Source: Chondrosia reniformis (Eukaryota; Porifera; Demospongiae; Chondrillida; Chondrillidae). From it: DNA of 64,000 nt. The position numbers were made by a program, and so were the translations under genes. The stretch lies in assembly GCA_947172415.1 (NCBI GenBank), contig OX359194.1, positions 6,454,401-6,518,400 of the forward strand, read 5' to 3'. This document shows, piece after piece, positions 1-64,000 of this stretch (within the stretch, counting starts at the first letter, position 1; the number at the start of each line of letters is the position of its first letter). A model generated the notes under the pieces. That model was not told where the DNA came from and ran no database searches. It was given only the letters and a program-made list of their open reading frames with translations.

Positions 1-111
1 AATGCACCAAATGCATAAACACTCATGCACATGTGTCTGTTAACAGCAGGGCAATATCCATGGCATCCCCCATCTACAATAGTTATCACTCTTCTCTTTT
101 TTCTTTTGTAG

Positions 112-2201
112 ATCCTCTGAAAGTGATACGACTCTTTCCAAATCTTCTGACTACTAGGATGAAGGACCTTGTAAAGGAACCAGCCTATTCCACTCCCTTG
201 TTGACTGGCATACAGGCAGATGAAGCCAGGGGAGGATTGATTGACTATCTTAATTCGGTTAGTACTCCATCTTGTGTCACTGAGAGGTTGTGATGACTAG
301 CAATAGAACCAGTTGAGTAGTTACAAGAATTAATTTGCCATTGATGCCATCTCTGAAATGTGTAATTACTCATCAGGGCTGCATGAAAAGTTCACTTTGG
401 GACAAATGCCCCCCTTCCCCCTTTATGCTCATAAGATATTTAGACATGGTTGTTAATGTTATATATTGTTGCATACATACATACGTACTGTACGTATATG
501 TGCTTAGTCATTGGATTGTACATATGTATCGCTGATATACGTACGTACGTACATGCGTATGTACAGTACTTGCATGTGAACGTGTTGCTCTTATCCCTCT
601 ATGAAGCTGAGACAAAGAGTAGACCTGGAGAGATTGCATGCTGAAAAGACAGCCCAACTACCCCCTCACTGGCAGCTACAAAATTTGGATGAAATCTTCA
701 GTCTCCTAGACACCACTCTACTCAAGTGCTACATACAGGTCAGCCATTCCATTGAAGCACCACCTTCTTGGTCTTACAACACGAGAAGCCAGTACTAGTG
801 GTTTGAAGTGGAATATAGAATTAATCCCTTCTTTAATGTTTTAGAATAATAAAACACAATTGGTAGGACCTTTTGTGAGGCGTCGAGGAAAGACTCTAGA
901 TCTAATGGAGAGTGAGAGACAGTTAAAGAAGGCAGAACTGACAGAAGAATTGGTGCAGCTTTATCAGTCAAAAGGAGAGCATAAGAAAGGTAGAACAGAG
1001 TTCTCCCATGTGTACCTACTGTGTTCTGTGTACCTCCTGTGTACTTATTGCATAATGCCACATATATACGTACACTGCCTCTAGCACACTCCAGAATTAT
1101 ATGGCTGCAGCAAATCTAACTTAAATCTAGTATGCACTAGTTCTTAAAGTGTACATATATGTGTGTCCTAAGTTCCAATTGCAGGATAACTAGGAAGTTT
1201 AGATTTGCCATTTTACTCTGTCAACCATTCCTCTCTAGCCCTTGATCTGTTGAAGAACTGTCACACCAACCCTCCCACTCCTTCTCTGGCCGGTCTGAAA
1301 CCCTCCATCAAATACCTTCAGCTTCTTGGAAAGGAATCCATGGATATCATACTGACCTACTCAAAGTGGATACTTGAAGATGACCCTCTGGCAGGACTTT
1401 CAGTGAGTGCTACATGAATGGTATATACAGTTTGGACATCTTCTATAAGTAAAGCTACTTTTAAGCTATTGTGTGTCTAGAGCCATTCATGAATTTATAG
1501 AAGCTCCTAGTTTGAGACCAGCATACTGTCAAGTGTATTTACCTGTACTTGTGATGATTATAGATCTTTACAGAAGATTCTGATGAAGTAATGGAACTGG
1601 ACAGATCCAAAGTAGTTCTGCACCTGGAGAATGTCTCTAAGAAGGACCCCTCCATTGTGCAAAAGTACCTGGTTAGTAATCCCACCTACTGAACATCTTA
1701 TTAGGTAACACAGAAGAGAATGTAACTCAGAGTATGACTACAGTCACGTGTACCTTGGTTCCACCTATGAGCTCGTTGTGCTCCTCGGGAGACATGAGTG
1801 GGTGGAATAAAATCCAGAGTCAAATGATGATATCAAAGTTTAAGATCAGCTATATATCTTAAGTCCTCTATTGGGCCTATAGATCCCCTATTGGGCCTAT
1901 AGATCCCCTATTGGGCCTATAGATCCCCTATTGGGCCTATAGATCCCCTATTGGGCCTATAGATCCCCTATTGGGCCTATAGATCCCCTATTGGGCCTAT
2001 AGATCCCCTATTGGGCCTATAGATCCCCTATTGGGCCTATAGATCCACTATTGGGCCTTTAGATCCCCTATTGGGCCTAATTTCAACTGTAGTCGTATTA
2101 TATTTGTGTATTAAGAAATGTTGATTATTAAATTATTAATAGAAAGTACAGACTAACATTGACGTCCTGTCTAGGAGGTATGTATATTCATAATACAGGA
2201 C

Positions 2202-2237
<36 letters not shown>

Positions 2238-5200
2238 AATTATTACAAATACTAGGACATGTAGTTTTAGTACTTTAATATCAGTTAGTGTACAGCTACG
2301 TACATAGGTATGTGACAGTGGATGCTTCAGTGTACCCTTACCAGTGCATCATGTACGTCTGCTCATAGGAGCACCTGGTGGGAAGATGGAAGGAGGAGAG
2401 ACCAGATTCCCATAACAAACTTGTTAACATTTATATCAGCAAGTTACGTATAAAACTGCAAGACCAATCAAAAGGCACAAAAGGTTATGGACTACTGTTA
2501 ATAGCATATTTCTAACACCTTGTTAATGTTCCTAAGTAAATGTACAATGGTAGCTCAGTGGCAGAGCACTGGTGGTCATAACCAGCTGTCCTGGGTTCAA
2601 TTACCTGCAGCAACTTCTTTAATGTTTTTGACTGTTACCATTAAGAGGGAAACACTTTTATTTTCCCTCTTAATTTGGCTGATTATTTGTGGTCTGATTA
2701 TCACTTCAATTTCACATATAAGAATGGAAATTTATGCATAGAGGTTTGATACAAAAGATATAGCAATTTTCTAACTTAATCTGCATGTAATTACATATGA
2801 AGCATGCTGAGCAATATTCATGTATACTGCTACCTTTTTAACTAAATGCTCTAAATTTTTAGGGGAGAAACCCGTCAGGATGATAGAAGAGAGAAAAGTG
2901 CTTATAAAGTTCCTTGAAGAATCACAGCATTATAATGCAGAGAAATTTATTTACACATTTCATCAGCCACGTATGTTTTAATTTACTGTTTACTTCTGAT
3001 CTCTAGTTTATATGCACCTATGTACGTACGTACCCATAGTGCAGTAAGGTGTCGGTGTTCTGTTAGCAATTAGTATTGACATACACAATAAGGCTGCGTG
3101 CATGATGGATTAACAGTTCATACAACTCAGACCTTTAACAATGTACTGTAAGAATACAGTAGTGATCCATTAAATATGTACATACTAAAGAGTAGCCTAG
3201 GTCGGTCGAGTATACGTAAGCAATACACATACAGTAAGATTTAAGGAACTTTCAGAAAGAAACTTCCAGGGTTGCTGATGAAGGGTGGTATTCCAAGAAA
3301 CAGCTGTCTGCCCCAGTGGATCAGAAAAACATAGAGAAGACTCTTGTATCCTCATCCAATGCTCTCACTGGGTTTAGTTCCCTATAGGCCTTTACTGTAG
3401 AATACGGAGATGTAAAGATGTACATGTTCTAGAGAACTTTAGTTTTACTTTAGTTCAAAAGACTATTTGTGTCCTTGTATTTGACCAAGTTACTTGCCAC
3501 CAACATAGCATTGTCAAAGTTGTTTCATGAGCGAGCTATTCTTCTGGGTCGACTTGAAAAGCATGAACCTGCTCTGACTATTTATGCTCACATCTTAAAA
3601 GACCACAAAATGGCTTTAAGGTGAGCATTTCCATGGCAACCATGCAGTTATTTATGCACAAGTCAGCTACTGGAGTTCTGTATTGGGCTATTTTAACAGT
3701 ATCCTCAAAATAATTTGTATGTTTATTTCATGCTAATACTCTGAAGTTTTAGTTGCTGCATCATTTTTGAAATCTAGAAACTCTGAAGGCATTTCACCTA
3801 ATTTAATTACTGATGTTCTTAATGACTGACTGCTACATTTTATCTGTAATTTTATCTTATAAGATGCAGTCTTTCTCTTTGTTTATAGACATTTCACTGT
3901 TCTGTACATACGTATATACATGTACTGTACATCACAGGCCAATATTATGTGGCTTATAATTTTACTTTACATTCTGATTTGTATTCCTCACAATCTTTTC
4001 TATCAAACACAGATATTGCCAGCAGCAGTATGCTGGACATCCGAATGTAAGTCTGCACCAACTTGAAGTATTTTATGAGTATTAATGATTTAGTGATTTC
4101 TCTGCCTTTGTAGGTTTTTCAATTGCTTGTAAAAATTTACATTTCTCGTACCGAGGATCCTGACTTATCTGAAGAGTATGTATTCAAGCAAAATGTGTCA
4201 GCTGCCGTTTCAGTCCTAAATGAACATCATGATAAAATTGACACCTCTACAGTATGTTATTTACTCCATCTATATACAGCTACTCCCCTCTCCCCCCCCC
4301 CACCCCCACCCCTCCAAATATATGATCCTGCTTAGCTTCATTCCATAGCACCTATTCCTTGCTCTCCCAATCAGTCCATCCCTCTGTTTCTATATGTCAC
4401 CGCTGCAAAAACATTCATCTTGCTTTGTATCATACAAATTGCTTTTAAAAGTGGTTCCAGTTGTTTTTAATACATTGTCACAATCACCTATCTATATGTC
4501 ACTGTTCTAACGCTGTCCTCCCTTTACTTATACTAATACTATATACCATGTGTTACTTTTTATTTTTCTTCAAGGTGCTCAATGAACTTCCCGCTACTAC
4601 TGAAATGGCAGACATTTTAACTTTTCTAAATTTGGTATTTCAAGAGTGTAGCCAAAAGAGGCGACAGCTGCAGATACTGAGGGGGTTGACATATTCTAAA
4701 TATTTGCAAGTTAGAGAATGACACTATACGTACCTACAGTTATTACAGTATATAAATGTATAATATATTGGTGTGTACATAGTGACCAAAAGACTCCATT
4801 TTTAGTGTAGCTTATGTAAATACAGAAAGGGGACATTTTTGTGTCTTTAACTCAAATGCCCACTTTTAAGCAGTATAGTAGTACACTGTTGAACTGATGA
4901 TGTAAGCCATCTTACTATGATGTATACATGATAAATACAGTGTGCTAGTAAAATTATAATATGGTTGCCATGGTCAAATGTTAGATACTGCATTTACATG
5001 GTACATCAATGTGTTAGGGTCAAAAGGAAAAGACTGAAAGTCTAGGTAAAGCCTTTTTAGTTTCAGAAGAAGATGGATGTGTTGTGTGTAGCAAGAAACT
5101 GACAAGGTTCTTTGTGTTATGCAATAATTACAATAGTTATGCAATGATTTTCTAAAGTACCTTTGACTCAACTGTGACCTGATTGTGTGATGTACATGTA

Positions 5201-5498
5201 TGTACGTGTATATAGGTGATGATTAAATGTAGAGGTAGATAAATCTCACTCTTAAGGTCCAGAGTACATACACAATACTAATGAGAGACTCTAGGTCAAC
5301 TTAATAATAATGGTCACCAATGAACTAACTGCACATATATTACATGTACTCTGACTTATATAAATGGCTATAGTTACAACTTCTCCTAATGAGTGTGACT
5401 AGCATAAAGTGAACTGTTAAAGTAATGTTTCCTCTCAACTTAGTGCTTTTGTGAGGGAGCCAGATGGAAGATTGAGGCACATTTATTGTGACTTGTAG
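112..5498 (+). CDS. VPS39: VPS39-like HOPS subunit, copy 1, C-terminal 493 codons (5' end outside window)
   Basis: VPS39 (Vam6) is a HOPS tethering subunit acting in late endosome-lysosome fusion. Thirteen exons join in frame: 112-257, 607-738, 845-989, 1239-1402, 1564-1671, 2369-2483, 2863-2970, 3509-3620, 4013-4046, 4114-4251, 4575-4709, 5018-5106, 5444-5498. With one base from an unseen upstream exon they give 494 codons ending in TAG. Recognisable blocks are the LLDTTLLKCY core, ERAILLGRLEKHEPAL, and the end GCVVCSKKLTSAF, which matches the CxxC zinc-binding tail of animal VPS39. The CNH domain and start lie left of base 1. The donor after 5106 (GTTCTT) is weak and the acceptor before 607 has a poor pyrimidine tract, but frame and homology support both. 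A near-identical second copy lies at 13167-18555. Confidence 0.85.
1866..2081. repeat. 20-bp minisatellite in VPS39 intron, copy 1
   Basis: About eleven near-perfect tandem copies of a 20-base unit (CTATTGGGCCTATAGATCCC). The same array is in copy 2 at 14941-15144 with a different unit number and its own variant units. Confidence 0.95.
2203..2236. repeat. (GATT)n microsatellite
   Basis: Tandem GATT units in a VPS39 intron. Copy 2 (about 15277-15297) has clearly fewer units, so this is a quick marker for telling the two copies apart. Confidence 0.9.
2541..2625 (+). mobile_element. tRNA-derived SINE-like head, copy 1
   Basis: Contains a Pol III A-box-like segment (TAGCTCAGTGGCAGAGC) and a B-box-like segment (GGGTTCAATTACC) at tRNA-like spacing. 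The D-stem GCTC/GAGC and a 5-bp stem CTGGT/ACCAG can form. The acceptor and T stems do not close and no T33-anticodon register fits, so this is not a working tRNA. A diverged relative at 39764-39830 shows that it is a dispersed family. Confidence 0.6.
2640..2674. other. Perfect 13-bp inverted repeat (hairpin)
   Basis: ATTAAGAGGGAAA is followed after nine bases by its exact reverse complement. It lies 3' of the SINE-like head in a VPS39 intron, and is kept unchanged in copy 2 near 15703-15737. Confidence 0.8.
3262..3319 (+). ncRNA. Hammerhead-ribozyme-like motif in family A repeat
   Basis: CTGATGA (3275-3281), a short GGG/CC-type arm, GAAA (3297-3300), the palindrome CAGCTG and then TC (3307-3308) are in the order of a type I hammerhead with minimal stem III and a GUC cleavage site. 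Flanking CCAGGGTTG and TGCCCCAGTGG can partly pair as stem I. Stem II is imperfect: the closing G-C pair of natural hammerheads is not seen. Other family copies have different core mutations, and their majority core is CTGATGA. Activity is not shown. Confidence 0.4.
3262..3405 (-). mobile_element. Dispersed short repeat family A, VPS39 intron copy 1
   Basis: Minus-strand copy of a family recognised by GGCCTATAGGGAACTAAACC, then GCTTTGGATGAGGATACAAG, a pyrimidine-rich stretch, CACTGGGCCAGACAGCTG and a TTCATCA end. Relatives lie at 12014-12090, 16319-16463, 31205-31320, 32478-32660, 35788-35913, 38858-39003 and 41128-41292. No open reading frame and no clear terminal inverted repeats, so it is non-autonomous. 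Confidence 0.85.
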
Positions 5499-5859
5499 CA
5501 TGACATAGTATGCTTTGTAATTTAACCATTAATTTTATAATGATATTTGATGTGTTTTGTAGGAATTATTAATAAAAGACAATATACTTTAAAACCCCAA
5601 TCAGCTGTAATTGCTGGCATACAAATCTACATATATAGGATTGTACTGACTGCATTATAAATGCATATTATATGTGTATGTGACACATATATGTTGAAAC
5701 TGCCCATAAATCGCCCTAGTATACCATAGAACTCACTGCATAGTTTATCTTTGGTTAATTTGTATATCTATGGCTTGTAATTGACCATGCCTAGTTACTA
5801 TATAACCTGCACACGGCTTCTAAAAAGTATATACTAATCTTGTTATATTGACTGTCAAC

Positions 5860-6096
5860 ATGATTAGAGGATTTCACTTGAAGGGAGTACACGCATACCC
5901 GATCAATACCATTCTGAACTGGGCACCTTGTGAGGCAGTTTAAGGTAAAAATAGGTAAACCCAACGACATCCGTATAAGCAATAATGGACTTTTTCTGAC
6001 CAGGAAGTTTTAGATTAAATGAAAAAGGGGAGATAATGCTTCCAGATGGTGAAAACAGTGTTTTAGTCTGTAGAGTGTATATATATTGGAATTTTT
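5860..6096 (+). pseudogene. Internally deleted relic of the kinase-NHL gene, copy 1
   Basis: It begins with the same start as the intact genes (ATG ATT then GAGGATTTCACTTGAAGGGA). After about 40 bases it jumps to the fourth propeller blade (ACCATTC...GGGCACC...GTGAGGCAGTTTAAGG) and runs to the gene's last codons (CCAGATGGTGAAAACAG...). Stops and frameshifts interrupt it. Nearly the whole kinase, the coiled coil and about three blades are missing. It lies about 360 bp downstream of the VPS39 stop. An identical relic at 18917-19153 shows that it predates the segmental duplication. Confidence 0.85.
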
Positions 6097-7077
6097 GCAC
6101 TTCAATAATGGGATTATCATCACATTTAATAGGATTATTTTTTGTATAGAGTCACCGATATTATTATTGGCGATGAACCAATAATATAAAAGAGACTGCA
6201 TGGAAATGCTTAAATGGACTGTAATATTACTCTGCATACCTCATGATCAAAAGCATGCAGAGCACTGTTACAGTACTGCCGGGCATGTATAATCTATCAT
6301 GACCATGGTTAATTTGAGCCCCAGCAACACTGCTAACTTTAATAAAGTGTGTTTTCCCAGCCCCTATAGCTAGCTCTTCAGATGATGGTACTTGCATGAT
6401 TATAATGTTTCTACATATCTAATACACACATATATGTACGTAATACATGTGCTTGGTAGCTAAAATATTTTGTATATAAATTATATATAAAACCAGCTGG
6501 TCTTGGTTGCCAATGGATTCCCAGCAACCTCTATTTATGTTTTAAATGTATTACGCCAAACCAGCCAAGTGACTGAAGTCCATCTTGGCTGGGGGGCCAA
6601 AGTCCTATCAGTATATTAAATTGACAACCAGTGATTACCTCCCAAAAGGGCAAAACAGCTGTCTGTGGTTCTTTGAGAATTTTTGTCCATCTTGGATGAC
6701 TGGGAGGTGATCACTGGTTGCCAATAGGACTTTGCAATTGGTGTACGTGTACATGAGGTAATGAGAGACTCTATAGGGAAACAGCTATTATTAGTTGTGA
6801 CTTCTCCTACGTATTTCACTGTGACTAGCATAAAGTGAACTGTTAATGTCAGATGGAACCAGGATACCAGATGGAAGATCTCGTAGTATGCTTTGCATTA
6901 TAGGCTCCTAAACTAAGAGTCCTAAGTCCTTATAATTAGAAGTCGTGTATACATATCTATGTAAACTTTAGGCAATAACATCCGGTATGCGTACTCAGTT
7001 ACTGGTTAACCACACCCAACTCCCAACTCCTAACCGTTCTACCTTGTTTCGAGGCTTGACTTGTGACATATCGCAAC
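6097..7077. other. Intergenic region with palindromic repeat family B
   Basis: No gene seen. 6598-6734 is an imperfect fold-back: the CAAAGTCCTAT and CAACCAGTGAT..ACCTCCCA arms on the left recur in reverse complement on the right. A relative is at 38060-38170 and the duplicate is at about 19650-19790. The last 150 bases before 7078 are conserved before all three intact kinase genes and probably hold their promoter and 5' UTR. Confidence 0.7.
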
Positions 7078-8964
7078 ATGATTCGAGGATTTCACTTGAA
7101 GGGAGTACGTCCGACTGGTAAAACGCTCGGGCGCGGGTCGTACGGCGAAGTTATCGAAGTAGAATGGTGCGGAAAGTTGTGTGCTGCGAAGAGAATGCAC
7201 GATATCTTTCTCAAGGACCTTCCCAGATTGGAAATGGAAAAGATGGTGGGTGATTTTGAAAAGGAATGTCAGACATGGTCCACTTTGAGACATCCAAATA
7301 TTGTTCAATTACTCGGAAGTTATTACCCAGTCGGTAGTCCCGTACCGACCATCGTGTTGGAGAAGATGGACACCTCTCTTCGTCATTACCTGGAGGATCA
7401 CAGTAAAGAGGAGTTCCTCCTTCCAGACAAGGTGTCCATCCTTCATCAAGTAGCTCAAGGACTGTGCTACCTTCACGCCCACAATCCACCACTAGTCCAC
7501 CATGACTTGAGTCCCAACAATATCTTATTAAGTAGAGGATTGTTTCAGACAAAGCTAACAGATTTTGGCATGACCCGAGCCGTCAATCCGTCAAAGCTGA
7601 CTCGTAGATCATCAGTAAAGGGGACCCAAGCATTCATGCCTCCTGAAGCACTCGATGTACCTCCTCGCTACAATGAGAAGTTGGATGTGTTCTCCTTTGG
7701 CAACTGTATTACAACCACTTTGACTCACGAGTGGCCAAATCCATCTCACCCGACTGCATATGATAAAGGTAGAGCCATCCTGCGGACAGAATTTGAGAGA
7801 AGGAGGCGCCAGATTGATCTGTTGAGTGCTCGAGAGGAGGAGCTGTTTCTGCCCCTCATCAAAAGGTGTTTGGAGGGTGATGCAACCATTCGTCCAAGCA
7901 GTGCAGAGATAGTATCAGAAGTGAAACAGATTGAGTCTACTCTCCAAAGTACTGAACCATCAGCAACCAGTCAGGTTCAACAAGCCATGTCACAACTTCA
8001 ACAACAGTTTGATGAAGAGCGCCAGCAACATCGGACACAGCTAGCTAAACTCAAAAGAGATGTCAGTAGGCTCCAGAATGAGATTGTTACAGCCACTTCA
8101 GAAAAGGAGGCACTCCAGACCCACATACAGCTACATGAAGATAAAGGTTCAACACAGCCTTCCAATATAAAAATGTATCATTTTAATACCAAGTGTATTA
8201 GGACAATCTCTGATGGAGAAAAGAGGAAATGTTACGTAATAGCTGTAAATGAGAATGGTTTTCTTGCAGTAGCTGATCAGTTGAATAATTGTATTTGTTT
8301 GTTTGATTCCAATGGTACACTAAGTACTGTGTTTCAAGTCAAGGAAAATGAGAAAACGGAAACTTTCTACACAGGTATAGAGTTCACAAGAAGGAACAAT
8401 ATTGCTATAGCAGATTGTTGTAGTAAACGTATTCTCATATATACTATCAAAGGAGAGCACATCCGTACTATAGTGGCAAAGAGTAAAACATACGGGGTTG
8501 CAGTTAATAAGAGAGGCATATATTTCTGTGAAGCAAAGAGAAAGTGTGTCTCAGTCTACAGTGAAGAAGGGGAATTCCAATTTGAGTTTGGGACTGCAGG
8601 AAGTGGTGGTCATGGCCAGTTTAGGAGACCAGTTTCTGTTGCCTTTGGTCCGGATGGTCTGTTGTATGTAGTGGATGCAAGTGATTGTACCATTCAAGTG
8701 TTTACTGAGCTTGGCACCTTTGTGAGGCAGTTTAAAGTAGAAATAGGTCAGCCTGATGAAATCTGTATAAGCAATAATGGACATGTGTTGATTTCATTTC
8801 CGTACTCAAATGAAATTGGAATATTCTCCGTTGATGGTCAACTATTACACAAGATTGCATTTCAATCAACACCAGAAAGTGTAAGATTAAACGAAAAAGG
8901 GGAGATAATGCTTCCAGATGGTGAAAACAGTATTTTAGTCTATAGAGTGTATTGGAATTTTTAG
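7078..8964 (+). CDS. Protein kinase-coiled coil-NHL propeller protein, gene 1 (628 aa)
   Basis: Intronless gene. The start is ATG 7078 (ATG ATT CGA, shared by all paralogs); the open frame extends upstream without another ATG. Residues about 10-275 are a TKL-like kinase: GRGSYGEV loop (18-25), catalytic Lys38 in CAAK, HHDLSPNN catalytic loop (141-148; Arg of HRD is His), DFG at 162-164, PPE instead of APE. About 285-360 is a Gln/Glu-rich coiled coil; this gene lacks 11 residues present in genes 2 and 3. About 375-628 has six NHL-type blades, with AVADQLNNCICLFD, YVVDASDCTIQVF and similar repeats. All kinase catalytic residues are present, so it is probably active. There is no signal peptide or membrane segment, so it is cytosolic. 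NHL propellers usually bind protein or RNA; the ligand here is unknown. Confidence 0.9.
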   Translation: MIRGFHLKGVRPTGKTLGRGSYGEVIEVEWCGKLCAAKRMHDIFLKDLPRLEMEKMVGDFEKECQTWSTLRHPNIVQLLGSYYPVGSPVPTIVLEKMDTSLRHYLEDHSKEEFLLPDKVSILHQVAQGLCYLHAHNPPLVHHDLSPNNILLSRGLFQTKLTDFGMTRAVNPSKLTRRSSVKGTQAFMPPEALDVPPRYNEKLDVFSFGNCITTTLTHEWPNPSHPTAYDKGRAILRTEFERRRRQIDLLSAREEELFLPLIKRCLEGDATIRPSSAEIVSEVKQIESTLQSTEPSATSQVQQAMSQLQQQFDEERQQHRTQLAKLKRDVSRLQNEIVTATSEKEALQTHIQLHEDKGSTQPSNIKMYHFNTKCIRTISDGEKRKCYVIAVNENGFLAVADQLNNCICLFDSNGTLSTVFQVKENEKTETFYTGIEFTRRNNIAIADCCSKRILIYTIKGEHIRTIVAKSKTYGVAVNKRGIYFCEAKRKCVSVYSEEGEFQFEFGTAGSGGHGQFRRPVSVAFGPDGLLYVVDASDCTIQVFTELGTFVRQFKVEIGQPDEICISNNGHVLISFPYSNEIGIFSVDGQLLHKIAFQSTPESVRLNEKGEIMLPDGENSILVYRVYWNF

Positions 8965-9440
8965 AATTGAAACTTTTTGGCAAGCTGACTTTTAAACTTT
9001 GAACATAAATATTATATTTAATGTACGTACATGCATATACGTAGTATGGTGGTGAATATCAAACTAGTTGTGACCACAGTTCATGACATCGCTTTTTATA
9101 TTCTGGTTAGAATGAAGAGAGCTAATGTGTTGTAGTAATGATGATGCAATAATCCACAGGTTAAAGGTCTAGCAGCTGGAGAAATAGAGGCCGGGGCTTC
9201 TCATCAATCAGAATATACTCACGATACAAAAATATGAACGATATGCTCGGTAGCTAATAAAGACATCCTAGAGTTAGGCATGAAAAAGACCTAGACATGC
9301 CAAAAATGCACTGCATGTACATTTGAATGTAATTATATAATAAAAAATACATATTCTGTGTATGCACGTACACTATAACACTTTCTACTATAGCAATACA
9401 TTTTTCATACCTGTAGACAAAACTAATTATAAAGTTCTTA

Positions 9441-9600
9441 TTGGGGCGAGCCTGAGCGAGCCCCACACTTACGATGTGTACGCTTCCGCTGTCTGTATGT
9501 ATATATATATATATATGTGCCGTACGTCATGCCGTAAAGTTCTATTTGCTCATTCGCAATGGCTGCACAGGGGCAGCTAGCGGACAAAGTATAGTAAACG
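9441..9600 (+). mobile_element. GGGGCGAGCC-ended element, truncated copy
   Basis: Begins TTGGGGCGAGCCTGAGCGAG, followed by a TA-rich run and GTGCCGTACGTCATGCCGTA. It matches the first ~130 bases of the element at 19967-20646, and the reverse strand of the right end of the element at 50177-50820. The far end is not recognised here. It sits exactly where the match between the duplicated segments stops. Confidence 0.7.
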
Positions 9601-9621
9601 TCATGAATGCTTCAACAATTC

Positions 9622-10182
9622 AGCAGGGTACATAAATACAGTGTATCATTACCCAGGCTCTTTATGTACAGTACTGTATGTATGTGAATATATGTATATA
9701 ATACAGCGAATCATATTAATGACTAGCCCATATATACAATACGTAATACAATACAATACAATATACATAATACAATACAATACAATATACATAATACAAT
9801 ACAATACAATATACATAATACAATACAATACAATATACATAATACAATACAATACAATATACATAATACAATACAATACAATACAATATACATAATACAA
9901 TACAATACAATAGGTAGACTGGGGAGTCTCTTAGCCATTGACAGTGGTCCCATAGCAACCACCTCCACATTGCAACTGACCTATTTGTCGTAAACCATAT
10001 GGAAAGTTTGGTGACAATTTTATTATTTGGTAGATTGGTAGTTTGAGCAATTCGCCAATATTTATTTCAACTGCCAAACTACACTGAATGTAGTAAAATT
10101 CGCTAAATGCCATAATTTGGATTTATTGCGTATTGTAATACAGTGTGTATATGATATTATATAGTGTCTTATTCCTTCACAG
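9622..10182. other. Duplication junction region with 24-bp satellite
   Basis: Holds a tandem array at about 9738-9912, unit ATAATACAATACAATACAATATAC (24 bases), then ordinary AT-rich DNA. I looked here for the missing first exons of VPS39 copy 2 and saw none. The duplication breakpoint probably lies in this stretch. Confidence 0.65.
9738..9912. repeat. 24-bp satellite array
   Basis: About seven copies of an AATAC/ATATAC composite unit; the last unit is expanded by extra AATAC steps. Open frames reading through it on both strands are by-products of the repeat. Confidence 0.95.
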
Positions 10183-11980
10183 TGGTCGGACTACTTGTTG
10201 CCTAGTCCACCTAAAGGAGTGGCTTGGCTAGGAGAATCCATTGTTACATGCACCAGAAAGGACCAGTGGTACTACGAATTAAGCTGTTAGCCTCGTAAGT
10301 GTACAGTCCAAACTCTACCACATGTACTGTACCCTTCATCCAAAGCAGAGCCTCTGTGAACGTCACTTTGCTAAGTGTTAATGTTGATTGAAGCACCAAC
10401 AATGCTGTTGAGCCAATTTATCATATACCATGATCGATGCTATATAGCTGGGACCCCAAGATTCAGTTGACCAAAGGGAATTTGAAATGAGTTTTTGTCA
10501 TTTTTAAGAAGGATATCCTAAAAATATAGAGAATTTTAATGTCTAATATGGCCAATCATAATATGGCTCAAGGGTAATATAGTGTTATGAGAACGTACAT
10601 AATTATATTTACATACATGTACACATTTGCTGTTTTGTGGTATATACGTACAGCAGGAGAATGCATTTAAATGTGAGCATTGACTTGTTCAGTATTTCTG
10701 ATTGGTTCTATTCCAGATTGAGTGGGCTCATATCATTTCTGTAGTCGGATGGGCAGACAAGGGAGATGTTTCCTGCCGGTAGCATGAAGCACGATGCAGT
10801 AATGGTGCTACTACCCACCAGAGAACTGGCTGTCCTGGTTGACAACAAGATGATAGTCTTGAACAAAAACCTTGATAAAACTGGTGATGTCATCTGGAAT
10901 GATTCTCCGATTGGCTTAGGTGAAGATATATTCCACATACGTACCCCTTTAATCAAGCACCTATGAATACAATTAACCTAGGCTGGATACCTACAGTAGT
11001 ACAATATATGTACATGAACTTCTCTCATTGTAGCTTCTTCACAGGTGTATGTATGTACATACGTAGGTACACATAGACTGCAGTACCTTTAAAGTCTGTA
11101 TTAACCGTTATGTCAATTTTTTGCCCATTTAATCATTTTTGTAATTTAATTAATGTGTTTTACCCTTCTTTCCTTACAGTGTACTCTGAACCTTATTTTG
11201 TGGCTCTTCTTCCAAAGTAAGCAACTAGTTACATCATGTACATAGCAGTTAATACTATCCATCTTGCACTAGTGAATGTTAGGAGATGTTTGACTTGAAT
11301 AGTAATGCTTAACTTCACCATTTACTGACACTTTAACATTTAGGTGTGGGACAATACACCAGTTTATAAAACTTTGTACGTACGTATGTACGTATATATA
11401 CTATCCCTTAAGAACTAATATTGACAAGCTAGTTCTTCATTTGTATGTAGTTTCACTATTGAAGTGAGAGCCAGAGAAGTTCCAAATCTTCTTCAAAAAA
11501 TTGAAGTAGAAAAGGTCAAGTTGATAGCCGGAGGGGGGTAAGGAAAAGCATAACAAATTTAAAATAATCTTCAGTAATTTATTATCATTTCAGTTATCCA
11601 TTGATATCAATCTCTTAATGTTCTTACCTACATACTTCATTACTGTATTACTTAGGAATTTTGTGTTTCTGACCAACAATCGAGACATATTCTATCTGGA
11701 ACCATCTCCGTTTGAAAAGCAGTGTGACTCCTTAGTAGAGAAGATGTACCATCATCTAGCACTTGTAGTGGCTGTGAGTGACAGACTGCACCTGATAATA
11801 TAGTACATACACGTATATTTATATAATATAATTAGAGACATCCGAGACACTCACACTGTCATTCCTCACTTCAGTCAACATGAATTAGACATTATTGTGT
11901 CTCCAGCATCAACTATGTAACCATTTTAATCATTTTGCATTTGTCTTTGTTCTTTTTGCACCTTCACTGGTGTGTTTTTC

Positions 11981-12011
<31 letters not shown>

Positions 12012-15000
12012 TAAAGCTCTCTCCAGGTTTAGTTACCTATAGGCTTTTTTACAGAGTAGGCATACGTACTGTATGTAGCATGTAGGAAAATGGTGTATTA
12101 GAATGTTTGTATACATTACATACGTATACTTTTACACTTCTCTTATATACTGTTTGTGAACAGGGTCTGATCAATGAAGACCAGGACAGGAAGAATGAAA
12201 GACGATTTTCTATAAATGAGAGCTATGCAGCCCGTTTATTTGTGCAGCACAAGTTTAAGGAATGTTTTGATAAATACTTGTCAATTAATTCAGGTACGTG
12301 TATGATTGACATTTATCAGTTACTGCTTTACGCTTGTCTTTCTACAATTTGTGAGGGAAACCCATCTACATACAGCAAATGTGACCACACTATTGCAAAG
12401 GTCAAGGTAGCAGGAAGATACACTAGGATCCAGAATCGAACCCTCTTTCCCTTTCTTCCCTCTCTTTCCCTTTCTTCCCTCCTCTTTCCCTTTCTTCCCT
12501 CCTCTTTCCCTTTCTTCCCTCCTCTTTCCCTTTCTTCCCTCCTCTTTCCCTTTCTTCCCTCCTCTTTCCCTTTCTTCCCTTCTCTTTCGCTTTCTTCCCT
12601 CCTCTTTCCCTTTCTTCCCTCCTCTTTCCCTTTCTTCCCTCCTCTTTCCCTTTCTTCCCTTCTCTTTCCCTTTCTTCCCTTCTCTTTCCCTTTCTTCCCT
12701 TCTCTTTCCCTTTCTTCCCTCCTCTTTCCCTTTCTTCCCTCCTCTTTCCCTTTCTTCCCTTCTCTTTCGCTTTCTTCCCTTCTCTTTCCCTTTCTTCCCT
12801 TCTCTTTCCCTTTCTTCCCTTCTCTTTCCCTTTCTTCCCTTCTCTTTCCCTTTCTTCCCTCCTCTTTCCCTTTCTTCCCTTCTCTTTCGCTTTCTTCCCT
12901 TCTCTTTCCCTTTCTTCCCTTCTCTTTCCCTTTCTTCCCTCCTCTTCCCCTTTCTTCCCTCCTCTTTCCCTTTGACCAGGAGTTATTCTAGTTACTGACT
13001 ACTACAGCAAACTGAATACAGTTACACGTATCATAACATATTCATATGCATACACAATGCACCAAATGCATAAACACTCATGCACATGTGTCTGTTAACA
13101 GCAGGGCAATATCCATGGCATCCCCCATCTACAATAGTTATCGCTCTTCTCTTTTTTCTTTTGTAGATCCTCTGAAAGTGATACGACTCTTTCCAAATCT
13201 TCTGACTACTAGGATGAAGGACCTTTTAAAGGAACCAGCCTATTCCACTCCCTTGTTGACTGGCATACAGGCAGATGAAGCCAGGGGAGGATTGATTGAC
13301 TATCTTAATTCGGTTAGTACTCCATCTCGTGTCACTGAGAGGTTGTGATGACTAGCAATAGAACCAGTTGAGTAGTTGCAAGAATTAATTTGCCATTGAT
13401 GCCATCTCTGAAATGTGTAATTACTCATCAGGGCTGCATGAAAAGTTCACTTTGGGACAAATGCCCCCCTTCCCCCCTTTATGCTCATAAGATATTTAGA
13501 CATGGTTGTTAATGTTATATATTGTTGCATACATACATACGTACTGTATGTATATGTGCTTAGTCATTGGATTGTACATATGTATCGCTGATATACGTAC
13601 GTACGTACATACGTATCTACAGTGCTTGCATGTGAACGTGTTGCTCTTATCCCTCTATGAAGCTGAGACAAAGAGTAGACCTGGAGAGATTGCATGCTGA
13701 AAAGACAGCCCAACTACCCCCTCACTGGCAGCTACAAAATTTGGACGAAATCTTCAGTCTCCTAGACACCACTCTACTCAAGTGCTACATACAGGTCAGC
13801 CATTCCATTGAAGCACCACCTTCTTGGTCTTACAACACGAGAAGCCAGTACTAGTGGTTTGAAGTGGAATGTAGAATTAATCCCTTCTTTAATGTTTTAG
13901 AATAATAAAACACAATTGGTAGGACCTTTTGTGAGGCGTCGAGGAAAGACTCTAGATCTAATGGAGAGTGAGAGACAGTTAAAGAAGGCAGAACTGACAG
14001 AAGAATTGGTGCAGCTTTATCAGTCAAAAGGAGAGCATAAGAAAGGTAGAACAGAGTTCTCCCATGTGTACCTACTGTGTTCTGTGTACCTACTGTGTTC
14101 TGTGTACCTACTGTGTACTTATTGCATAATGCCACATATATACGTACACTGCCTCTAGCACACTCCAGAATCATATGGCTGCAGCAAATCTAACTTAAAT
14201 CTAGTATGCACTAGTTCTTAAAGTGTACATATATGTGTGTCCTAAGTTCCAATTGCAGGATAACTAGGAAGTTTAGATTTGCCATTTTACTCTGTCAACC
14301 ATTCCTCTCTAGCCCTTGATCTGTTGAAGAACTGTCACACCAACCCTCCCACTCCTTCTCTGGCCGGTCTGAAACCCTCCATCAAATACCTTCAGCTTCT
14401 TGGAAAGGAATCCATGGATATCATACTGACCTACTCAAAGTGGATACTTGAAGATGACCCTCTGGCAGGACTTTCAGTGAGTGCTACATGAATGGTATAT
14501 ACAGTTTGGACATCTTCTATAAGTAAAGCTACTTTTAAGCTATTGTGTGTCTAGAGCCATTCATGAATTTAGAAGCTCCTAGTTTGAGACCAGCATACTG
14601 TCAAGTGTATTTACCTGTACTTGTGATGATTATAGATCTTTACAGAAGATTCTGATGAAGTAATGGAACTGGACAGATCCAAAGTAGTTCTGCACCTGGA
14701 GAATGTCTCTAAGAAGGACCCCTCCATTGTGCAAAAGTACCTGGTTAGTAATCCCACCTACTGAACATCTTATTAGGTAACACAGAAGAGAATATAACTC
14801 AGAGTATGACTACAGTCACGTGTACCTTGGTTCCACCCATTAGCTCGTTGTGCTCCTCGGGAGACATGAGTGGGTGGAATAAAATCCAGAGTCAAATCGT
14901 GATGATATCAAAGTTTAAGATCAGCTATATATCTTAAGTCCTCTATTGGGCCTATAGATCCCCTATTGGGCCTATAGATCCCCTATTGGGCCTATAGATC

Positions 15001-18000
15001 CCCTATTGGGCCTATAGATCCCCTATTGGGCCTATAGATCCTCTATTGGGCCTATAGATCCCCTATTGGGCCTATAGATCCCCTATTGGGCCTATAGATC
15101 CCCTATTGGGCCTATAGATCCCCTATTGGGCCTATAGATCCCCTATTGGGCCTAATTTCAACTGTAGTCATATTATATTTGTGTATTAAGAAATGTTGAT
15201 TATTAAATTATTAATAGAAAGTACAGACTAACATTGACGTCCTGTCTAGGAGGTATGTATATTCATAATACAGGACTGATTGATTGATTGATTGATTGGT
15301 AATTATTACAAATACTAGGACATGTAGTTTTAGTACTTTAATATCAGTTAGTGTACAGCTACGTACATAGGTATGTGACAGTGGATGCTTCAGTGTACCC
15401 TTACCAGTGCATCATGTACGTATGCTCATAGGAGCACCTGGTGGGAAGATGGAAGGAGGAGAGACCCGAATCCCATAACAAACTTGTTAACATTTATATC
15501 AGCAAGTTACGTATAAAACTGCAAGACCAATCAAAAGGCACAAAAGGTTATGGACTACTGTTAATAGCATATTTCTAACACCTTGGTAATGTTCCTAAGT
15601 AAATGTACAATGGTAGCTCAGTGGCAGAGCACTGGTGGTCATAACCAGCTGTCCTGGGTTCAATTACCTGCAGCAACTTCTTTAATGTTTTTGACTGTTA
15701 CCATTAAGAGGGAAACACTTTTATTTTCCCTCTTAATTTGGCTGATTATTTGTGGTCTGATTATCACTTCAATTTCACATATAAGAATGGAAATTTATGC
15801 ATAGAGGTTTGATACAAAAGATATAGCAATTTTCTAACTTAATCTGCATGTAATTACATATGAAGCATGTTGAGCAATATTCATGTATACTGCTACCTTT
15901 TTAACTAAATGCTCTAAATTTTTAGGGGAGAAACCCGTCAGGATGATAGAAGAGAGAAAAGTGCTTATAAAGTTCCTTGAAGAATCACAGCATTATAATG
16001 CAGAGAAATTTATTTACACTTTCCATCAGCCACGTATGTTTTAATTTACTGTTTACTTCTGATCTCTAGTTTACATGCACCTACGTACGTACGTACCCAT
16101 AGTGCAGTAAAGTGTCGGTGTTCTGTTAGCAATTAGTATTGACATACACAATAAGGCTGCGTGCATGATGGATTAACAGTTCATACAACTCAGACCTTTA
16201 ACAATGTACTGTAAGAATACAGTAGTGATCCATTAAATATGTACATACTAAAGAGTAGCCTAGGTCAGTAGAGTATACGTAAGCAATACACATACAGTAA
16301 GATTTAAGGAACTTTCAGAAAGAAACTTCCAGGGTTGCTGATGAAGGGTGGTATTCCAAGAAACAGCTGTCTGCCCCAGTGGATCAGAAAAACATAGAGA
16401 AGACTCTTGTATCCTCATCCAATGCTCTCACTGGGTTTAGTTCCCTATAGGCCTTTACTGTAGAATACGGAGATGTAAAGATGTACATGTTCTAGAGAAC
16501 TTTAGTTCAAAAGACTATTTGTGTCCTTGTATTTGACCAAGTTACTTGCCACCAACGTAGCATTGTCAAAGTTGTTTCATGAGCGAGCTATTCTTCTGGG
16601 TCGACTTGAAAAGCATGAACCTGCTCTGACTATTTATGCTCACATCTTAAAAGACCACAAAATGGCTTTAAGGTGAGCGTTTCCATGACAACCATGCAGT
16701 AAGGATTATTTATGCACAAGTCAGCTACTGGAGTTCTGTATTGGGCTATTTTAACAGTATCCTCAACATAATTTGTATGTTTATTTCATGCTAATACTCT
16801 GAAGTTTTAGTTGCTGCATCATTTTTGAAATCTAGAAACTATGAAGGCATTTCACCTAATTTAATTACTGATGTTCCTAATGACTGTCTGCTACATTTTA
16901 TCTGTAATTTTATCTTATAAGATGCAGTCTTTCTCTTTGTTTATAGACATTTCACTGTTCTGCACATACGTATATACATGTACTGTACATCACAGGCCAA
17001 TATTATGTGGCTTATAATTTTACTTTACATTCTGATTTGTATTCCTCACAATCTTTTCTATCAAACACAGATATTGCCAGCAGCAGTATGCTGGACATCC
17101 GAATGTAAGTCTGCACCAACTTGAAGTATTTTATGAGTATTAATGATTTAGTGATTTCTCTGCCTTTGTAGGTTTTTCAATTGCTTGTAAAAATTTACAT
17201 TTCTCGTACCGAGGATCCTGACTTATCTGAAGAGTATGTATTCAAGCAAAATGTGTCAGCTGCCGTTTCAGTCCTAAATGAACATCATGATAAAATTGAC
17301 ACCTCTACAGTATGTTATTTACTCCATCTATATACAGCTACTCCCCTCTCCCCCCCCCCCCCACCCCCACCCCTCCAAATATATGATCCTGCTTAGCTTC
17401 ATTCCATAGCACCTATTCCTTGCTCTCCCAATCAGTCCATCCCTCTGTTTCTATATGTCACCGCTGCAAAAACATTCATCTTGCTTTGTATCATACAAAT
17501 TGCTTTTAAAAGTGGTTCCAGTTGTTTTTAATACATTGTCACAATCACCTATCTATATGTCACTGTTCTAACGCTGTCCTCCCTTTACTTATACTAATAC
17601 TATATACCATGTGTTACTTTTTATTTTTCTTCAAGGTGCTCAATGAACTTCCCGCTACTACTGAAATGGCAGACATTTTAACTTTTCTAAATTTGGTATT
17701 TCAAGAGTGTAGCCAAAAGAGGCGACAGCTGCAGATACTGAGGGGGTTGACATATTCTAAATATTTGCAAGTTAGAGAATGACGCTATACCTACAGTTAT
17801 TACAGTATATAAATGTATAATATATTGGTGTGTACATAGTGACCAAAAGACTTCATTTTTAGTGTAGCTTATGTAAATACAGAAAGAGGACATTTTTGTG
17901 TCTTTAACTCAAATGCCCACTTTTAAGCAGTATAGTAGTACACTGTTGAACTGATGATGTAAGCCATCTTACTATGATGTGTACATGATAAATACAGTGT

Positions 18001-18555
18001 GCTAGTAAAATTATAATATGGTTGCCATGGTCAAATGTTAGATACTGCATTTACATGGTACATCAATGTGTTAGGGTCAAAAGGAAAAGACTGAAAGTCT
18101 AGGTAAAGCCTTTTTAGTTTCAGAAGAAGATGGATGTGTTGTGTGTAGCAAGAAACTGACAAGGTTCTTTGTGTTATGCAATAATTACAATAGTTATGCA
18201 ATGATTTTCTAAAGTACCTTTGACTCAACTGTGACCTGATTGTGTGATGTACATGTATGTACATGTATATAGGTGATGATTAAATGTAGAGGTAGATAAA
18301 TCTCACTCTTAAGGTCCAGAGTACATACACAATACAAATGAGAGACTCTAGGTCAACTTAATAATAATGGTCACCAATGAACTAACTGCACATATATTAC
18401 ATGTACTCTGACTTATATAAATGGCTATAGTTACAACTTCTCCTAATGAGTGTGACTAGCATAAAGTGAACTGTTAAAGTAATGTTTCCTCTCAACTTAG
18501 TGCTTTTGTGAGGGAGCCAGATGGAAGATTGAGGCACATTTATTGTGACTTGTAG
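10183..18555 (+). CDS. VPS39: VPS39-like HOPS subunit, copy 2, truncated at the N terminus
   Basis: CNH-domain exons 10183-10285, 10745-10919, 11180-11216, 11451-11537, 11656-11773 and 12164-12293 precede the 13 exons shared with copy 1 (13167-13312, 13663-13794, 13901-14045, 14313-14476, 14636-14743, 15432-15546, 15926-16033, 16561-16672, 17071-17104, 17172-17309, 17636-17770, 18075-18163, 18501-18555). MFPAGSMKHDAVMVLLP, VYSEPYFVALLPK and FLTNNRDIFYLEPSPF follow the VPS39 CNH pattern. The first ~170 residues expected for the family are absent. The first two exons do not join in frame with canonical GT-AG sites; homology asks for AGC then TCG, which needs a one-base shift. All later junctions are clean. 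It may be a 5'-truncated duplicate, or part of one gene split by assembly. Confidence 0.75.
12014..12090 (-). mobile_element. Family A repeat, partial
   Basis: Matches the GGCCTATAGGGAACTAAACC core region on the minus strand (here in diverged form) and the CACCATTTT...CATGCTACA head. The pyrimidine-rich part and the ribozyme-like end are missing. It follows an (ATA)n run. Confidence 0.6.
12443..12975. repeat. 20-bp polypyrimidine minisatellite
   Basis: About 26 units of CTCTTTCCCTTTCTTCCCTC with C/T variants, all pyrimidine on the plus strand. It lies in the intron between VPS39 exons 12164-12293 and 13167-13312. A strand this asymmetric can form triplex or slipped structures. It lies left of 13056, so whether copy 1 has it cannot be seen. 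Confidence 0.97.
14941..15144. repeat. 20-bp minisatellite in VPS39 intron, copy 2
   Basis: Same unit as at 1866-2081, with a slightly different number of units and a different variant unit (CCTCTATTGGG near 15040). Confidence 0.95.
15604..15688 (+). mobile_element. tRNA-derived SINE-like head, copy 2
   Basis: Duplicate of 2541-2625, with the A-box-like and B-box-like segments unchanged. Confidence 0.6.
16319..16463 (-). mobile_element. Family A repeat with hammerhead-like end, copy 2
   Basis: Duplicate of the element at 3262-3405, including CTGATGA, GAAACAGCTGTC and the stem I-like flanks. Confidence 0.8.
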
Positions 18556-18916
18556 CATGACATAGTATGCTTTGTAATTTAACCATTAATTTTATAATGA
18601 TATTTGATGTGTTTTGTAGGAATTATTAATAAAAGACAATATACTTTAAAACCCCAATCAGCTGTAATTGCTGGCATACAAATCTACATATATAGGATTG
18701 TACTGACTGCATTATAAATGCATATTATATGTGTATGTGACACATATATGTTGAAACTGCCCATAAATCGCCCTAGTATACCATAGAACTCACTGCATAG
18801 TTTATCTTTGGTTAATTTGTATATCTATGGCTTGTAATTGACCATGCCTAGTTACTATATAACCTGCACACGGCTTCTAAAAAGTATATACTAATCTTGT
18901 TATATTGACTGTCAAC

Positions 18917-19153
18917 ATGATTAGAGGATTTCACTTGAAGGGAGTACACGCGTACCCGATCAATACCATTCTGAACTGGGCACCTTGTGAGGCAGTTTAA
19001 GGTAAAAATAGGTAAACCCAACGACATCCGTATAAGCAATAATGGACTTTTTCTGACCAGGAAGTTTTAGATTAAATGAAAAAGGGGAGATAATGCTTCC
19101 AGATGGTGAAAACAGTGTTTTAGTCTGTAGAGTGTATATATATTGGAATTTTT
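18917..19153 (+). pseudogene. Internally deleted relic of the kinase-NHL gene, copy 2
   Basis: Almost identical to the relic at 5860-6096, with the same fusion of the first ~40 bases to the last propeller blades and the same frame breaks. It was made before the large duplication and carried along. Confidence 0.85.
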
Positions 19154-19966
19154 GCACTTAAATAATGGGATTATCATCACATTTAATAGGATTATTTTTT
19201 GTATAGAGTCACCGATATTATTATTGGCGATGAACCAATAATATAAAAGAGACTGCATGGAAATGCTTAAATGGACTGTAATATTACTCTGCATACCTCA
19301 TGATCAAAAGCATGCAGAGCACTGTTACAGTACTGCCGGGCATGTATAATCTATCATGACCATGGTTAATTTGAGCCCCAGCAACACTGCTAACTTTAAT
19401 AAAGTGTGTTTTCCCAGCCCCTATAGCTAGCTCTTCAGATGATGGTACTTGCATGATTATAATGTTTCTACATATCTAATACACACATATATGTACGTAA
19501 TACATGTGCTTGGTAGCTAAGATATTTTGTATATAAATTATATATAAAACCAGCTGGTCTTGGTTGCCAATGGATTCCCAGCAACCTCTATTTATGTTTT
19601 AAATGTATTACGCCAAACCAGCCAAGTGACTGAAGTCCATCTTGGCTGGGGGCCAAAGTCCTATCAGTATATATTTAATTGACAACCAGTGATTACCTCC
19701 CAAAAGGCAAAACAGCTGTCTGTGGTTCTTTGAGAATTTTTGTCCATCTTGGATGACTGGGAGGTGATCACTGGTTGCCAATAGGACTTTGCAATTGGTG
19801 TACGTGCATGTGTATAGGTAATGAGAGACTCTATTACTGCTATACAGCTATTATTAGTTGTGACTTCTCCTACGTATTTGACTGTGACTAGCATAAAGTG
19901 AACTGTTAATGTCAGATGGAACCAGGGTACCAGATGGAAGATCTCGTAGTATGCTTTGGGAATTTA

Positions 19967-20646
19967 TTGGGGCGAGCCTGAGCGAGCCCCACACTTACGT
20001 GAAGTACGCTTCCGCTGTCTGTATGTGTATATATATATATATATGTATATATCTATATATGTATATATGTATATATGTATATATGTGCCGTACGTCATGC
20101 CGTATAGTTCTATTTACTCATTCACAATGGCTGCCGCTAGCAAACCTCTGTAGACTAGCTGGTGCGGAAGGCTTCTGAGGAAAGAGGATGCGCACCAAAC
20201 ACGGCTAATCGACTACTGTGTTCAGGTGCTACACTCAGAGGAAGGCAATGCGGGGAAGGCTACTTCGCATTCGCCCTCCTACAGTCTAAAACACGGCTAA
20301 TCGCACCAAACACGGCTAACCGACTACTGTGTTCGGGTGCTACACTCATAGGAAGGCAATGCGGGGAAGGCTACTTCGCATTCGCCCTCCTGCAGTCTAA
20401 AGCACGGCTAATCGACTACTGTGTTCAGGTGCTACGCTCCGAGGAAGGCAATGCAGGGAAGGCTACTTCGCATTCGCCCTCCTGCAGTCTAAAATACGGC
20501 TAATCGACTACTGTGTTCAGGTGCTACGCTCAGAGGAAGGCAATGCAGGGAAGGCTACTTCGCATTCGCCCTCCTGCAGTCTAAAATACGGCTAATCGCC
20601 TACTGTGTTCAGGTGCTATGCTCGGAAAGGTATGCTCGCCCCCACG
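19967..20646 (+). mobile_element. GGGGCGAGCC-ended element with internal tandem array
   Basis: An insertion absent from copy 1, which reads straight through at about 6897. The left end is TTGGGGCGAGCCTGAGCGAG and the right end GCTCGCCCCCAC, i.e. inverted GGGGCGAGC ends. Inside are a (TATG)/(TA) run and about four and a half units of ~92 bases starting CGGCTAATCGACTACTGTG (near 20202, 20312, 20402, 20494, 20587). The first unit has an extra ~18 bases. No transposase. The open frame across the array simply repeats with it. Confidence 0.8.
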
Positions 20647-20808
20647 ATGATAATCATCTGTCTAGTATATTTAACATTATAGGCTCCTAAACTAAGAGTC
20701 CTAAGTCCTTATAATTATGCGAACTTTACGTACGTCTGGTTAACCACATCCAACTCCTAAACCCGTTCTACCTTGCTTCGAGAGGCTTGACTTGTGATAT
20801 ATCGCAAA

Positions 20809-22725
20809 ATGATTCGAGGATTTCACTTGAAGGGAGTACGCCCGACTGGTAAAACGCTCGGGCGCGGGTCGTACGGCGAAGTTATCGAAGTAGAATGGTG
20901 CGGAACGTTGTGTGCTGCGAAGAGAATGCACGATATCTTTCTCAAGGACCTTCCCAGATTGGAAATGGGAAAGATGGTGGGTGATTTTGAAAAGGAATGT
21001 CAGACATGGTCCACTTTGAGACATCCAAACATTGTTCAATTACTCGGAAGTTATTACCCAGTCGGCAGTCCCGTACCGACCATCGTGTTGGAGAAGATGG
21101 ACACCTCTCTTCGTCATTACCTGGAGGATCACAGTAAAGAGGAGTTCCTCCTTCCAGACAAGGTGTCGATCCTTCATCAAGTAGCTCAAGGACTGTGCTA
21201 CCTTCACTCCCACAATCCACCACTAGTCCACCATGACTTGAGTCCCAGCAATATCTTATTAAGTAGAGGATTGCTTCAGACAAAGCTAACAGATTTTGGC
21301 ATGACCCGAGCTGTCAACCCATCAAAACTGACTCGTAGGTCATCGGTAAAGGGGACCCAAGCATTCATGCCTCCTGAAGCACTCGATGTACCTCCTCGGT
21401 ACAATGAGAAGTTGGATGTGTTCTCCTTTGGCAACTGTATTACAACCACTTTGACTCACGAGTGGCCAAATCCATCTCACCCGACTGCATATGATAAAGG
21501 AAGAGCCATCCTGCGGACAGAATTTGAGAGAAGGAGGCGCCAGATTGGTCTGTTGAGTGCTCGAGAGGAGGAGCTGTTTCTGTCCCTCATCGAAAGGTGT
21601 TTGGAGGGTGATGCAACCATTCGTCCAAGCAGTGCAGAGATAGTATCAGAAGTGAAACAGATTGAGTCTACTCTCCAAAGTACTGAACCATCAGCAACCA
21701 GTCAGGTTCAACAAGCCATGTCACAACTTAGTCTTGAACATCAGCAGAAGACACAACTTCAACAACAGTTGGATGAAGAGCGCCAGCAACATCGGACACA
21801 GCTAGCTCAATTCGAAAGTGATGTCAGTAGGCTCCAGAATGAGATTGTTACAGCCACTTCAGAAAAGGAGGCACTCCAGACCCACATACAGCTACATGAA
21901 GATAAAGTTGGTTCAACACAGCCTTCCAAAATGAAAATGTATCGTTTTAATACCAAGTGTATTAGGACAATCTCTGATGGAGAAAAGAGGAAATTTTACA
22001 TAATGTCTGTAAATAAGAATGGTTTTCTTGCAGTAGCTGATCAGTTGAATAATTGTATTTGTTTGTTTGATTCCAATGGTACACTAGGTACTGTGTTTCA
22101 AGTCAAGAAAAATGGGAAAATGGAAACTTTCTACACAGGTATAGAGTTCACAACCAAGAACAATATTGCTATAGCAGATTGTTGTAGTAAACGTATTCTC
22201 ATATATACTATCAAAGGAGAGCACATCCGTACTATAGTGGCAAAGAGTGAAACATATGGGGTTGCAGTTAATAAGAGAGGCATATATTTCTGTGAAGCAA
22301 AGAGAAAGTGTGTCTCAGTCTACAGTGAAGAAGGGGAATTCCAATTTGAGTTTGGGACTGCAGGAAGTGGTCATGGCCAGTTTGTAGAACCAGTTTCTGT
22401 TGCCTTTGGTCCCGATGGTCTGTTGTATGTAGTGGATGCAAGTGATCATACCATTCAGGTGTTTACTGAGCTTGGCACCTTTGTGAGGCAGTTTAAGGTA
22501 GAAATAGGTCAGCCTGATGAAATCTGCATAGGTAATGATGGATATGTTTTGATTTCATTTCCGTACTCAAATGAAATTGGAATATTCTCCGTTGATGGTC
22601 AACTATTACACAAGATTGCATTTCAATCAACACCAGGAAGTGTAAGATTAAACGAAAAAGGGGAGATAATGCTTCCAGATGGTGAAAACAGTATTTTAGT
22701 CTGTAGAGTGTATTGGAATTTTTAG
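20809..22725 (+). CDS. Protein kinase-coiled coil-NHL propeller protein, gene 2 (638 aa)
   Basis: Intronless, same layout as gene 1 and start at the shared ATG ATT CGA. All kinase landmarks are kept: GRGSYGEV, CAAK, HHDLSPSN, DFG. The catalytic loop has SPSN where genes 1 and 3 have SPNN; the essential final Asn stays. The coiled coil is longer than in gene 1 (SLEHQQKTQLQ present). By eye the kinase domain differs from gene 1 at about 8 of ~280 residues, but the propeller at about 20 of ~250. Blade 4 (SGHGQFVEPVSV...DHTIQVF) is like the half gene downstream, not like genes 1 and 3. The promoter region has the upstream element inserted about 160 bp before the start. Confidence 0.9.
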   Translation: MIRGFHLKGVRPTGKTLGRGSYGEVIEVEWCGTLCAAKRMHDIFLKDLPRLEMGKMVGDFEKECQTWSTLRHPNIVQLLGSYYPVGSPVPTIVLEKMDTSLRHYLEDHSKEEFLLPDKVSILHQVAQGLCYLHSHNPPLVHHDLSPSNILLSRGLLQTKLTDFGMTRAVNPSKLTRRSSVKGTQAFMPPEALDVPPRYNEKLDVFSFGNCITTTLTHEWPNPSHPTAYDKGRAILRTEFERRRRQIGLLSAREEELFLSLIERCLEGDATIRPSSAEIVSEVKQIESTLQSTEPSATSQVQQAMSQLSLEHQQKTQLQQQLDEERQQHRTQLAQFESDVSRLQNEIVTATSEKEALQTHIQLHEDKVGSTQPSKMKMYRFNTKCIRTISDGEKRKFYIMSVNKNGFLAVADQLNNCICLFDSNGTLGTVFQVKKNGKMETFYTGIEFTTKNNIAIADCCSKRILIYTIKGEHIRTIVAKSETYGVAVNKRGIYFCEAKRKCVSVYSEEGEFQFEFGTAGSGHGQFVEPVSVAFGPDGLLYVVDASDHTIQVFTELGTFVRQFKVEIGQPDEICIGNDGYVLISFPYSNEIGIFSVDGQLLHKIAFQSTPGSVRLNEKGEIMLPDGENSILVCRVYWNF

Positions 22726-23183
22726 AATTGAAACTTTTTGCTGACTTTTAAACTTTGAACATAAATATTATATTTAATGTATGTAATACTATATACATAT
22801 AGTATGGTGGTGAATATCAAACTAGTTGTGACCACAGTTCATGACATCGCTTTTTATACTCTGGTTAGAATGAAGAGAGCTAATGTGTTGTAGTGATGAT
22901 GATGCAATAATCCACTGATTAAAGGTCAAGCAGTTGGAGAAATAGAGGCCAGGGCTTCTCATCAATCAGAATATACTTACGATACAAAAATATGAACGAT
23001 ATGCGCGGTAGCTAATAAAGACATCCTAGAGTTAGGCATGAAAAAGACCTAGACATGCCAAAAATGTCCATGCACTGCATGTACATTTGAATGTAATTAT
23101 ATAATAAAAAATACATATTCTGTGTATGCACGTGTACACTATAACACTTTCTACTTTAGCAATAAATTTTTCATATCTGTAGG

Positions 23184-24034
23184 CACTCCAGACCCACATA
23201 CAGCTACATGAAGAGAAAGTTGATTCAACACAGCCTTCCGGATCCAAAATGAAAATGTATTGTTTTCATTCTGAATATAATAGGACCATCTCTGATGGAG
23301 AAAGGAGGAAATTTTCCGTAATAGCTGTAAATGAGAATGTTTTTCTTGCAGTAGCTGATCAGTTGAATCATTGTTTAATTCCAATGATACACAAAGTACT
23401 GTGTTTCAAGTCAAGGAAAATGGGAAAAAGAAAACTTTATACACAGGTATAGAGTTCACAACCAAGAACAATATTGCTATAGCAGATTATCATAGTAAAC
23501 GTATTCTCATATATACTATCAAAGGTGAGCACATCCGTACTATAGTGGCAAAGAGTGAAACATTCGGACTTGCAGTTAATAAGAGAGGCATATATTTCTG
23601 TGAAGCAAAGAGAAAGTGTGTCTCAGTCTACAGTGAAGAAGGGGAATTCCAATTTGATTTTGGGACTGCAGGAAGTGGTCATGGCCAGTTTGTAGAACCA
23701 GTTTCTGTTGCCTTTGGTCCCGATGGTCTGTTGTATGTAGTGGATGCAAGTGATCATACCATTCAGGTGTTTACTGAGCTTGGCACCTTTGTGAGGCAGT
23801 TTAAGGTAGAAATAGGTCAGCCTGATGAAATCTGCATAGGTAATGATGGATATGTTTTGATTTCATTTCCATACTCAAATGAAATTGGAATACTCTCTGT
23901 TGATGGTCAACTATTACACAAGATTGCATTTCAATCAAGACCAGGAAGTGTAAGATTAAACAAAAAAAGGGGAGATATTGGTTTCAGATTATGAAAACAG
24001 TATTTTAGTCTATAGAATGTATTGGGATATTCAG
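23184..24034 (+). pseudogene. C-terminal half copy of kinase-NHL gene (linker plus propeller)
   Basis: Starts at the codon for the A of ALQTHIQLHE in the linker, with no kinase part, and covers all six blades. A deletion of about 10 bases near 23375 (TTGTTTAATTCC where intact genes have a longer TTTGTTTG stretch) shifts the frame. An A-run expansion near 23965 shifts it again, so the end is lost. Its left boundary follows TTTTTCATATCTGTAG, which reads like a 3' splice site in the 3' flank of gene 2. It could be a dead duplicate or a former alternative exon. Confidence 0.8.
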
Positions 24035-24459
24035 AATTGAAACTTTTTGCTGACTTTTAAACTTTGAACATAAATATTATATTTAATGTATGTATATACA
24101 TATAGTATGGTGGTGAATATCAAACTAGTTGTGACCTCAGTTCATGACATCGCTTTTTATACTCTGGTTAGAATGAAGAGAGCTAATGTGTTGTAGTGAT
24201 GATGATGCAATAATCCACAGATTAAAGGTCAAGCAGCTGGAGAAATAGAGGCTGGGGCTTCTCATCAATCAGAATATACTCACAATACAAAAAGATAAAC
24301 GATATGCTTGGTAGCTAATAAAGACATCCTAGAGTTAGGCATGAAGAAGATCTGGACATGCCAAAAATGTCCATGCACTGCATGCATTTGAATGTAATTA
24401 CACTACAACACTTTCTACTATAGCAATAAATGTTTAATACCTGTAGACAAAACTAATTA

Positions 24460-24811
24460 TAAAGTTTTTATATAGCTCTACAAGTGATGATTTTTGTAGA
24501 CTCCATCTTCAATTAATATGAAACCACAAGTGTGTCACTTGTGGTTGATTAATCAGTGAAGACATGCAAGCATCCAAACTCAAGTGTACCACACTAATGA
24601 GCCCAAATGAGGGCGAAACAGCTGACTACACAAAATATGGAATATCCAAACATTACTCCTAAGTCCTTATAAATTATGAGTCGTGTATCCTTGTATCTAT
24701 GTAAACTTTAGGCAATAACATCCGGTATCATGCGAACTTTATGTACTACTGGTTAACCACATCCAACTCCTAAACCCGTTTTACCTTGCTTCGAGAGGCT
24801 TGACTTGTGAC
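24460..24811. other. Spacer before kinase gene 3, with hairpin and ribozyme-like motif
   Basis: Unlike the other spacers. It has a perfect hairpin ACCACAAGTG-TGT-CACTTGTGGT near 24531-24553, a hammerhead-like motif at 24594-24628, and an ATCCAAAC direct repeat on either side of that motif. From about 24660 the shared kinase promoter sequence starts. Confidence 0.6.
24594..24628 (+). ncRNA. Degenerate hammerhead-ribozyme-like motif
   Basis: CTAATGAG, CCC, loop AAATGA, GGG, CGAAAC, AGCTG, AC. Stem II closes perfectly, including the G-C pair expected at its base. The core has CTAATGA for CTGATGA, and the cleavage site reads GAC where GTC is expected. The flanks do not form a regular stem I. It is probably a decayed copy of a ribozyme-bearing element. 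Confidence 0.35.
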
Positions 24812-26749
24812 ATGATTCGAGGATTTCACTTGAAGGGAGTACGCCCGACTGGTAAAACGCTCGGGCGCGGGTCGTACGGCGAAGTTATCGAAGTAGAATG
24901 GTGCGGAACGTTGTGTGCTGCGAAGAGAATGCACGATATCTTTCTCAAGGACGTCGACCTTCCCAGATTGGAAATGGAAAAGATGGTGGGTGATTTTGAA
25001 AAGGAATGTCAGACATGGTCCACTTTGAGACATCCAAACATTGTTCAATTACTCGGAAGTTATTACCCAGACGGTAGTCCCGTACCTACCATCGTGTTGG
25101 AGAAGATGGACACCTCTCTTCGCCACTACCTGGAGGATCACAGTAAAGAGGAGTTCCTCCTTCCAGACAAAGTGTCCATCCTTCATCAAGTAGCTCAAGG
25201 ACTGTGCTACCTTCACTCCCACAATCCACCACTAGTCCACCATGACTTGAGTCCCAACAATATCTTATTAAGTAGGGGATTGCTTCAGACAAAGCTAACA
25301 GATTTTGGCATGACCCGAGCCGTCAATCCATCAAAACTGACTCGTAGGTCATCGGTAAAGGGGACCCAAGCATTCATGCCTCCTGAAGCACTCGATGTAC
25401 CTCCTCGGTACAATGAGAAGTTGGATGTGTTCTCCTTTGGCAACTGTATTACAACTACTTTGACTCACGAGTGGCCAAATCCATCTCACCCGACTGCATA
25501 TGATAAAGGAAGAGCCATCCTGCGGACAGAATTTGAGAGAAGGAGGCGCCAGATTGATCTGTTGAGTGCTCGAGAGGAGGAGCTGTTTCTGTCCCTCATC
25601 AAAAGGTGTTTGGAGGGTGATGCAACCATTCGTCCAAGCAGTGCAGAGATAGTATCAGAAGTGAAACAGATTGAGTCTACTCTCCAAAGTACTGAACCAT
25701 CAGCAACCAGTCAGGTTCAACAAGCCATGTCACAACTTAGTCTTGAACGTCAGCAGAAGACACAACTTCAACAACAGTTGGATGAAGAGCGCCAGCAACA
25801 TCAGACACAGCTAGCTCAATTCGAAAGAGATGTCAGTAGGCTCCAGAATGAGATTGTTACAGCCACTTCAGAAAAGGAGGCACTCCAGACCCACATACAG
25901 CTACATGAAGATAAAGATTCAATACAGCCTTCCAAAATGAAAATGTATTGTTTTCATTCTGAATGTAATAGGACCATCTCCGATGGAAGAATTAGGAAAT
26001 TTTACGGAATAGCTGTAGCCGATAATGAGAATGGTTTTCTTGCAGTAGCTGATCATTTAAATAAATGTATTTGCTTGTTTGATTCCAGTGGCAAACTAAA
26101 TAGTGTGTTTCAAGTCAAGAAAAATGGGAAAACGGAAACTTTATACACAGGTATAGAGTTCTTAACAAGCTACATCATAGCCATATCAGATTGTTGTAGT
26201 AAACGTATTCTCATATATACTATCAAAGGTGAGCACATCCGTACTATAGTGGCAAAGAGTGAAACATTCGGACTTGCAGTTAATAAGAGAGGCATATATT
26301 TCTGTGAAGCAAAGAGAAAATGTGTCTCAGTCTACAGTGAAGAAGGGGAATTCCAATTTGAGTTTGGAACTGCAGGAAGTGGTGGTCATGGCCAGTTTAG
26401 GAGACCAGTTTCTGTTGCCTTTGGTCCCGATGGTCTGTTGTATGTAGTGGATACAATCGACTGTACCATTCAGGTGTTTACTGAGCTTGGCACCTTTGTG
26501 AGGCAGTTTAAGGTAGAAATAGGTCAGCCTGATGAAATCTGCATAGGTAATGATGGACTTGTGCTAATTTCATTTCTATATTCAAATGAAATTGGAATAT
26601 TCTCTGTTGATGGCCAACTGATACACGAGATTGTATTACCAGCAAAACCTGGAGGCATAAGTTTAAACAAAAAAGGGGAAATAATGGTTCCCATAATAAA
26701 TGAAAACAGTATTTTGGTATATAGATTGTATTGGAATTTTCACATTTGA
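24812..26749 (+). CDS. Protein kinase-coiled coil-NHL propeller protein, gene 3 (645 aa)
   Basis: Intronless, start at the shared ATG ATT CGA. The kinase has two extra residues (KDVDLPRLE where others have KDLPRLE) and otherwise keeps GRGSYGEV, CAAK, HHDLSPNN and DFG. The coiled coil is the long form. The propeller is the most divergent: blade 1 has VADNENG and DHLNKCICLFDSSG, blade 2 FLTSYIIAISDCC, and blade 6 ends IINENSILVYRLYWNFHI. Blade 4 (GGHGQFRRPVSV) matches gene 1, while ETFGLAVNKRG in blade 3 matches the half gene, so the gene is a mosaic of paralog patches. It is the last member of the array. Confidence 0.9.
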   Translation: MIRGFHLKGVRPTGKTLGRGSYGEVIEVEWCGTLCAAKRMHDIFLKDVDLPRLEMEKMVGDFEKECQTWSTLRHPNIVQLLGSYYPDGSPVPTIVLEKMDTSLRHYLEDHSKEEFLLPDKVSILHQVAQGLCYLHSHNPPLVHHDLSPNNILLSRGLLQTKLTDFGMTRAVNPSKLTRRSSVKGTQAFMPPEALDVPPRYNEKLDVFSFGNCITTTLTHEWPNPSHPTAYDKGRAILRTEFERRRRQIDLLSAREEELFLSLIKRCLEGDATIRPSSAEIVSEVKQIESTLQSTEPSATSQVQQAMSQLSLERQQKTQLQQQLDEERQQHQTQLAQFERDVSRLQNEIVTATSEKEALQTHIQLHEDKDSIQPSKMKMYCFHSECNRTISDGRIRKFYGIAVADNENGFLAVADHLNKCICLFDSSGKLNSVFQVKKNGKTETLYTGIEFLTSYIIAISDCCSKRILIYTIKGEHIRTIVAKSETFGLAVNKRGIYFCEAKRKCVSVYSEEGEFQFEFGTAGSGGHGQFRRPVSVAFGPDGLLYVVDTIDCTIQVFTELGTFVRQFKVEIGQPDEICIGNDGLVLISFLYSNEIGIFSVDGQLIHEIVLPAKPGGISLNKKGEIMVPIINENSILVYRLYWNFHI

Positions 26750-28816
26750 CCTGAACGTCTTAACATTGAACATAAATTTTAATTTTTTTTTGATATTGTA
26801 CATGTATAGTATTATTATATATGGTGCATGGCAAATATATATGTAGAATCAATTAATATTATATATAGAAGCTGGTTAATGAGGATGTTATCAACCATGC
26901 AGCTGTGTCCCATTTATCCATTATTTTTTTACTGATTATTACGTATAATTGTAATTTGTGGTATATAAATTAACTTGCTCTGCACAATTAACTTTGAATT
27001 CTTTGCTAGTGATACTTGAGTTTGACCAGGTATACAGACCAGTCAAAAGTAGTCAAAACATTATGTCAATAACAGGCAACCTACAGCTGTATTTATATGG
27101 AAAGTATTCAATGTGAAAATCATTTCTGTCGATATCTCCAGTTTAACTGGGAATCCCTATTAACCATGCACGTTTGAATAGCCGTATATCTATATATAGT
27201 TTACAATTGTATTATGTATATAAAATGTCACGTAATATAGTTGAGTGATTTGAGGCAGACACCTATAGAGTATGTCCAATGAGATTTGGAAATTTTGATG
27301 AACTTAGTAAAATTTGCAATTGCCCTATCTCTCACCATACATTAACTTTGTATACCAGAATTTAATGTACATTGAGGGCTGTAACTCTATCAAATTATGA
27401 AGCTGTGACTTGGTGTCAGCATTCACAGACATCTATAGAGTATGTCCAATGAGATTTTGAAATTTCGGTTGGTGCCATAGAGACGTGCTCACCAATAATC
27501 CAGATTTCGGGGGGTTCCACGTATGTGGGATTGGCATCTGATATCTTAGGATTCATATGAGTCGGTCATATCGAAAAGAACTGGTTCTTCTCACGCAAGT
27601 GACACCCAATGCCCATGAATTAATGGAACTTACATAATATGCTTCTCAGACATGAAAGGGGATTTGGAGATGCTTTGCAGATTAAACTGAGATTGTTGCA
27701 ATTCAAAAGTGCTGAATATTGTGCTCTCAAAGAAATAAAATTATCATTCTGCTTTTTGTATTCTTCAGTTAATTGCTCCTTAACTGTAGAGAGCTGGAGT
27801 GGAGGCATAAGCAAGTGATCACGTGACTTGTAATTGCTAATAACTCGCCAAATGCAACCCACCGAATCTATGTCACTGTCAATTACTTGCAGCCTTAACT
27901 TGTAGCTTTCTCGTACAGGGACATAAGGTTGAGGCCTTTAAATTTTATGTACAATGTCCCTTGTGTGCAAGTTACCAAAATGGCCTCTAACCCTGTTGTT
28001 TATGTGAATGTATGCAACCAAACATTGGTACTCCTAGCTCACACTCAAGGCAAATCAAACCTGTGGTGATTATTGGCTGAGACCCCCTGAGACTGGAATT
28101 TTTGCTGATAATGGCATGCAGATGCATCATCTTCAGTCTATACAAGGCGTGAAAAGATAATTGGAAGGCCATATATTTAACCTCATATAATCTGTAGAGA
28201 CTACTACTCTGTATGCAGAAGTTGAGAATTTCAGTGTGGCTAAAGTCTTGTAGCTGATTGTGATTATTTTGGGAGTCACTTGCATCCATATATATGGCCA
28301 TGGAGTACAAACTGCTACCTTCATGTTTCCCCTCTTTGCATAAAATGTTGTGATTATCACATGTACATATAATGTCATGGAAACTAATACACATGCAATA
28401 TACATAATACATGCATGCTCATATATAGTTTAATTTATAACCATTGCTATGTGTAGCTATAGTTTATATTATTATATGAGTTACGCAGCACTTTGTGACA
28501 TCTATTATACATATGCAATCCTTCATCTGATATACCCTCAAAGATATATATGATATATATAGAGTCTTGCACGTACCCATGCAACCTTGCACAGCAGACA
28601 CCATTTTATTTGCTGTCTCCTAGAGACCTAGAAACACTTAGGCACTAAAATGTTGCATGGGGGTGTAGTCAACCAAATTTTCTTTCATATTCCATAATTT
28701 GTTACTATTAATATACACATATTATGCATATGTGTTAATTTTAACAAAATCTAAGTAAGGTGAGATATAATTAGACATTTTAGCTAATAATGATAAATAC
28801 TATGTAGGTCTTTATC
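26750..28816. other. Two-kilobase gap without a recognised gene
   Basis: AT-rich. A segment ATAGAGTATGTCCAATGAGAT occurs twice (about 27265 and 27440). Minus-strand open frames at 27620-27862 and 27987-28412 show no family I recognise, and their composition does not differ from the surroundings. Confidence 0.5.
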
Positions 28817-31800
28817 TTAAACAGAGCCACAAGCTGCTTCTAGAGCACTCTTGAGGTCCTCAATCAGATCTTCCTCATCCTCCAGACCAACAGACAGTCG
28901 TATCTACATATAACAATTATGTAATTGTCTATCTCTTACTATCCATGTACAGATGACCAATGTGTTAAGTGCAGTTAATATTGTGAGAGTGTGAGTTCCT
29001 GAAACACTTAATGCTGATGAAGACCTCATAAGAAATATCAAAGCTATGTATCCTTAATATCGATTACTTCCCCTTATTCCATACTGTACAAACACATGGT
29101 TATCTGACTGTAGGAAAGAACGAGTAGTGAACTCACCAGACTATCAGTAATTCCCAGGGTCTTCCTCTCATCAGCGGGCACAGATGCATGAGTCATGATA
29201 GCACTATAGGAAGAAGTACGTACATGTTTGTATGTTGGAAATGTTAGAGTGCGGTGACTCACGGCAGCTCTGCTAGGCTCTCGTATCCACCCAAGCTCTC
29301 TGCTAAGGTAAACACCTGGACAATGGATAAACATGTATAATAACTACATAAAATTACAGTTGATGAATTGTATTGCACCCATAATGTCTCAGACACAAAT
29401 GCGTACAATATTTAGGCATTATTATAATTCACTTGACCTAGGATCAGTACCTTAATTGACTTCAAAAACTTTGTAGAATTTTCCAGGTTCCCTTTCAGTC
29501 TGAAGGACACCATTCCACTAAAACCTTTGCACTGCTTCTTGCACAGCTCGTGCTGGGGATGAGAGGAGAGACCTGCAACAAATATACAAGACAAATACTT
29601 TCACTCATGAAGACCAGAATGACATACTAGAATTACGCATGAATAACTGGCACCCCCAAACTGGTTATTAGATGTTTGGTTCACCGATTCTGTTCGCTTA
29701 AATGCCATCAATTTCAAGCCCATATCTCATAGAAAACCTTTTTGCATAAGCTTTACGTTGCATAGTATTAGTAGAGGTGGTTTCTAAATACTTTTCGTTT
29801 GTTCAATGTTCGACGCAAAGAATTTGAATGTAATTAACTTACAAATTAAGAAATACTTATTCTGTATACACACTATAACAGCAATAAATTTTACATACTT
29901 GTAGACAAAACTGAAGTTCTTAGCTACAAGTTATTGCTAGGGGAAAGTGTTGTTAGTGTGTAAACTAAGAATATATACATTCAAGTGTGCATGACTCTAA
30001 CCTGGGTAAATGACTTCTGTGACATGAGGAGAAGTTGAGAGAAACTTTGCGACAGCAGTGGCATTCAGTTCATGCTGCCTCATTCGCACATGAAGCGTCT
30101 TTAGGCCTCGATTAACCAGATAGCAATCAAATGGACTAGGGACCGATCCAACAGCTAAAGAAAAACATCAAACAGAAAGAAATGCTAACACAGGCGGCTT
30201 AGCCTAATAATAAAGACAATAAATATTACAAATACCAATAGTGTTAATGTGTATGTGCTACATACTTCATTACTATGGTACAGCCACTGCATTAGATGGT
30301 TCATCTTTAGTCTTTAACAGACATAGAATTAAAGACTGAAGATGAACCATCTAAAAGATAAGTTTGGCACAGTTGAGTTAGAAGAAATCCTTATCATCTA
30401 ACTGCATATATATACAATTTGTGTTCTCATTTTTCACACAAGTTATTACATTCAGTAATGTTAATCATAAAACTTATTTAAAGTCTGATATAGTCCTATA
30501 GCATTTTATATGCAGACTTTGTCCTCTGTTTTCTAACAAACAGAGGCCTAAATGAAAAATCCCTTAATTTAAAATGAGTTTTATACCCTAAACTTTATGA
30601 TAATACACCCATTCTGTTTCTAGGTCCTTTCTTGGAGCCATATGAATTATTTAATTATATTATTTATTTATTTATTTAGATTACCTTAGTATATTGTAAC
30701 TTGTACTGTATATATAAAGTCTGCTAACTCATATACAGTATGTAGGAATTTATGTATATTCATAAGCTGGAGAAGGGCTACACTCACCAATTTGCAGAAT
30801 GTTGAACTGCTTAGCTAAAGCATCATTGTTTGTACAAATGAGTCCCATAAGTACATCAGTGTGACCTATCAGAGGGGGCAAAGGTCAAGGGGTCAATGGA
30901 AAACCTTCCCTGATTTACAGAACTAACCATTCAAATACTTTGTAACTGAATGCATTACAACATCAGCACCAAGGTCCAGGGGCCTCTATAATGTGCATAT
31001 AACAAACCACAACCATTATAATCTAGACGACTGACATATATACAATCATTTTAGGAGTTAACATGAACTGAACACAATTTTAATCATACATATGTATGGC
31101 TTATTTTAATGTAAAATCAACAGTGCCGGGTTCTGGCCAGGGGCGGTTACAATTCATATGAAAAATCTAAGATAACATTTTCCTAAATGCTATGACTATT
31201 CTGTAAAAGAGCCTATAGGGGAACTAAACCTGAAGAGAGCTTTGGATGAAGATACAGGAGTCTTTTCTTCCTTCTTTTCCCTTCTTTCATCTTCTTCTCC
31301 ACTGGGTCATGCTCTATTGGGCCCCAAATGATACAGTACATAGATATAATAAATGCACTAACAGTTAAGTACGTATATGTAGTAAAAATCACTAACTTGG
31401 AAATAGGGAGTCATAAAAGTGTTGTCCACAACAAGAATTATATCCTATAGTATAAATGAGCAACACTGCATCATTAATATTGAATGTATACATTACCATA
31501 CATACATTACCATACATACATTACCATACATACATACATTATACAGATACACAAATACAAAATCCATATATGTATAACATACTGGTTTCTTGTGAACAAT
31601 ATCAGCTACAGCTTGAATGTCCACTATCCTCAATGTTGGGTTGGTGGGTGATTCAATCCACACAATCTGTAGTCGAGGACAACAGACACTGTAATCTGAT
31701 TAATTGGCGAGAGACAGTTGCAAGTGCAAAAACTGAACATACACAGATTCTAATATAAATGTGTACCAAAGTGTCAATTTTTGTCATATTACCCATGGAC

Positions 31801-33624
31801 GATGGCATTTTAAGCTAAACACATATGGATTGGCAGGTTCCACAATTTTTGCTTCACAAATTACAAGGTGTCTTGGAATGTTTTTCACCTCAATCTGATT
31901 AACCGGTAATTCACCTAGGACACCCTCTAGCTCCCATTACACAGCTCATTAATCAAAGGGATTCACCCAATAAGTCAACACCCTTACCATTACCTAGGAC
32001 AAGCACATCTACATACATACATATTAATTGCCATGATAACCAGTTGCACCTTGATATCCTTGTGTTCCTCAAGTGCCTTCTCTACATTTTCTACTTCAGT
32101 TGCATCCACCAGTGTAGCAGAGAGGTTGAATTTACTGAGAACACTTTGAAAGTATGTGATGGTGCCTGTATACAAGCACACATGGCCCTATAAAGTGCCT
32201 GTATGCAAGCACCCATAGAGTGCCTGTGTACTTGCAAATTATTAATATACTCACCTTCATATACATCATTCATGCAAAGAATGCGATCTCCAGACTTCAG
32301 GGTCTGTGCTATCATGGAAATAGCAGCTAAGCCTGATGACGCAACAAAGGCTGCAACAGAAACATAGCAGTCAATATACATACTATAATATGTTAATGTA
32401 CGTATATATACATATAGACCACTTTACTACATGAGTGCTAGGACTGGTTGCTACTTAAGCACCATGAATAATCAGATACACCATTTTCAACATGCTACAT
32501 CTACTATAGAGTAAAAGGCCTATAAAGAACTAAACCTAGTGAAAGCTTTGGATGAGGATACAAGAATTTTCTCCTTCTACTTCTCTTTTTCTTCACTGGG
32601 CCAGACAGCTGTTTCTGGGAATTCCACCCTTCATCATTGACCCTGGGAATCTTTGTCCACTTTTTTATCTTTTGTGAGTCCTTGATGTACGTACATCTTA
32701 AAATGTCTGCATAAACACTGTCCACACAAAACCTATCCCATCCCACCCACCATGCTTAGCTCCTTCAAGAGAGGCGGCACATTTCTGTAGCACAGTTCTT
32801 GTAGGATTACCATCACGAGTATATTCGTAGGGAGCCTGAACAAGACAATGAAGAAAGACAAAAAAAGATGGCGGTACCATGTGTCAGCACTGAAGAATGA
32901 AGACTTTAATCATCAGTAACTAGATTTTTCTGATTTATAATTACAAACTTTGCTATCTATCTGATTTACTTTCTGCATATTAAACTGGGCACAACGAAAA
33001 GTAGCCTTCTTTAGCTAATGGGTCACCCAAAATAAGTAAAAGACAGAGGTACGCTTATGTAAGTAGAGAATGGGAAGGAGGAGTACCTTGAACAGCATAG
33101 CAACACGTTATATATGCAAAGTCTTTGACTATAGACCATTCTGACCATTTTATATCAGGTGACAGTCAGGTGACAGCAAGACATACAAATCTGGTAGATG
33201 ATCTGAGGGTAATAAACACTTATCGGCTTTTACAGTACACAGATCAAATACAAGAAGAATAAGGCAACTGAAGTAGGAATAATGAGTTCAAACATGTTTT
33301 ATGGTACATAGCATAAACTTGTCAAACCAGTTGGTACGTATGCACTTGTAGGCTGTAGATATACGACTCCCTACACAAGTATCAATGTCGAAATAATGTT
33401 TATATAGCATAGATAGCTAAATAATATGTAGGTTTAATACTTGATGACGTCACTGGATGACGTCACTGTATAGTTTGACTAACTGGTTTTCCTGGATAAT
33501 CCTGTTGGTACGTTGTGCTCATAAAAATTCCCGGCACAACAGACTGGCTTGTCCATTGCTTTGGGTCGTGCCCAACGTGAATGGCATTGGTTGCGAAATG
33601 TGGGAAGGTACTCTTCTGCGCCAT
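28817..33624 (-). CDS. CTH: Cystathionine gamma-lyase (395 aa, 13 exons)
   Basis: PLP enzyme that cleaves cystathionine to cysteine, ammonia and 2-oxobutyrate, the last step of transsulfuration, and can make H2S; cytosolic. Exons 33624-33484, 32835-32751, 32350-32255, 32165-32050, 31666-31583, 31444-31397, 30985-30928, 30865-30788, 30154-30002, 29572-29451, 29315-29263, 29203-29137 and 28903-28817 total 1188 bases in one frame. N terminus MAQKSTFPHFATNAIHVG; SGNPTR-type motif DGNPTR; WIESPTNPT; DNTFMTPYFQ; PLP lysine in SVTKYLNG; C-terminal LAESLGGYESL, MTHASVP and IRLSVGLEDEEDL. Length is close to the human enzyme (405 aa). It shares an upstream region with CDC14. Complete, with no broken motif. 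Confidence 0.95.
30287..30400. mobile_element. Fold-back element in CTH intron
   Basis: TAGATGGTTCATCTTTAGTC returns in near-perfect reverse complement after a short loop (GACTGAAGATGAACCATCTA). A tail AAAGATAAGTTTGGCACAGT then AGAAGAAATCCTTATC follows. The same tail follows another hairpin at 60498-60660, so this is a dispersed family. Confidence 0.7.
31205..31320 (+). mobile_element. Family A repeat in CTH intron
   Basis: GCCTATAGGGGAACTAAACC, GCTTTGGATGAAGATACAGG, a pyrimidine-rich run and CACTGGGTCATG; truncated before the ribozyme-like end. Confidence 0.8.
32478..32660 (+). mobile_element. Family A repeat in CTH intron, near full length
   Basis: Runs from CACCATTTTCAACATGCTAC to GGGAATTCCACCCTTCATCA. 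On the minus strand the end reads CCAGGGTCA, ATGATGA, GGGTGGAATTCCC, AGAAACAGCTGTC, TGGCCCAG. Here the stem I arms GGGTCA and TGGCCC pair over six positions, including one G-T; the core C is an A. Confidence 0.85.
33445..33465. promoter_or_regulatory. Two perfect ATF/CREB palindromes
   Basis: TGACGTCA occurs at 33445-33452 and again at 33458-33465, 13 bases apart. They lie in CTH intron 1, 19-39 bases past its exon 1 donor and about 460 bases upstream of the CDC14 start. This octamer is the consensus CREB/ATF site. Confidence 0.6.
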
Positions 33625-33919
33625 CTTTACGCCCAAGTACGCGAGGGGATTAAATCGACTTCCGCAAAAGTACCTGCCGGCACTCCGCCTCTTGTGGTTT
33701 TAAGTCGTTATACGGGAAGTCGCTAGCATAAACGGTCGTCAAGAGATTTATATTTTACCTCTTGATAAATACAAATATGCTATTCGTTTAACGAAAGGAG
33801 GAGGACAGAGAGAGAGAGAGAGAAAGAGAAAAATAATACTACGGGACGAACGGACAACAGACCTAGTAGTAGATCAACACCAAACTAACTTGACGACACC
33901 ACAGACAGAGATCGTAACT
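33625..33919. promoter_or_regulatory. Shared upstream region of CTH and CDC14
   Basis: 295 bases separate the two divergent start codons. The stretch holds a GA-rich run near 33799-33831 and no open frame or repeat element, so it is probably a bidirectional promoter plus both 5' UTRs. No TATA box is obvious. Confidence 0.65.
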
Positions 33920-36900
33920 ATGGCTGGAAACAAGGAGATGGATCTACACGAAGTTTTGAATGGTACAAATTAATAATTTACTATCTTTGTAGAAGTACCC
34001 AACGGAGAACTTATTCGATTAATTTGTCGTGTTCAGACCGATCTAAGTGTCATTCAAGGACGCAAGATATTTATTGGAATGTGCTGATACGAGTTGATTA
34101 ACGGATTTCTTTAGGCCATACAAAAGTGTATCCTTCCTTTGATCTTTGTTCATCCATAGGGATACCTTGTGATATTTCTTTTAAAAGATATTATCACTTT
34201 TGGTCTGGTGCTTATTGAGATCATTTGTTAGGCCCAAATTGAAATGCCAATAATGTGAAAATAAATAGGCATTTGATCGTATTTATCACATCTATCTTGT
34301 GTACATTTTAGGTCGATTGTACTTTACGACCCTACACTTCAAGCCACCAAAAACATCGGGTTGTCATTTCTTTTGTATCGATGATGAATTTGTCTATCAA
34401 AAGTAAGTAATAAATTTTTGCTAAAATATTTCTTGATATTTACAGCTTTAGGAGTGGTTTTGGATATTATAGTTGCCTACTTTTGTTATTAACTTTATAT
34501 TTAAAAATATAATTGGAGAGTACTTATCCACTCTTTAGTATTATAGTAATTTATTGCAAAATGGTAGAAATTGTAGTGGGGAGGGGTCATTTATTACTTT
34601 TGTGTTTACTCATGATGGGACTACATGCATGTACATACGTACATGTGACAAGAAATAAACACATTTTCAGCTAAAACTTACCATCAATGATAATAGAACT
34701 AAGGGGATGTAGCTAGTAATTCTACCATGCCGAAAAAACTGTAAAGCTAAAATTAACCTTACTAGCAAGATAAACAAACATTTAAGCAAGCATGGGAAGA
34801 CTGACCATGAGGAATTTAAAGTTCAACATATGTACATTCTGTACAATGCATACGTACGTATGTACATATATTTACATATAATGCACTCTTTCAATAGTTT
34901 CTTTTGTGACTTTGGGCCACATAACCTGGCTATGCTCTATCGATACTGCCTCAAGCTGAATGACAAGTTGAAGGTATGTACGTACATATATGCACTATCC
35001 AATATATATTCAGGCATATATGTATTGATATCCCTTGTACATATATATAGACGTAGTCTACATAATGTACATAAAAATGGTTATATTTTCTATCAGACAA
35101 CTCCATGATAGTTCTTTATTTGTAAGAATTTGAATTGTATATGAAAAGCTGATTTAATTTGTGGAGACTACCGCATTGTACATTTGAAAATAATATAGAC
35201 AGTCTGTGGTAATGATTAAGCAACAATTTGTAATGGTACATAACTCACTGTAACACAGCTAATGTGATGGTTTGCAACAAGCACGTATGCATTCAGTGTC
35301 CTCAAACAAACAAGATACTGTGTACATTTGCATGCTTTTGTCTGTTCCTTATTAAGTATAATTACATAAGATAATCTGTAAGCCTATATATTAGTGTACA
35401 TACATAGTTACCATTCAAAATGCCCACTAAAGTGCCAACATGATTCTAGGTACATTATGGTTGGTACTACACTTTTGAATATTTGGAATTTTTATAAGTG
35501 TTCCTATCCTCTTTAGTGGTGTGGCTTGCACATTCATGTTATCACCACACAATGTCTGGGTCTCACTGATACATCACATGAAGCCTTGTTGTCCACAATA
35601 GCCTCTGTGTGCCTACTATTAGTGCTCATTCCAAAAAAGGAAGAAAGAACTGGTCACTATGTGGTAGCAAAGTGTCGGCAGCTAATTACAGAAACATGAT
35701 GAAAGCTACCCCTCTTTGACTACTCTCCTCTCCCACTCCATTTGTAATATAGTGGCTCTCCTCTTATAACATGAGGTGTCTCATATACCATTTTTCAACA
35801 TGCTACATCTATTTTATAGTAAAAGGCCTATAGGGAACTAAACCTAGTGAGAGCCTTGGATGAGGATAAAAGAGTTTTTCTCCTCCTCCTCTTCTTCACC
35901 ACTGGGCCAACTTGAAATAATAAACCTTCCCCTTTTTGGTACTGTAGAAGCCTGGTCTGATGAAGAAGAAGATTATACAGTGGACAACGTATGATCAGTA
36001 CAAGAGGGTCAACGCTGCCTACCTCTTAGGTTGCTATCTCATTATTCACCACAAAAAGACACCTGCAGAGGCATTGAAGGCTGTCAGACATGGCCCACCT
36101 TTCATTAACTTCAGGTTAGCTTAGAAATGTAGTCACATGATGATCATGTGATGTTGAGTAGAATTGATTGATGTTCTATAATACGTACGTAAGTACGTAT
36201 ATAGTTAGTGACACCAGTAGAATTTTCAGAAAATGACACCACAGCCAAAATCGACTTTTTTCTAGTAAATGTCTATATAGTCCTTACAGAATGTGTGTAC
36301 CCTAGTTGGAGCAAAATTCTAATCTTTATGAACGAGATACATATATACGATCAATATAAATATTGCACCATTTTTACAGTATGAAAAATATGTGACAGCC
36401 ATTTTTTGATAAATGCCTGAGGTCATTTTCTGAACTTCTTCTGGCGGTACATGTGTTGGGGTCATTAATTTAGCCTATTTGTGAAATTTCTTTGACATGT
36501 GTATGTATATACTATATGTACTTGAATTGTTCTTTTGAAATTGAGCTGGTTCACTTTCAAAACTATTATATAACAATGACCGCATACAGAACAGGAAATT
36601 AAGCTTTTTGAAGTGTAATAGTACATAGATACGAAAGCTTAAAGTAATCAGAACACTCAGGCAACCGTGAACATACATAATACAGATAGTTTGGTTTAAA
36701 ATTGAAGGTGTTGACTATTCTAAGATACGTAGTACATAGTTATATTGCATTTTTTTGGAAAGAGAAGTTTAGTCCTAATTTTTAGATATCCTCAATTTGT
36801 GAGGTATCATCTTCATAAATTTTTATACATATTGTTATTTACTCTTAAGTTCCAATATTTGTTTGTTTATGTTTACATACGTACCTCTTGTAATCTCCAG

Positions 36901-39900
36901 GGATGCTGCTAAGGGACCCTCCTTGTATCCCCTGACACTGCAGAGCTGCTTCTCCGCAGTCCATAAGGTATGTATTAGTCATTTACATACGTACGTACAT
37001 AATATATACACACAAATACATATGTGAATTGGACTCCTATCTTAATATAAGCAAATGTGTGAGTGATTTATATATACGTTTCTGTAGGTTGATGCCTGTT
37101 ATCAGGCAACGAATAAGCCCCACCCTCTTCTAATTACGTATATACATTACAATTTTAGGTTGCTACGTACATACGTATGTACGTAGGTTAGACATATCAG
37201 AAGGCCTATGTACGTAGCTATAGTTTACTCAATTATTCAAACTACATACGTATGTAGTTGATATTTAAGCTGTTTTGGGAAACTAAAGTATCCAGTCCTT
37301 TTTATAAACATTTACTAAATATGTATGTATGTACCTATATTAAACTAGCATCCATCTGTTATATATATGCCTCTTTGGCTTTGATCTTCAATGGGCTATA
37401 AGAGGCTTCCATCAGGATCTGTAGCAATGTCTGAATGCCTAGTCTCTTCTCACTTTTATAGGCTCTGATGCTAACATTTTTGGATTTTGAGACTTTCAGT
37501 GTCGAAGACTATGAACATTATGAGGTAATATCAGATGTACAAGTAAACCAGCTGCACTATACGTACTTGTTCTCTTCTGAAGTTGATACGTACAATGACC
37601 TTGCTTTCCTTTTCTGACTATTTAGAAAGTGGAAAATGGAGACTTTAATTGGATAGTTCCAGGTATGTGTGTAAATGTATGTATGTGCATATGTAATTAG
37701 CTAAATGTGCCGCATTGCTGTTAGTAAGGGAAAGTCATTTGTTCCATAGGTAAATTGACTACTATAAAGTATATGTATTCACTCATCACCCACTTACAGT
37801 ACGTACATATGTACACGTACCTAATAATTGGATGTCCTTCTTTCAGAGCTACTCATACATGCTTGTATGTATGAACTTGTGATTGTATCCTAATTTAATC
37901 ATATACGTATGTACGTACAGTAAGTAAGTGATTCTAATGTATATATGCTCTTGTGTATAGGGAAATTGATGGCGTTCTGTGGTCCCCACAGTAAGAGTAT
38001 TGTGGAAAATGGTAAGGGAAAAATGAATGTATGCGAAAAGGCTAAGATGTAATAGAAATAATCACTGGGAATTATTACACCTGACCAACCAAGTGACCTA
38101 AGTTCTTTTTGGCACCTTAGATGACTGGGATGATCGATCACTGGTTGCCATTCAATAGGACTTTGGTCTTCATTAGCGATCATTATAACTCCAATAACAT
38201 ATCAACTGGATATGTACATACATGCATAATAATTATGAGTATGATCAACCCATTGATACGTTCGTATTTAGACCTTTTAAATTTCCCTGTGTGTGCATAC
38301 GTATGTACATGTGCTTAAGCTTCACCATTACTGGTTCCATCTCTTGTCCAGGATATCCTCTACATGCTCCTGAAGCATACTTCAAGTATTTCAGGAAGAA
38401 CAACGTGACAACTATTGTACGCTTGAATAAACGCATTTATGATGCCAAGAGATTCACAGATGCTGGCTTTGAGCATAAAGATCTCTTCTTTGTTGATGGT
38501 AGTACTCCAGGAAGCAACATCGTACAGTAAGTACCTCGGGCCAGTGTTTTACTCAGAACAAGTGAACCTCTCACTTGTGTTCCTATTACGTACTTCATTG
38601 AAAGCATGTGCAGACATATGTATGTATTGATACGCATATATGAATACTCTTTCCTGGACCTACATACATGTATGTATGAACAATAGGAATATGCTTAGGG
38701 GACACATGAATATGTTACATAAAACACATTTTTTCCTAGACCTATGACTTACATATGTACATACCTTAAATATATACCAAATATTCAGTTCAGTGTATGT
38801 ACATAGGGTAAGGATATAAATCTATGGATGATGGTATTATCAATTTTATCTACCCTTCTTGAGTGAGCCATTCTGTTTGATATGTATGAAGAGTAGTAGA
38901 AGGAGAAGACTCTTGCATCTTCATCCCAAGCTCTCTCTAGATTTAGTTCCCTATAGACCTTTTCTCTAAAGCACATATGTAGATGTAGCATGTTGATAAA
39001 TGGTATGTTTGATATGATGTATGCATCTGTGAGTGAATTGTTACCTTAGTCACTGTACATGTAGGCGTTTCCTGACTACTGTTGAACAGGCTAAAGGAGC
39101 TGTTGCTGTGCATTGTAAAGGTCAGTGCTGACACTATCTGTGTGCTGACCTAGGCACTATTTGCATCTATGAATAGTAAATATTAATAGCCAAACCACAA
39201 CTGTTTAATCTGTGCTTATATATCATATATGCCATTGATTGGTATGCACACTACATTTGCTGGCAACGAAGTGCTGGTAATGGAATGGTCAATTTATTGT
39301 AATGTAATTTTCTTTAAAGCTGTTCCTCAGTGGCAACTATTTGTTCAAATTTGTATGATTAGTGTCATATACGTATCACAGCTCCTTCCACGTATATGCA
39401 TATAACTCAGCTGTGGAATGACCTTCCTTAAATCTGAATAATCATAAGATGCGTACATGCATGCGTACATATGTACGTACATTCATTGCTTAAGAAGACC
39501 TACGAGTTGAAACGTTCAAATCTCTGTTTTTCGAATATAAGTGTTCCTGATGCTTAAATATATACCAACCTTTCCTACATATGTACGTATGTACGTACCT
39601 ATGTTAGTCTATGTAATGCTCAACTTTAGACTGTCATACCTTTTCAACACTGACAGAATATTTACTATTTGACACCTGTCACCACCCATGTGTGACTAAT
39701 AACCTATAATATTGGATGGTTAGCTCATTTTACAGTATGTGGGTACATGCCTATCAAAATTATAATTCAGTGGCAGACAATTGGTGGGTTCAAGCAGCTG
39801 TCCTAGGTTCAATTCCTCTTGATTGCTTTTCTCAGAATTTTACAATGGTCTACATAATTGCTACACACCTATAATGAATATGTACATAGATTAAGTAATT

Positions 39901-42900
39901 GTGGTTTGATAATAGATGAATGGCATATTCTGTATGTGCGTACAAACTGTACATATTGCAAAATACACTGTGTAGCTGGACTTGGTCGTACTGGCACTCT
40001 GATTGGCTGCTACATTATGAAACACTACCGCTTCACTGCCTCTGAAGCTATTGCCTGGTGCAGGTAAGACAGAAATTGTTACAGGTCATGTGACTGTCAT
40101 ATGACCATAACAATTGTTTTATTGTACATATATGTAGAATCTGTAGACCTGGCTCAGTTATTGGTCCTCAGCAAAAGTTTTTAGAAGAGTAAGTCATAAA
40201 TGAAGAATCCTTTGTCTGTACATGATTCTGTTGTCAAATAGTATTGTTCATTGTGTGTTTGAGATAAAGGGGCGGGAACCTAAGACCCACTAAGTATTCA
40301 GTTATTCTTGTCTGTCCAGACATAACAGTTGAATTATAACTACCTATGTACCTACGTACATACTTAGTATATGATATTAGTGTTTGGATGGGGTTACGTA
40401 GGTCTGAATCCTGGATCATCATCATCATCATTTGACCCAGGGTTTTTACGCCACCCACTCATGTCTCCCAAGGAATGCAATGGGCTAATGGGCTGACTAA
40501 ACAGGAACCAGAGTCTCCTGTTAGATTGTCACTGTCTTTTCCTGTAGCATGCAAGCTGAGATGTGGGAACAGGGAGAAAAGAAGTTAAGGCAACAAGGTT
40601 CGTATGTACATGGCAAAAGAGCTGTGGCCTAGTTTCATTACATATAGAATAGCTTAGTAATTGCATTAGTCTAAACAGAAGTTTATCAGTCACATGACAC
40701 CTCCCTATTTATGTACATACGTAGAGGGCATACAGGCCTAAACATTAAAAGTTATTCTCAAACTTGTTTCTGAGCTAGTCAGTTTAATTTTATATTGTAT
40801 TCATTTCACATCTTACCTAATTATTGACTGTGTTTGTGTACATATACAGGAATTAAAAGCACTATGGCTGATAAACTAAGCAAGACAGACGAAGCCATTG
40901 ATTTGGAGGATTACATGCTCAAGATGATTAAGAAGGAACAACGCTTCAGCCTTTCAGACAAGGGCCTGCTCTCAGAGGTAATTAGGTACATACCTATTGT
41001 ATCTATCTGATGTTTAGTCTTCTTGCTAATCTCATATGTACACTAGTGTATGTGTACTTTAGATAATTAGCGTAACTGTTCAGTGTAAAACAACCACAAG
41101 ACGACACAAATTCCAAATAATCTAATACACCATTTTTCAACATGCTACGTACATCTACTTTAGAGTATAAGGCCTATAGGGAACTAAACCTAGTGAGAAC
41201 TTTGGATGAGGATACAAGTGTTTTCTTATTCTACTTCTCTTCTTCTCCACTGGGCCAGACAGCTGTTTCTGGGAATTACACCTTTAATCAGTGATGCATA
41301 TACGTATATCATCCTATAGGAGAGGGTTTTGTGGTTAACAAGGACATTGTTTTAGGTTGTATCTTTTTCATTTACAACTAAACCAGAGGAGTTTGTGAGA
41401 TGATGTTAGTGTTTGGGGTTACTAAAGTCATTTTTAACATTCTCTTTGCAGGGCCTGCTTCCCACTCAGGGGGATAGTCTGATTAAAGCAAAGCTTCAAC
41501 GCTGTATTGGGCACCCGAGAACTGTAACTTGTGAAAGTGGCAAGTAAGTATGTTGTGATGTTGCTGCTTCATTGATTTGTACACTGCAATGTCTATTAGT
41601 CAAACACTCAGCACTCACAGTGTAACTAAATGTGCCTTCCTTGAAATGTGAAGTTTATCAGATATTTCTTACTCTATGCATGCCAAGCTCATAATTAGAA
41701 GACACACATGATCCATTGATTGGTTACATATGCATATATGTCAGTTCTACCTTGGAATGCTGTTTGATGTCATAGGAAGGTTTTGTGAACTTAAATTTTA
41801 TGCCTGTACCACTTGTATGTGTACATGAGGCACTATACGATATATATATATATTTATTTATATTAGATTACCTTAGTATATTGTAACTTGTATTGTATAT
41901 ACAATATTATGTACGTATATACTTAAATGTAAGCCAATAGAGACAATTACAGGAAGTATCCTTTTTAATTAAATTAGACTTCTTATAAATTATATAAAAT
42001 CCTAAACTAGTTGAGGTTTATTAGATTTTCACTCTTTTTAATCAGAGTTCAGGAACAAAGAACTGTTCGCACTAGATCAATGACTTCAGCTGCCAAGTGA
42101 GCTAAATTAAGTATATTTTTTTAATTCTGTTTTTATCATTGCTATATGTAATTAATTTCAAGTAATTAAGCCTACTATATGTCTGCATTCCTAAAAGCCA
42201 CAACGTAATGCTATTTAATGATTTCCTGTTGGCATGAAGCGTTACTAGGTTCATGTTTAAAGTTTAGGACAAATCCATTTATTTAATTCTGCACTTTAGA
42301 TGATACATTCTACACCATTAAAACCTTGCTACATACATACATACGTATAACTAAAGTTACATAATATTGTAACACAGACAGACTTCTAATCTCATAATAT
42401 TAGTCCTTATGGTAAATTACTGAACAGATTATCCATATCCATATCTATCTTTAAGCTTCATATCTGTGTACTTTGAGAAAGTGAATATGTACGTATATTG
42501 TTACTTGAATGGTTAGTCTTGAATATGCATTGTAGACATTTAATGGTTAGTACTGAATAGTCAAGTGTACTCCCAGTATATACGTACTACATACGTACAG
42601 TATGCCCCCCAGACAACTTCCTATAGAGAGAACATGAACCCCCTAAACTGCTTTGACACCCTCATACCATTGCCTCCCTAAATTTTAGAAATTTTCATTC
42701 CCCCCCTGGTCCCAATTTCTGCATATAGCCCTGCTCTACCTACGCATATGTATGTATGTATAAAAACTATGCAAGCTTGTAAAGCTTGTATGTATGTATT
42801 ACACATTTTGTGGTTCACTTTTATTAGGGTCACATCACTTGCTCCTCCCACTGAAGAATCAAATAAAGGCACAAAGAAAATTGATCATATCCCAATCACT

Positions 42901-43458
42901 ACTATTAGAGCGTGAGTTTATTATATTGACTACCTTAATGCACTTTTATTTGCATAGTTATTTAGAGTTGCTTATATTGCATTTGTGACAAACTTAGAAT
43001 TTTGTCTGTTTGCATGCATTGTACAATGTACCATACCTAATCTGGGCCAACAATCTTACCTTCACTGAACACTGTCTACCTACCTACGTACCTACCTATA
43101 CCTACCTACCTATACCTACCTACTTACCTACGTACATACGTATGTATTACATTCATTTATTAATATGTCATTTTGTTCATAATCTCGTGAGAAGGAGCCA
43201 GTTTAGTTTGAAAGCCAATTAACCACTAAAATCTTTAAACTTATGACATCTGATAGGGATTGTCCTAACTCTTTTGAAAATGTTCTATATTCAGGCCATC
43301 TGAATTGTGGGCTTCTGGAATATTACCTTTCAGAAGCTAATTATTTATGCAGCATCTACGTACTTGTATACATGTATGTAAATTCTTTTGCAATTTCTTT
43401 TACATCCTTTAGACAACCAAACATTCGTGCTGCTACACGTGGACGTACTGTTCAGTGA
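33920..43458 (+). CDS. CDC14: CDC14 dual-specificity phosphatase (471 aa, 18 exons)
   Basis: Protein phosphatase that removes phosphate from Cdk-type Ser-Pro sites, acting in mitotic exit, cytokinesis and ciliogenesis. Exons 33920-33962, 34312-34402, 34898-34973, 35948-36114, 36902-36967 (acceptor ±1), 37462-37524, 37626-37662, 37961-38011, 38352-38526, 39065-39120, 39976-40063, 40138-40188, 40548-40597, 40850-40977, 41452-41543, 42046-42096, 42828-42911 and 43413-43458 read through to [30 protein letters not shown] and [11 protein letters not shown] mark the family. The P-loop HCKAGLGRTG (Cys nucleophile, Arg) is split by the intron after 39120. [12 protein letters not shown] follows it. The C-terminal tail is short compared with vertebrate CDC14A. 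Confidence 0.93.
35788..35913 (+). mobile_element. Family A repeat in CDC14 intron
   Basis: CACCATTTTTCAACATGCTA through AACTAAACCTAGTGAGAGCC and CACTGGGCCAAC; truncated before the ribozyme-like end. Confidence 0.8.
37080..37215 (+). mobile_element. Repeat family C in CDC14 intron
   Basis: AGGTTGATGCCTGTTATCAG, AGCCCCACCCTC, AGGTTGCTA and GGTTAGACA in order. The same series is at about 44612-44725 in a filamin intron. Confidence 0.55.
38060..38170 (+). mobile_element. Family B repeat in CDC14 intron
   Basis: CCAAGTGACCTAAGTTC, TGGATGACTGGGA-like and GATCACTGGTTGCCATTC, then ATAGGACTTTGG: the right arm of the fold-back family seen at 6598-6734. Confidence 0.65.
38858..39003 (-). mobile_element. 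Family A repeat in CDC14 intron, minus strand
   Basis: Contains TTTAGTTCCCTATAGACC and the CATGCTACATCTACATATG head in reverse complement. Diverged at the ribozyme-like end. Confidence 0.75.
39764..39830 (+). mobile_element. tRNA-derived SINE-like head in CDC14 intron
   Basis: TTCAGTGGCAGACAATTGGTGG, CAGCTGTCCTAGGTTCAATTCC: same order as 2541-2625, with an intact B-box-like GGTTCAATTCC. Confidence 0.55.
41128..41292 (+). mobile_element. Family A repeat in CDC14 intron, near full length
   Basis: Complete from CACCATTTTTCAACATGCTA to GGGAATTACACC. The minus-strand end has CTGATTA for the core and keeps GAAACAGCTGTCTGGCCCAG. Confidence 0.85.
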
Positions 43459-43772
43459 AAATCAATCTATTGAGAGTTTGTAACTATTCCCAATGAATTC
43501 CTAACCTACGTACCTACCCTAACTCTTGATCATATTTTTGTACACTAATTTAACATGACTTTTTTTGGCTATATGCAATACTGCATGACCTACAGAGGAC
43601 AGATTTCAAAACAGTTTTTGCATTTACTTTGAATGTAGACTTTTTGACATTGATAAATTGAACATTGACATACGTATGAACTTTTGAATATATAACTGGG
43701 TGGGGTACACCATGGCAACTAAGCCCAGCCCTTCCGTTTGGTAATTTGCCTTGAACTGCAGAGATTCCAGAC

Positions 43773-46700
43773 ATGGCTGGGTTAGATGCTGAGTGGAAGA
43801 AAATCCAAAAGAAAACCTTCACTCGATGGACGAACGAACACCTACGCAAGCAGGGGCAGTCGATCGACGATCTTGCAGTGGACCTTAGCGACGGCATTAA
43901 GCTGATCATTTTACTGGAGGTACTATCGCAGAAGTCCCTCGGAAGGTACAACAAGAAACCTAAAATGCGAGCACAGAAACTGGAAAATGCACAAACAGCG
44001 CTGAACTTTATCCAGCAAGAGAAGATTAAGCTCGTGGGAATAGGTGACTAATTTGTTTTGCGGTTTTTGTATGGGTAGGTGTTCGAAAGCTGTTATTTAG
44101 CAATCAGTAATAAATAGGCTTTTGTATATATACAATTACCAATTGAATTATCTATCTGCACCCATCCTCGATGTACGTATGTAATATACATGATGTTGAG
44201 TATGAAGCGGAGATTGATGGATTTTTCTCCTGTGACTATTTAATTATTAAAAACAATGGCAATATGTAGTTTTAACCTGCCATGTATGCAAGAAATGAAT
44301 GAGTTTGAATTAATAATTCAGCCTAATCAGAAGATTGGCATAATATAGATATTATTGGTCACAGGTATTAGCTAGTTAGTTGCTATGCATCTGATTCAGT
44401 GCTTTTAATCCAATATGTGTATTGCTACCCATGCAGGTACCACAAACATAGTGGATTCTGACATAAAGCTGATAATGGGTCTCATTTGGACTCTGATCCT
44501 TCACTACCAAATAAGTATCGGATTTGGAGGAAAGGAAAAGTCAAAGATCACTCCAAAACAAGCTTTAATGCAGTTTCTGGTGGTGAGTATTGACACAGAG
44601 TAGAATTTGGTGGGCTATGAGAGGTTGATGACTGTTGCCAGGCAATGAGCCTGCCCCACCCTTGTCTAATATACAATTAGGTTGCTAGGTTAGACAGAAG
44701 ACCACCTGTATTGTCACATTACCTTTAGAGTATCTATATAAGCAGTGTTGTTTTTATAAAGTGTACCCTTATAATAACATTACTTTACACTTCCCATCTG
44801 TGTTCCTACACTTTACAATCATTAAGATACTGGATTTGTACATTTACATACATGTATGTATATGTAATAATGATACATAGATATGTGTAAATTAGAAGTT
44901 ACGCTAATGAGCCTCAACAATGAAAATTTCGACATATTGAATCTTTGATCTAGTAACCAGCATCTTCATCACTGAATGAATGCCATAACTGTAGTTGCTT
45001 TATCACTACATGACGTAATTATTGATATCTTCATACATTTAACAAAATTAATTGCTTATGATCTTTGTGATTATTTTCCTCTGCAGTCAAAATTTGAAGG
45101 CTCACCTGTGTCAGTTTCAAACTTAACAACTGACTGGAACAGTGGAATAGCTGTAGCTACACTAGTCAATGCAGTAGCACCTGGACTGTGTCCGGAGTGT
45201 GTGGACATGAAGCCACAGAATGCTTTGCAGAATGCAACACATGCCATGCAGTTAGCTGAAGATTGGCTGGGAATCCCTCAGGTAAATGGAACCCTTTGTT
45301 TATTGAGTATACAGAAAATTATATATTATGCAATATGGCTCTAACACACCAATTGACAAGCTACGCATATATACAAATCTGTTAATGTAAAAAGTTTGAC
45401 AAATTTACTTATTTGCATGTATTAGAGACTACAAATTTCATCATAAAAATGCATTTTTCTTGTGTTTGGGGTGTAACCAAATTTACAAGTTAAAATTGTT
45501 GTGTAGCATGTGACTTTCTCATTATGGCTCTTAGGGTAAATACACATCAATGTATAAAGTACATAGTTTGATGTTAGTAAAACAAACAGTGTGTCTGGCA
45601 TTACTTCTCTCGTTTATTGTTCATATTCCCACAGTTACTCACTCCCGAAGACATTGTCAACCGTCATATCGATGAGCTCAGTGTCATGACCTACATATCC
45701 CTCTTTGCAAATGCTGAGCTAAAAGAGGGAGCTCCAATCAAAGGCAGAGCCCCGACTACTCCTGATGCTTCCAAAGTGAAGGCGTTTGGCACTGGTTTGC
45801 AGAAAGAAGGGTTAAACACTGATATGGACATGGTTGAGTTTACAGTTGATGTAACAGAGGCAGGTCCGGGTGAGCTTATGGTGAAACTTGATAGACCTGG
45901 AAAGGACGGCCATGTCGACATGAATCCTCAAGGAGAGGGGGTGATAATATGCACCTACAAACCTGATGTAGCTGGCCAGTACATTATAACTATCCAGTGG
46001 AGCGGAGAACAAGTTCCAGGATCCCCTTTCTTTGTTGATGTAACTGCTGGACTGAATGTGTTTAAGGCTTATGGTCCGGGCCTGGTTGATCAAGGGTTGG
46101 TGGAGGCCCAGCAGACTGAGTTTTGGGTTGATTTGGCTGGGGCAGGGCAGGGGTCGGTAAGCTTTACAATCAAAGGTCCCAAAGGTCCCATTCGTGACAA
46201 GTGGTTGAGGGTGGAGCAGACAGACAAAGGCTTCCATGTGATGTACACTCCCCAGTTTCCAGGCAAATATGAGGTTGAACTCCTTTTTGCCGGTAGGCAC
46301 ATTGCTGAAAGTCCTTACGAGCTTCATATTGCTGGTATCCCCGTTGATGCAAAGAAGTGCCATGCTGAGGGTGATGGGATTACAGGAAAAGGGGTTGAAA
46401 TTGGTAAGCCCTGCTCCTTCCTTGTGTACACTAAGGGAGCCGGGCGGGCTGAGCTTGGAATCCTGGTTGAGCATCAATTAGAAAATGTGGCACTTGACTG
46501 CCAACAGAAAGATGTGGACGTCTTTGAATGCAGCTATGTGCCTAGAAAACCTGGTGAATATGAGATTTTAATCCAGTATGGGGACAATGATATCCCAGGA
46601 AGTCCTTTCAAGATAGAGGTCGACAGCCCCACTGACCCCTCCAAGTGCAGAGTCGCTGGATTTGGATTATTTCCACTAAGTGTTTCAACTCCGGCCAGTT

Positions 46701-49438
46701 TCACTGTTATCACCAAAGGAGCTGGAAAGGGAGAGGTGGAAGTTGCTATCCATGGTCCTGATGGTCTTCTGGGGTACAGCTGCAAGACCCATCCTTACAC
46801 TTACGACTACACTTATGAGGCAACCTCTCCTGGTCTCTATACCGTAGATGTGAAGTTTGCCGGAGAGCATGTAGCTAGTTCTCCGTACAGTGTAGCTGTC
46901 ACAGATACAAGCAAAGTCCACATCACAGGACCGGGTATGAAAGGGGAGTTCCTTCCCATTAATGAGCCACTTGAATACTTTGTTGATGCTCGAGGAGCTG
47001 GACCGGGCAAGTTAGATTGCACCATTCATAGGCCAATGGGATACAATGGATTTGGTGGCAATGATCCAAAGGTAATTGACAATGATGATGGCACGTTCAA
47101 GATTGTCTACACTCCCAATGCTGTGGGACGCCTCAAGATGAATTGCAACTTTGCTGACCAGGCAATTCCTAGCACACCAATCAAGTTGCAGATTTTTGAT
47201 GCCAGTAAAGTGAGGGCTTTCGGTGAAGGCTTGAAGGATGGAAATGTAGCTGGTTCCCTCACTAGTTTCAAAGTTGACACGAAAGGAGGTGGTGAAGGTA
47301 ACTTGAAGGTAGATATACAAGGACCGGGCCAGACACAGGTATCATTGAAGGAGGAAGTCAACCACACCATGGTGTGCCTTTATTCTCCACCGGAAGCAGG
47401 AGAGTATGATATCAGTGTGCTCTGGTGTAACAGGGACATTCCTAGAAGTCCCTTCCATGTGTCTGTCAATCCAACAGTGGATTCGAATGCTGTGGTCTGC
47501 TTTGGAGAGGGTTTGCAGTCAGGATGCGTGTTTGCTGATTCCTGGGCTGAGTTCACCCTGGACACTAGGAAGGCAGGGAAAGGGGAGCCGAGGGTGGAGG
47601 TTGTAGGTCCGTATGGTACTTGCGACTGCCAGCAGACTAGCCAAGCAGATGGACTTTACACCATCAGGTACAATGTGGAAACTGCAGGAGAGCATTTTGT
47701 TTATGTCAGTTTTGCTGGCCAACCAATTCCATCAAGTCCTTTCCAAATTGGTGCTCTTTGGAATACAGATATTTCAAAGGTGAAAATATTTGGGTCTGGT
47801 CTGCAAGGAGGAATGATCAATGAATGGGCCGAGTTTTCAGTGGACCTGAGCAGGGCTGGATCTGGCAATCTTAAGGTTCTTGTTGAAGGTCCTAGCCAAC
47901 CTGAAATGACCATGGAAGGAGAAGATTTGGTCAAAGTGAAGATCCTTCCTAAGGAACCAGGAGAATACAAAGTATCTGTTAAGTTTTCCGAAATCCATAT
48001 TCCTGGCTCCCCCTTCTCCATGACCTTTAAAGCTCCCACTGATGCCACAAAGGTAAAAGTCAATCCTCCTGGACTCCTGGAGGAAGAGGCCGTATGCGTG
48101 AACCAGCAGATCATGTTTGCCGTGGATACTTCAGATGCTGGAGATGGAGACCTAGATGTTGCTGTATATGGGCCATTCGGGTGCAACAGGAATGTAGCCG
48201 TTAGAAGGATACAAGATGGGTACACTATCAGGTACACTCCAGATCAACCAGGAAAGTATGAAATGGCAATGCAGTTTGCTGGAACTGAAGTGCCTACTAG
48301 TCCATTCAAATTTGGAGTTTTTGATCCTAGTGAAGTAGTGCTATCTGGTGAATGTCTAAGTGAAGAATCGGTAAAAATGGGAGAAGAAATATGTCTCACA
48401 GCAGACATGTCGAAGGCTGGACAAGGTCGCATAGAAATCAGTGTCAGAGGACCTGCCACCGTTGAGGTGACCTCAGAGAGAAAGTACGACAACACCAATG
48501 TCTTCAAGTTTACTCCAAGCAAGCCAGGAGACTATAAAGCAAGCATAATGATTAATGGTAAACACATTCATGGCTCTCCTTTCACCATCAGTGTTAAAGG
48601 AGCTGATGTGATAGATGGCTCAGCTGCCTGTAAAGCCTATGGCCCTGGTCTGAGTGCCAGTTTGTTGGCCAACCAGGAAACCTATTTCAATGTAGACATC
48701 ATCGGTGCAAGGGGTGGCAAGCTCTACTGCAAAATTATTGGCCCAGATGGAGCGGAAATTCCCTTTGATATTCAAGCCATTGATGCCAGTAGATACAAGG
48801 TTGTCTACACGCCCCTAGTGGGAGGAACCCAGAGTGTCTCCCTTAGCTATGCCATGGGTTCACTGATATCTGGAGGGCCTTTCCCAGTAGCAGTGTGTAA
48901 CCCACCAGCAGTCAGGGTGTGTGGGAAAGGAATTGAAAAGGGAATTGTGAATAAAATGATGGAATTTACGGTTGATACGTGTAAAGCAGGAGTTGGTAAT
49001 TTGGATATTTCAGTGGATGGCCCTGCTAATATCAAGGCAGATATCATAAACAATAAGAATGGAACACATCTGGTGAAGTATGTGGCAAGCAAGGCTGGTA
49101 TTTACAAGTTCTGGATCAAGTTCGGTGGTGTGAAGATTAGGGAGAATGCTTTTGCAGTTCTGATTGAGAACAAAGAAGCTGATGCATCCAAATGCATTCT
49201 GAAGGGCATTGAGGTTCCTGGTAGCTTTGTGGTGGATGCTTCTCTTGCTGGAGGTAATGGAGTACTGGAGGTGTGTGCCGTTGGAGCCTTTATACCAGCT
49301 CGTAATGTGTCAGTTACTCACAATGGGGACTACACCTTTAATATCAAGTACGATATCCCTGACCCAGGAGAGACATGGATCAGTGTGAAGTGGCACGGAG
49401 AGCACGTCCCAGGAAGCCCATTTACTGTTCACACTTAA
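43773..49438 (+). CDS. FLN: Filamin (1471 aa, 4 exons)
   Basis: Actin cross-linking scaffold of the cell cortex. Exons 43773-44043, 44437-44582, 45087-45281 and 45635-49438 join in one frame. The first three exons give two calponin-homology domains: KKTFTRWTNEHLRKQG and DLSDGIKLIILLEVLSQKSL in CH1, LKLILGLIWTLILHY-type KLIMGLIWTLILHYQIS in CH2, then AEDWLGIPQLLTPEDIVN. The large last exon encodes 13 immunoglobulin-like filamin repeats, most ending in IPGSPF-type motifs (VPGSPFFVDV, IPSSPFQIGA, VPGSPFTVHT). Vertebrate filamins have 24 repeats, so this is a compact form. The last repeat ends just before the stop and would be the dimerisation repeat. It follows CDC14 by 315 bp in the same direction. 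No signal peptide. Confidence 0.95.
44612..44725 (+). mobile_element. Repeat family C in filamin intron
   Basis: AGGTTGATGACTGTTGCCAG, AGCCTGCCCCACCC, TTAGGTTGCTAGGTTAGACA: a closer-spaced relative of 37080-37215. Confidence 0.55.
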
Positions 49439-50176
49439 CAGTTTAATTAGGTTGTTAGACATTTTTTTCGTGCATGCAAGTAGTGAATATATTCTACCTA
49501 ACAATGTTAGTCTGTTTGATACATAAAATTGTATCTATGCCTGGATTAAAAGTTCATACTGTAATAGGAAACTTAATCAGAGAGTTATGATATGTAACAT
49601 TATATTGTTCTATATATACTTAATTACTATATAGCTTCTGTCAGGCATATATTAGAGTGCCCATGCATACAATAAATGTATAAATGCAAACCAAAAGTGG
49701 TTAAAGGGCACAGGGCTATATCTGGACATGTATCAACCATCGCAATTTAAGGCTACCAGGCCGTCCACCCAGGTACATAGCCCAACTGCCTGGTCGTTTT
49801 AGGCCATCACCACTTAAGGCTACCTGGCCACACTTCCCAGACAGCCACATACAAGCACCAAATTCAGAGGTGGTGCATCAGTTCAAATGACTGTATGTAT
49901 TTAATTGGTGTGCTGAGGTGAGTACATGGTATATATATGTGAGTGTGAAAAGTATATATGTGAGTATAATATACAAAAATCAAAATTAAAATTAAGAGTG
50001 ATGTGCAGGGGAGGAAGCCATGGGGGTCAAGGATATCCAGTTGCAGGACAGATATGACCTTGGCCCTAACATCATTTGGTCTAGCACTACGTTCTACTTC
50101 CCCTATATCAGAACTAGTCCATCTTTGCACATTCCAACACAGTGTATAGCTAGTACTAGACAAATGCACAGCATTA
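49439..50176. other. 3' flank of filamin
   Basis: No gene seen. A possible poly(A) signal ATTAAA lies near 49545. The segment 49740-49850 contains two copies of a TTAAGGCTACC(A/T)GGCC phrase, so it may be a decayed repeat. Confidence 0.5.
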
Positions 50177-50820
50177 TGGGGCGAGCCTTGCTAAGCACTG
50201 CACATGCCAATGCTGTGGTGGTACTGTGCAGCCAGTGTCTGCGACACACAATGTCTGGCTGCCATGCTAGCACCATGGATAGTTAAAGGGTGAGCAAAAT
50301 TAGCTGAAGCTGAATGGGTGGCATTGAAAGAAGCAATGATGAATGCACACAGTGGAAAGTCACATGTGCTGGTCATGCACACAGTGGAAAGTCACATGTG
50401 CTGGTCATGCACACAGAGTGCACAGGCCACTCGTACTGCAGTGGCTCTCGTGAACTGGCAAGTGAAAGAGACACCTGTGCAGTTCAAGGATGGAGAGCAA
50501 CGCTTTGAAATGGTCGGCTCAAGCCACTCCAAGGTATAGGAGGCACCTCACAAAGAGTTCGAAGTAATGAGGAGAGACAGTGGGAAAGGGCAGGCAGAAG
50601 TTAAAATCAGTGAAGTGGAAAAGGTAGATGTCAATCAGGGAAAATGCCAAACCTCGATCGCGGGCGGCAGACATGTTCGCCGAGCCATAAAATTGTAGCG
50701 GGCAACCACAGCAAAAATTTACCGGGCGAACGTACGGCGACATATATACATACATACATACATACATAGCGCTTCCAGCCATACTACGCACTAGGTGGGG
50801 CTCGCTAAGGCTCGCCCCAA
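50177..50820 (-). mobile_element. GGGGCGAGCC-ended element, reverse orientation
   Basis: Left TGGGGCGAGCCTTGCTAAGC, right GGGGCTCGCTAAGGCTCGCC, i.e. inverted ends. The right ~120 bases match, in reverse complement, the left end of the elements at 9441 and 19967 (including the TATG run and GTACGGC). The interior differs: a 32-base direct repeat (GCACACAGTGGAAAGTCACA...) near 50347-50410 replaces the ~92-bp array. No transposase. Confidence 0.7.
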
Positions 50821-51759
50821 TGACAATCATTAGTGTATCCTATACCCTGGTCTTCTAAGGTATCTAATTCATAAATTCTAATTCTGTCTTTGTTGTACGT
50901 TAGGAAGTGTGGGAGTGACAGCTATGAATAAACTTATAAAATTCTAAGAACTTGCATTGCGTTTCTCTTTCAATTCTCATTTCCGAGAAAACGCTCAGAT
51001 CAGACTATAAAACTCCTTGCAAGCTTTATGTTTAGTTTAATCATCGAACAAAAAGGGCCTATATAATATCGTCAGCAGTTGAAGCGTATTCTTTCAGCAG
51101 TCAGTGCGTGAGTTTTACTAGAGGTGTCATGCCTAATAGAAAGAGGATTTATGTATATTTTACACTAGACATACATTACAACGGTTACCATTACATAAGG
51201 TAGTCAGTCCATAGATAATAGAGTAGCTATTATCTATGGTCAGGCGTAGCCGACCTTCCACCAGTCATTCTTTGGTTGCTCCTCAAGGCTGCCGCACAGA
51301 GATATTCTAGGTAGGGAAGGGTTTGGCTACGCGGGACTAGGATTGCTGCCAAAGTTCCTGGTTCCTAGTTTGCACGGAAAACATACAGAACTACATACTT
51401 TCTTTCTTTTAACTGATGTAATGGTTGTCTGTACGAGGTCTATGCAAACGTTAATTGCAACACAAATTTATGGCTTATTCTAACGATACAACGATACGCA
51501 CTAGCCCAATATTGAACACATTTCAAATTAGTAGATATTTCGGCAATACTGCCTTCTTCAGTACAATACTGGCAGAATGATGAAGTGAATGGGTAAAAAG
51601 TTGTATGAATGGCTAACATAATCGTTAGAATAATATTTGGTATCGATCCTCCTAGCCATACAGGAGTTTTTGAATTTATTGATGGCCAATGTATAATACA
51701 ATAATATGTTTCTTTGAACCCTTTTTTGTAATATCTCTAGTGAATCAGTAATAACTGTA
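50821..51759. other. Upstream region of the HELZ2-like gene
   Basis: No convincing upstream coding exon found. The splice-acceptor-like TATCTCTAG at 51740 suggests that a 5' non-coding or short coding exon lies in this stretch. A minus-strand hammerhead-like repeat fragment is at 51538-51561. Confidence 0.5.
51538..51561 (-). ncRNA. Hammerhead-like CTGAAGA...GAAA motif
   Basis: On the minus strand: CTGAAGA, A, GGCA, loop GTAT, TGCC, GAAA. This fits the CUGANGA-stem II-GAAA core with a 4-bp stem, apart from one extra A. No matching stem I or clear cleavage site was found, so only half of the fold is supported. Confidence 0.25.
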
Positions 51760-54700
51760 ATGGAAACGACAGTTACTGAAGATAACATTGCAGAAGTCTG
51801 TCCAAAATGTTTTGATGATTTAGAAAAAATGGGAGACTGCAAACATAAAAGAGTAAGTATATATAGATGTACCAGACACATGTATAATGTTTAAGTGTTT
51901 TACAAATGCAATTAAGAAATATACCCTACATCTTTAAAATGCACACACAGGTATATACATACAGTTACCCAAAAACCAAAATATAATGGCATGTATATGA
52001 CATGTAATTGTATATAAAACCATACATTATATAAGAACATCAGTATATATATCATTTATAAGAACTCTATATTATGCATATATGGTTATATAGATGTTAT
52101 ATATAGAAGTAATTGATACTGACTTATCATATTATACAAACTATTTTCCAAATGATTATTATTTCTAAAGGAAATGTTTGTAACAAGTGATAACAAAGAA
52201 ACAATAATCAGACCTTTACCTCCTGAAAGAATCATGTCAAGCAGACGTGGTGCTGTATTTACTGGATGTTATAAACCGTGTTGGTATCACCCTGACTGTT
52301 GGAATGACAACTGCACTTTTGCACATGGTGAAACAGAGCTACAAGCATGGAATGGTAATGAATACGTATGTATAAAACCATTAAATATTACATGCTGAAA
52401 TAGCTCCAAGGCAGCCCCTATATTGTTTTCATTCTTGTTTCTGGTTGCTATATATGCTTGTCTCATATAGATAACAAGATAAAAGACATGCATACGTATA
52501 GGTTCACATGCAATTATTGCAACACTTATTTATATGTATATATGTAAGTACATCTATTTTGCAAATAACTAATTATCAATAATTCCCTATTCTCAAATTC
52601 ATTTGATGGCTGGCAACTGTATGCATGTCTGCATATTCCAAATGTGATAATTCTCTCATTATAGGAGATTTGGTGGTAGAGCAAAGATGTTTGGGAGATG
52701 AATGCTCATTCAATAAGTCAAAATTATTGTTCTTGAATCACTGCCTTAAAAGGGATGATCATAAAAGTGATTTTGTATGCAATTTTGTTTATTTTAAGAA
52801 GGACAACAATAACCTACAAAAAATTCGAAGATGGCCACATAAATCAAATAGAAAGAACATGAAGAGGAGTGGTCAAAGATATAGATACAAACACAAAGAT
52901 TGTGGAAGTTCAAGCTGCACTTTTCCACACTCAGAATTAGAGGAGAAGGTTTGGAATTTCTTGCTGGACAATCCTGGGTTCATGGAAAAAAAGAGAAATG
53001 ATCAAATACATGGTCATAGTCATAGTGTAATTGAAGTGCAGATATCAAGAAAAAGCAAGGTTATTCTTTGTCCATAAAGACACAAACACTAAAATTCCTC
53101 TGAGGCAAAATCACCATTAATCAATTGATAGTATATACCAGCATCACACATTTATAGGAGACAACCCTGAAGTATTGATGTGACGATTACATATACATTT
53201 ACCTCAACAACAGAGTATCAGTAGCCCTAGGTTCAATTCTCAGCATTCTTTCATATTATCTTACTAATTGTGTCTATATGCATGCTATGTATATACGTAT
53301 GTATGATGTTTTATCAGGTATTTCCACTAAATATAAAATGTCAAAACTTGTATGACATTGTATAAATATACATATAAATACTTATATTATTTTTTGGTTT
53401 TCTATGCTACTTGTAGGGAAGCTGTTTTGGAGCCAGTACCAGGTTCGTTAGGCGTGAAGAATTGCCACCACTTCCATCTGAAGGCTTGTCTTTAAGAAAT
53501 TATAAAGACTATTTTCGTATTTTGCTATATTTGGAAGAAGATAAACGCCGTGCAACCTTAAAAGAAAGGTAAGTTCAATATTATATATTGTCTTAATTTT
53601 TCATTATACCAAAGACGTAATTTATATACAGTATACATAACCTAAGGCAATCAAGTATTATATTGTTGCCTCTAGTGATCTGCCTACTACCCAAGAGAAT
53701 TTTTGCACATTGCAATCCATCCATGAAATTTAATTTTCCACTGTAAACTTATACTGTACATACCACAATGTATGCATATACAATTGAAACTGGTTAACGA
53801 GTACTCCTGGGTACCGTGCCTTTTAGTTCTCGTTAACAGTAGTTCTCGTTCAACAACTGCTATAATAAAGTTTTGCATAATATGCAGCTCCATATAATAT
53901 GGTTACATCATTTTGTGTAGTCTTACATGAAAGACAATTTCAATTTAAAACTAATCATCATTCACCAAAGTCTGTTCGTGTTAACAGTTGCTTTTTGTTT
54001 TCCAAGTTTTTTCGCATATATAAAGCATGTTCCTGTTAGCCATGCCAGTTTCCACTGTATTGGATTGTGTTAAGCTATATACGTATATAATGTATTGACT
54101 AATCTATATGCTGAATCAAAGTGGTTTCCTTTAAATTAATTTTATCGCGAAATCATTATCTTTGTTATAATATATAAAGGTGTGACGGTGATTATCATCT
54201 TGTTGTGATGCGAAACGACTATGCCTGTGACCTTCATCCTCTGGAAGACCCAATTGACTTTGGAGTGGCTGCTGAATATGCTGACCAATATGCTGGGACA
54301 GTCAAAGTAGTTTTCCCTAATCACCAAGGCAAATACATTATTTGTCATAGTCCTACAGTTGTTAGGAATAAATATAGTGTGCATTTACGATTGGATGTTA
54401 AAGATGATGAATCTGATTTATTTCCTAAAGTACACCCTGATCAAAAGATAAGGGTAACTGTGGAGTTTCTTTTGAGACGGTCTTTCTTTGATATATTGCA
54501 TGCAGCTATTGAAGGCCTTTCCTTTGAATCAATCTCAAAAGTTTTCCCTCCAGAACTGATTAAGGCAAGTAGCTCTGCAAAAGCCCTCCCTTATTGCAAT
54601 CCTGAAAGTCTTAAACTGGATGAAGATTTTCAAACCCCAGCACTCAATGCCATATTTTCATGCTCTCGTGCAGTTCCATTCTTACTCACTGGAGCATTTG

Positions 54701-57700
54701 GCACTGGTAAAACTAGGCTTATTGTAAGAGCAGCCCATCAGATAGTAGCTACCATCCCAAACAGCAAGGTTCTGATTTGTGTGCATCACAATCAGACAGC
54801 AAACTCTTACATTGAAAATTACTTTGTTGACTTGGCAAGTCGTAGAAATGCAGTTAAAGCTTATCGTATCATTTCAGAATCCAAATATCTGCCCAGTAAT
54901 AATAGCCAATATTACATCTATGGCTCTCAGATAAATAAAAAACATAGAATCATTATCTCCACCTATGCCTTATCTAAAAATTTGAATGATAACCAAAATA
55001 TCAAACAAGGTTATTTTTCACATATTTTCTTGGATGAAGCAGCTCAGTGTCCTGAACCAGAGGCCATGGTCCCCTTCCTACTGTCAGACCAAGACACTAA
55101 AGTGGTTCTTGCTGGAGATCACTTACAGGTAAATATTTCACCTTTGGGTCCATATAGTCATGCATATGCAGACAGTTAGACTAGGCTAAGTACCTACGTA
55201 CATATATACGTAGGTGGACAATAACCATAAGTATACATGTCCAGGCTCTTTCCCCTTTAACCATTACTGGTTGGTATCACATTTATTGTGTAGTATTATA
55301 TACTAAAATATGCACAGTACACATTATTGTGAACCACAATGTATATACCATATTATATTAATTTTATTTAACTCTTATATGAATTTAGTCTGGCCCTCAA
55401 GATGAAATGATTGATCCTGGAGCTAGGAAGCATGGTCTCTGTTTAAGTCTCCTGGAACGTCTTCATAAGTACTATATGACAAAGAAAATCCTCAAGAAGG
55501 AATATACAGCAAGCTTGTTGACTAATTACAGATGTCATGAAGGTATATACATACATGCTTTATAAGTGTAACATTTTACAGCATTTAAAAGGTTTGAAAA
55601 AGGATTATGGAATTAATTTCATGTACTTTACAGGTATCCTTCGATTGCCTTCCCAATTATTTTATAACTGCTCTCTGCTGACTCGCTCTCTTGACTGTTA
55701 TCCACACCCCAATGCCCCACACACACTTATGTTCATTTGTTCATCCTTGGAAGAGAGGAAAAGTTGTAGCAATGCCATAGATGAAAATGAAGCAAAGTTA
55801 TTGTTTCAAAAAGCTTCCTACTACTTAAGCAGGTGGCCTGATGAGTGGGGAAAATTTTCCTTTGATGAAGTGTGCATCATGACTAGAACACACCAACAGG
55901 TAAAGCATGCATTACATGTACCATTTAATAAAATTAAACATAGCAAAATACTTATGATATTGCTGTATATGTATAATAAACTTTTTATTCTACGTACTTT
56001 AGCAAAAGAGCCTCAGACGAATAATTGAGTCTTCCTTTCGTGTTGGATCCAGGGTAATCCTCACAGATAAGAGCAGCCGCCACTTCTCCACTGATCAAGT
56101 TCGAGTCACACATGCTATTCAAGGTTTGTTGATAATCATAAACACATTTAAATGTATGCAAGATGAAGGAGTTTTCATTCTACCAGGAGTAAATCTTCAG
56201 GTTAGGTCATCCTGTTTAGATTGGGGAAGCTCCTAGCCAAATAGGCTATATACTATTAAGGCATACAATTGATAAAATAATAGAGTTATGGATTTTGTTC
56301 AGCTATAAAATAATTGAAAGAATAACAGTAAGAATTTAGCATGAGAGGATATATACAGATGAAAATAATTACAGTAATTGGAATAGAAATGAGAACATGA
56401 GATGTAATTGTTGAAAGACTTGATTTTCTTCATATACATACATGCTCTTTAATGAATTCGTTTATCTATATATTGATACTTAGGTTTAGAGTTCAGAATG
56501 GTACTATTGAGTACCTATGAAGATAGGACATATACTAATGGAGGGACTCTTCAGGATATCACTGATCCTGGGAAGACTGTGGCAAATGAAAGGACATTCA
56601 ACACAATTCTAACAAGATCAAAGTCACTCTTTGTGGCTGTTGGGAATCCTTTCTACCTTCTCGATGCAGAAGAGTGTCTCATTTCCAAAGGATTCCAGAA
56701 AACCCACTGCTGGAGAGCATTTCTTAGGACATGCATGGACAGAAATTCTATTGAATTCCCTGGTGACAGCAATTCTGATGCAATTAAGAGGCTACAGGTA
56801 CGGGTTTATGAAGGTAGTTTAGTGGAACCTCAGAATGAAGGTCTAGTTGATTCCATAATCCAAAAAAGCAAGGATGACTACAGACAAAAAATGGTGGAAT
56901 TGCTCAGAAAAAAGAAAACCTATCTCCACCGTGGTGCTTGGACCATTATTCATAAAGATCGGGAGAAAAAACAGTCAGGTAGGTCTGAGAATTCTCCCTC
57001 TTCTGGGATTGAAGGTATTCTACAATGCCAGGCTTACAACAAAGGAGAGGTGATTCCTTTTGATAATAAGCAGAACAAGATAAAAGTACTAGGTCTAAAG
57101 AGCCGTAGAGGAGCCTTCAGCGGTGATACTGTTATTGTAGTACCTTTAGAAGGGAGTAGCCAATTCTACTGTATTGAAAATGTAAAAAAGCGATCCCAGG
57201 AAACCTTTCTCTGCCGAGTTGATCCAAATAACTGTAACATGATGATTCCTCTAGATATTGAACACCCAAAATTTGTAAATTTTCCTGAAGTAGCTCGAGT
57301 CTGCATTCAACAGAAAGATGATAGTCTGAAAAGAAGCAGAAATGGTCCTGTGGCGTGCTTTGACCAAGAAAGTATGATGAACCTAAAGGAGGATAATCCC
57401 AGATTGCGAGATACAATTCCACTTGAAGATGCAAAACGAATGATATTTTTAGTTTTGTTCATTAGGTGGGGGAAGACACACTACCTTCCATTGGGTGCTG
57501 TAATTGACGTTTTTCCTTTGGCTCACTCCTTCTTTCATGCTGAACGCATGCTAATGGCACAGTACATGATTGACCGGGCGCCAGACAGTCCTCTTCCTCC
57601 GGATCCTAGGCATCATCTCAATAAACCGCCTTCTGATGCTGACTGCTTCACCATTGATCATCCTGGTACGGTAACTTTAGATGATGCTTTGAGCTTAAAA

Positions 57701-60700
57701 TTGATAGAGAAGAAAGGCAGAGTGAGTACTTATCAGTTTGGGGTCCACATAACACAGGTTGTTGAAGACAGACAGCATGGAAGTGAGATATTCAAACAAG
57801 CTAGAACTACCTGCTGTACTATATACGAGCCATCACCTTCAGGAACCAAAAGGTATTCCATGATTTCGCCAGAACTAGCTCAGCAATTCAGTTTAGATGT
57901 AGATCAGCCAAGGGAATGCATATCTGTCCTGGGAAAGGTTAAGGTAACACAAAATAGTCCAACTAACCCCTTTAGTATAAAAATAGTGGATGAAGACAGA
58001 ATGGACATTAAAATCGAAACGATTACATCTAAAGCACAGCTAACATATGATTTTGTGGAGACAATACTATTAACTGACTATACAAGAAGTGGAGTTTCAG
58101 AGCTGTACAGAAAACTACACCTGATCCACCTAATCAGTCTTGAGCTGAAACAGTTGCGTCTCCGTGGCCCACCAGAAAGCGTATTTTATCAGCACACCAT
58201 TCCTTATGAGACTGACCATTCAAATTATAGGTTCCCTCGGGCATCAGGAATGGTGGAAGAGATGATGATCTGGGCAAACATGACAGTTTCTCAGTTTATG
58301 CTTGCTCATCAGCTTTCTTTGCCTATAGAATTGGTTCCCCTGAGGTGCCAAGATAGTCCCACTGTATCAGATCTGGAAGTCCAGAAGGTACCTCTACAAG
58401 AAACCTTGCTCCCTTATGCTAATCATCCTCCTAATCATGAAGGGCAATGTAGCATAAAAATCCCCATAGAAGTTGCACAATATATATGTTCTCGTAGACA
58501 AAGTGAGGATGTAAGATGTAATCTCCTAATGGAATGTAACTTTCCAGAAATTGCCTGCAAGGCTGCTAACTTCAAGACAGTACAACGAAGAGCTGAATAC
58601 AGATTAGTAAACAAAGAAAGCAATATCCCTGGAATTCCCAGCCATTTTTCTTTAAATTGTAACTATACCCATTTTACTTCACCCCTTCGCCGTTGCTTTG
58701 ATTTACTTGTCCATATGGTAATCTTGGAAATCTTGGAAAGAAGGGTACCTTATGCTCCAAATAGCGATGATTTGAAGGTCATTGTACAAGATTGTAACAA
58801 GGCTGCTAAGAATGCAAAGCAGTTTGATTCTAGCATGTACCGAGTTATCTATGCAATCTCAGCCTTCCAAAGCAGCAAGCCATGTGTAGCATACATTAGA
58901 ACTTGTGATGAGCACCATTGCTTGTTACATTTCGCTGACCCAGAAATGAAATCACTTTCAAAGCAGACATCAACTGTAAGATTGGCAGCTCTTAAAACAC
59001 CAATTCTCATGGATAAAGATAAAATGTGTATAAGAGCTACATGGAAATACAAAATTTGCTCATTAGCAATTTCTAAATTAAAAGATATTTTTGATTCTAA
59101 AGTATTTCTAGCATCAGATACTGCATCTCATAAAACCTTGAACCAAGGCCTCATCATCCAGGCCCATCATACACCAAGTGATCATGGTGATCCGAAATGT
59201 TTGAATCGTTCTTCTCACGAGTGTGAAATTCCTAAAAATGTAATCACTTTAGATTCAACCTCAAATCTAAAGCTACTTCATAAGCACTGCTATAGAGAAG
59301 ACCATAGTAATGCTGTTATTTTAGATTTAGAGAAGGCCCTTCAAAGAGCACAACCAATCTCAAACACATTAAAAATAAATAAAGAATCTAAAGAAAAACA
59401 TACAAATACACTTGCTTTTTGCAATGTAAAAGTAGATTTAACTCTTGCCCCGTGTTCAATAATGAGAGTATGGGTAGGAGCATCTGTCAATGAGCGCATT
59501 ATTAGTCCTGAAGTGCTGATCTTCAGTCCAATATCAAACTTAGATATATGTGTACAACACAACAAGTCACCTGCAGAATGCTTTTCTACTCCGATACTCC
59601 AAAATGCCTCTCATATCAAATACGATAGCATTGATGTGTATGTGGATCAGTGGGAACCTGTTCTTTTAGCAGAAGGAGCAAAGTGTGCATCGGAAGAAAG
59701 GAGCATGACATTCCTGAAAGATGCTACACTCCACTTTGATGGTGCTAAATTCAAGCTTTCATCAACTACCCTAGAAGAGCCTCATTACTATTATGACCAG
59801 GAAGCAGATGTTTTTCTTGAGGTATCATCTGAATTCTATGAGAACAACTGGTCCTACTTTACTATGGCCATTGGTGACTTTATATGTGCGCGTTATCAAA
59901 TTAGCGTTCTTGATAAGGACTCAGAGAGTGCTCCATTTGCATTTGAACCTGCCCATAGAGGAGTACTCCATATGGTTATCAAGAGTGTGAATACTGTTAG
60001 CAGAATTATTGCTATGAAATTCATTGGAAGATCAAATGGAAAGTTTTCTAAAAAAGTAAGGTCCTTACTGCAAGAGGGAGCTGGAGGAGATGACGATCAA
60101 TGCTCTCGTCCTAACTGCAACCACTTGAAGTGTACCTTGGAGCTCATATATTGTCCGATTCCGATGAGGTACGTAAACACTTTATCTTCTTAAGTTCCAA
60201 CACTGCTGTTCAATATAAATATATACGTATGTTGACAGAATACAATTTTCAATAGGCGAATCTACAGAACTCTCATAGAGTTGAAGGACATGTATCGACA
60301 ATTGCAAAAGCAAAAATCTGATGTGAATGCAGCATTTCCTGTAGCACTGAAAACATCAGAATGTGATGTCAAAAGGCCTAATAAGATTGGTAAATATTTG
60401 CATGTATTTTACTGTAGTAACCTTTGAGTAATGATGAAAGCAAGGATTCTAATTACTACTAACTTGTATATAGTCTTTTGAAAGGATCATCTGTCAACTT
60501 TTAGAGCGTCTAAAGACACAGTTTTGTTGTCTCACTTGATTGTCAGAAGTTTCAAGGGTCTTTTTCAGTGACTCAATCAAGAGAGATAACAAAACTACAT
60601 CTTTAGACACTCTAAAAGTCGCAAAAGATAAGTTTGACGCAGTTAGAAGAAATCCTTATTCTATTATTGTATATATGTAGTCATGAAGTTTTCTCCAGGC

Positions 60701-63682
60701 ATAGCAAGTTTAACTTAATTTAGGTGATTAGGATATTTTCTTTAATATGCAATAGGTCAGCACCTGCAAGATGCAGACATTGCCGCTATTGTTGACATAC
60801 AAGCAGCTGCAGGAAGCTTAAATGAGGCGGTGTGTAAACTGTGGCCTAAGCATGAAAGTGACCCAATTAGCAGACAGGAGTCACTAAACAGAGAACAGAT
60901 TGGATCTATCAAAATGGCTATGAAATTTGACTTTTCACTTATTCAGGGACCTCCAGGTAATAGGTAGCTACTAAGCAGCTACATGTATAAAACTCTGGAT
61001 TTACCTCAATGAGAGACTTTAGTCTGCCTATTAAGTTCACTCGCTGTGGTTGTAAGGTGGTGTGGTAAACCCAGAATCAGTTGATGATTTTTCATTGTAA
61101 TGAGGGTTAACTCTGTTCCTTAAGTTTTCATCATAGCAGTAATCAGCCATATTTTAATTGTTCTCTGTTTTAAAAAATTACATTTAATTGAACTAAAAGG
61201 GCAAAAATTAAACATACTGGATGTAAATATGTAAATGAAATTTTTTCCCATGACCTTGCCAACTCATGACAAGGGTGACTCATTGTCCATGCTTAGTATG
61301 TGTCATATTTGGTATCCAAAAATTATGAGCCTCTGACCTCAATGCACTGTGTTCATACGTACATATATGTGTTTTAGTTTATTTATTATATTCCATTCTT
61401 TGCAATTATTCTATTCATTTAATCAAACTTGTGCACACACACACATATATAGGCACTGGAAAGAGCGTAACTGGAGCTCACTTGGCCTACGCACTGGCCA
61501 TGTATAACATTCAACATCCGAACCAAAAGGAATGGTATGGACAGAAAGGAAAAGAATTTAAAAGTTTTACTTCACCTGTCATGTACTGTGGTCCATCAAA
61601 TAAAGCTGTTGATCGGGTGCTAGGTATGACAAATGGATATTTAATTATATAAATTAAAAACTGCCTAGTTACTACATAATCTTTTATTCTCTGTATATAG
61701 ACTTACTGCATAGACTAGTTCAACATAATTATGAAGTCAGTTCTGGGAGACCTTTGAAAATTTTACGACTCTACAGTAAAGCTGTAGAACACAATGATTT
61801 TCCAGGACCCTTTGCTGACAAAAGTTCCTTTCCTGTGGAAGCCAAAGATGAGAGTTGTCCTGACCACTATAAGGAATATGCTCTGCATCATATTATTAGA
61901 AAGAAATATCCTAAAATCCATGAGGCTGATCAAGAATTCAGCAGAAATCATAAAGATAAGAAGCCTCCAATATCTGAAGCCATTGAAGACTATCGTACAA
62001 TGCTCTTCAAAGCTGAATTAAACATTTTAACTAATGAGGCTTTTGTTTATGACATTATTCTGTGTACCTGCAATGAAGCTGCTAGTCACAGAGTGAAAAG
62101 CAGTATTCGCCCGGCTTTTTGCATCATTGATGAGGCTGCCATGGCAACAGAACCAGAGAGCCTGGCTCCTAGCAGTATCTCTGATCATGTGGTACTTATT
62201 GGAGACCACAAACAACTCCAACCAGTCATTAAGCATGCGTAAGTCTTCATGAGCAATGTACAGCTCTTGAGAATGTAATAATTTGCATATACGTTCGTAT
62301 AGCCTCTATTTAAACAATTTAATACAGTACAATGTTATACACTATGTGCACTTTGTATAACATTTTAATATTAATCATACTGAATAGTACTTAACTTCCA
62401 TGTAGCCCTGCAGCAATAAATGGACTTTGTGTATCTCTCTTTGAGAGGTTTGCCAGCTATGAAGGATTCAAAACATCCCCTCATTTTAAAACCTTAGAGA
62501 CCCAATACAGAATGGTAGGTTCTTGTCTAGAATGCAACCATCTTGAAATCACACTTTATAATATACATCTCGTGCACTTCATCTCTACAGCATGAAGCAA
62601 TCTGCAGATTTCCTTCAGAATTCTTCTATGAGGGAAAATTAAACACAGATAGGAGTGTAATGAGGGACTATGAGACATTTATGGAGAGATACCAAGGATT
62701 ACGTACTTTTTGGAGGGAACCAGATAGTCCAATAATGTTCTGTCATATTGAGGGTAAGGAATCCCAATCTGGAACAATGGATTCCACTGTTGCTGTTCAC
62801 TCCAAATCAAATGAAATTGAAGCTAGATATGCAGTAAGTGTTCCTATTATTATGCTAACTAACTTCTGTACTAATTCACCCAGATTTTTAAGTATAATTA
62901 TATAAGATTTTAATCCTAGTGGACATATGGAATGTACAGTATATGTGGATACATTATGGATATATACATATACATAGGGAATATATATATATGGATACAT
63001 ACACATACGTATGTGTACGTATACACATATAGAATATGGATACACACTGTACATACGTACACATAATTTAAAAAATCTTTGATATCATTTTTATAATTTA
63101 TTCTTTAGATAAACATTGTATGTAGACTTTTAATTCAAAAGCATAAAGTACAAGATGCCAAAATTGCTATCCTGACTCCTTATAAAGGACAAAAAAGACT
63201 ACTTGAGGAAAAATTGAAAATTGCTGGGAATTATGGAAATGTAGAAATAAGAACAATCCACGAAAGTCAAGGTGTGTAATTGCCTTCTTAAATGATTAAC
63301 AGCATACATACATGTACCGTACAGTACACACCATTGACAGCATGTAATAAGTGCATGGTTTATCACAAAAGTTGACCAGAAAATATACTGTACTTTTGAA
63401 ATCAAAAATTAGTCAGTATTATACTCCTTTCACCTGCACTGCACATATATAACACTGTACTTGATCAGTGATTTCAGATGGATTGAACTAATGTGTCATT
63501 AAAATCTGTAGGTGATGAATTTGACATTGTAATTCTGTCAACTGTGCGTTCCCTACCCAAAGAAGAGTACGATGAAAGAATAGTTGACTTGAGATGGAAA
63601 CGAGAAAACTTGGGATTTCTAACAAATCAACATCAAATATGTGTTGCAATCACAAGAGCCAAATATGGGCTTATCATTGTTG
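51760..63682 (+). CDS. HELZ2: HELZ2-like dual helicase/RNB protein (2576 codons in window, 3' end outside)
   Basis: Exons 51760-51852, 52171-52354, 52665-53059, 53417-53568, 54180-55128, 55389-55542, 55634-55899, 56003-56123, 56484-60168, 60256-60389, 60756-60956, 61453-61623, 61701-62238, 62406-62514, 62591-62833, 63109-63271 and 63512-63682 keep one frame. Order: CxxC/CCCH-like zinc motifs (CPKC; CWYHPDCWNDNCTFAH; CGSSSCTFPH); Upf1-type helicase 1 (GAFGTGKT, DEAAQ, AGDHLQ, NYRCHEG, HAIQGLEF, TRSKS); RNB domain (TIDHPGTVTLDDALS near 57650, HFTSPLRRCFDLLVH near 58670); CCCH-like CSRPNCNHLKC; helicase 2 (GPPGTGKS split by an intron, DEAAM, GDHKQLQPV, QYRM, TIHESQGDEFD, VAITRAK). Vertebrate HELZ2 (about 2650 aa) has this order and is an interferon-induced nuclear coregulator and RNase. 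ATG 51760 is the first clear start; an upstream exon is possible. The last exon(s) lie at or beyond the right edge. Confidence 0.88.
53781..54057. mobile_element. TA-flanked MITE in HELZ2-like intron
   Basis: Ends CAATTGAAACTGGTTAACGA and, in reverse complement, CAGTGGAAACTGGCATGGCT, i.e. imperfect terminal inverted repeats directly flanked by TA on both sides, 277 bases long. TA flanks and CAGTGGAAAC-type ends are usual for Tc1/mariner/pogo-derived MITEs. No open frame. Confidence 0.6.
60498..60660. mobile_element. Fold-back element in HELZ2-like intron
   Basis: ACTTTTAGAGCGTCTAAAGA...CTTGATTG is answered by CAATCAAG...TCTTTAGACACTCTAAAAGT about 35 bases later, a stem of over 40 bases with few mismatches. 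The tail AAAAGATAAGTTTGACGCAG and AGAAGAAATCCTTAT is shared with 30287-30400. Confidence 0.75.
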
Positions 63683-64000
63683 GTATGTGTTTAGCAATTA
63701 CATGCATATATAACTACAGCTTAACTCCTAACACACATCATGCCATACATATCCTGTACATTATGGCTCATAAAAAAATATACAGCAACAATAAAATCTA
63801 TTTTTATTTCCCTAAATTTAATTGATCAAAGCCATTATTCTTCCAATGTCAATACAATTCAATGGTCTATGTATAATATTAATCTACAGGGTTTTAATTT
63901 GTTAACATTGAGGTATCAAGTCCTTTATGGTATATATATATGCTGTATATGTATATAGTATTGCTTTGCTAATATATATATATAATACTGTACTTACTGT

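Follow-up and report, generated by a model that had tools for sequence, protein, structure and literature searches.

Kinase–Coiled Coil–NHL Propeller Genes of the Sponge Chondrosia reniformis, Probable Members of a Modular Kinase Family

Introduction

Three single-frame genes of the demosponge Chondrosia reniformis, designated here K1, K2, and K3, encode a kinase joined through a coiled coil to an NHL propeller. They are probably functional members of a modular kinase family of the sponge, in which a head apparently kept alike by gene conversion is combined with varied tails to give what is predicted to be a cytosolic kinase that senses through its tail. The genes lie in a stretch of 64,000 nucleotides (contig OX359194.1, positions 6,454,401–6,518,400 of the forward strand; hereafter the window) whose preliminary description was made from the letters of that stretch. 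The family itself is genome-wide and has many kinds of tail, beyond the window seen by that description.

Anatomy of the Window Genes

The three intact genes announced by the preliminary description are found on the plus strand as single open frames of 628 codons (K1, 7078–8964; a possible allele of K2, see below), 638 codons (K2, 20809–22725) and 645 codons (K3, 24812–26749). The succession of TKL-like kinase, coiled coil and six-bladed NHL propeller that it read in them is likewise borne out by Pfam, profile searches and AlphaFold2. Pfam finds a kinase domain (Pkinase/PK_Tyr_Ser-Thr) at E ~1e-34 in each protein; in K3 the domain covers residues 14–282 (24851–25657, plus strand), with Lys38, an HHD motif, the Asn and the DFG all present according to Pfam and alignments, and the catalytic Lys, Asp, Asn, and DFG are retained in K1–K3 alike. 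Across an alignment of 28 heads, Lys, Asn, and the DFG Asp are invariant, the catalytic Asp is kept in at least 90%, and HHD replaces HRD in 22, a replacement presumably akin to that of the non-RD immune kinases. A PDB sequence search with K3 matches its kinase part to plant CTR1 and to TAK1, and a profile of the 28 heads comes nearest, among clear TKL kinases, to CTR1 (E 3e-40), TNNI3K (4e-36), IRAK4 (5e-32), TAK1 (6e-32), and B-Raf; one EGFR entry (2e-39), JAK-type and other tyrosine kinases and WNK score alongside them. The heads are thus placed in the TKL group by profile scores and conserved catalytic residues, and no single close subfamily stands out.

In an AlphaFold2 model built from the three near-identical window sequences, in which the kinase is poorly modeled (mostly pLDDT < 50), a 67-residue helix, polar and rich in Gln and Glu, separates kinase and propeller (residues 298–364; 21700–21900 on the plus strand in K2). 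It is followed by the propeller (residues 376–632 of K2; 21934–22704, plus strand), which was delimited by the model and by structure matches. The preliminary description had called for structure prediction to count the blades; six are counted from the predicted strands, the last being closed by the strand at 376–379. Pfam alone does not give this number, a single NHL repeat exceeding the cut-off in each of K1–K3. The best PDB matches of the model are the NHL domains of TRIM2, Thin, TRIM3, and Brat, and the sequence search with K3 likewise matches its propeller part to TRIM2/TRIM3/TRIM71.

One Kinase Head, Many Tails

At least 39 heads are present in the genome, a lower bound for the size of the family, and in 36 of the 39 examined kinase and coiled coil occupy a single frame. 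An NHL tail accompanies 19 of the 39; other heads are fused to, or precede, modules of ankyrin, Rab-like, Kelch, PARP, A20, Cul7/CPH, DUSP, or IBR-like type, and several of these non-NHL modules score below Pfam cut-offs. In other heads the reading frame runs on into ankyrin repeats or into the start of a Rab-like domain; two heads are followed by ankyrin repeats, and downstream of one of these two there are LRR-Roc and COR-kinase frames. Judging from their closeness on the same strand, the Kelch, PARP, A20, CPH, DUSP, and IBR-like tails probably belong to the heads that they follow. Matching splice candidates occur at the head–tail junction in phase 0 for Kelch and CPH and in phase 1 for PARP, and the splice scan found no donor at the A20 junction.

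In 12 of 14 NHL relatives scanned, the NHL frame is immediately preceded by a phase-0 acceptor; this phase is in part built into the scan, many of the acceptors being the same in-frame TAG with which the frame begins. Phase-0 donor candidates occur in 11 of the 14. In the same scan no phase-0 donor was found in loci L028, L032, and L038 and no acceptor in L024 and L026.

Absence of the Junction Intron

K1–K3 have no junction intron and are fused at the matching point, which in K2 falls between bases 21930 and 21931 (plus strand), where head and tail exons are directly joined: in the alignment with the spliced product of L043, a relative on C1, ..STQPSK-MKM of K2 faces ..STQSSK-NKM. The parental intron is therefore precisely absent, as in a retrogene, here for one intron only. 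The preliminary description had proposed retroposition to account for the lack of introns, and the exact absence of this intron speaks in its favor and is compatible with RNA-templated loss. The intronless head, however, is largely common to the family, since it forms a single frame in 36 of 39 cases, and inspection by eye of the sequence 3′ of K1 and K3 revealed neither a poly(A) tract nor a target-site duplication. That K1–K3 are unexpressed retrocopies heading for decay, as the precise absence of the intron and the broken copies close by could suggest, is very improbable: the three frames remain open over more than 620 codons, their heads show a dN of 0.007 for a dS of 0.07 (dN/dS 0.10–0.19), and the likeness among K1, K2, and K3 continues about 55–160 bases 5′ of the start codon.

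Apparent Homogenization of the Heads

Heads and tails have not diverged at the same pace. Among the 34 pairs whose heads are unsaturated (head pS < 0.5), synonymous divergence is lower in the head than in the tail in 32; over all 153 pairs, 38 contrasts are significant after Bonferroni correction, with the head lower in 37. The head is not lower in 78 of the 153 pairs, 76 of which have a head pS of at least 0.6, the rest being K1–K2 and L024–L026. Between K2 and K3, 10.0 of 203.7 synonymous sites differ in the head and 33.3 of 165.8 in the tail (p 7e-6), and between L014 and L020, 46.7 of 197.3 and 112.8 of 149.8, respectively (p 3e-22); no such contrast was found between K1 and K2 (p 0.82). 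The change is visible along the genes, K1 and K2 being 94–100% identical to K3 across the head and 81–89% in windows past the old intron point. Silent polymorphisms are moreover arranged in blocks: in a run test on 10 heads, eight of them from C11, the statistic reached 22572 against a shuffled mean of 13984 (sd 1029), and none of 500 shuffles scored as high, which marks the heads as mosaics.

Could the likeness of the heads reflect stronger constraint on protein and codons only, with no conversion or exchange between genes? The low dN/dS of the kinase heads would fit, but the contrast sits at synonymous sites, and these sites are free to change in the head, because the contrast is reversed between L024 and L026 (head 49.0/187.7, tail 15.0/179.5; p 7e-6) and the heads of K3 and L043 differ at 134.5 of 196.3 synonymous sites. 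With the block structure of the silent polymorphisms, which no shuffle matched, these observations render constraint an improbable explanation. The synonymous contrast and the mosaic heads point to gene conversion of the heads, which would act chiefly between copies on one chromosome, the tails diverging or being swapped.

Conflict between trees is weaker evidence of the same process than the synonymous contrast. In the tail tree, the K genes group with L043 (support 100/97), whereas in a tree of 35 heads they fall in a set of 11 rows without L043 (97/92); in an 18-row head tree a branch (58/95) leaves K and L043 on the same side. A single clade of K and the C11-type set is rejected by the tail data (AU p 0.0002) but not by the head data (0.196). 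Three further AU cross-tests gave no rejection (p 0.143, 0.224, and 0.191), and AU tests on the heads are indecisive.

Relation to Known Systems

The preliminary description took the architecture to be undescribed. That impression is not supported in this form, for a mycobacterial kinase composed of a kinase, a transmembrane span and an NHL propeller is known (PMC1262709; PMC6107167); a search of the open-licence literature yielded no description of a eukaryotic kinase-NHL protein. Bacterial Ser/Thr kinases with NHL repeats, such as M. tuberculosis PknD and a kinase of D. radiodurans, are a close known system, and K1–K3 share with PknD the combination of a kinase and a six-bladed NHL propeller. 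The Mbk of the first source cited above we take to be this same PknD. In PknD the chain spans the membrane and the propeller is extracellular, whereas K1–K3 have a polar coiled coil between kinase and propeller, in which no membrane span was seen by eye, and a kinase of eukaryotic TKL type; their assignment to the PknD-type receptor kinases was set aside for want of the span. In genome contigs, 80 bacterial loci were kept of 93 relatives, with a kinase identity of 26–35%, and a K-like propeller stretch was found in none of the 80 (tblastn, E 0.01). In viral contigs 35 stretches fit a pattern, none of them a relative, and 18 phage records matched, through the kinase part only among the matches listed (5 of 18).

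The TRIM-NHL proteins (TRIM2/3/71, Brat, Thin) resemble K1–K3 in having a coiled coil and then a six-bladed NHL propeller, and provide the nearest solved structures, but in K1–K3 the kinase holds the N-terminal place. The Pfam matches listed at E values of up to 1, which are all those of K2 and K3 and 25 of the 26 of K1, include neither RING nor B-box, and membership in the TRIM-NHL group was set aside on this ground. TRIM-NHL-like genes also occur in the C. reniformis genome, with a propeller identity to K3 of 29–34% in six of the eight fetched and 24–25% in the other two. The TKL kinases IRAK, RIPK, LRRK, and TNNI3K likewise combine their kinase with modules for recognition or adaptor functions; they differ from the present family, which has a coiled coil with NHL or other tails and heads apparently homogenized between genes. 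No Death, CARD, or RHIM domain, by which RIPK and IRAK would be recognized, is among the Pfam matches listed for K1–K3 (for K1, 25 of 26).

A Candidate Mechanism

In the organization proposed here, TKL kinase and coiled coil would form a head encoded by one exon, to which a separate 3′ tail module is joined, in NHL relatives mostly by a phase-0 intron. The protein would be cytosolic and would form dimers or oligomers through the coiled coil; binding of a protein or RNA ligand by the propeller may then cluster the kinases, which would phosphorylate each other and pass the signal onward, by analogy with IRAK/TAK1-type TKL kinases. The tail would thus set the input that is sensed and the head the output that is signaled. 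Alternatively, the propeller may be a docking or targeting platform rather than a sensor, the tail carrying a constitutive or scaffold-regulated kinase to its substrates or to RNA. The nearest structures are indeed TRIM-NHL propellers, which bring an E3 ligase to its targets, and tails as widely different as these are expected of substrate adaptors; nothing decisive stands against this alternative, which predicts an identical anatomy, and we consider it rather unlikely.

Returning to the sensing kinase, a broader and more tentative proposal is that of a plug-in repertoire, in which one kinase–coiled coil exon, kept alike by conversion, provides a common socket, mostly in phase 0, for tails of varied recognition or effector function (NHL and Kelch propellers, ankyrins, Rab-like, PARP, A20, DUSP, CPH); many inputs would thereby converge on one kinase output. 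If true, an animal without adaptive immunity would possess a system of constant heads and variable tails, a receptor-like repertoire made in an early-branching animal by shuffling tails onto a common kinase head, and an evolutionary parallel to constant/variable organization without somatic recombination. On that reading, the family would supply testable candidate genes for the sensing of many symbionts by the sponge, and NHL propellers would be known to be coupled to kinases in one more setting than the bacterial one. Public RNA-seq of C. reniformis exists according to PMC12181767.

Local Duplication

K1 and K2 lie in two tandem units of 13 kb on the plus strand, the first of which is partly within the window (1–9416); the copy of this stretch in the second unit is at 13056–23182. 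Positions 1–6895 and 13056–19958 are 98.2% identical, and a 2-kb stretch located between these two segments is for the most part copied, at 97%, just upstream of the window (C6:6451724–6453533). The gene duplicated alongside K1 and K2, which Pfam and PDB queries with single exons left unnamed, is presumably VPS39-like. Of the array of three genes in the preliminary description, the three frames stand, but the genes may number two, plus an allele left uncollapsed. The units being in tandem and 97–98% identical, K1 may be an allele of K2, i.e., its other haplotype retained in the assembly rather than a third gene. In the genome note of C. reniformis, k-mer completeness is 69.4% when the primary assembly is taken alone and 93.7% for the combined assembly, and four haplotypic duplications are recorded as removed, which suggests much allelic variation and favors such a reading. 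Against it, the K1 and K2 blocks are 94.6% identical, compared with 98.2% for the neighboring block, and differ in length by 10 codons; alleles could differ to this extent too, and the haplotype reading is a possibility to which we give somewhat less than even weight.

Local duplication with broken relatives, by contrast, is found as previously described. A headless copy at 23181–24040 (plus strand) retains the end of the coiled coil and the propeller in three pieces in shifted frames, and a short remnant with fragments of the start and propeller regions lies at 5860–6095 on the same strand, with its duplicate at 18917–19152 (plus strand).

Domain architecture and local arrangement of K1-K3

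The three open reading frames singled out in the preliminary description, K1 (7078-8964), K2 (20809-22725) and K3 (24812-26749), were located at these positions on the forward strand, and a Pfam search returned kinase and NHL matches both well above cut-off for each. A PDB sequence search related the kinase part to TKL kinases and the tail to TRIM-NHL propellers. The six-blade propeller proposed earlier is borne out by a predicted structure built from the three window proteins, in which strands were counted as six blades, residues 298-364 form a long helix, and the closest structures are the NHL domains of TRIM2, Thin, TRIM3 and Brat. Since this model is unreliable in the kinase part, the kinase assignment is based on sequence. 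The catalytic residues are conserved in K1-K3, and the HRD arginine is replaced by His (HHD) in K1-K3 and in 22/28 aligned heads (head: kinase plus coiled coil). By eye, no secretion signal or membrane span was seen in the K protein, which should be cytosolic.

Positions 1-6895 of the window recur at 13056-19958 (98.2% identity), the K1 block 7023-9416 recurs at 20750-23182 (94.6%), and the 2-kb stretch 10100-12100 between K1 and K2 has a copy just outside the window on its upstream side, 97% identical across most of the stretch. These repeats place K1 and K2 in a tandem unit of 13 kb, possibly a true duplication and possibly a haplotype that the assembly left uncollapsed. K3 stands apart from K1/K2, and its 3′ flank is unrelated to theirs; a headless broken copy lies between K2 and K3.

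A family of kinase heads with diverse tails

The C. reniformis assembly odChoReni1.1 is described as 117.37 Mb in 14 chromosomes plus the mitochondrion, chromosomes 1 and 2 measuring 10.41 and 10.29 Mb (PMC12181767). A search of this genome with K3 matched at least 74 places: 39 kinase heads, examined as loci, 25 further kinase places, mostly weaker, and 10 tail pieces. Among the 39 examined heads, to which the tail census is confined, three are interrupted (L015, L036, L037). An NHL tail follows 19 (K1-K3, L012, L013, L014, L017, L018, L020, L021, L024, L026, L028, L030, L032, L034, the degenerate L036, L038 and L055 at C10:1638724). Kelch tails follow five (two run in Pfam, above cut-off), DUSP tails two (both above cut-off), IBR-like tails two (one run, below cut-off), and CPH/Cul7 (above cut-off), A20 and PARP (both below) one each. 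The start of a Rab-like domain is in frame with the kinase in two (one run in Pfam: Ras 22.4 bits, just above cut-off; Roc 24.7, just below), as is an ankyrin tail in one. Five tails are of unknown type, one with ankyrin repeats ~2.7 kb downstream. For tails other than NHL and the same-frame cases, we infer membership in the head's gene from strand and closeness, aided for Kelch (L056, L053) and CPH by matching phase-0 splice candidates at the head-tail junction and for PARP by phase-1 candidates.

In the NHL member L055 (C10:1638724-1639728, reverse strand), the HRD-like motif reads YRSL and the catalytic Asp is absent; it is likely a pseudokinase within the family. At L049 (C14:5978000-5985000), a kinase-coiled coil-ankyrin frame is closely followed by LRR-Roc and COR-kinase frames, possibly encoding an LRRK-like (LRRK1-like) protein that carries an additional N-terminal kinase.

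Probable loss of the junction intron

Splice sites were scanned in 14 NHL relatives, L036 being left out. A phase-0 acceptor directly precedes the NHL frame in all but L024 and L026 (12/14), in several ahead of an (L/V/F)RDW-like start, and 11/14 have phase-0 donor candidates where the coiled coil ends (none in L028, L032 or L038), some alongside candidates of other phase. In many cases the acceptor is itself the in-frame TAG from which the frame starts, so donors and alignment carry more weight. At this junction the frames of K1-K3 and L014 continue without an intron, and K2 is alignable across it with its spliced tail-sister L043. Uninterrupted frames and this alignment make precise loss of the junction intron in the window genes most likely. 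Of the origin by retroposition suggested previously, the precise absence of one intron stands; its loss may have come about either by retroposition or by cDNA-templated repair.

Different histories of heads and tails

In 100-column windows, K3 is 94-100% identical to K1/K2 in the head and 80-89% in the tail, save one inner tract at 94-98%, and the drop falls at the boundary of the 100-column window adjoining the old intron point (between 21930 and 21931 in K2). Synonymous differences between K2 and K3 amount to 10.0/203.7 in the head and 33.3/165.8 in the tail (p 7e-6). Across the 153 pairs formed by 18 NHL members, which share history so that counts are not independent, 38 remained significant after Bonferroni correction, the head being lower in 37 and the reverse holding in one (L024-L026). 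The head was not lower in 78/153 pairs, 76 of them near saturation (head synonymous divergence, pS, ≥ 0.6); at head pS < 0.5 it was lower in 32/34, the exceptions being K1-K2 and L024-L026.

The trees disagree in part. The tail tree groups K1-K3 with L043 (100/97), whereas a 35-row head tree, built without the interrupted L015, L036 and L037 and without a fourth head truncated at its locus end, places them inside an 11-row set excluding L043 (97/92); in an 18-row head tree, K1-K3 plus L043 was not rejected. A single clade of K1-K3 and the C11-type set was rejected by tail data (p 0.0002), not by head data (0.196), and three other cross-tests gave no rejection. Tail types cluster on the 35-head tree yet turn over, with 12 changes where the least possible is 9 (unknown tails as one group); shuffling gave a mean of 16.5, with 0/200 as low. 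Ten heads, eight from contig C11, were put to a silent-site run test, which gave 22572 vs. 13984 when shuffled (sd 1029; 0/500 as high); evidence for head exchange between chromosomes is weak. Mosaic heads are also visible in identity windows, those of L014 (NHL tail) and L042 (CPH tail) being 97-100% identical in some windows and 75-76% in others. Heads and tails thus have different histories, for which the simplest reading is gene conversion among heads, tails excluded, with occasional tail swaps.

Possible role and known kinase-NHL proteins

In the proposed mechanism, kinases would be held together by the coiled coil; a putative ligand would dock on the propeller, and the resulting clusters would begin to trans-phosphorylate. 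IRAK4 and TAK1, which act in innate signaling in other animals, are among the TKL relatives of the heads, and an immune role, so far hypothetical, is plausible by this analogy.

The architecture had been thought undescribed. Passages of PMC1262709 and PMC6107167 already report kinase-NHL fusions in bacteria, whose propeller may regulate the kinase; for eukaryotes, no description was found in the open-access literature searched. The available text of PMC8242945 on the sponge Halichondria panicea presents many receptors and LPS-responsive kinase genes and names no kinase-NHL protein, and in that of PMC3160408, PknD, the kinase-TM-NHL protein of M. tuberculosis, serves solely as a template.

Other NHL genes and other genes of the window

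NHL genes whose long open frames are mostly reported at ~720-760 aa are densely arrayed at C2:180-460 kb, C9:7.16-7.29 Mb and elsewhere; 150 NHL matches were scored among 612 candidates. Eight NHL loci (L001-L008) appear TRIM-NHL-like by eye, with RING, B-box or coiled-coil pieces, a filamin-like part and NHL, and a lineage-specific TRIM-NHL expansion is possible.

Within the window, 12302-12991 is a long pyrimidine-rich simple repeat with several frames open (SLSSLLFPF repeats) and looks like a repeat rather than a gene. CDC14 phosphatase exons lie at 38198-40064 (a PDB CDC14A chain matches across 59 residues with E 4e-30; second exon by eye), and a filamin gene at 43755-49438 combines a CH domain with a single open frame of 1250 aa made up of Filamin repeats (13 Pfam stretches). 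At 54208-62239, frames for a helicase (AAA_11) and for RNB are HELZ2-like by a match below cut-off, and another AAA_11 frame follows further downstream.
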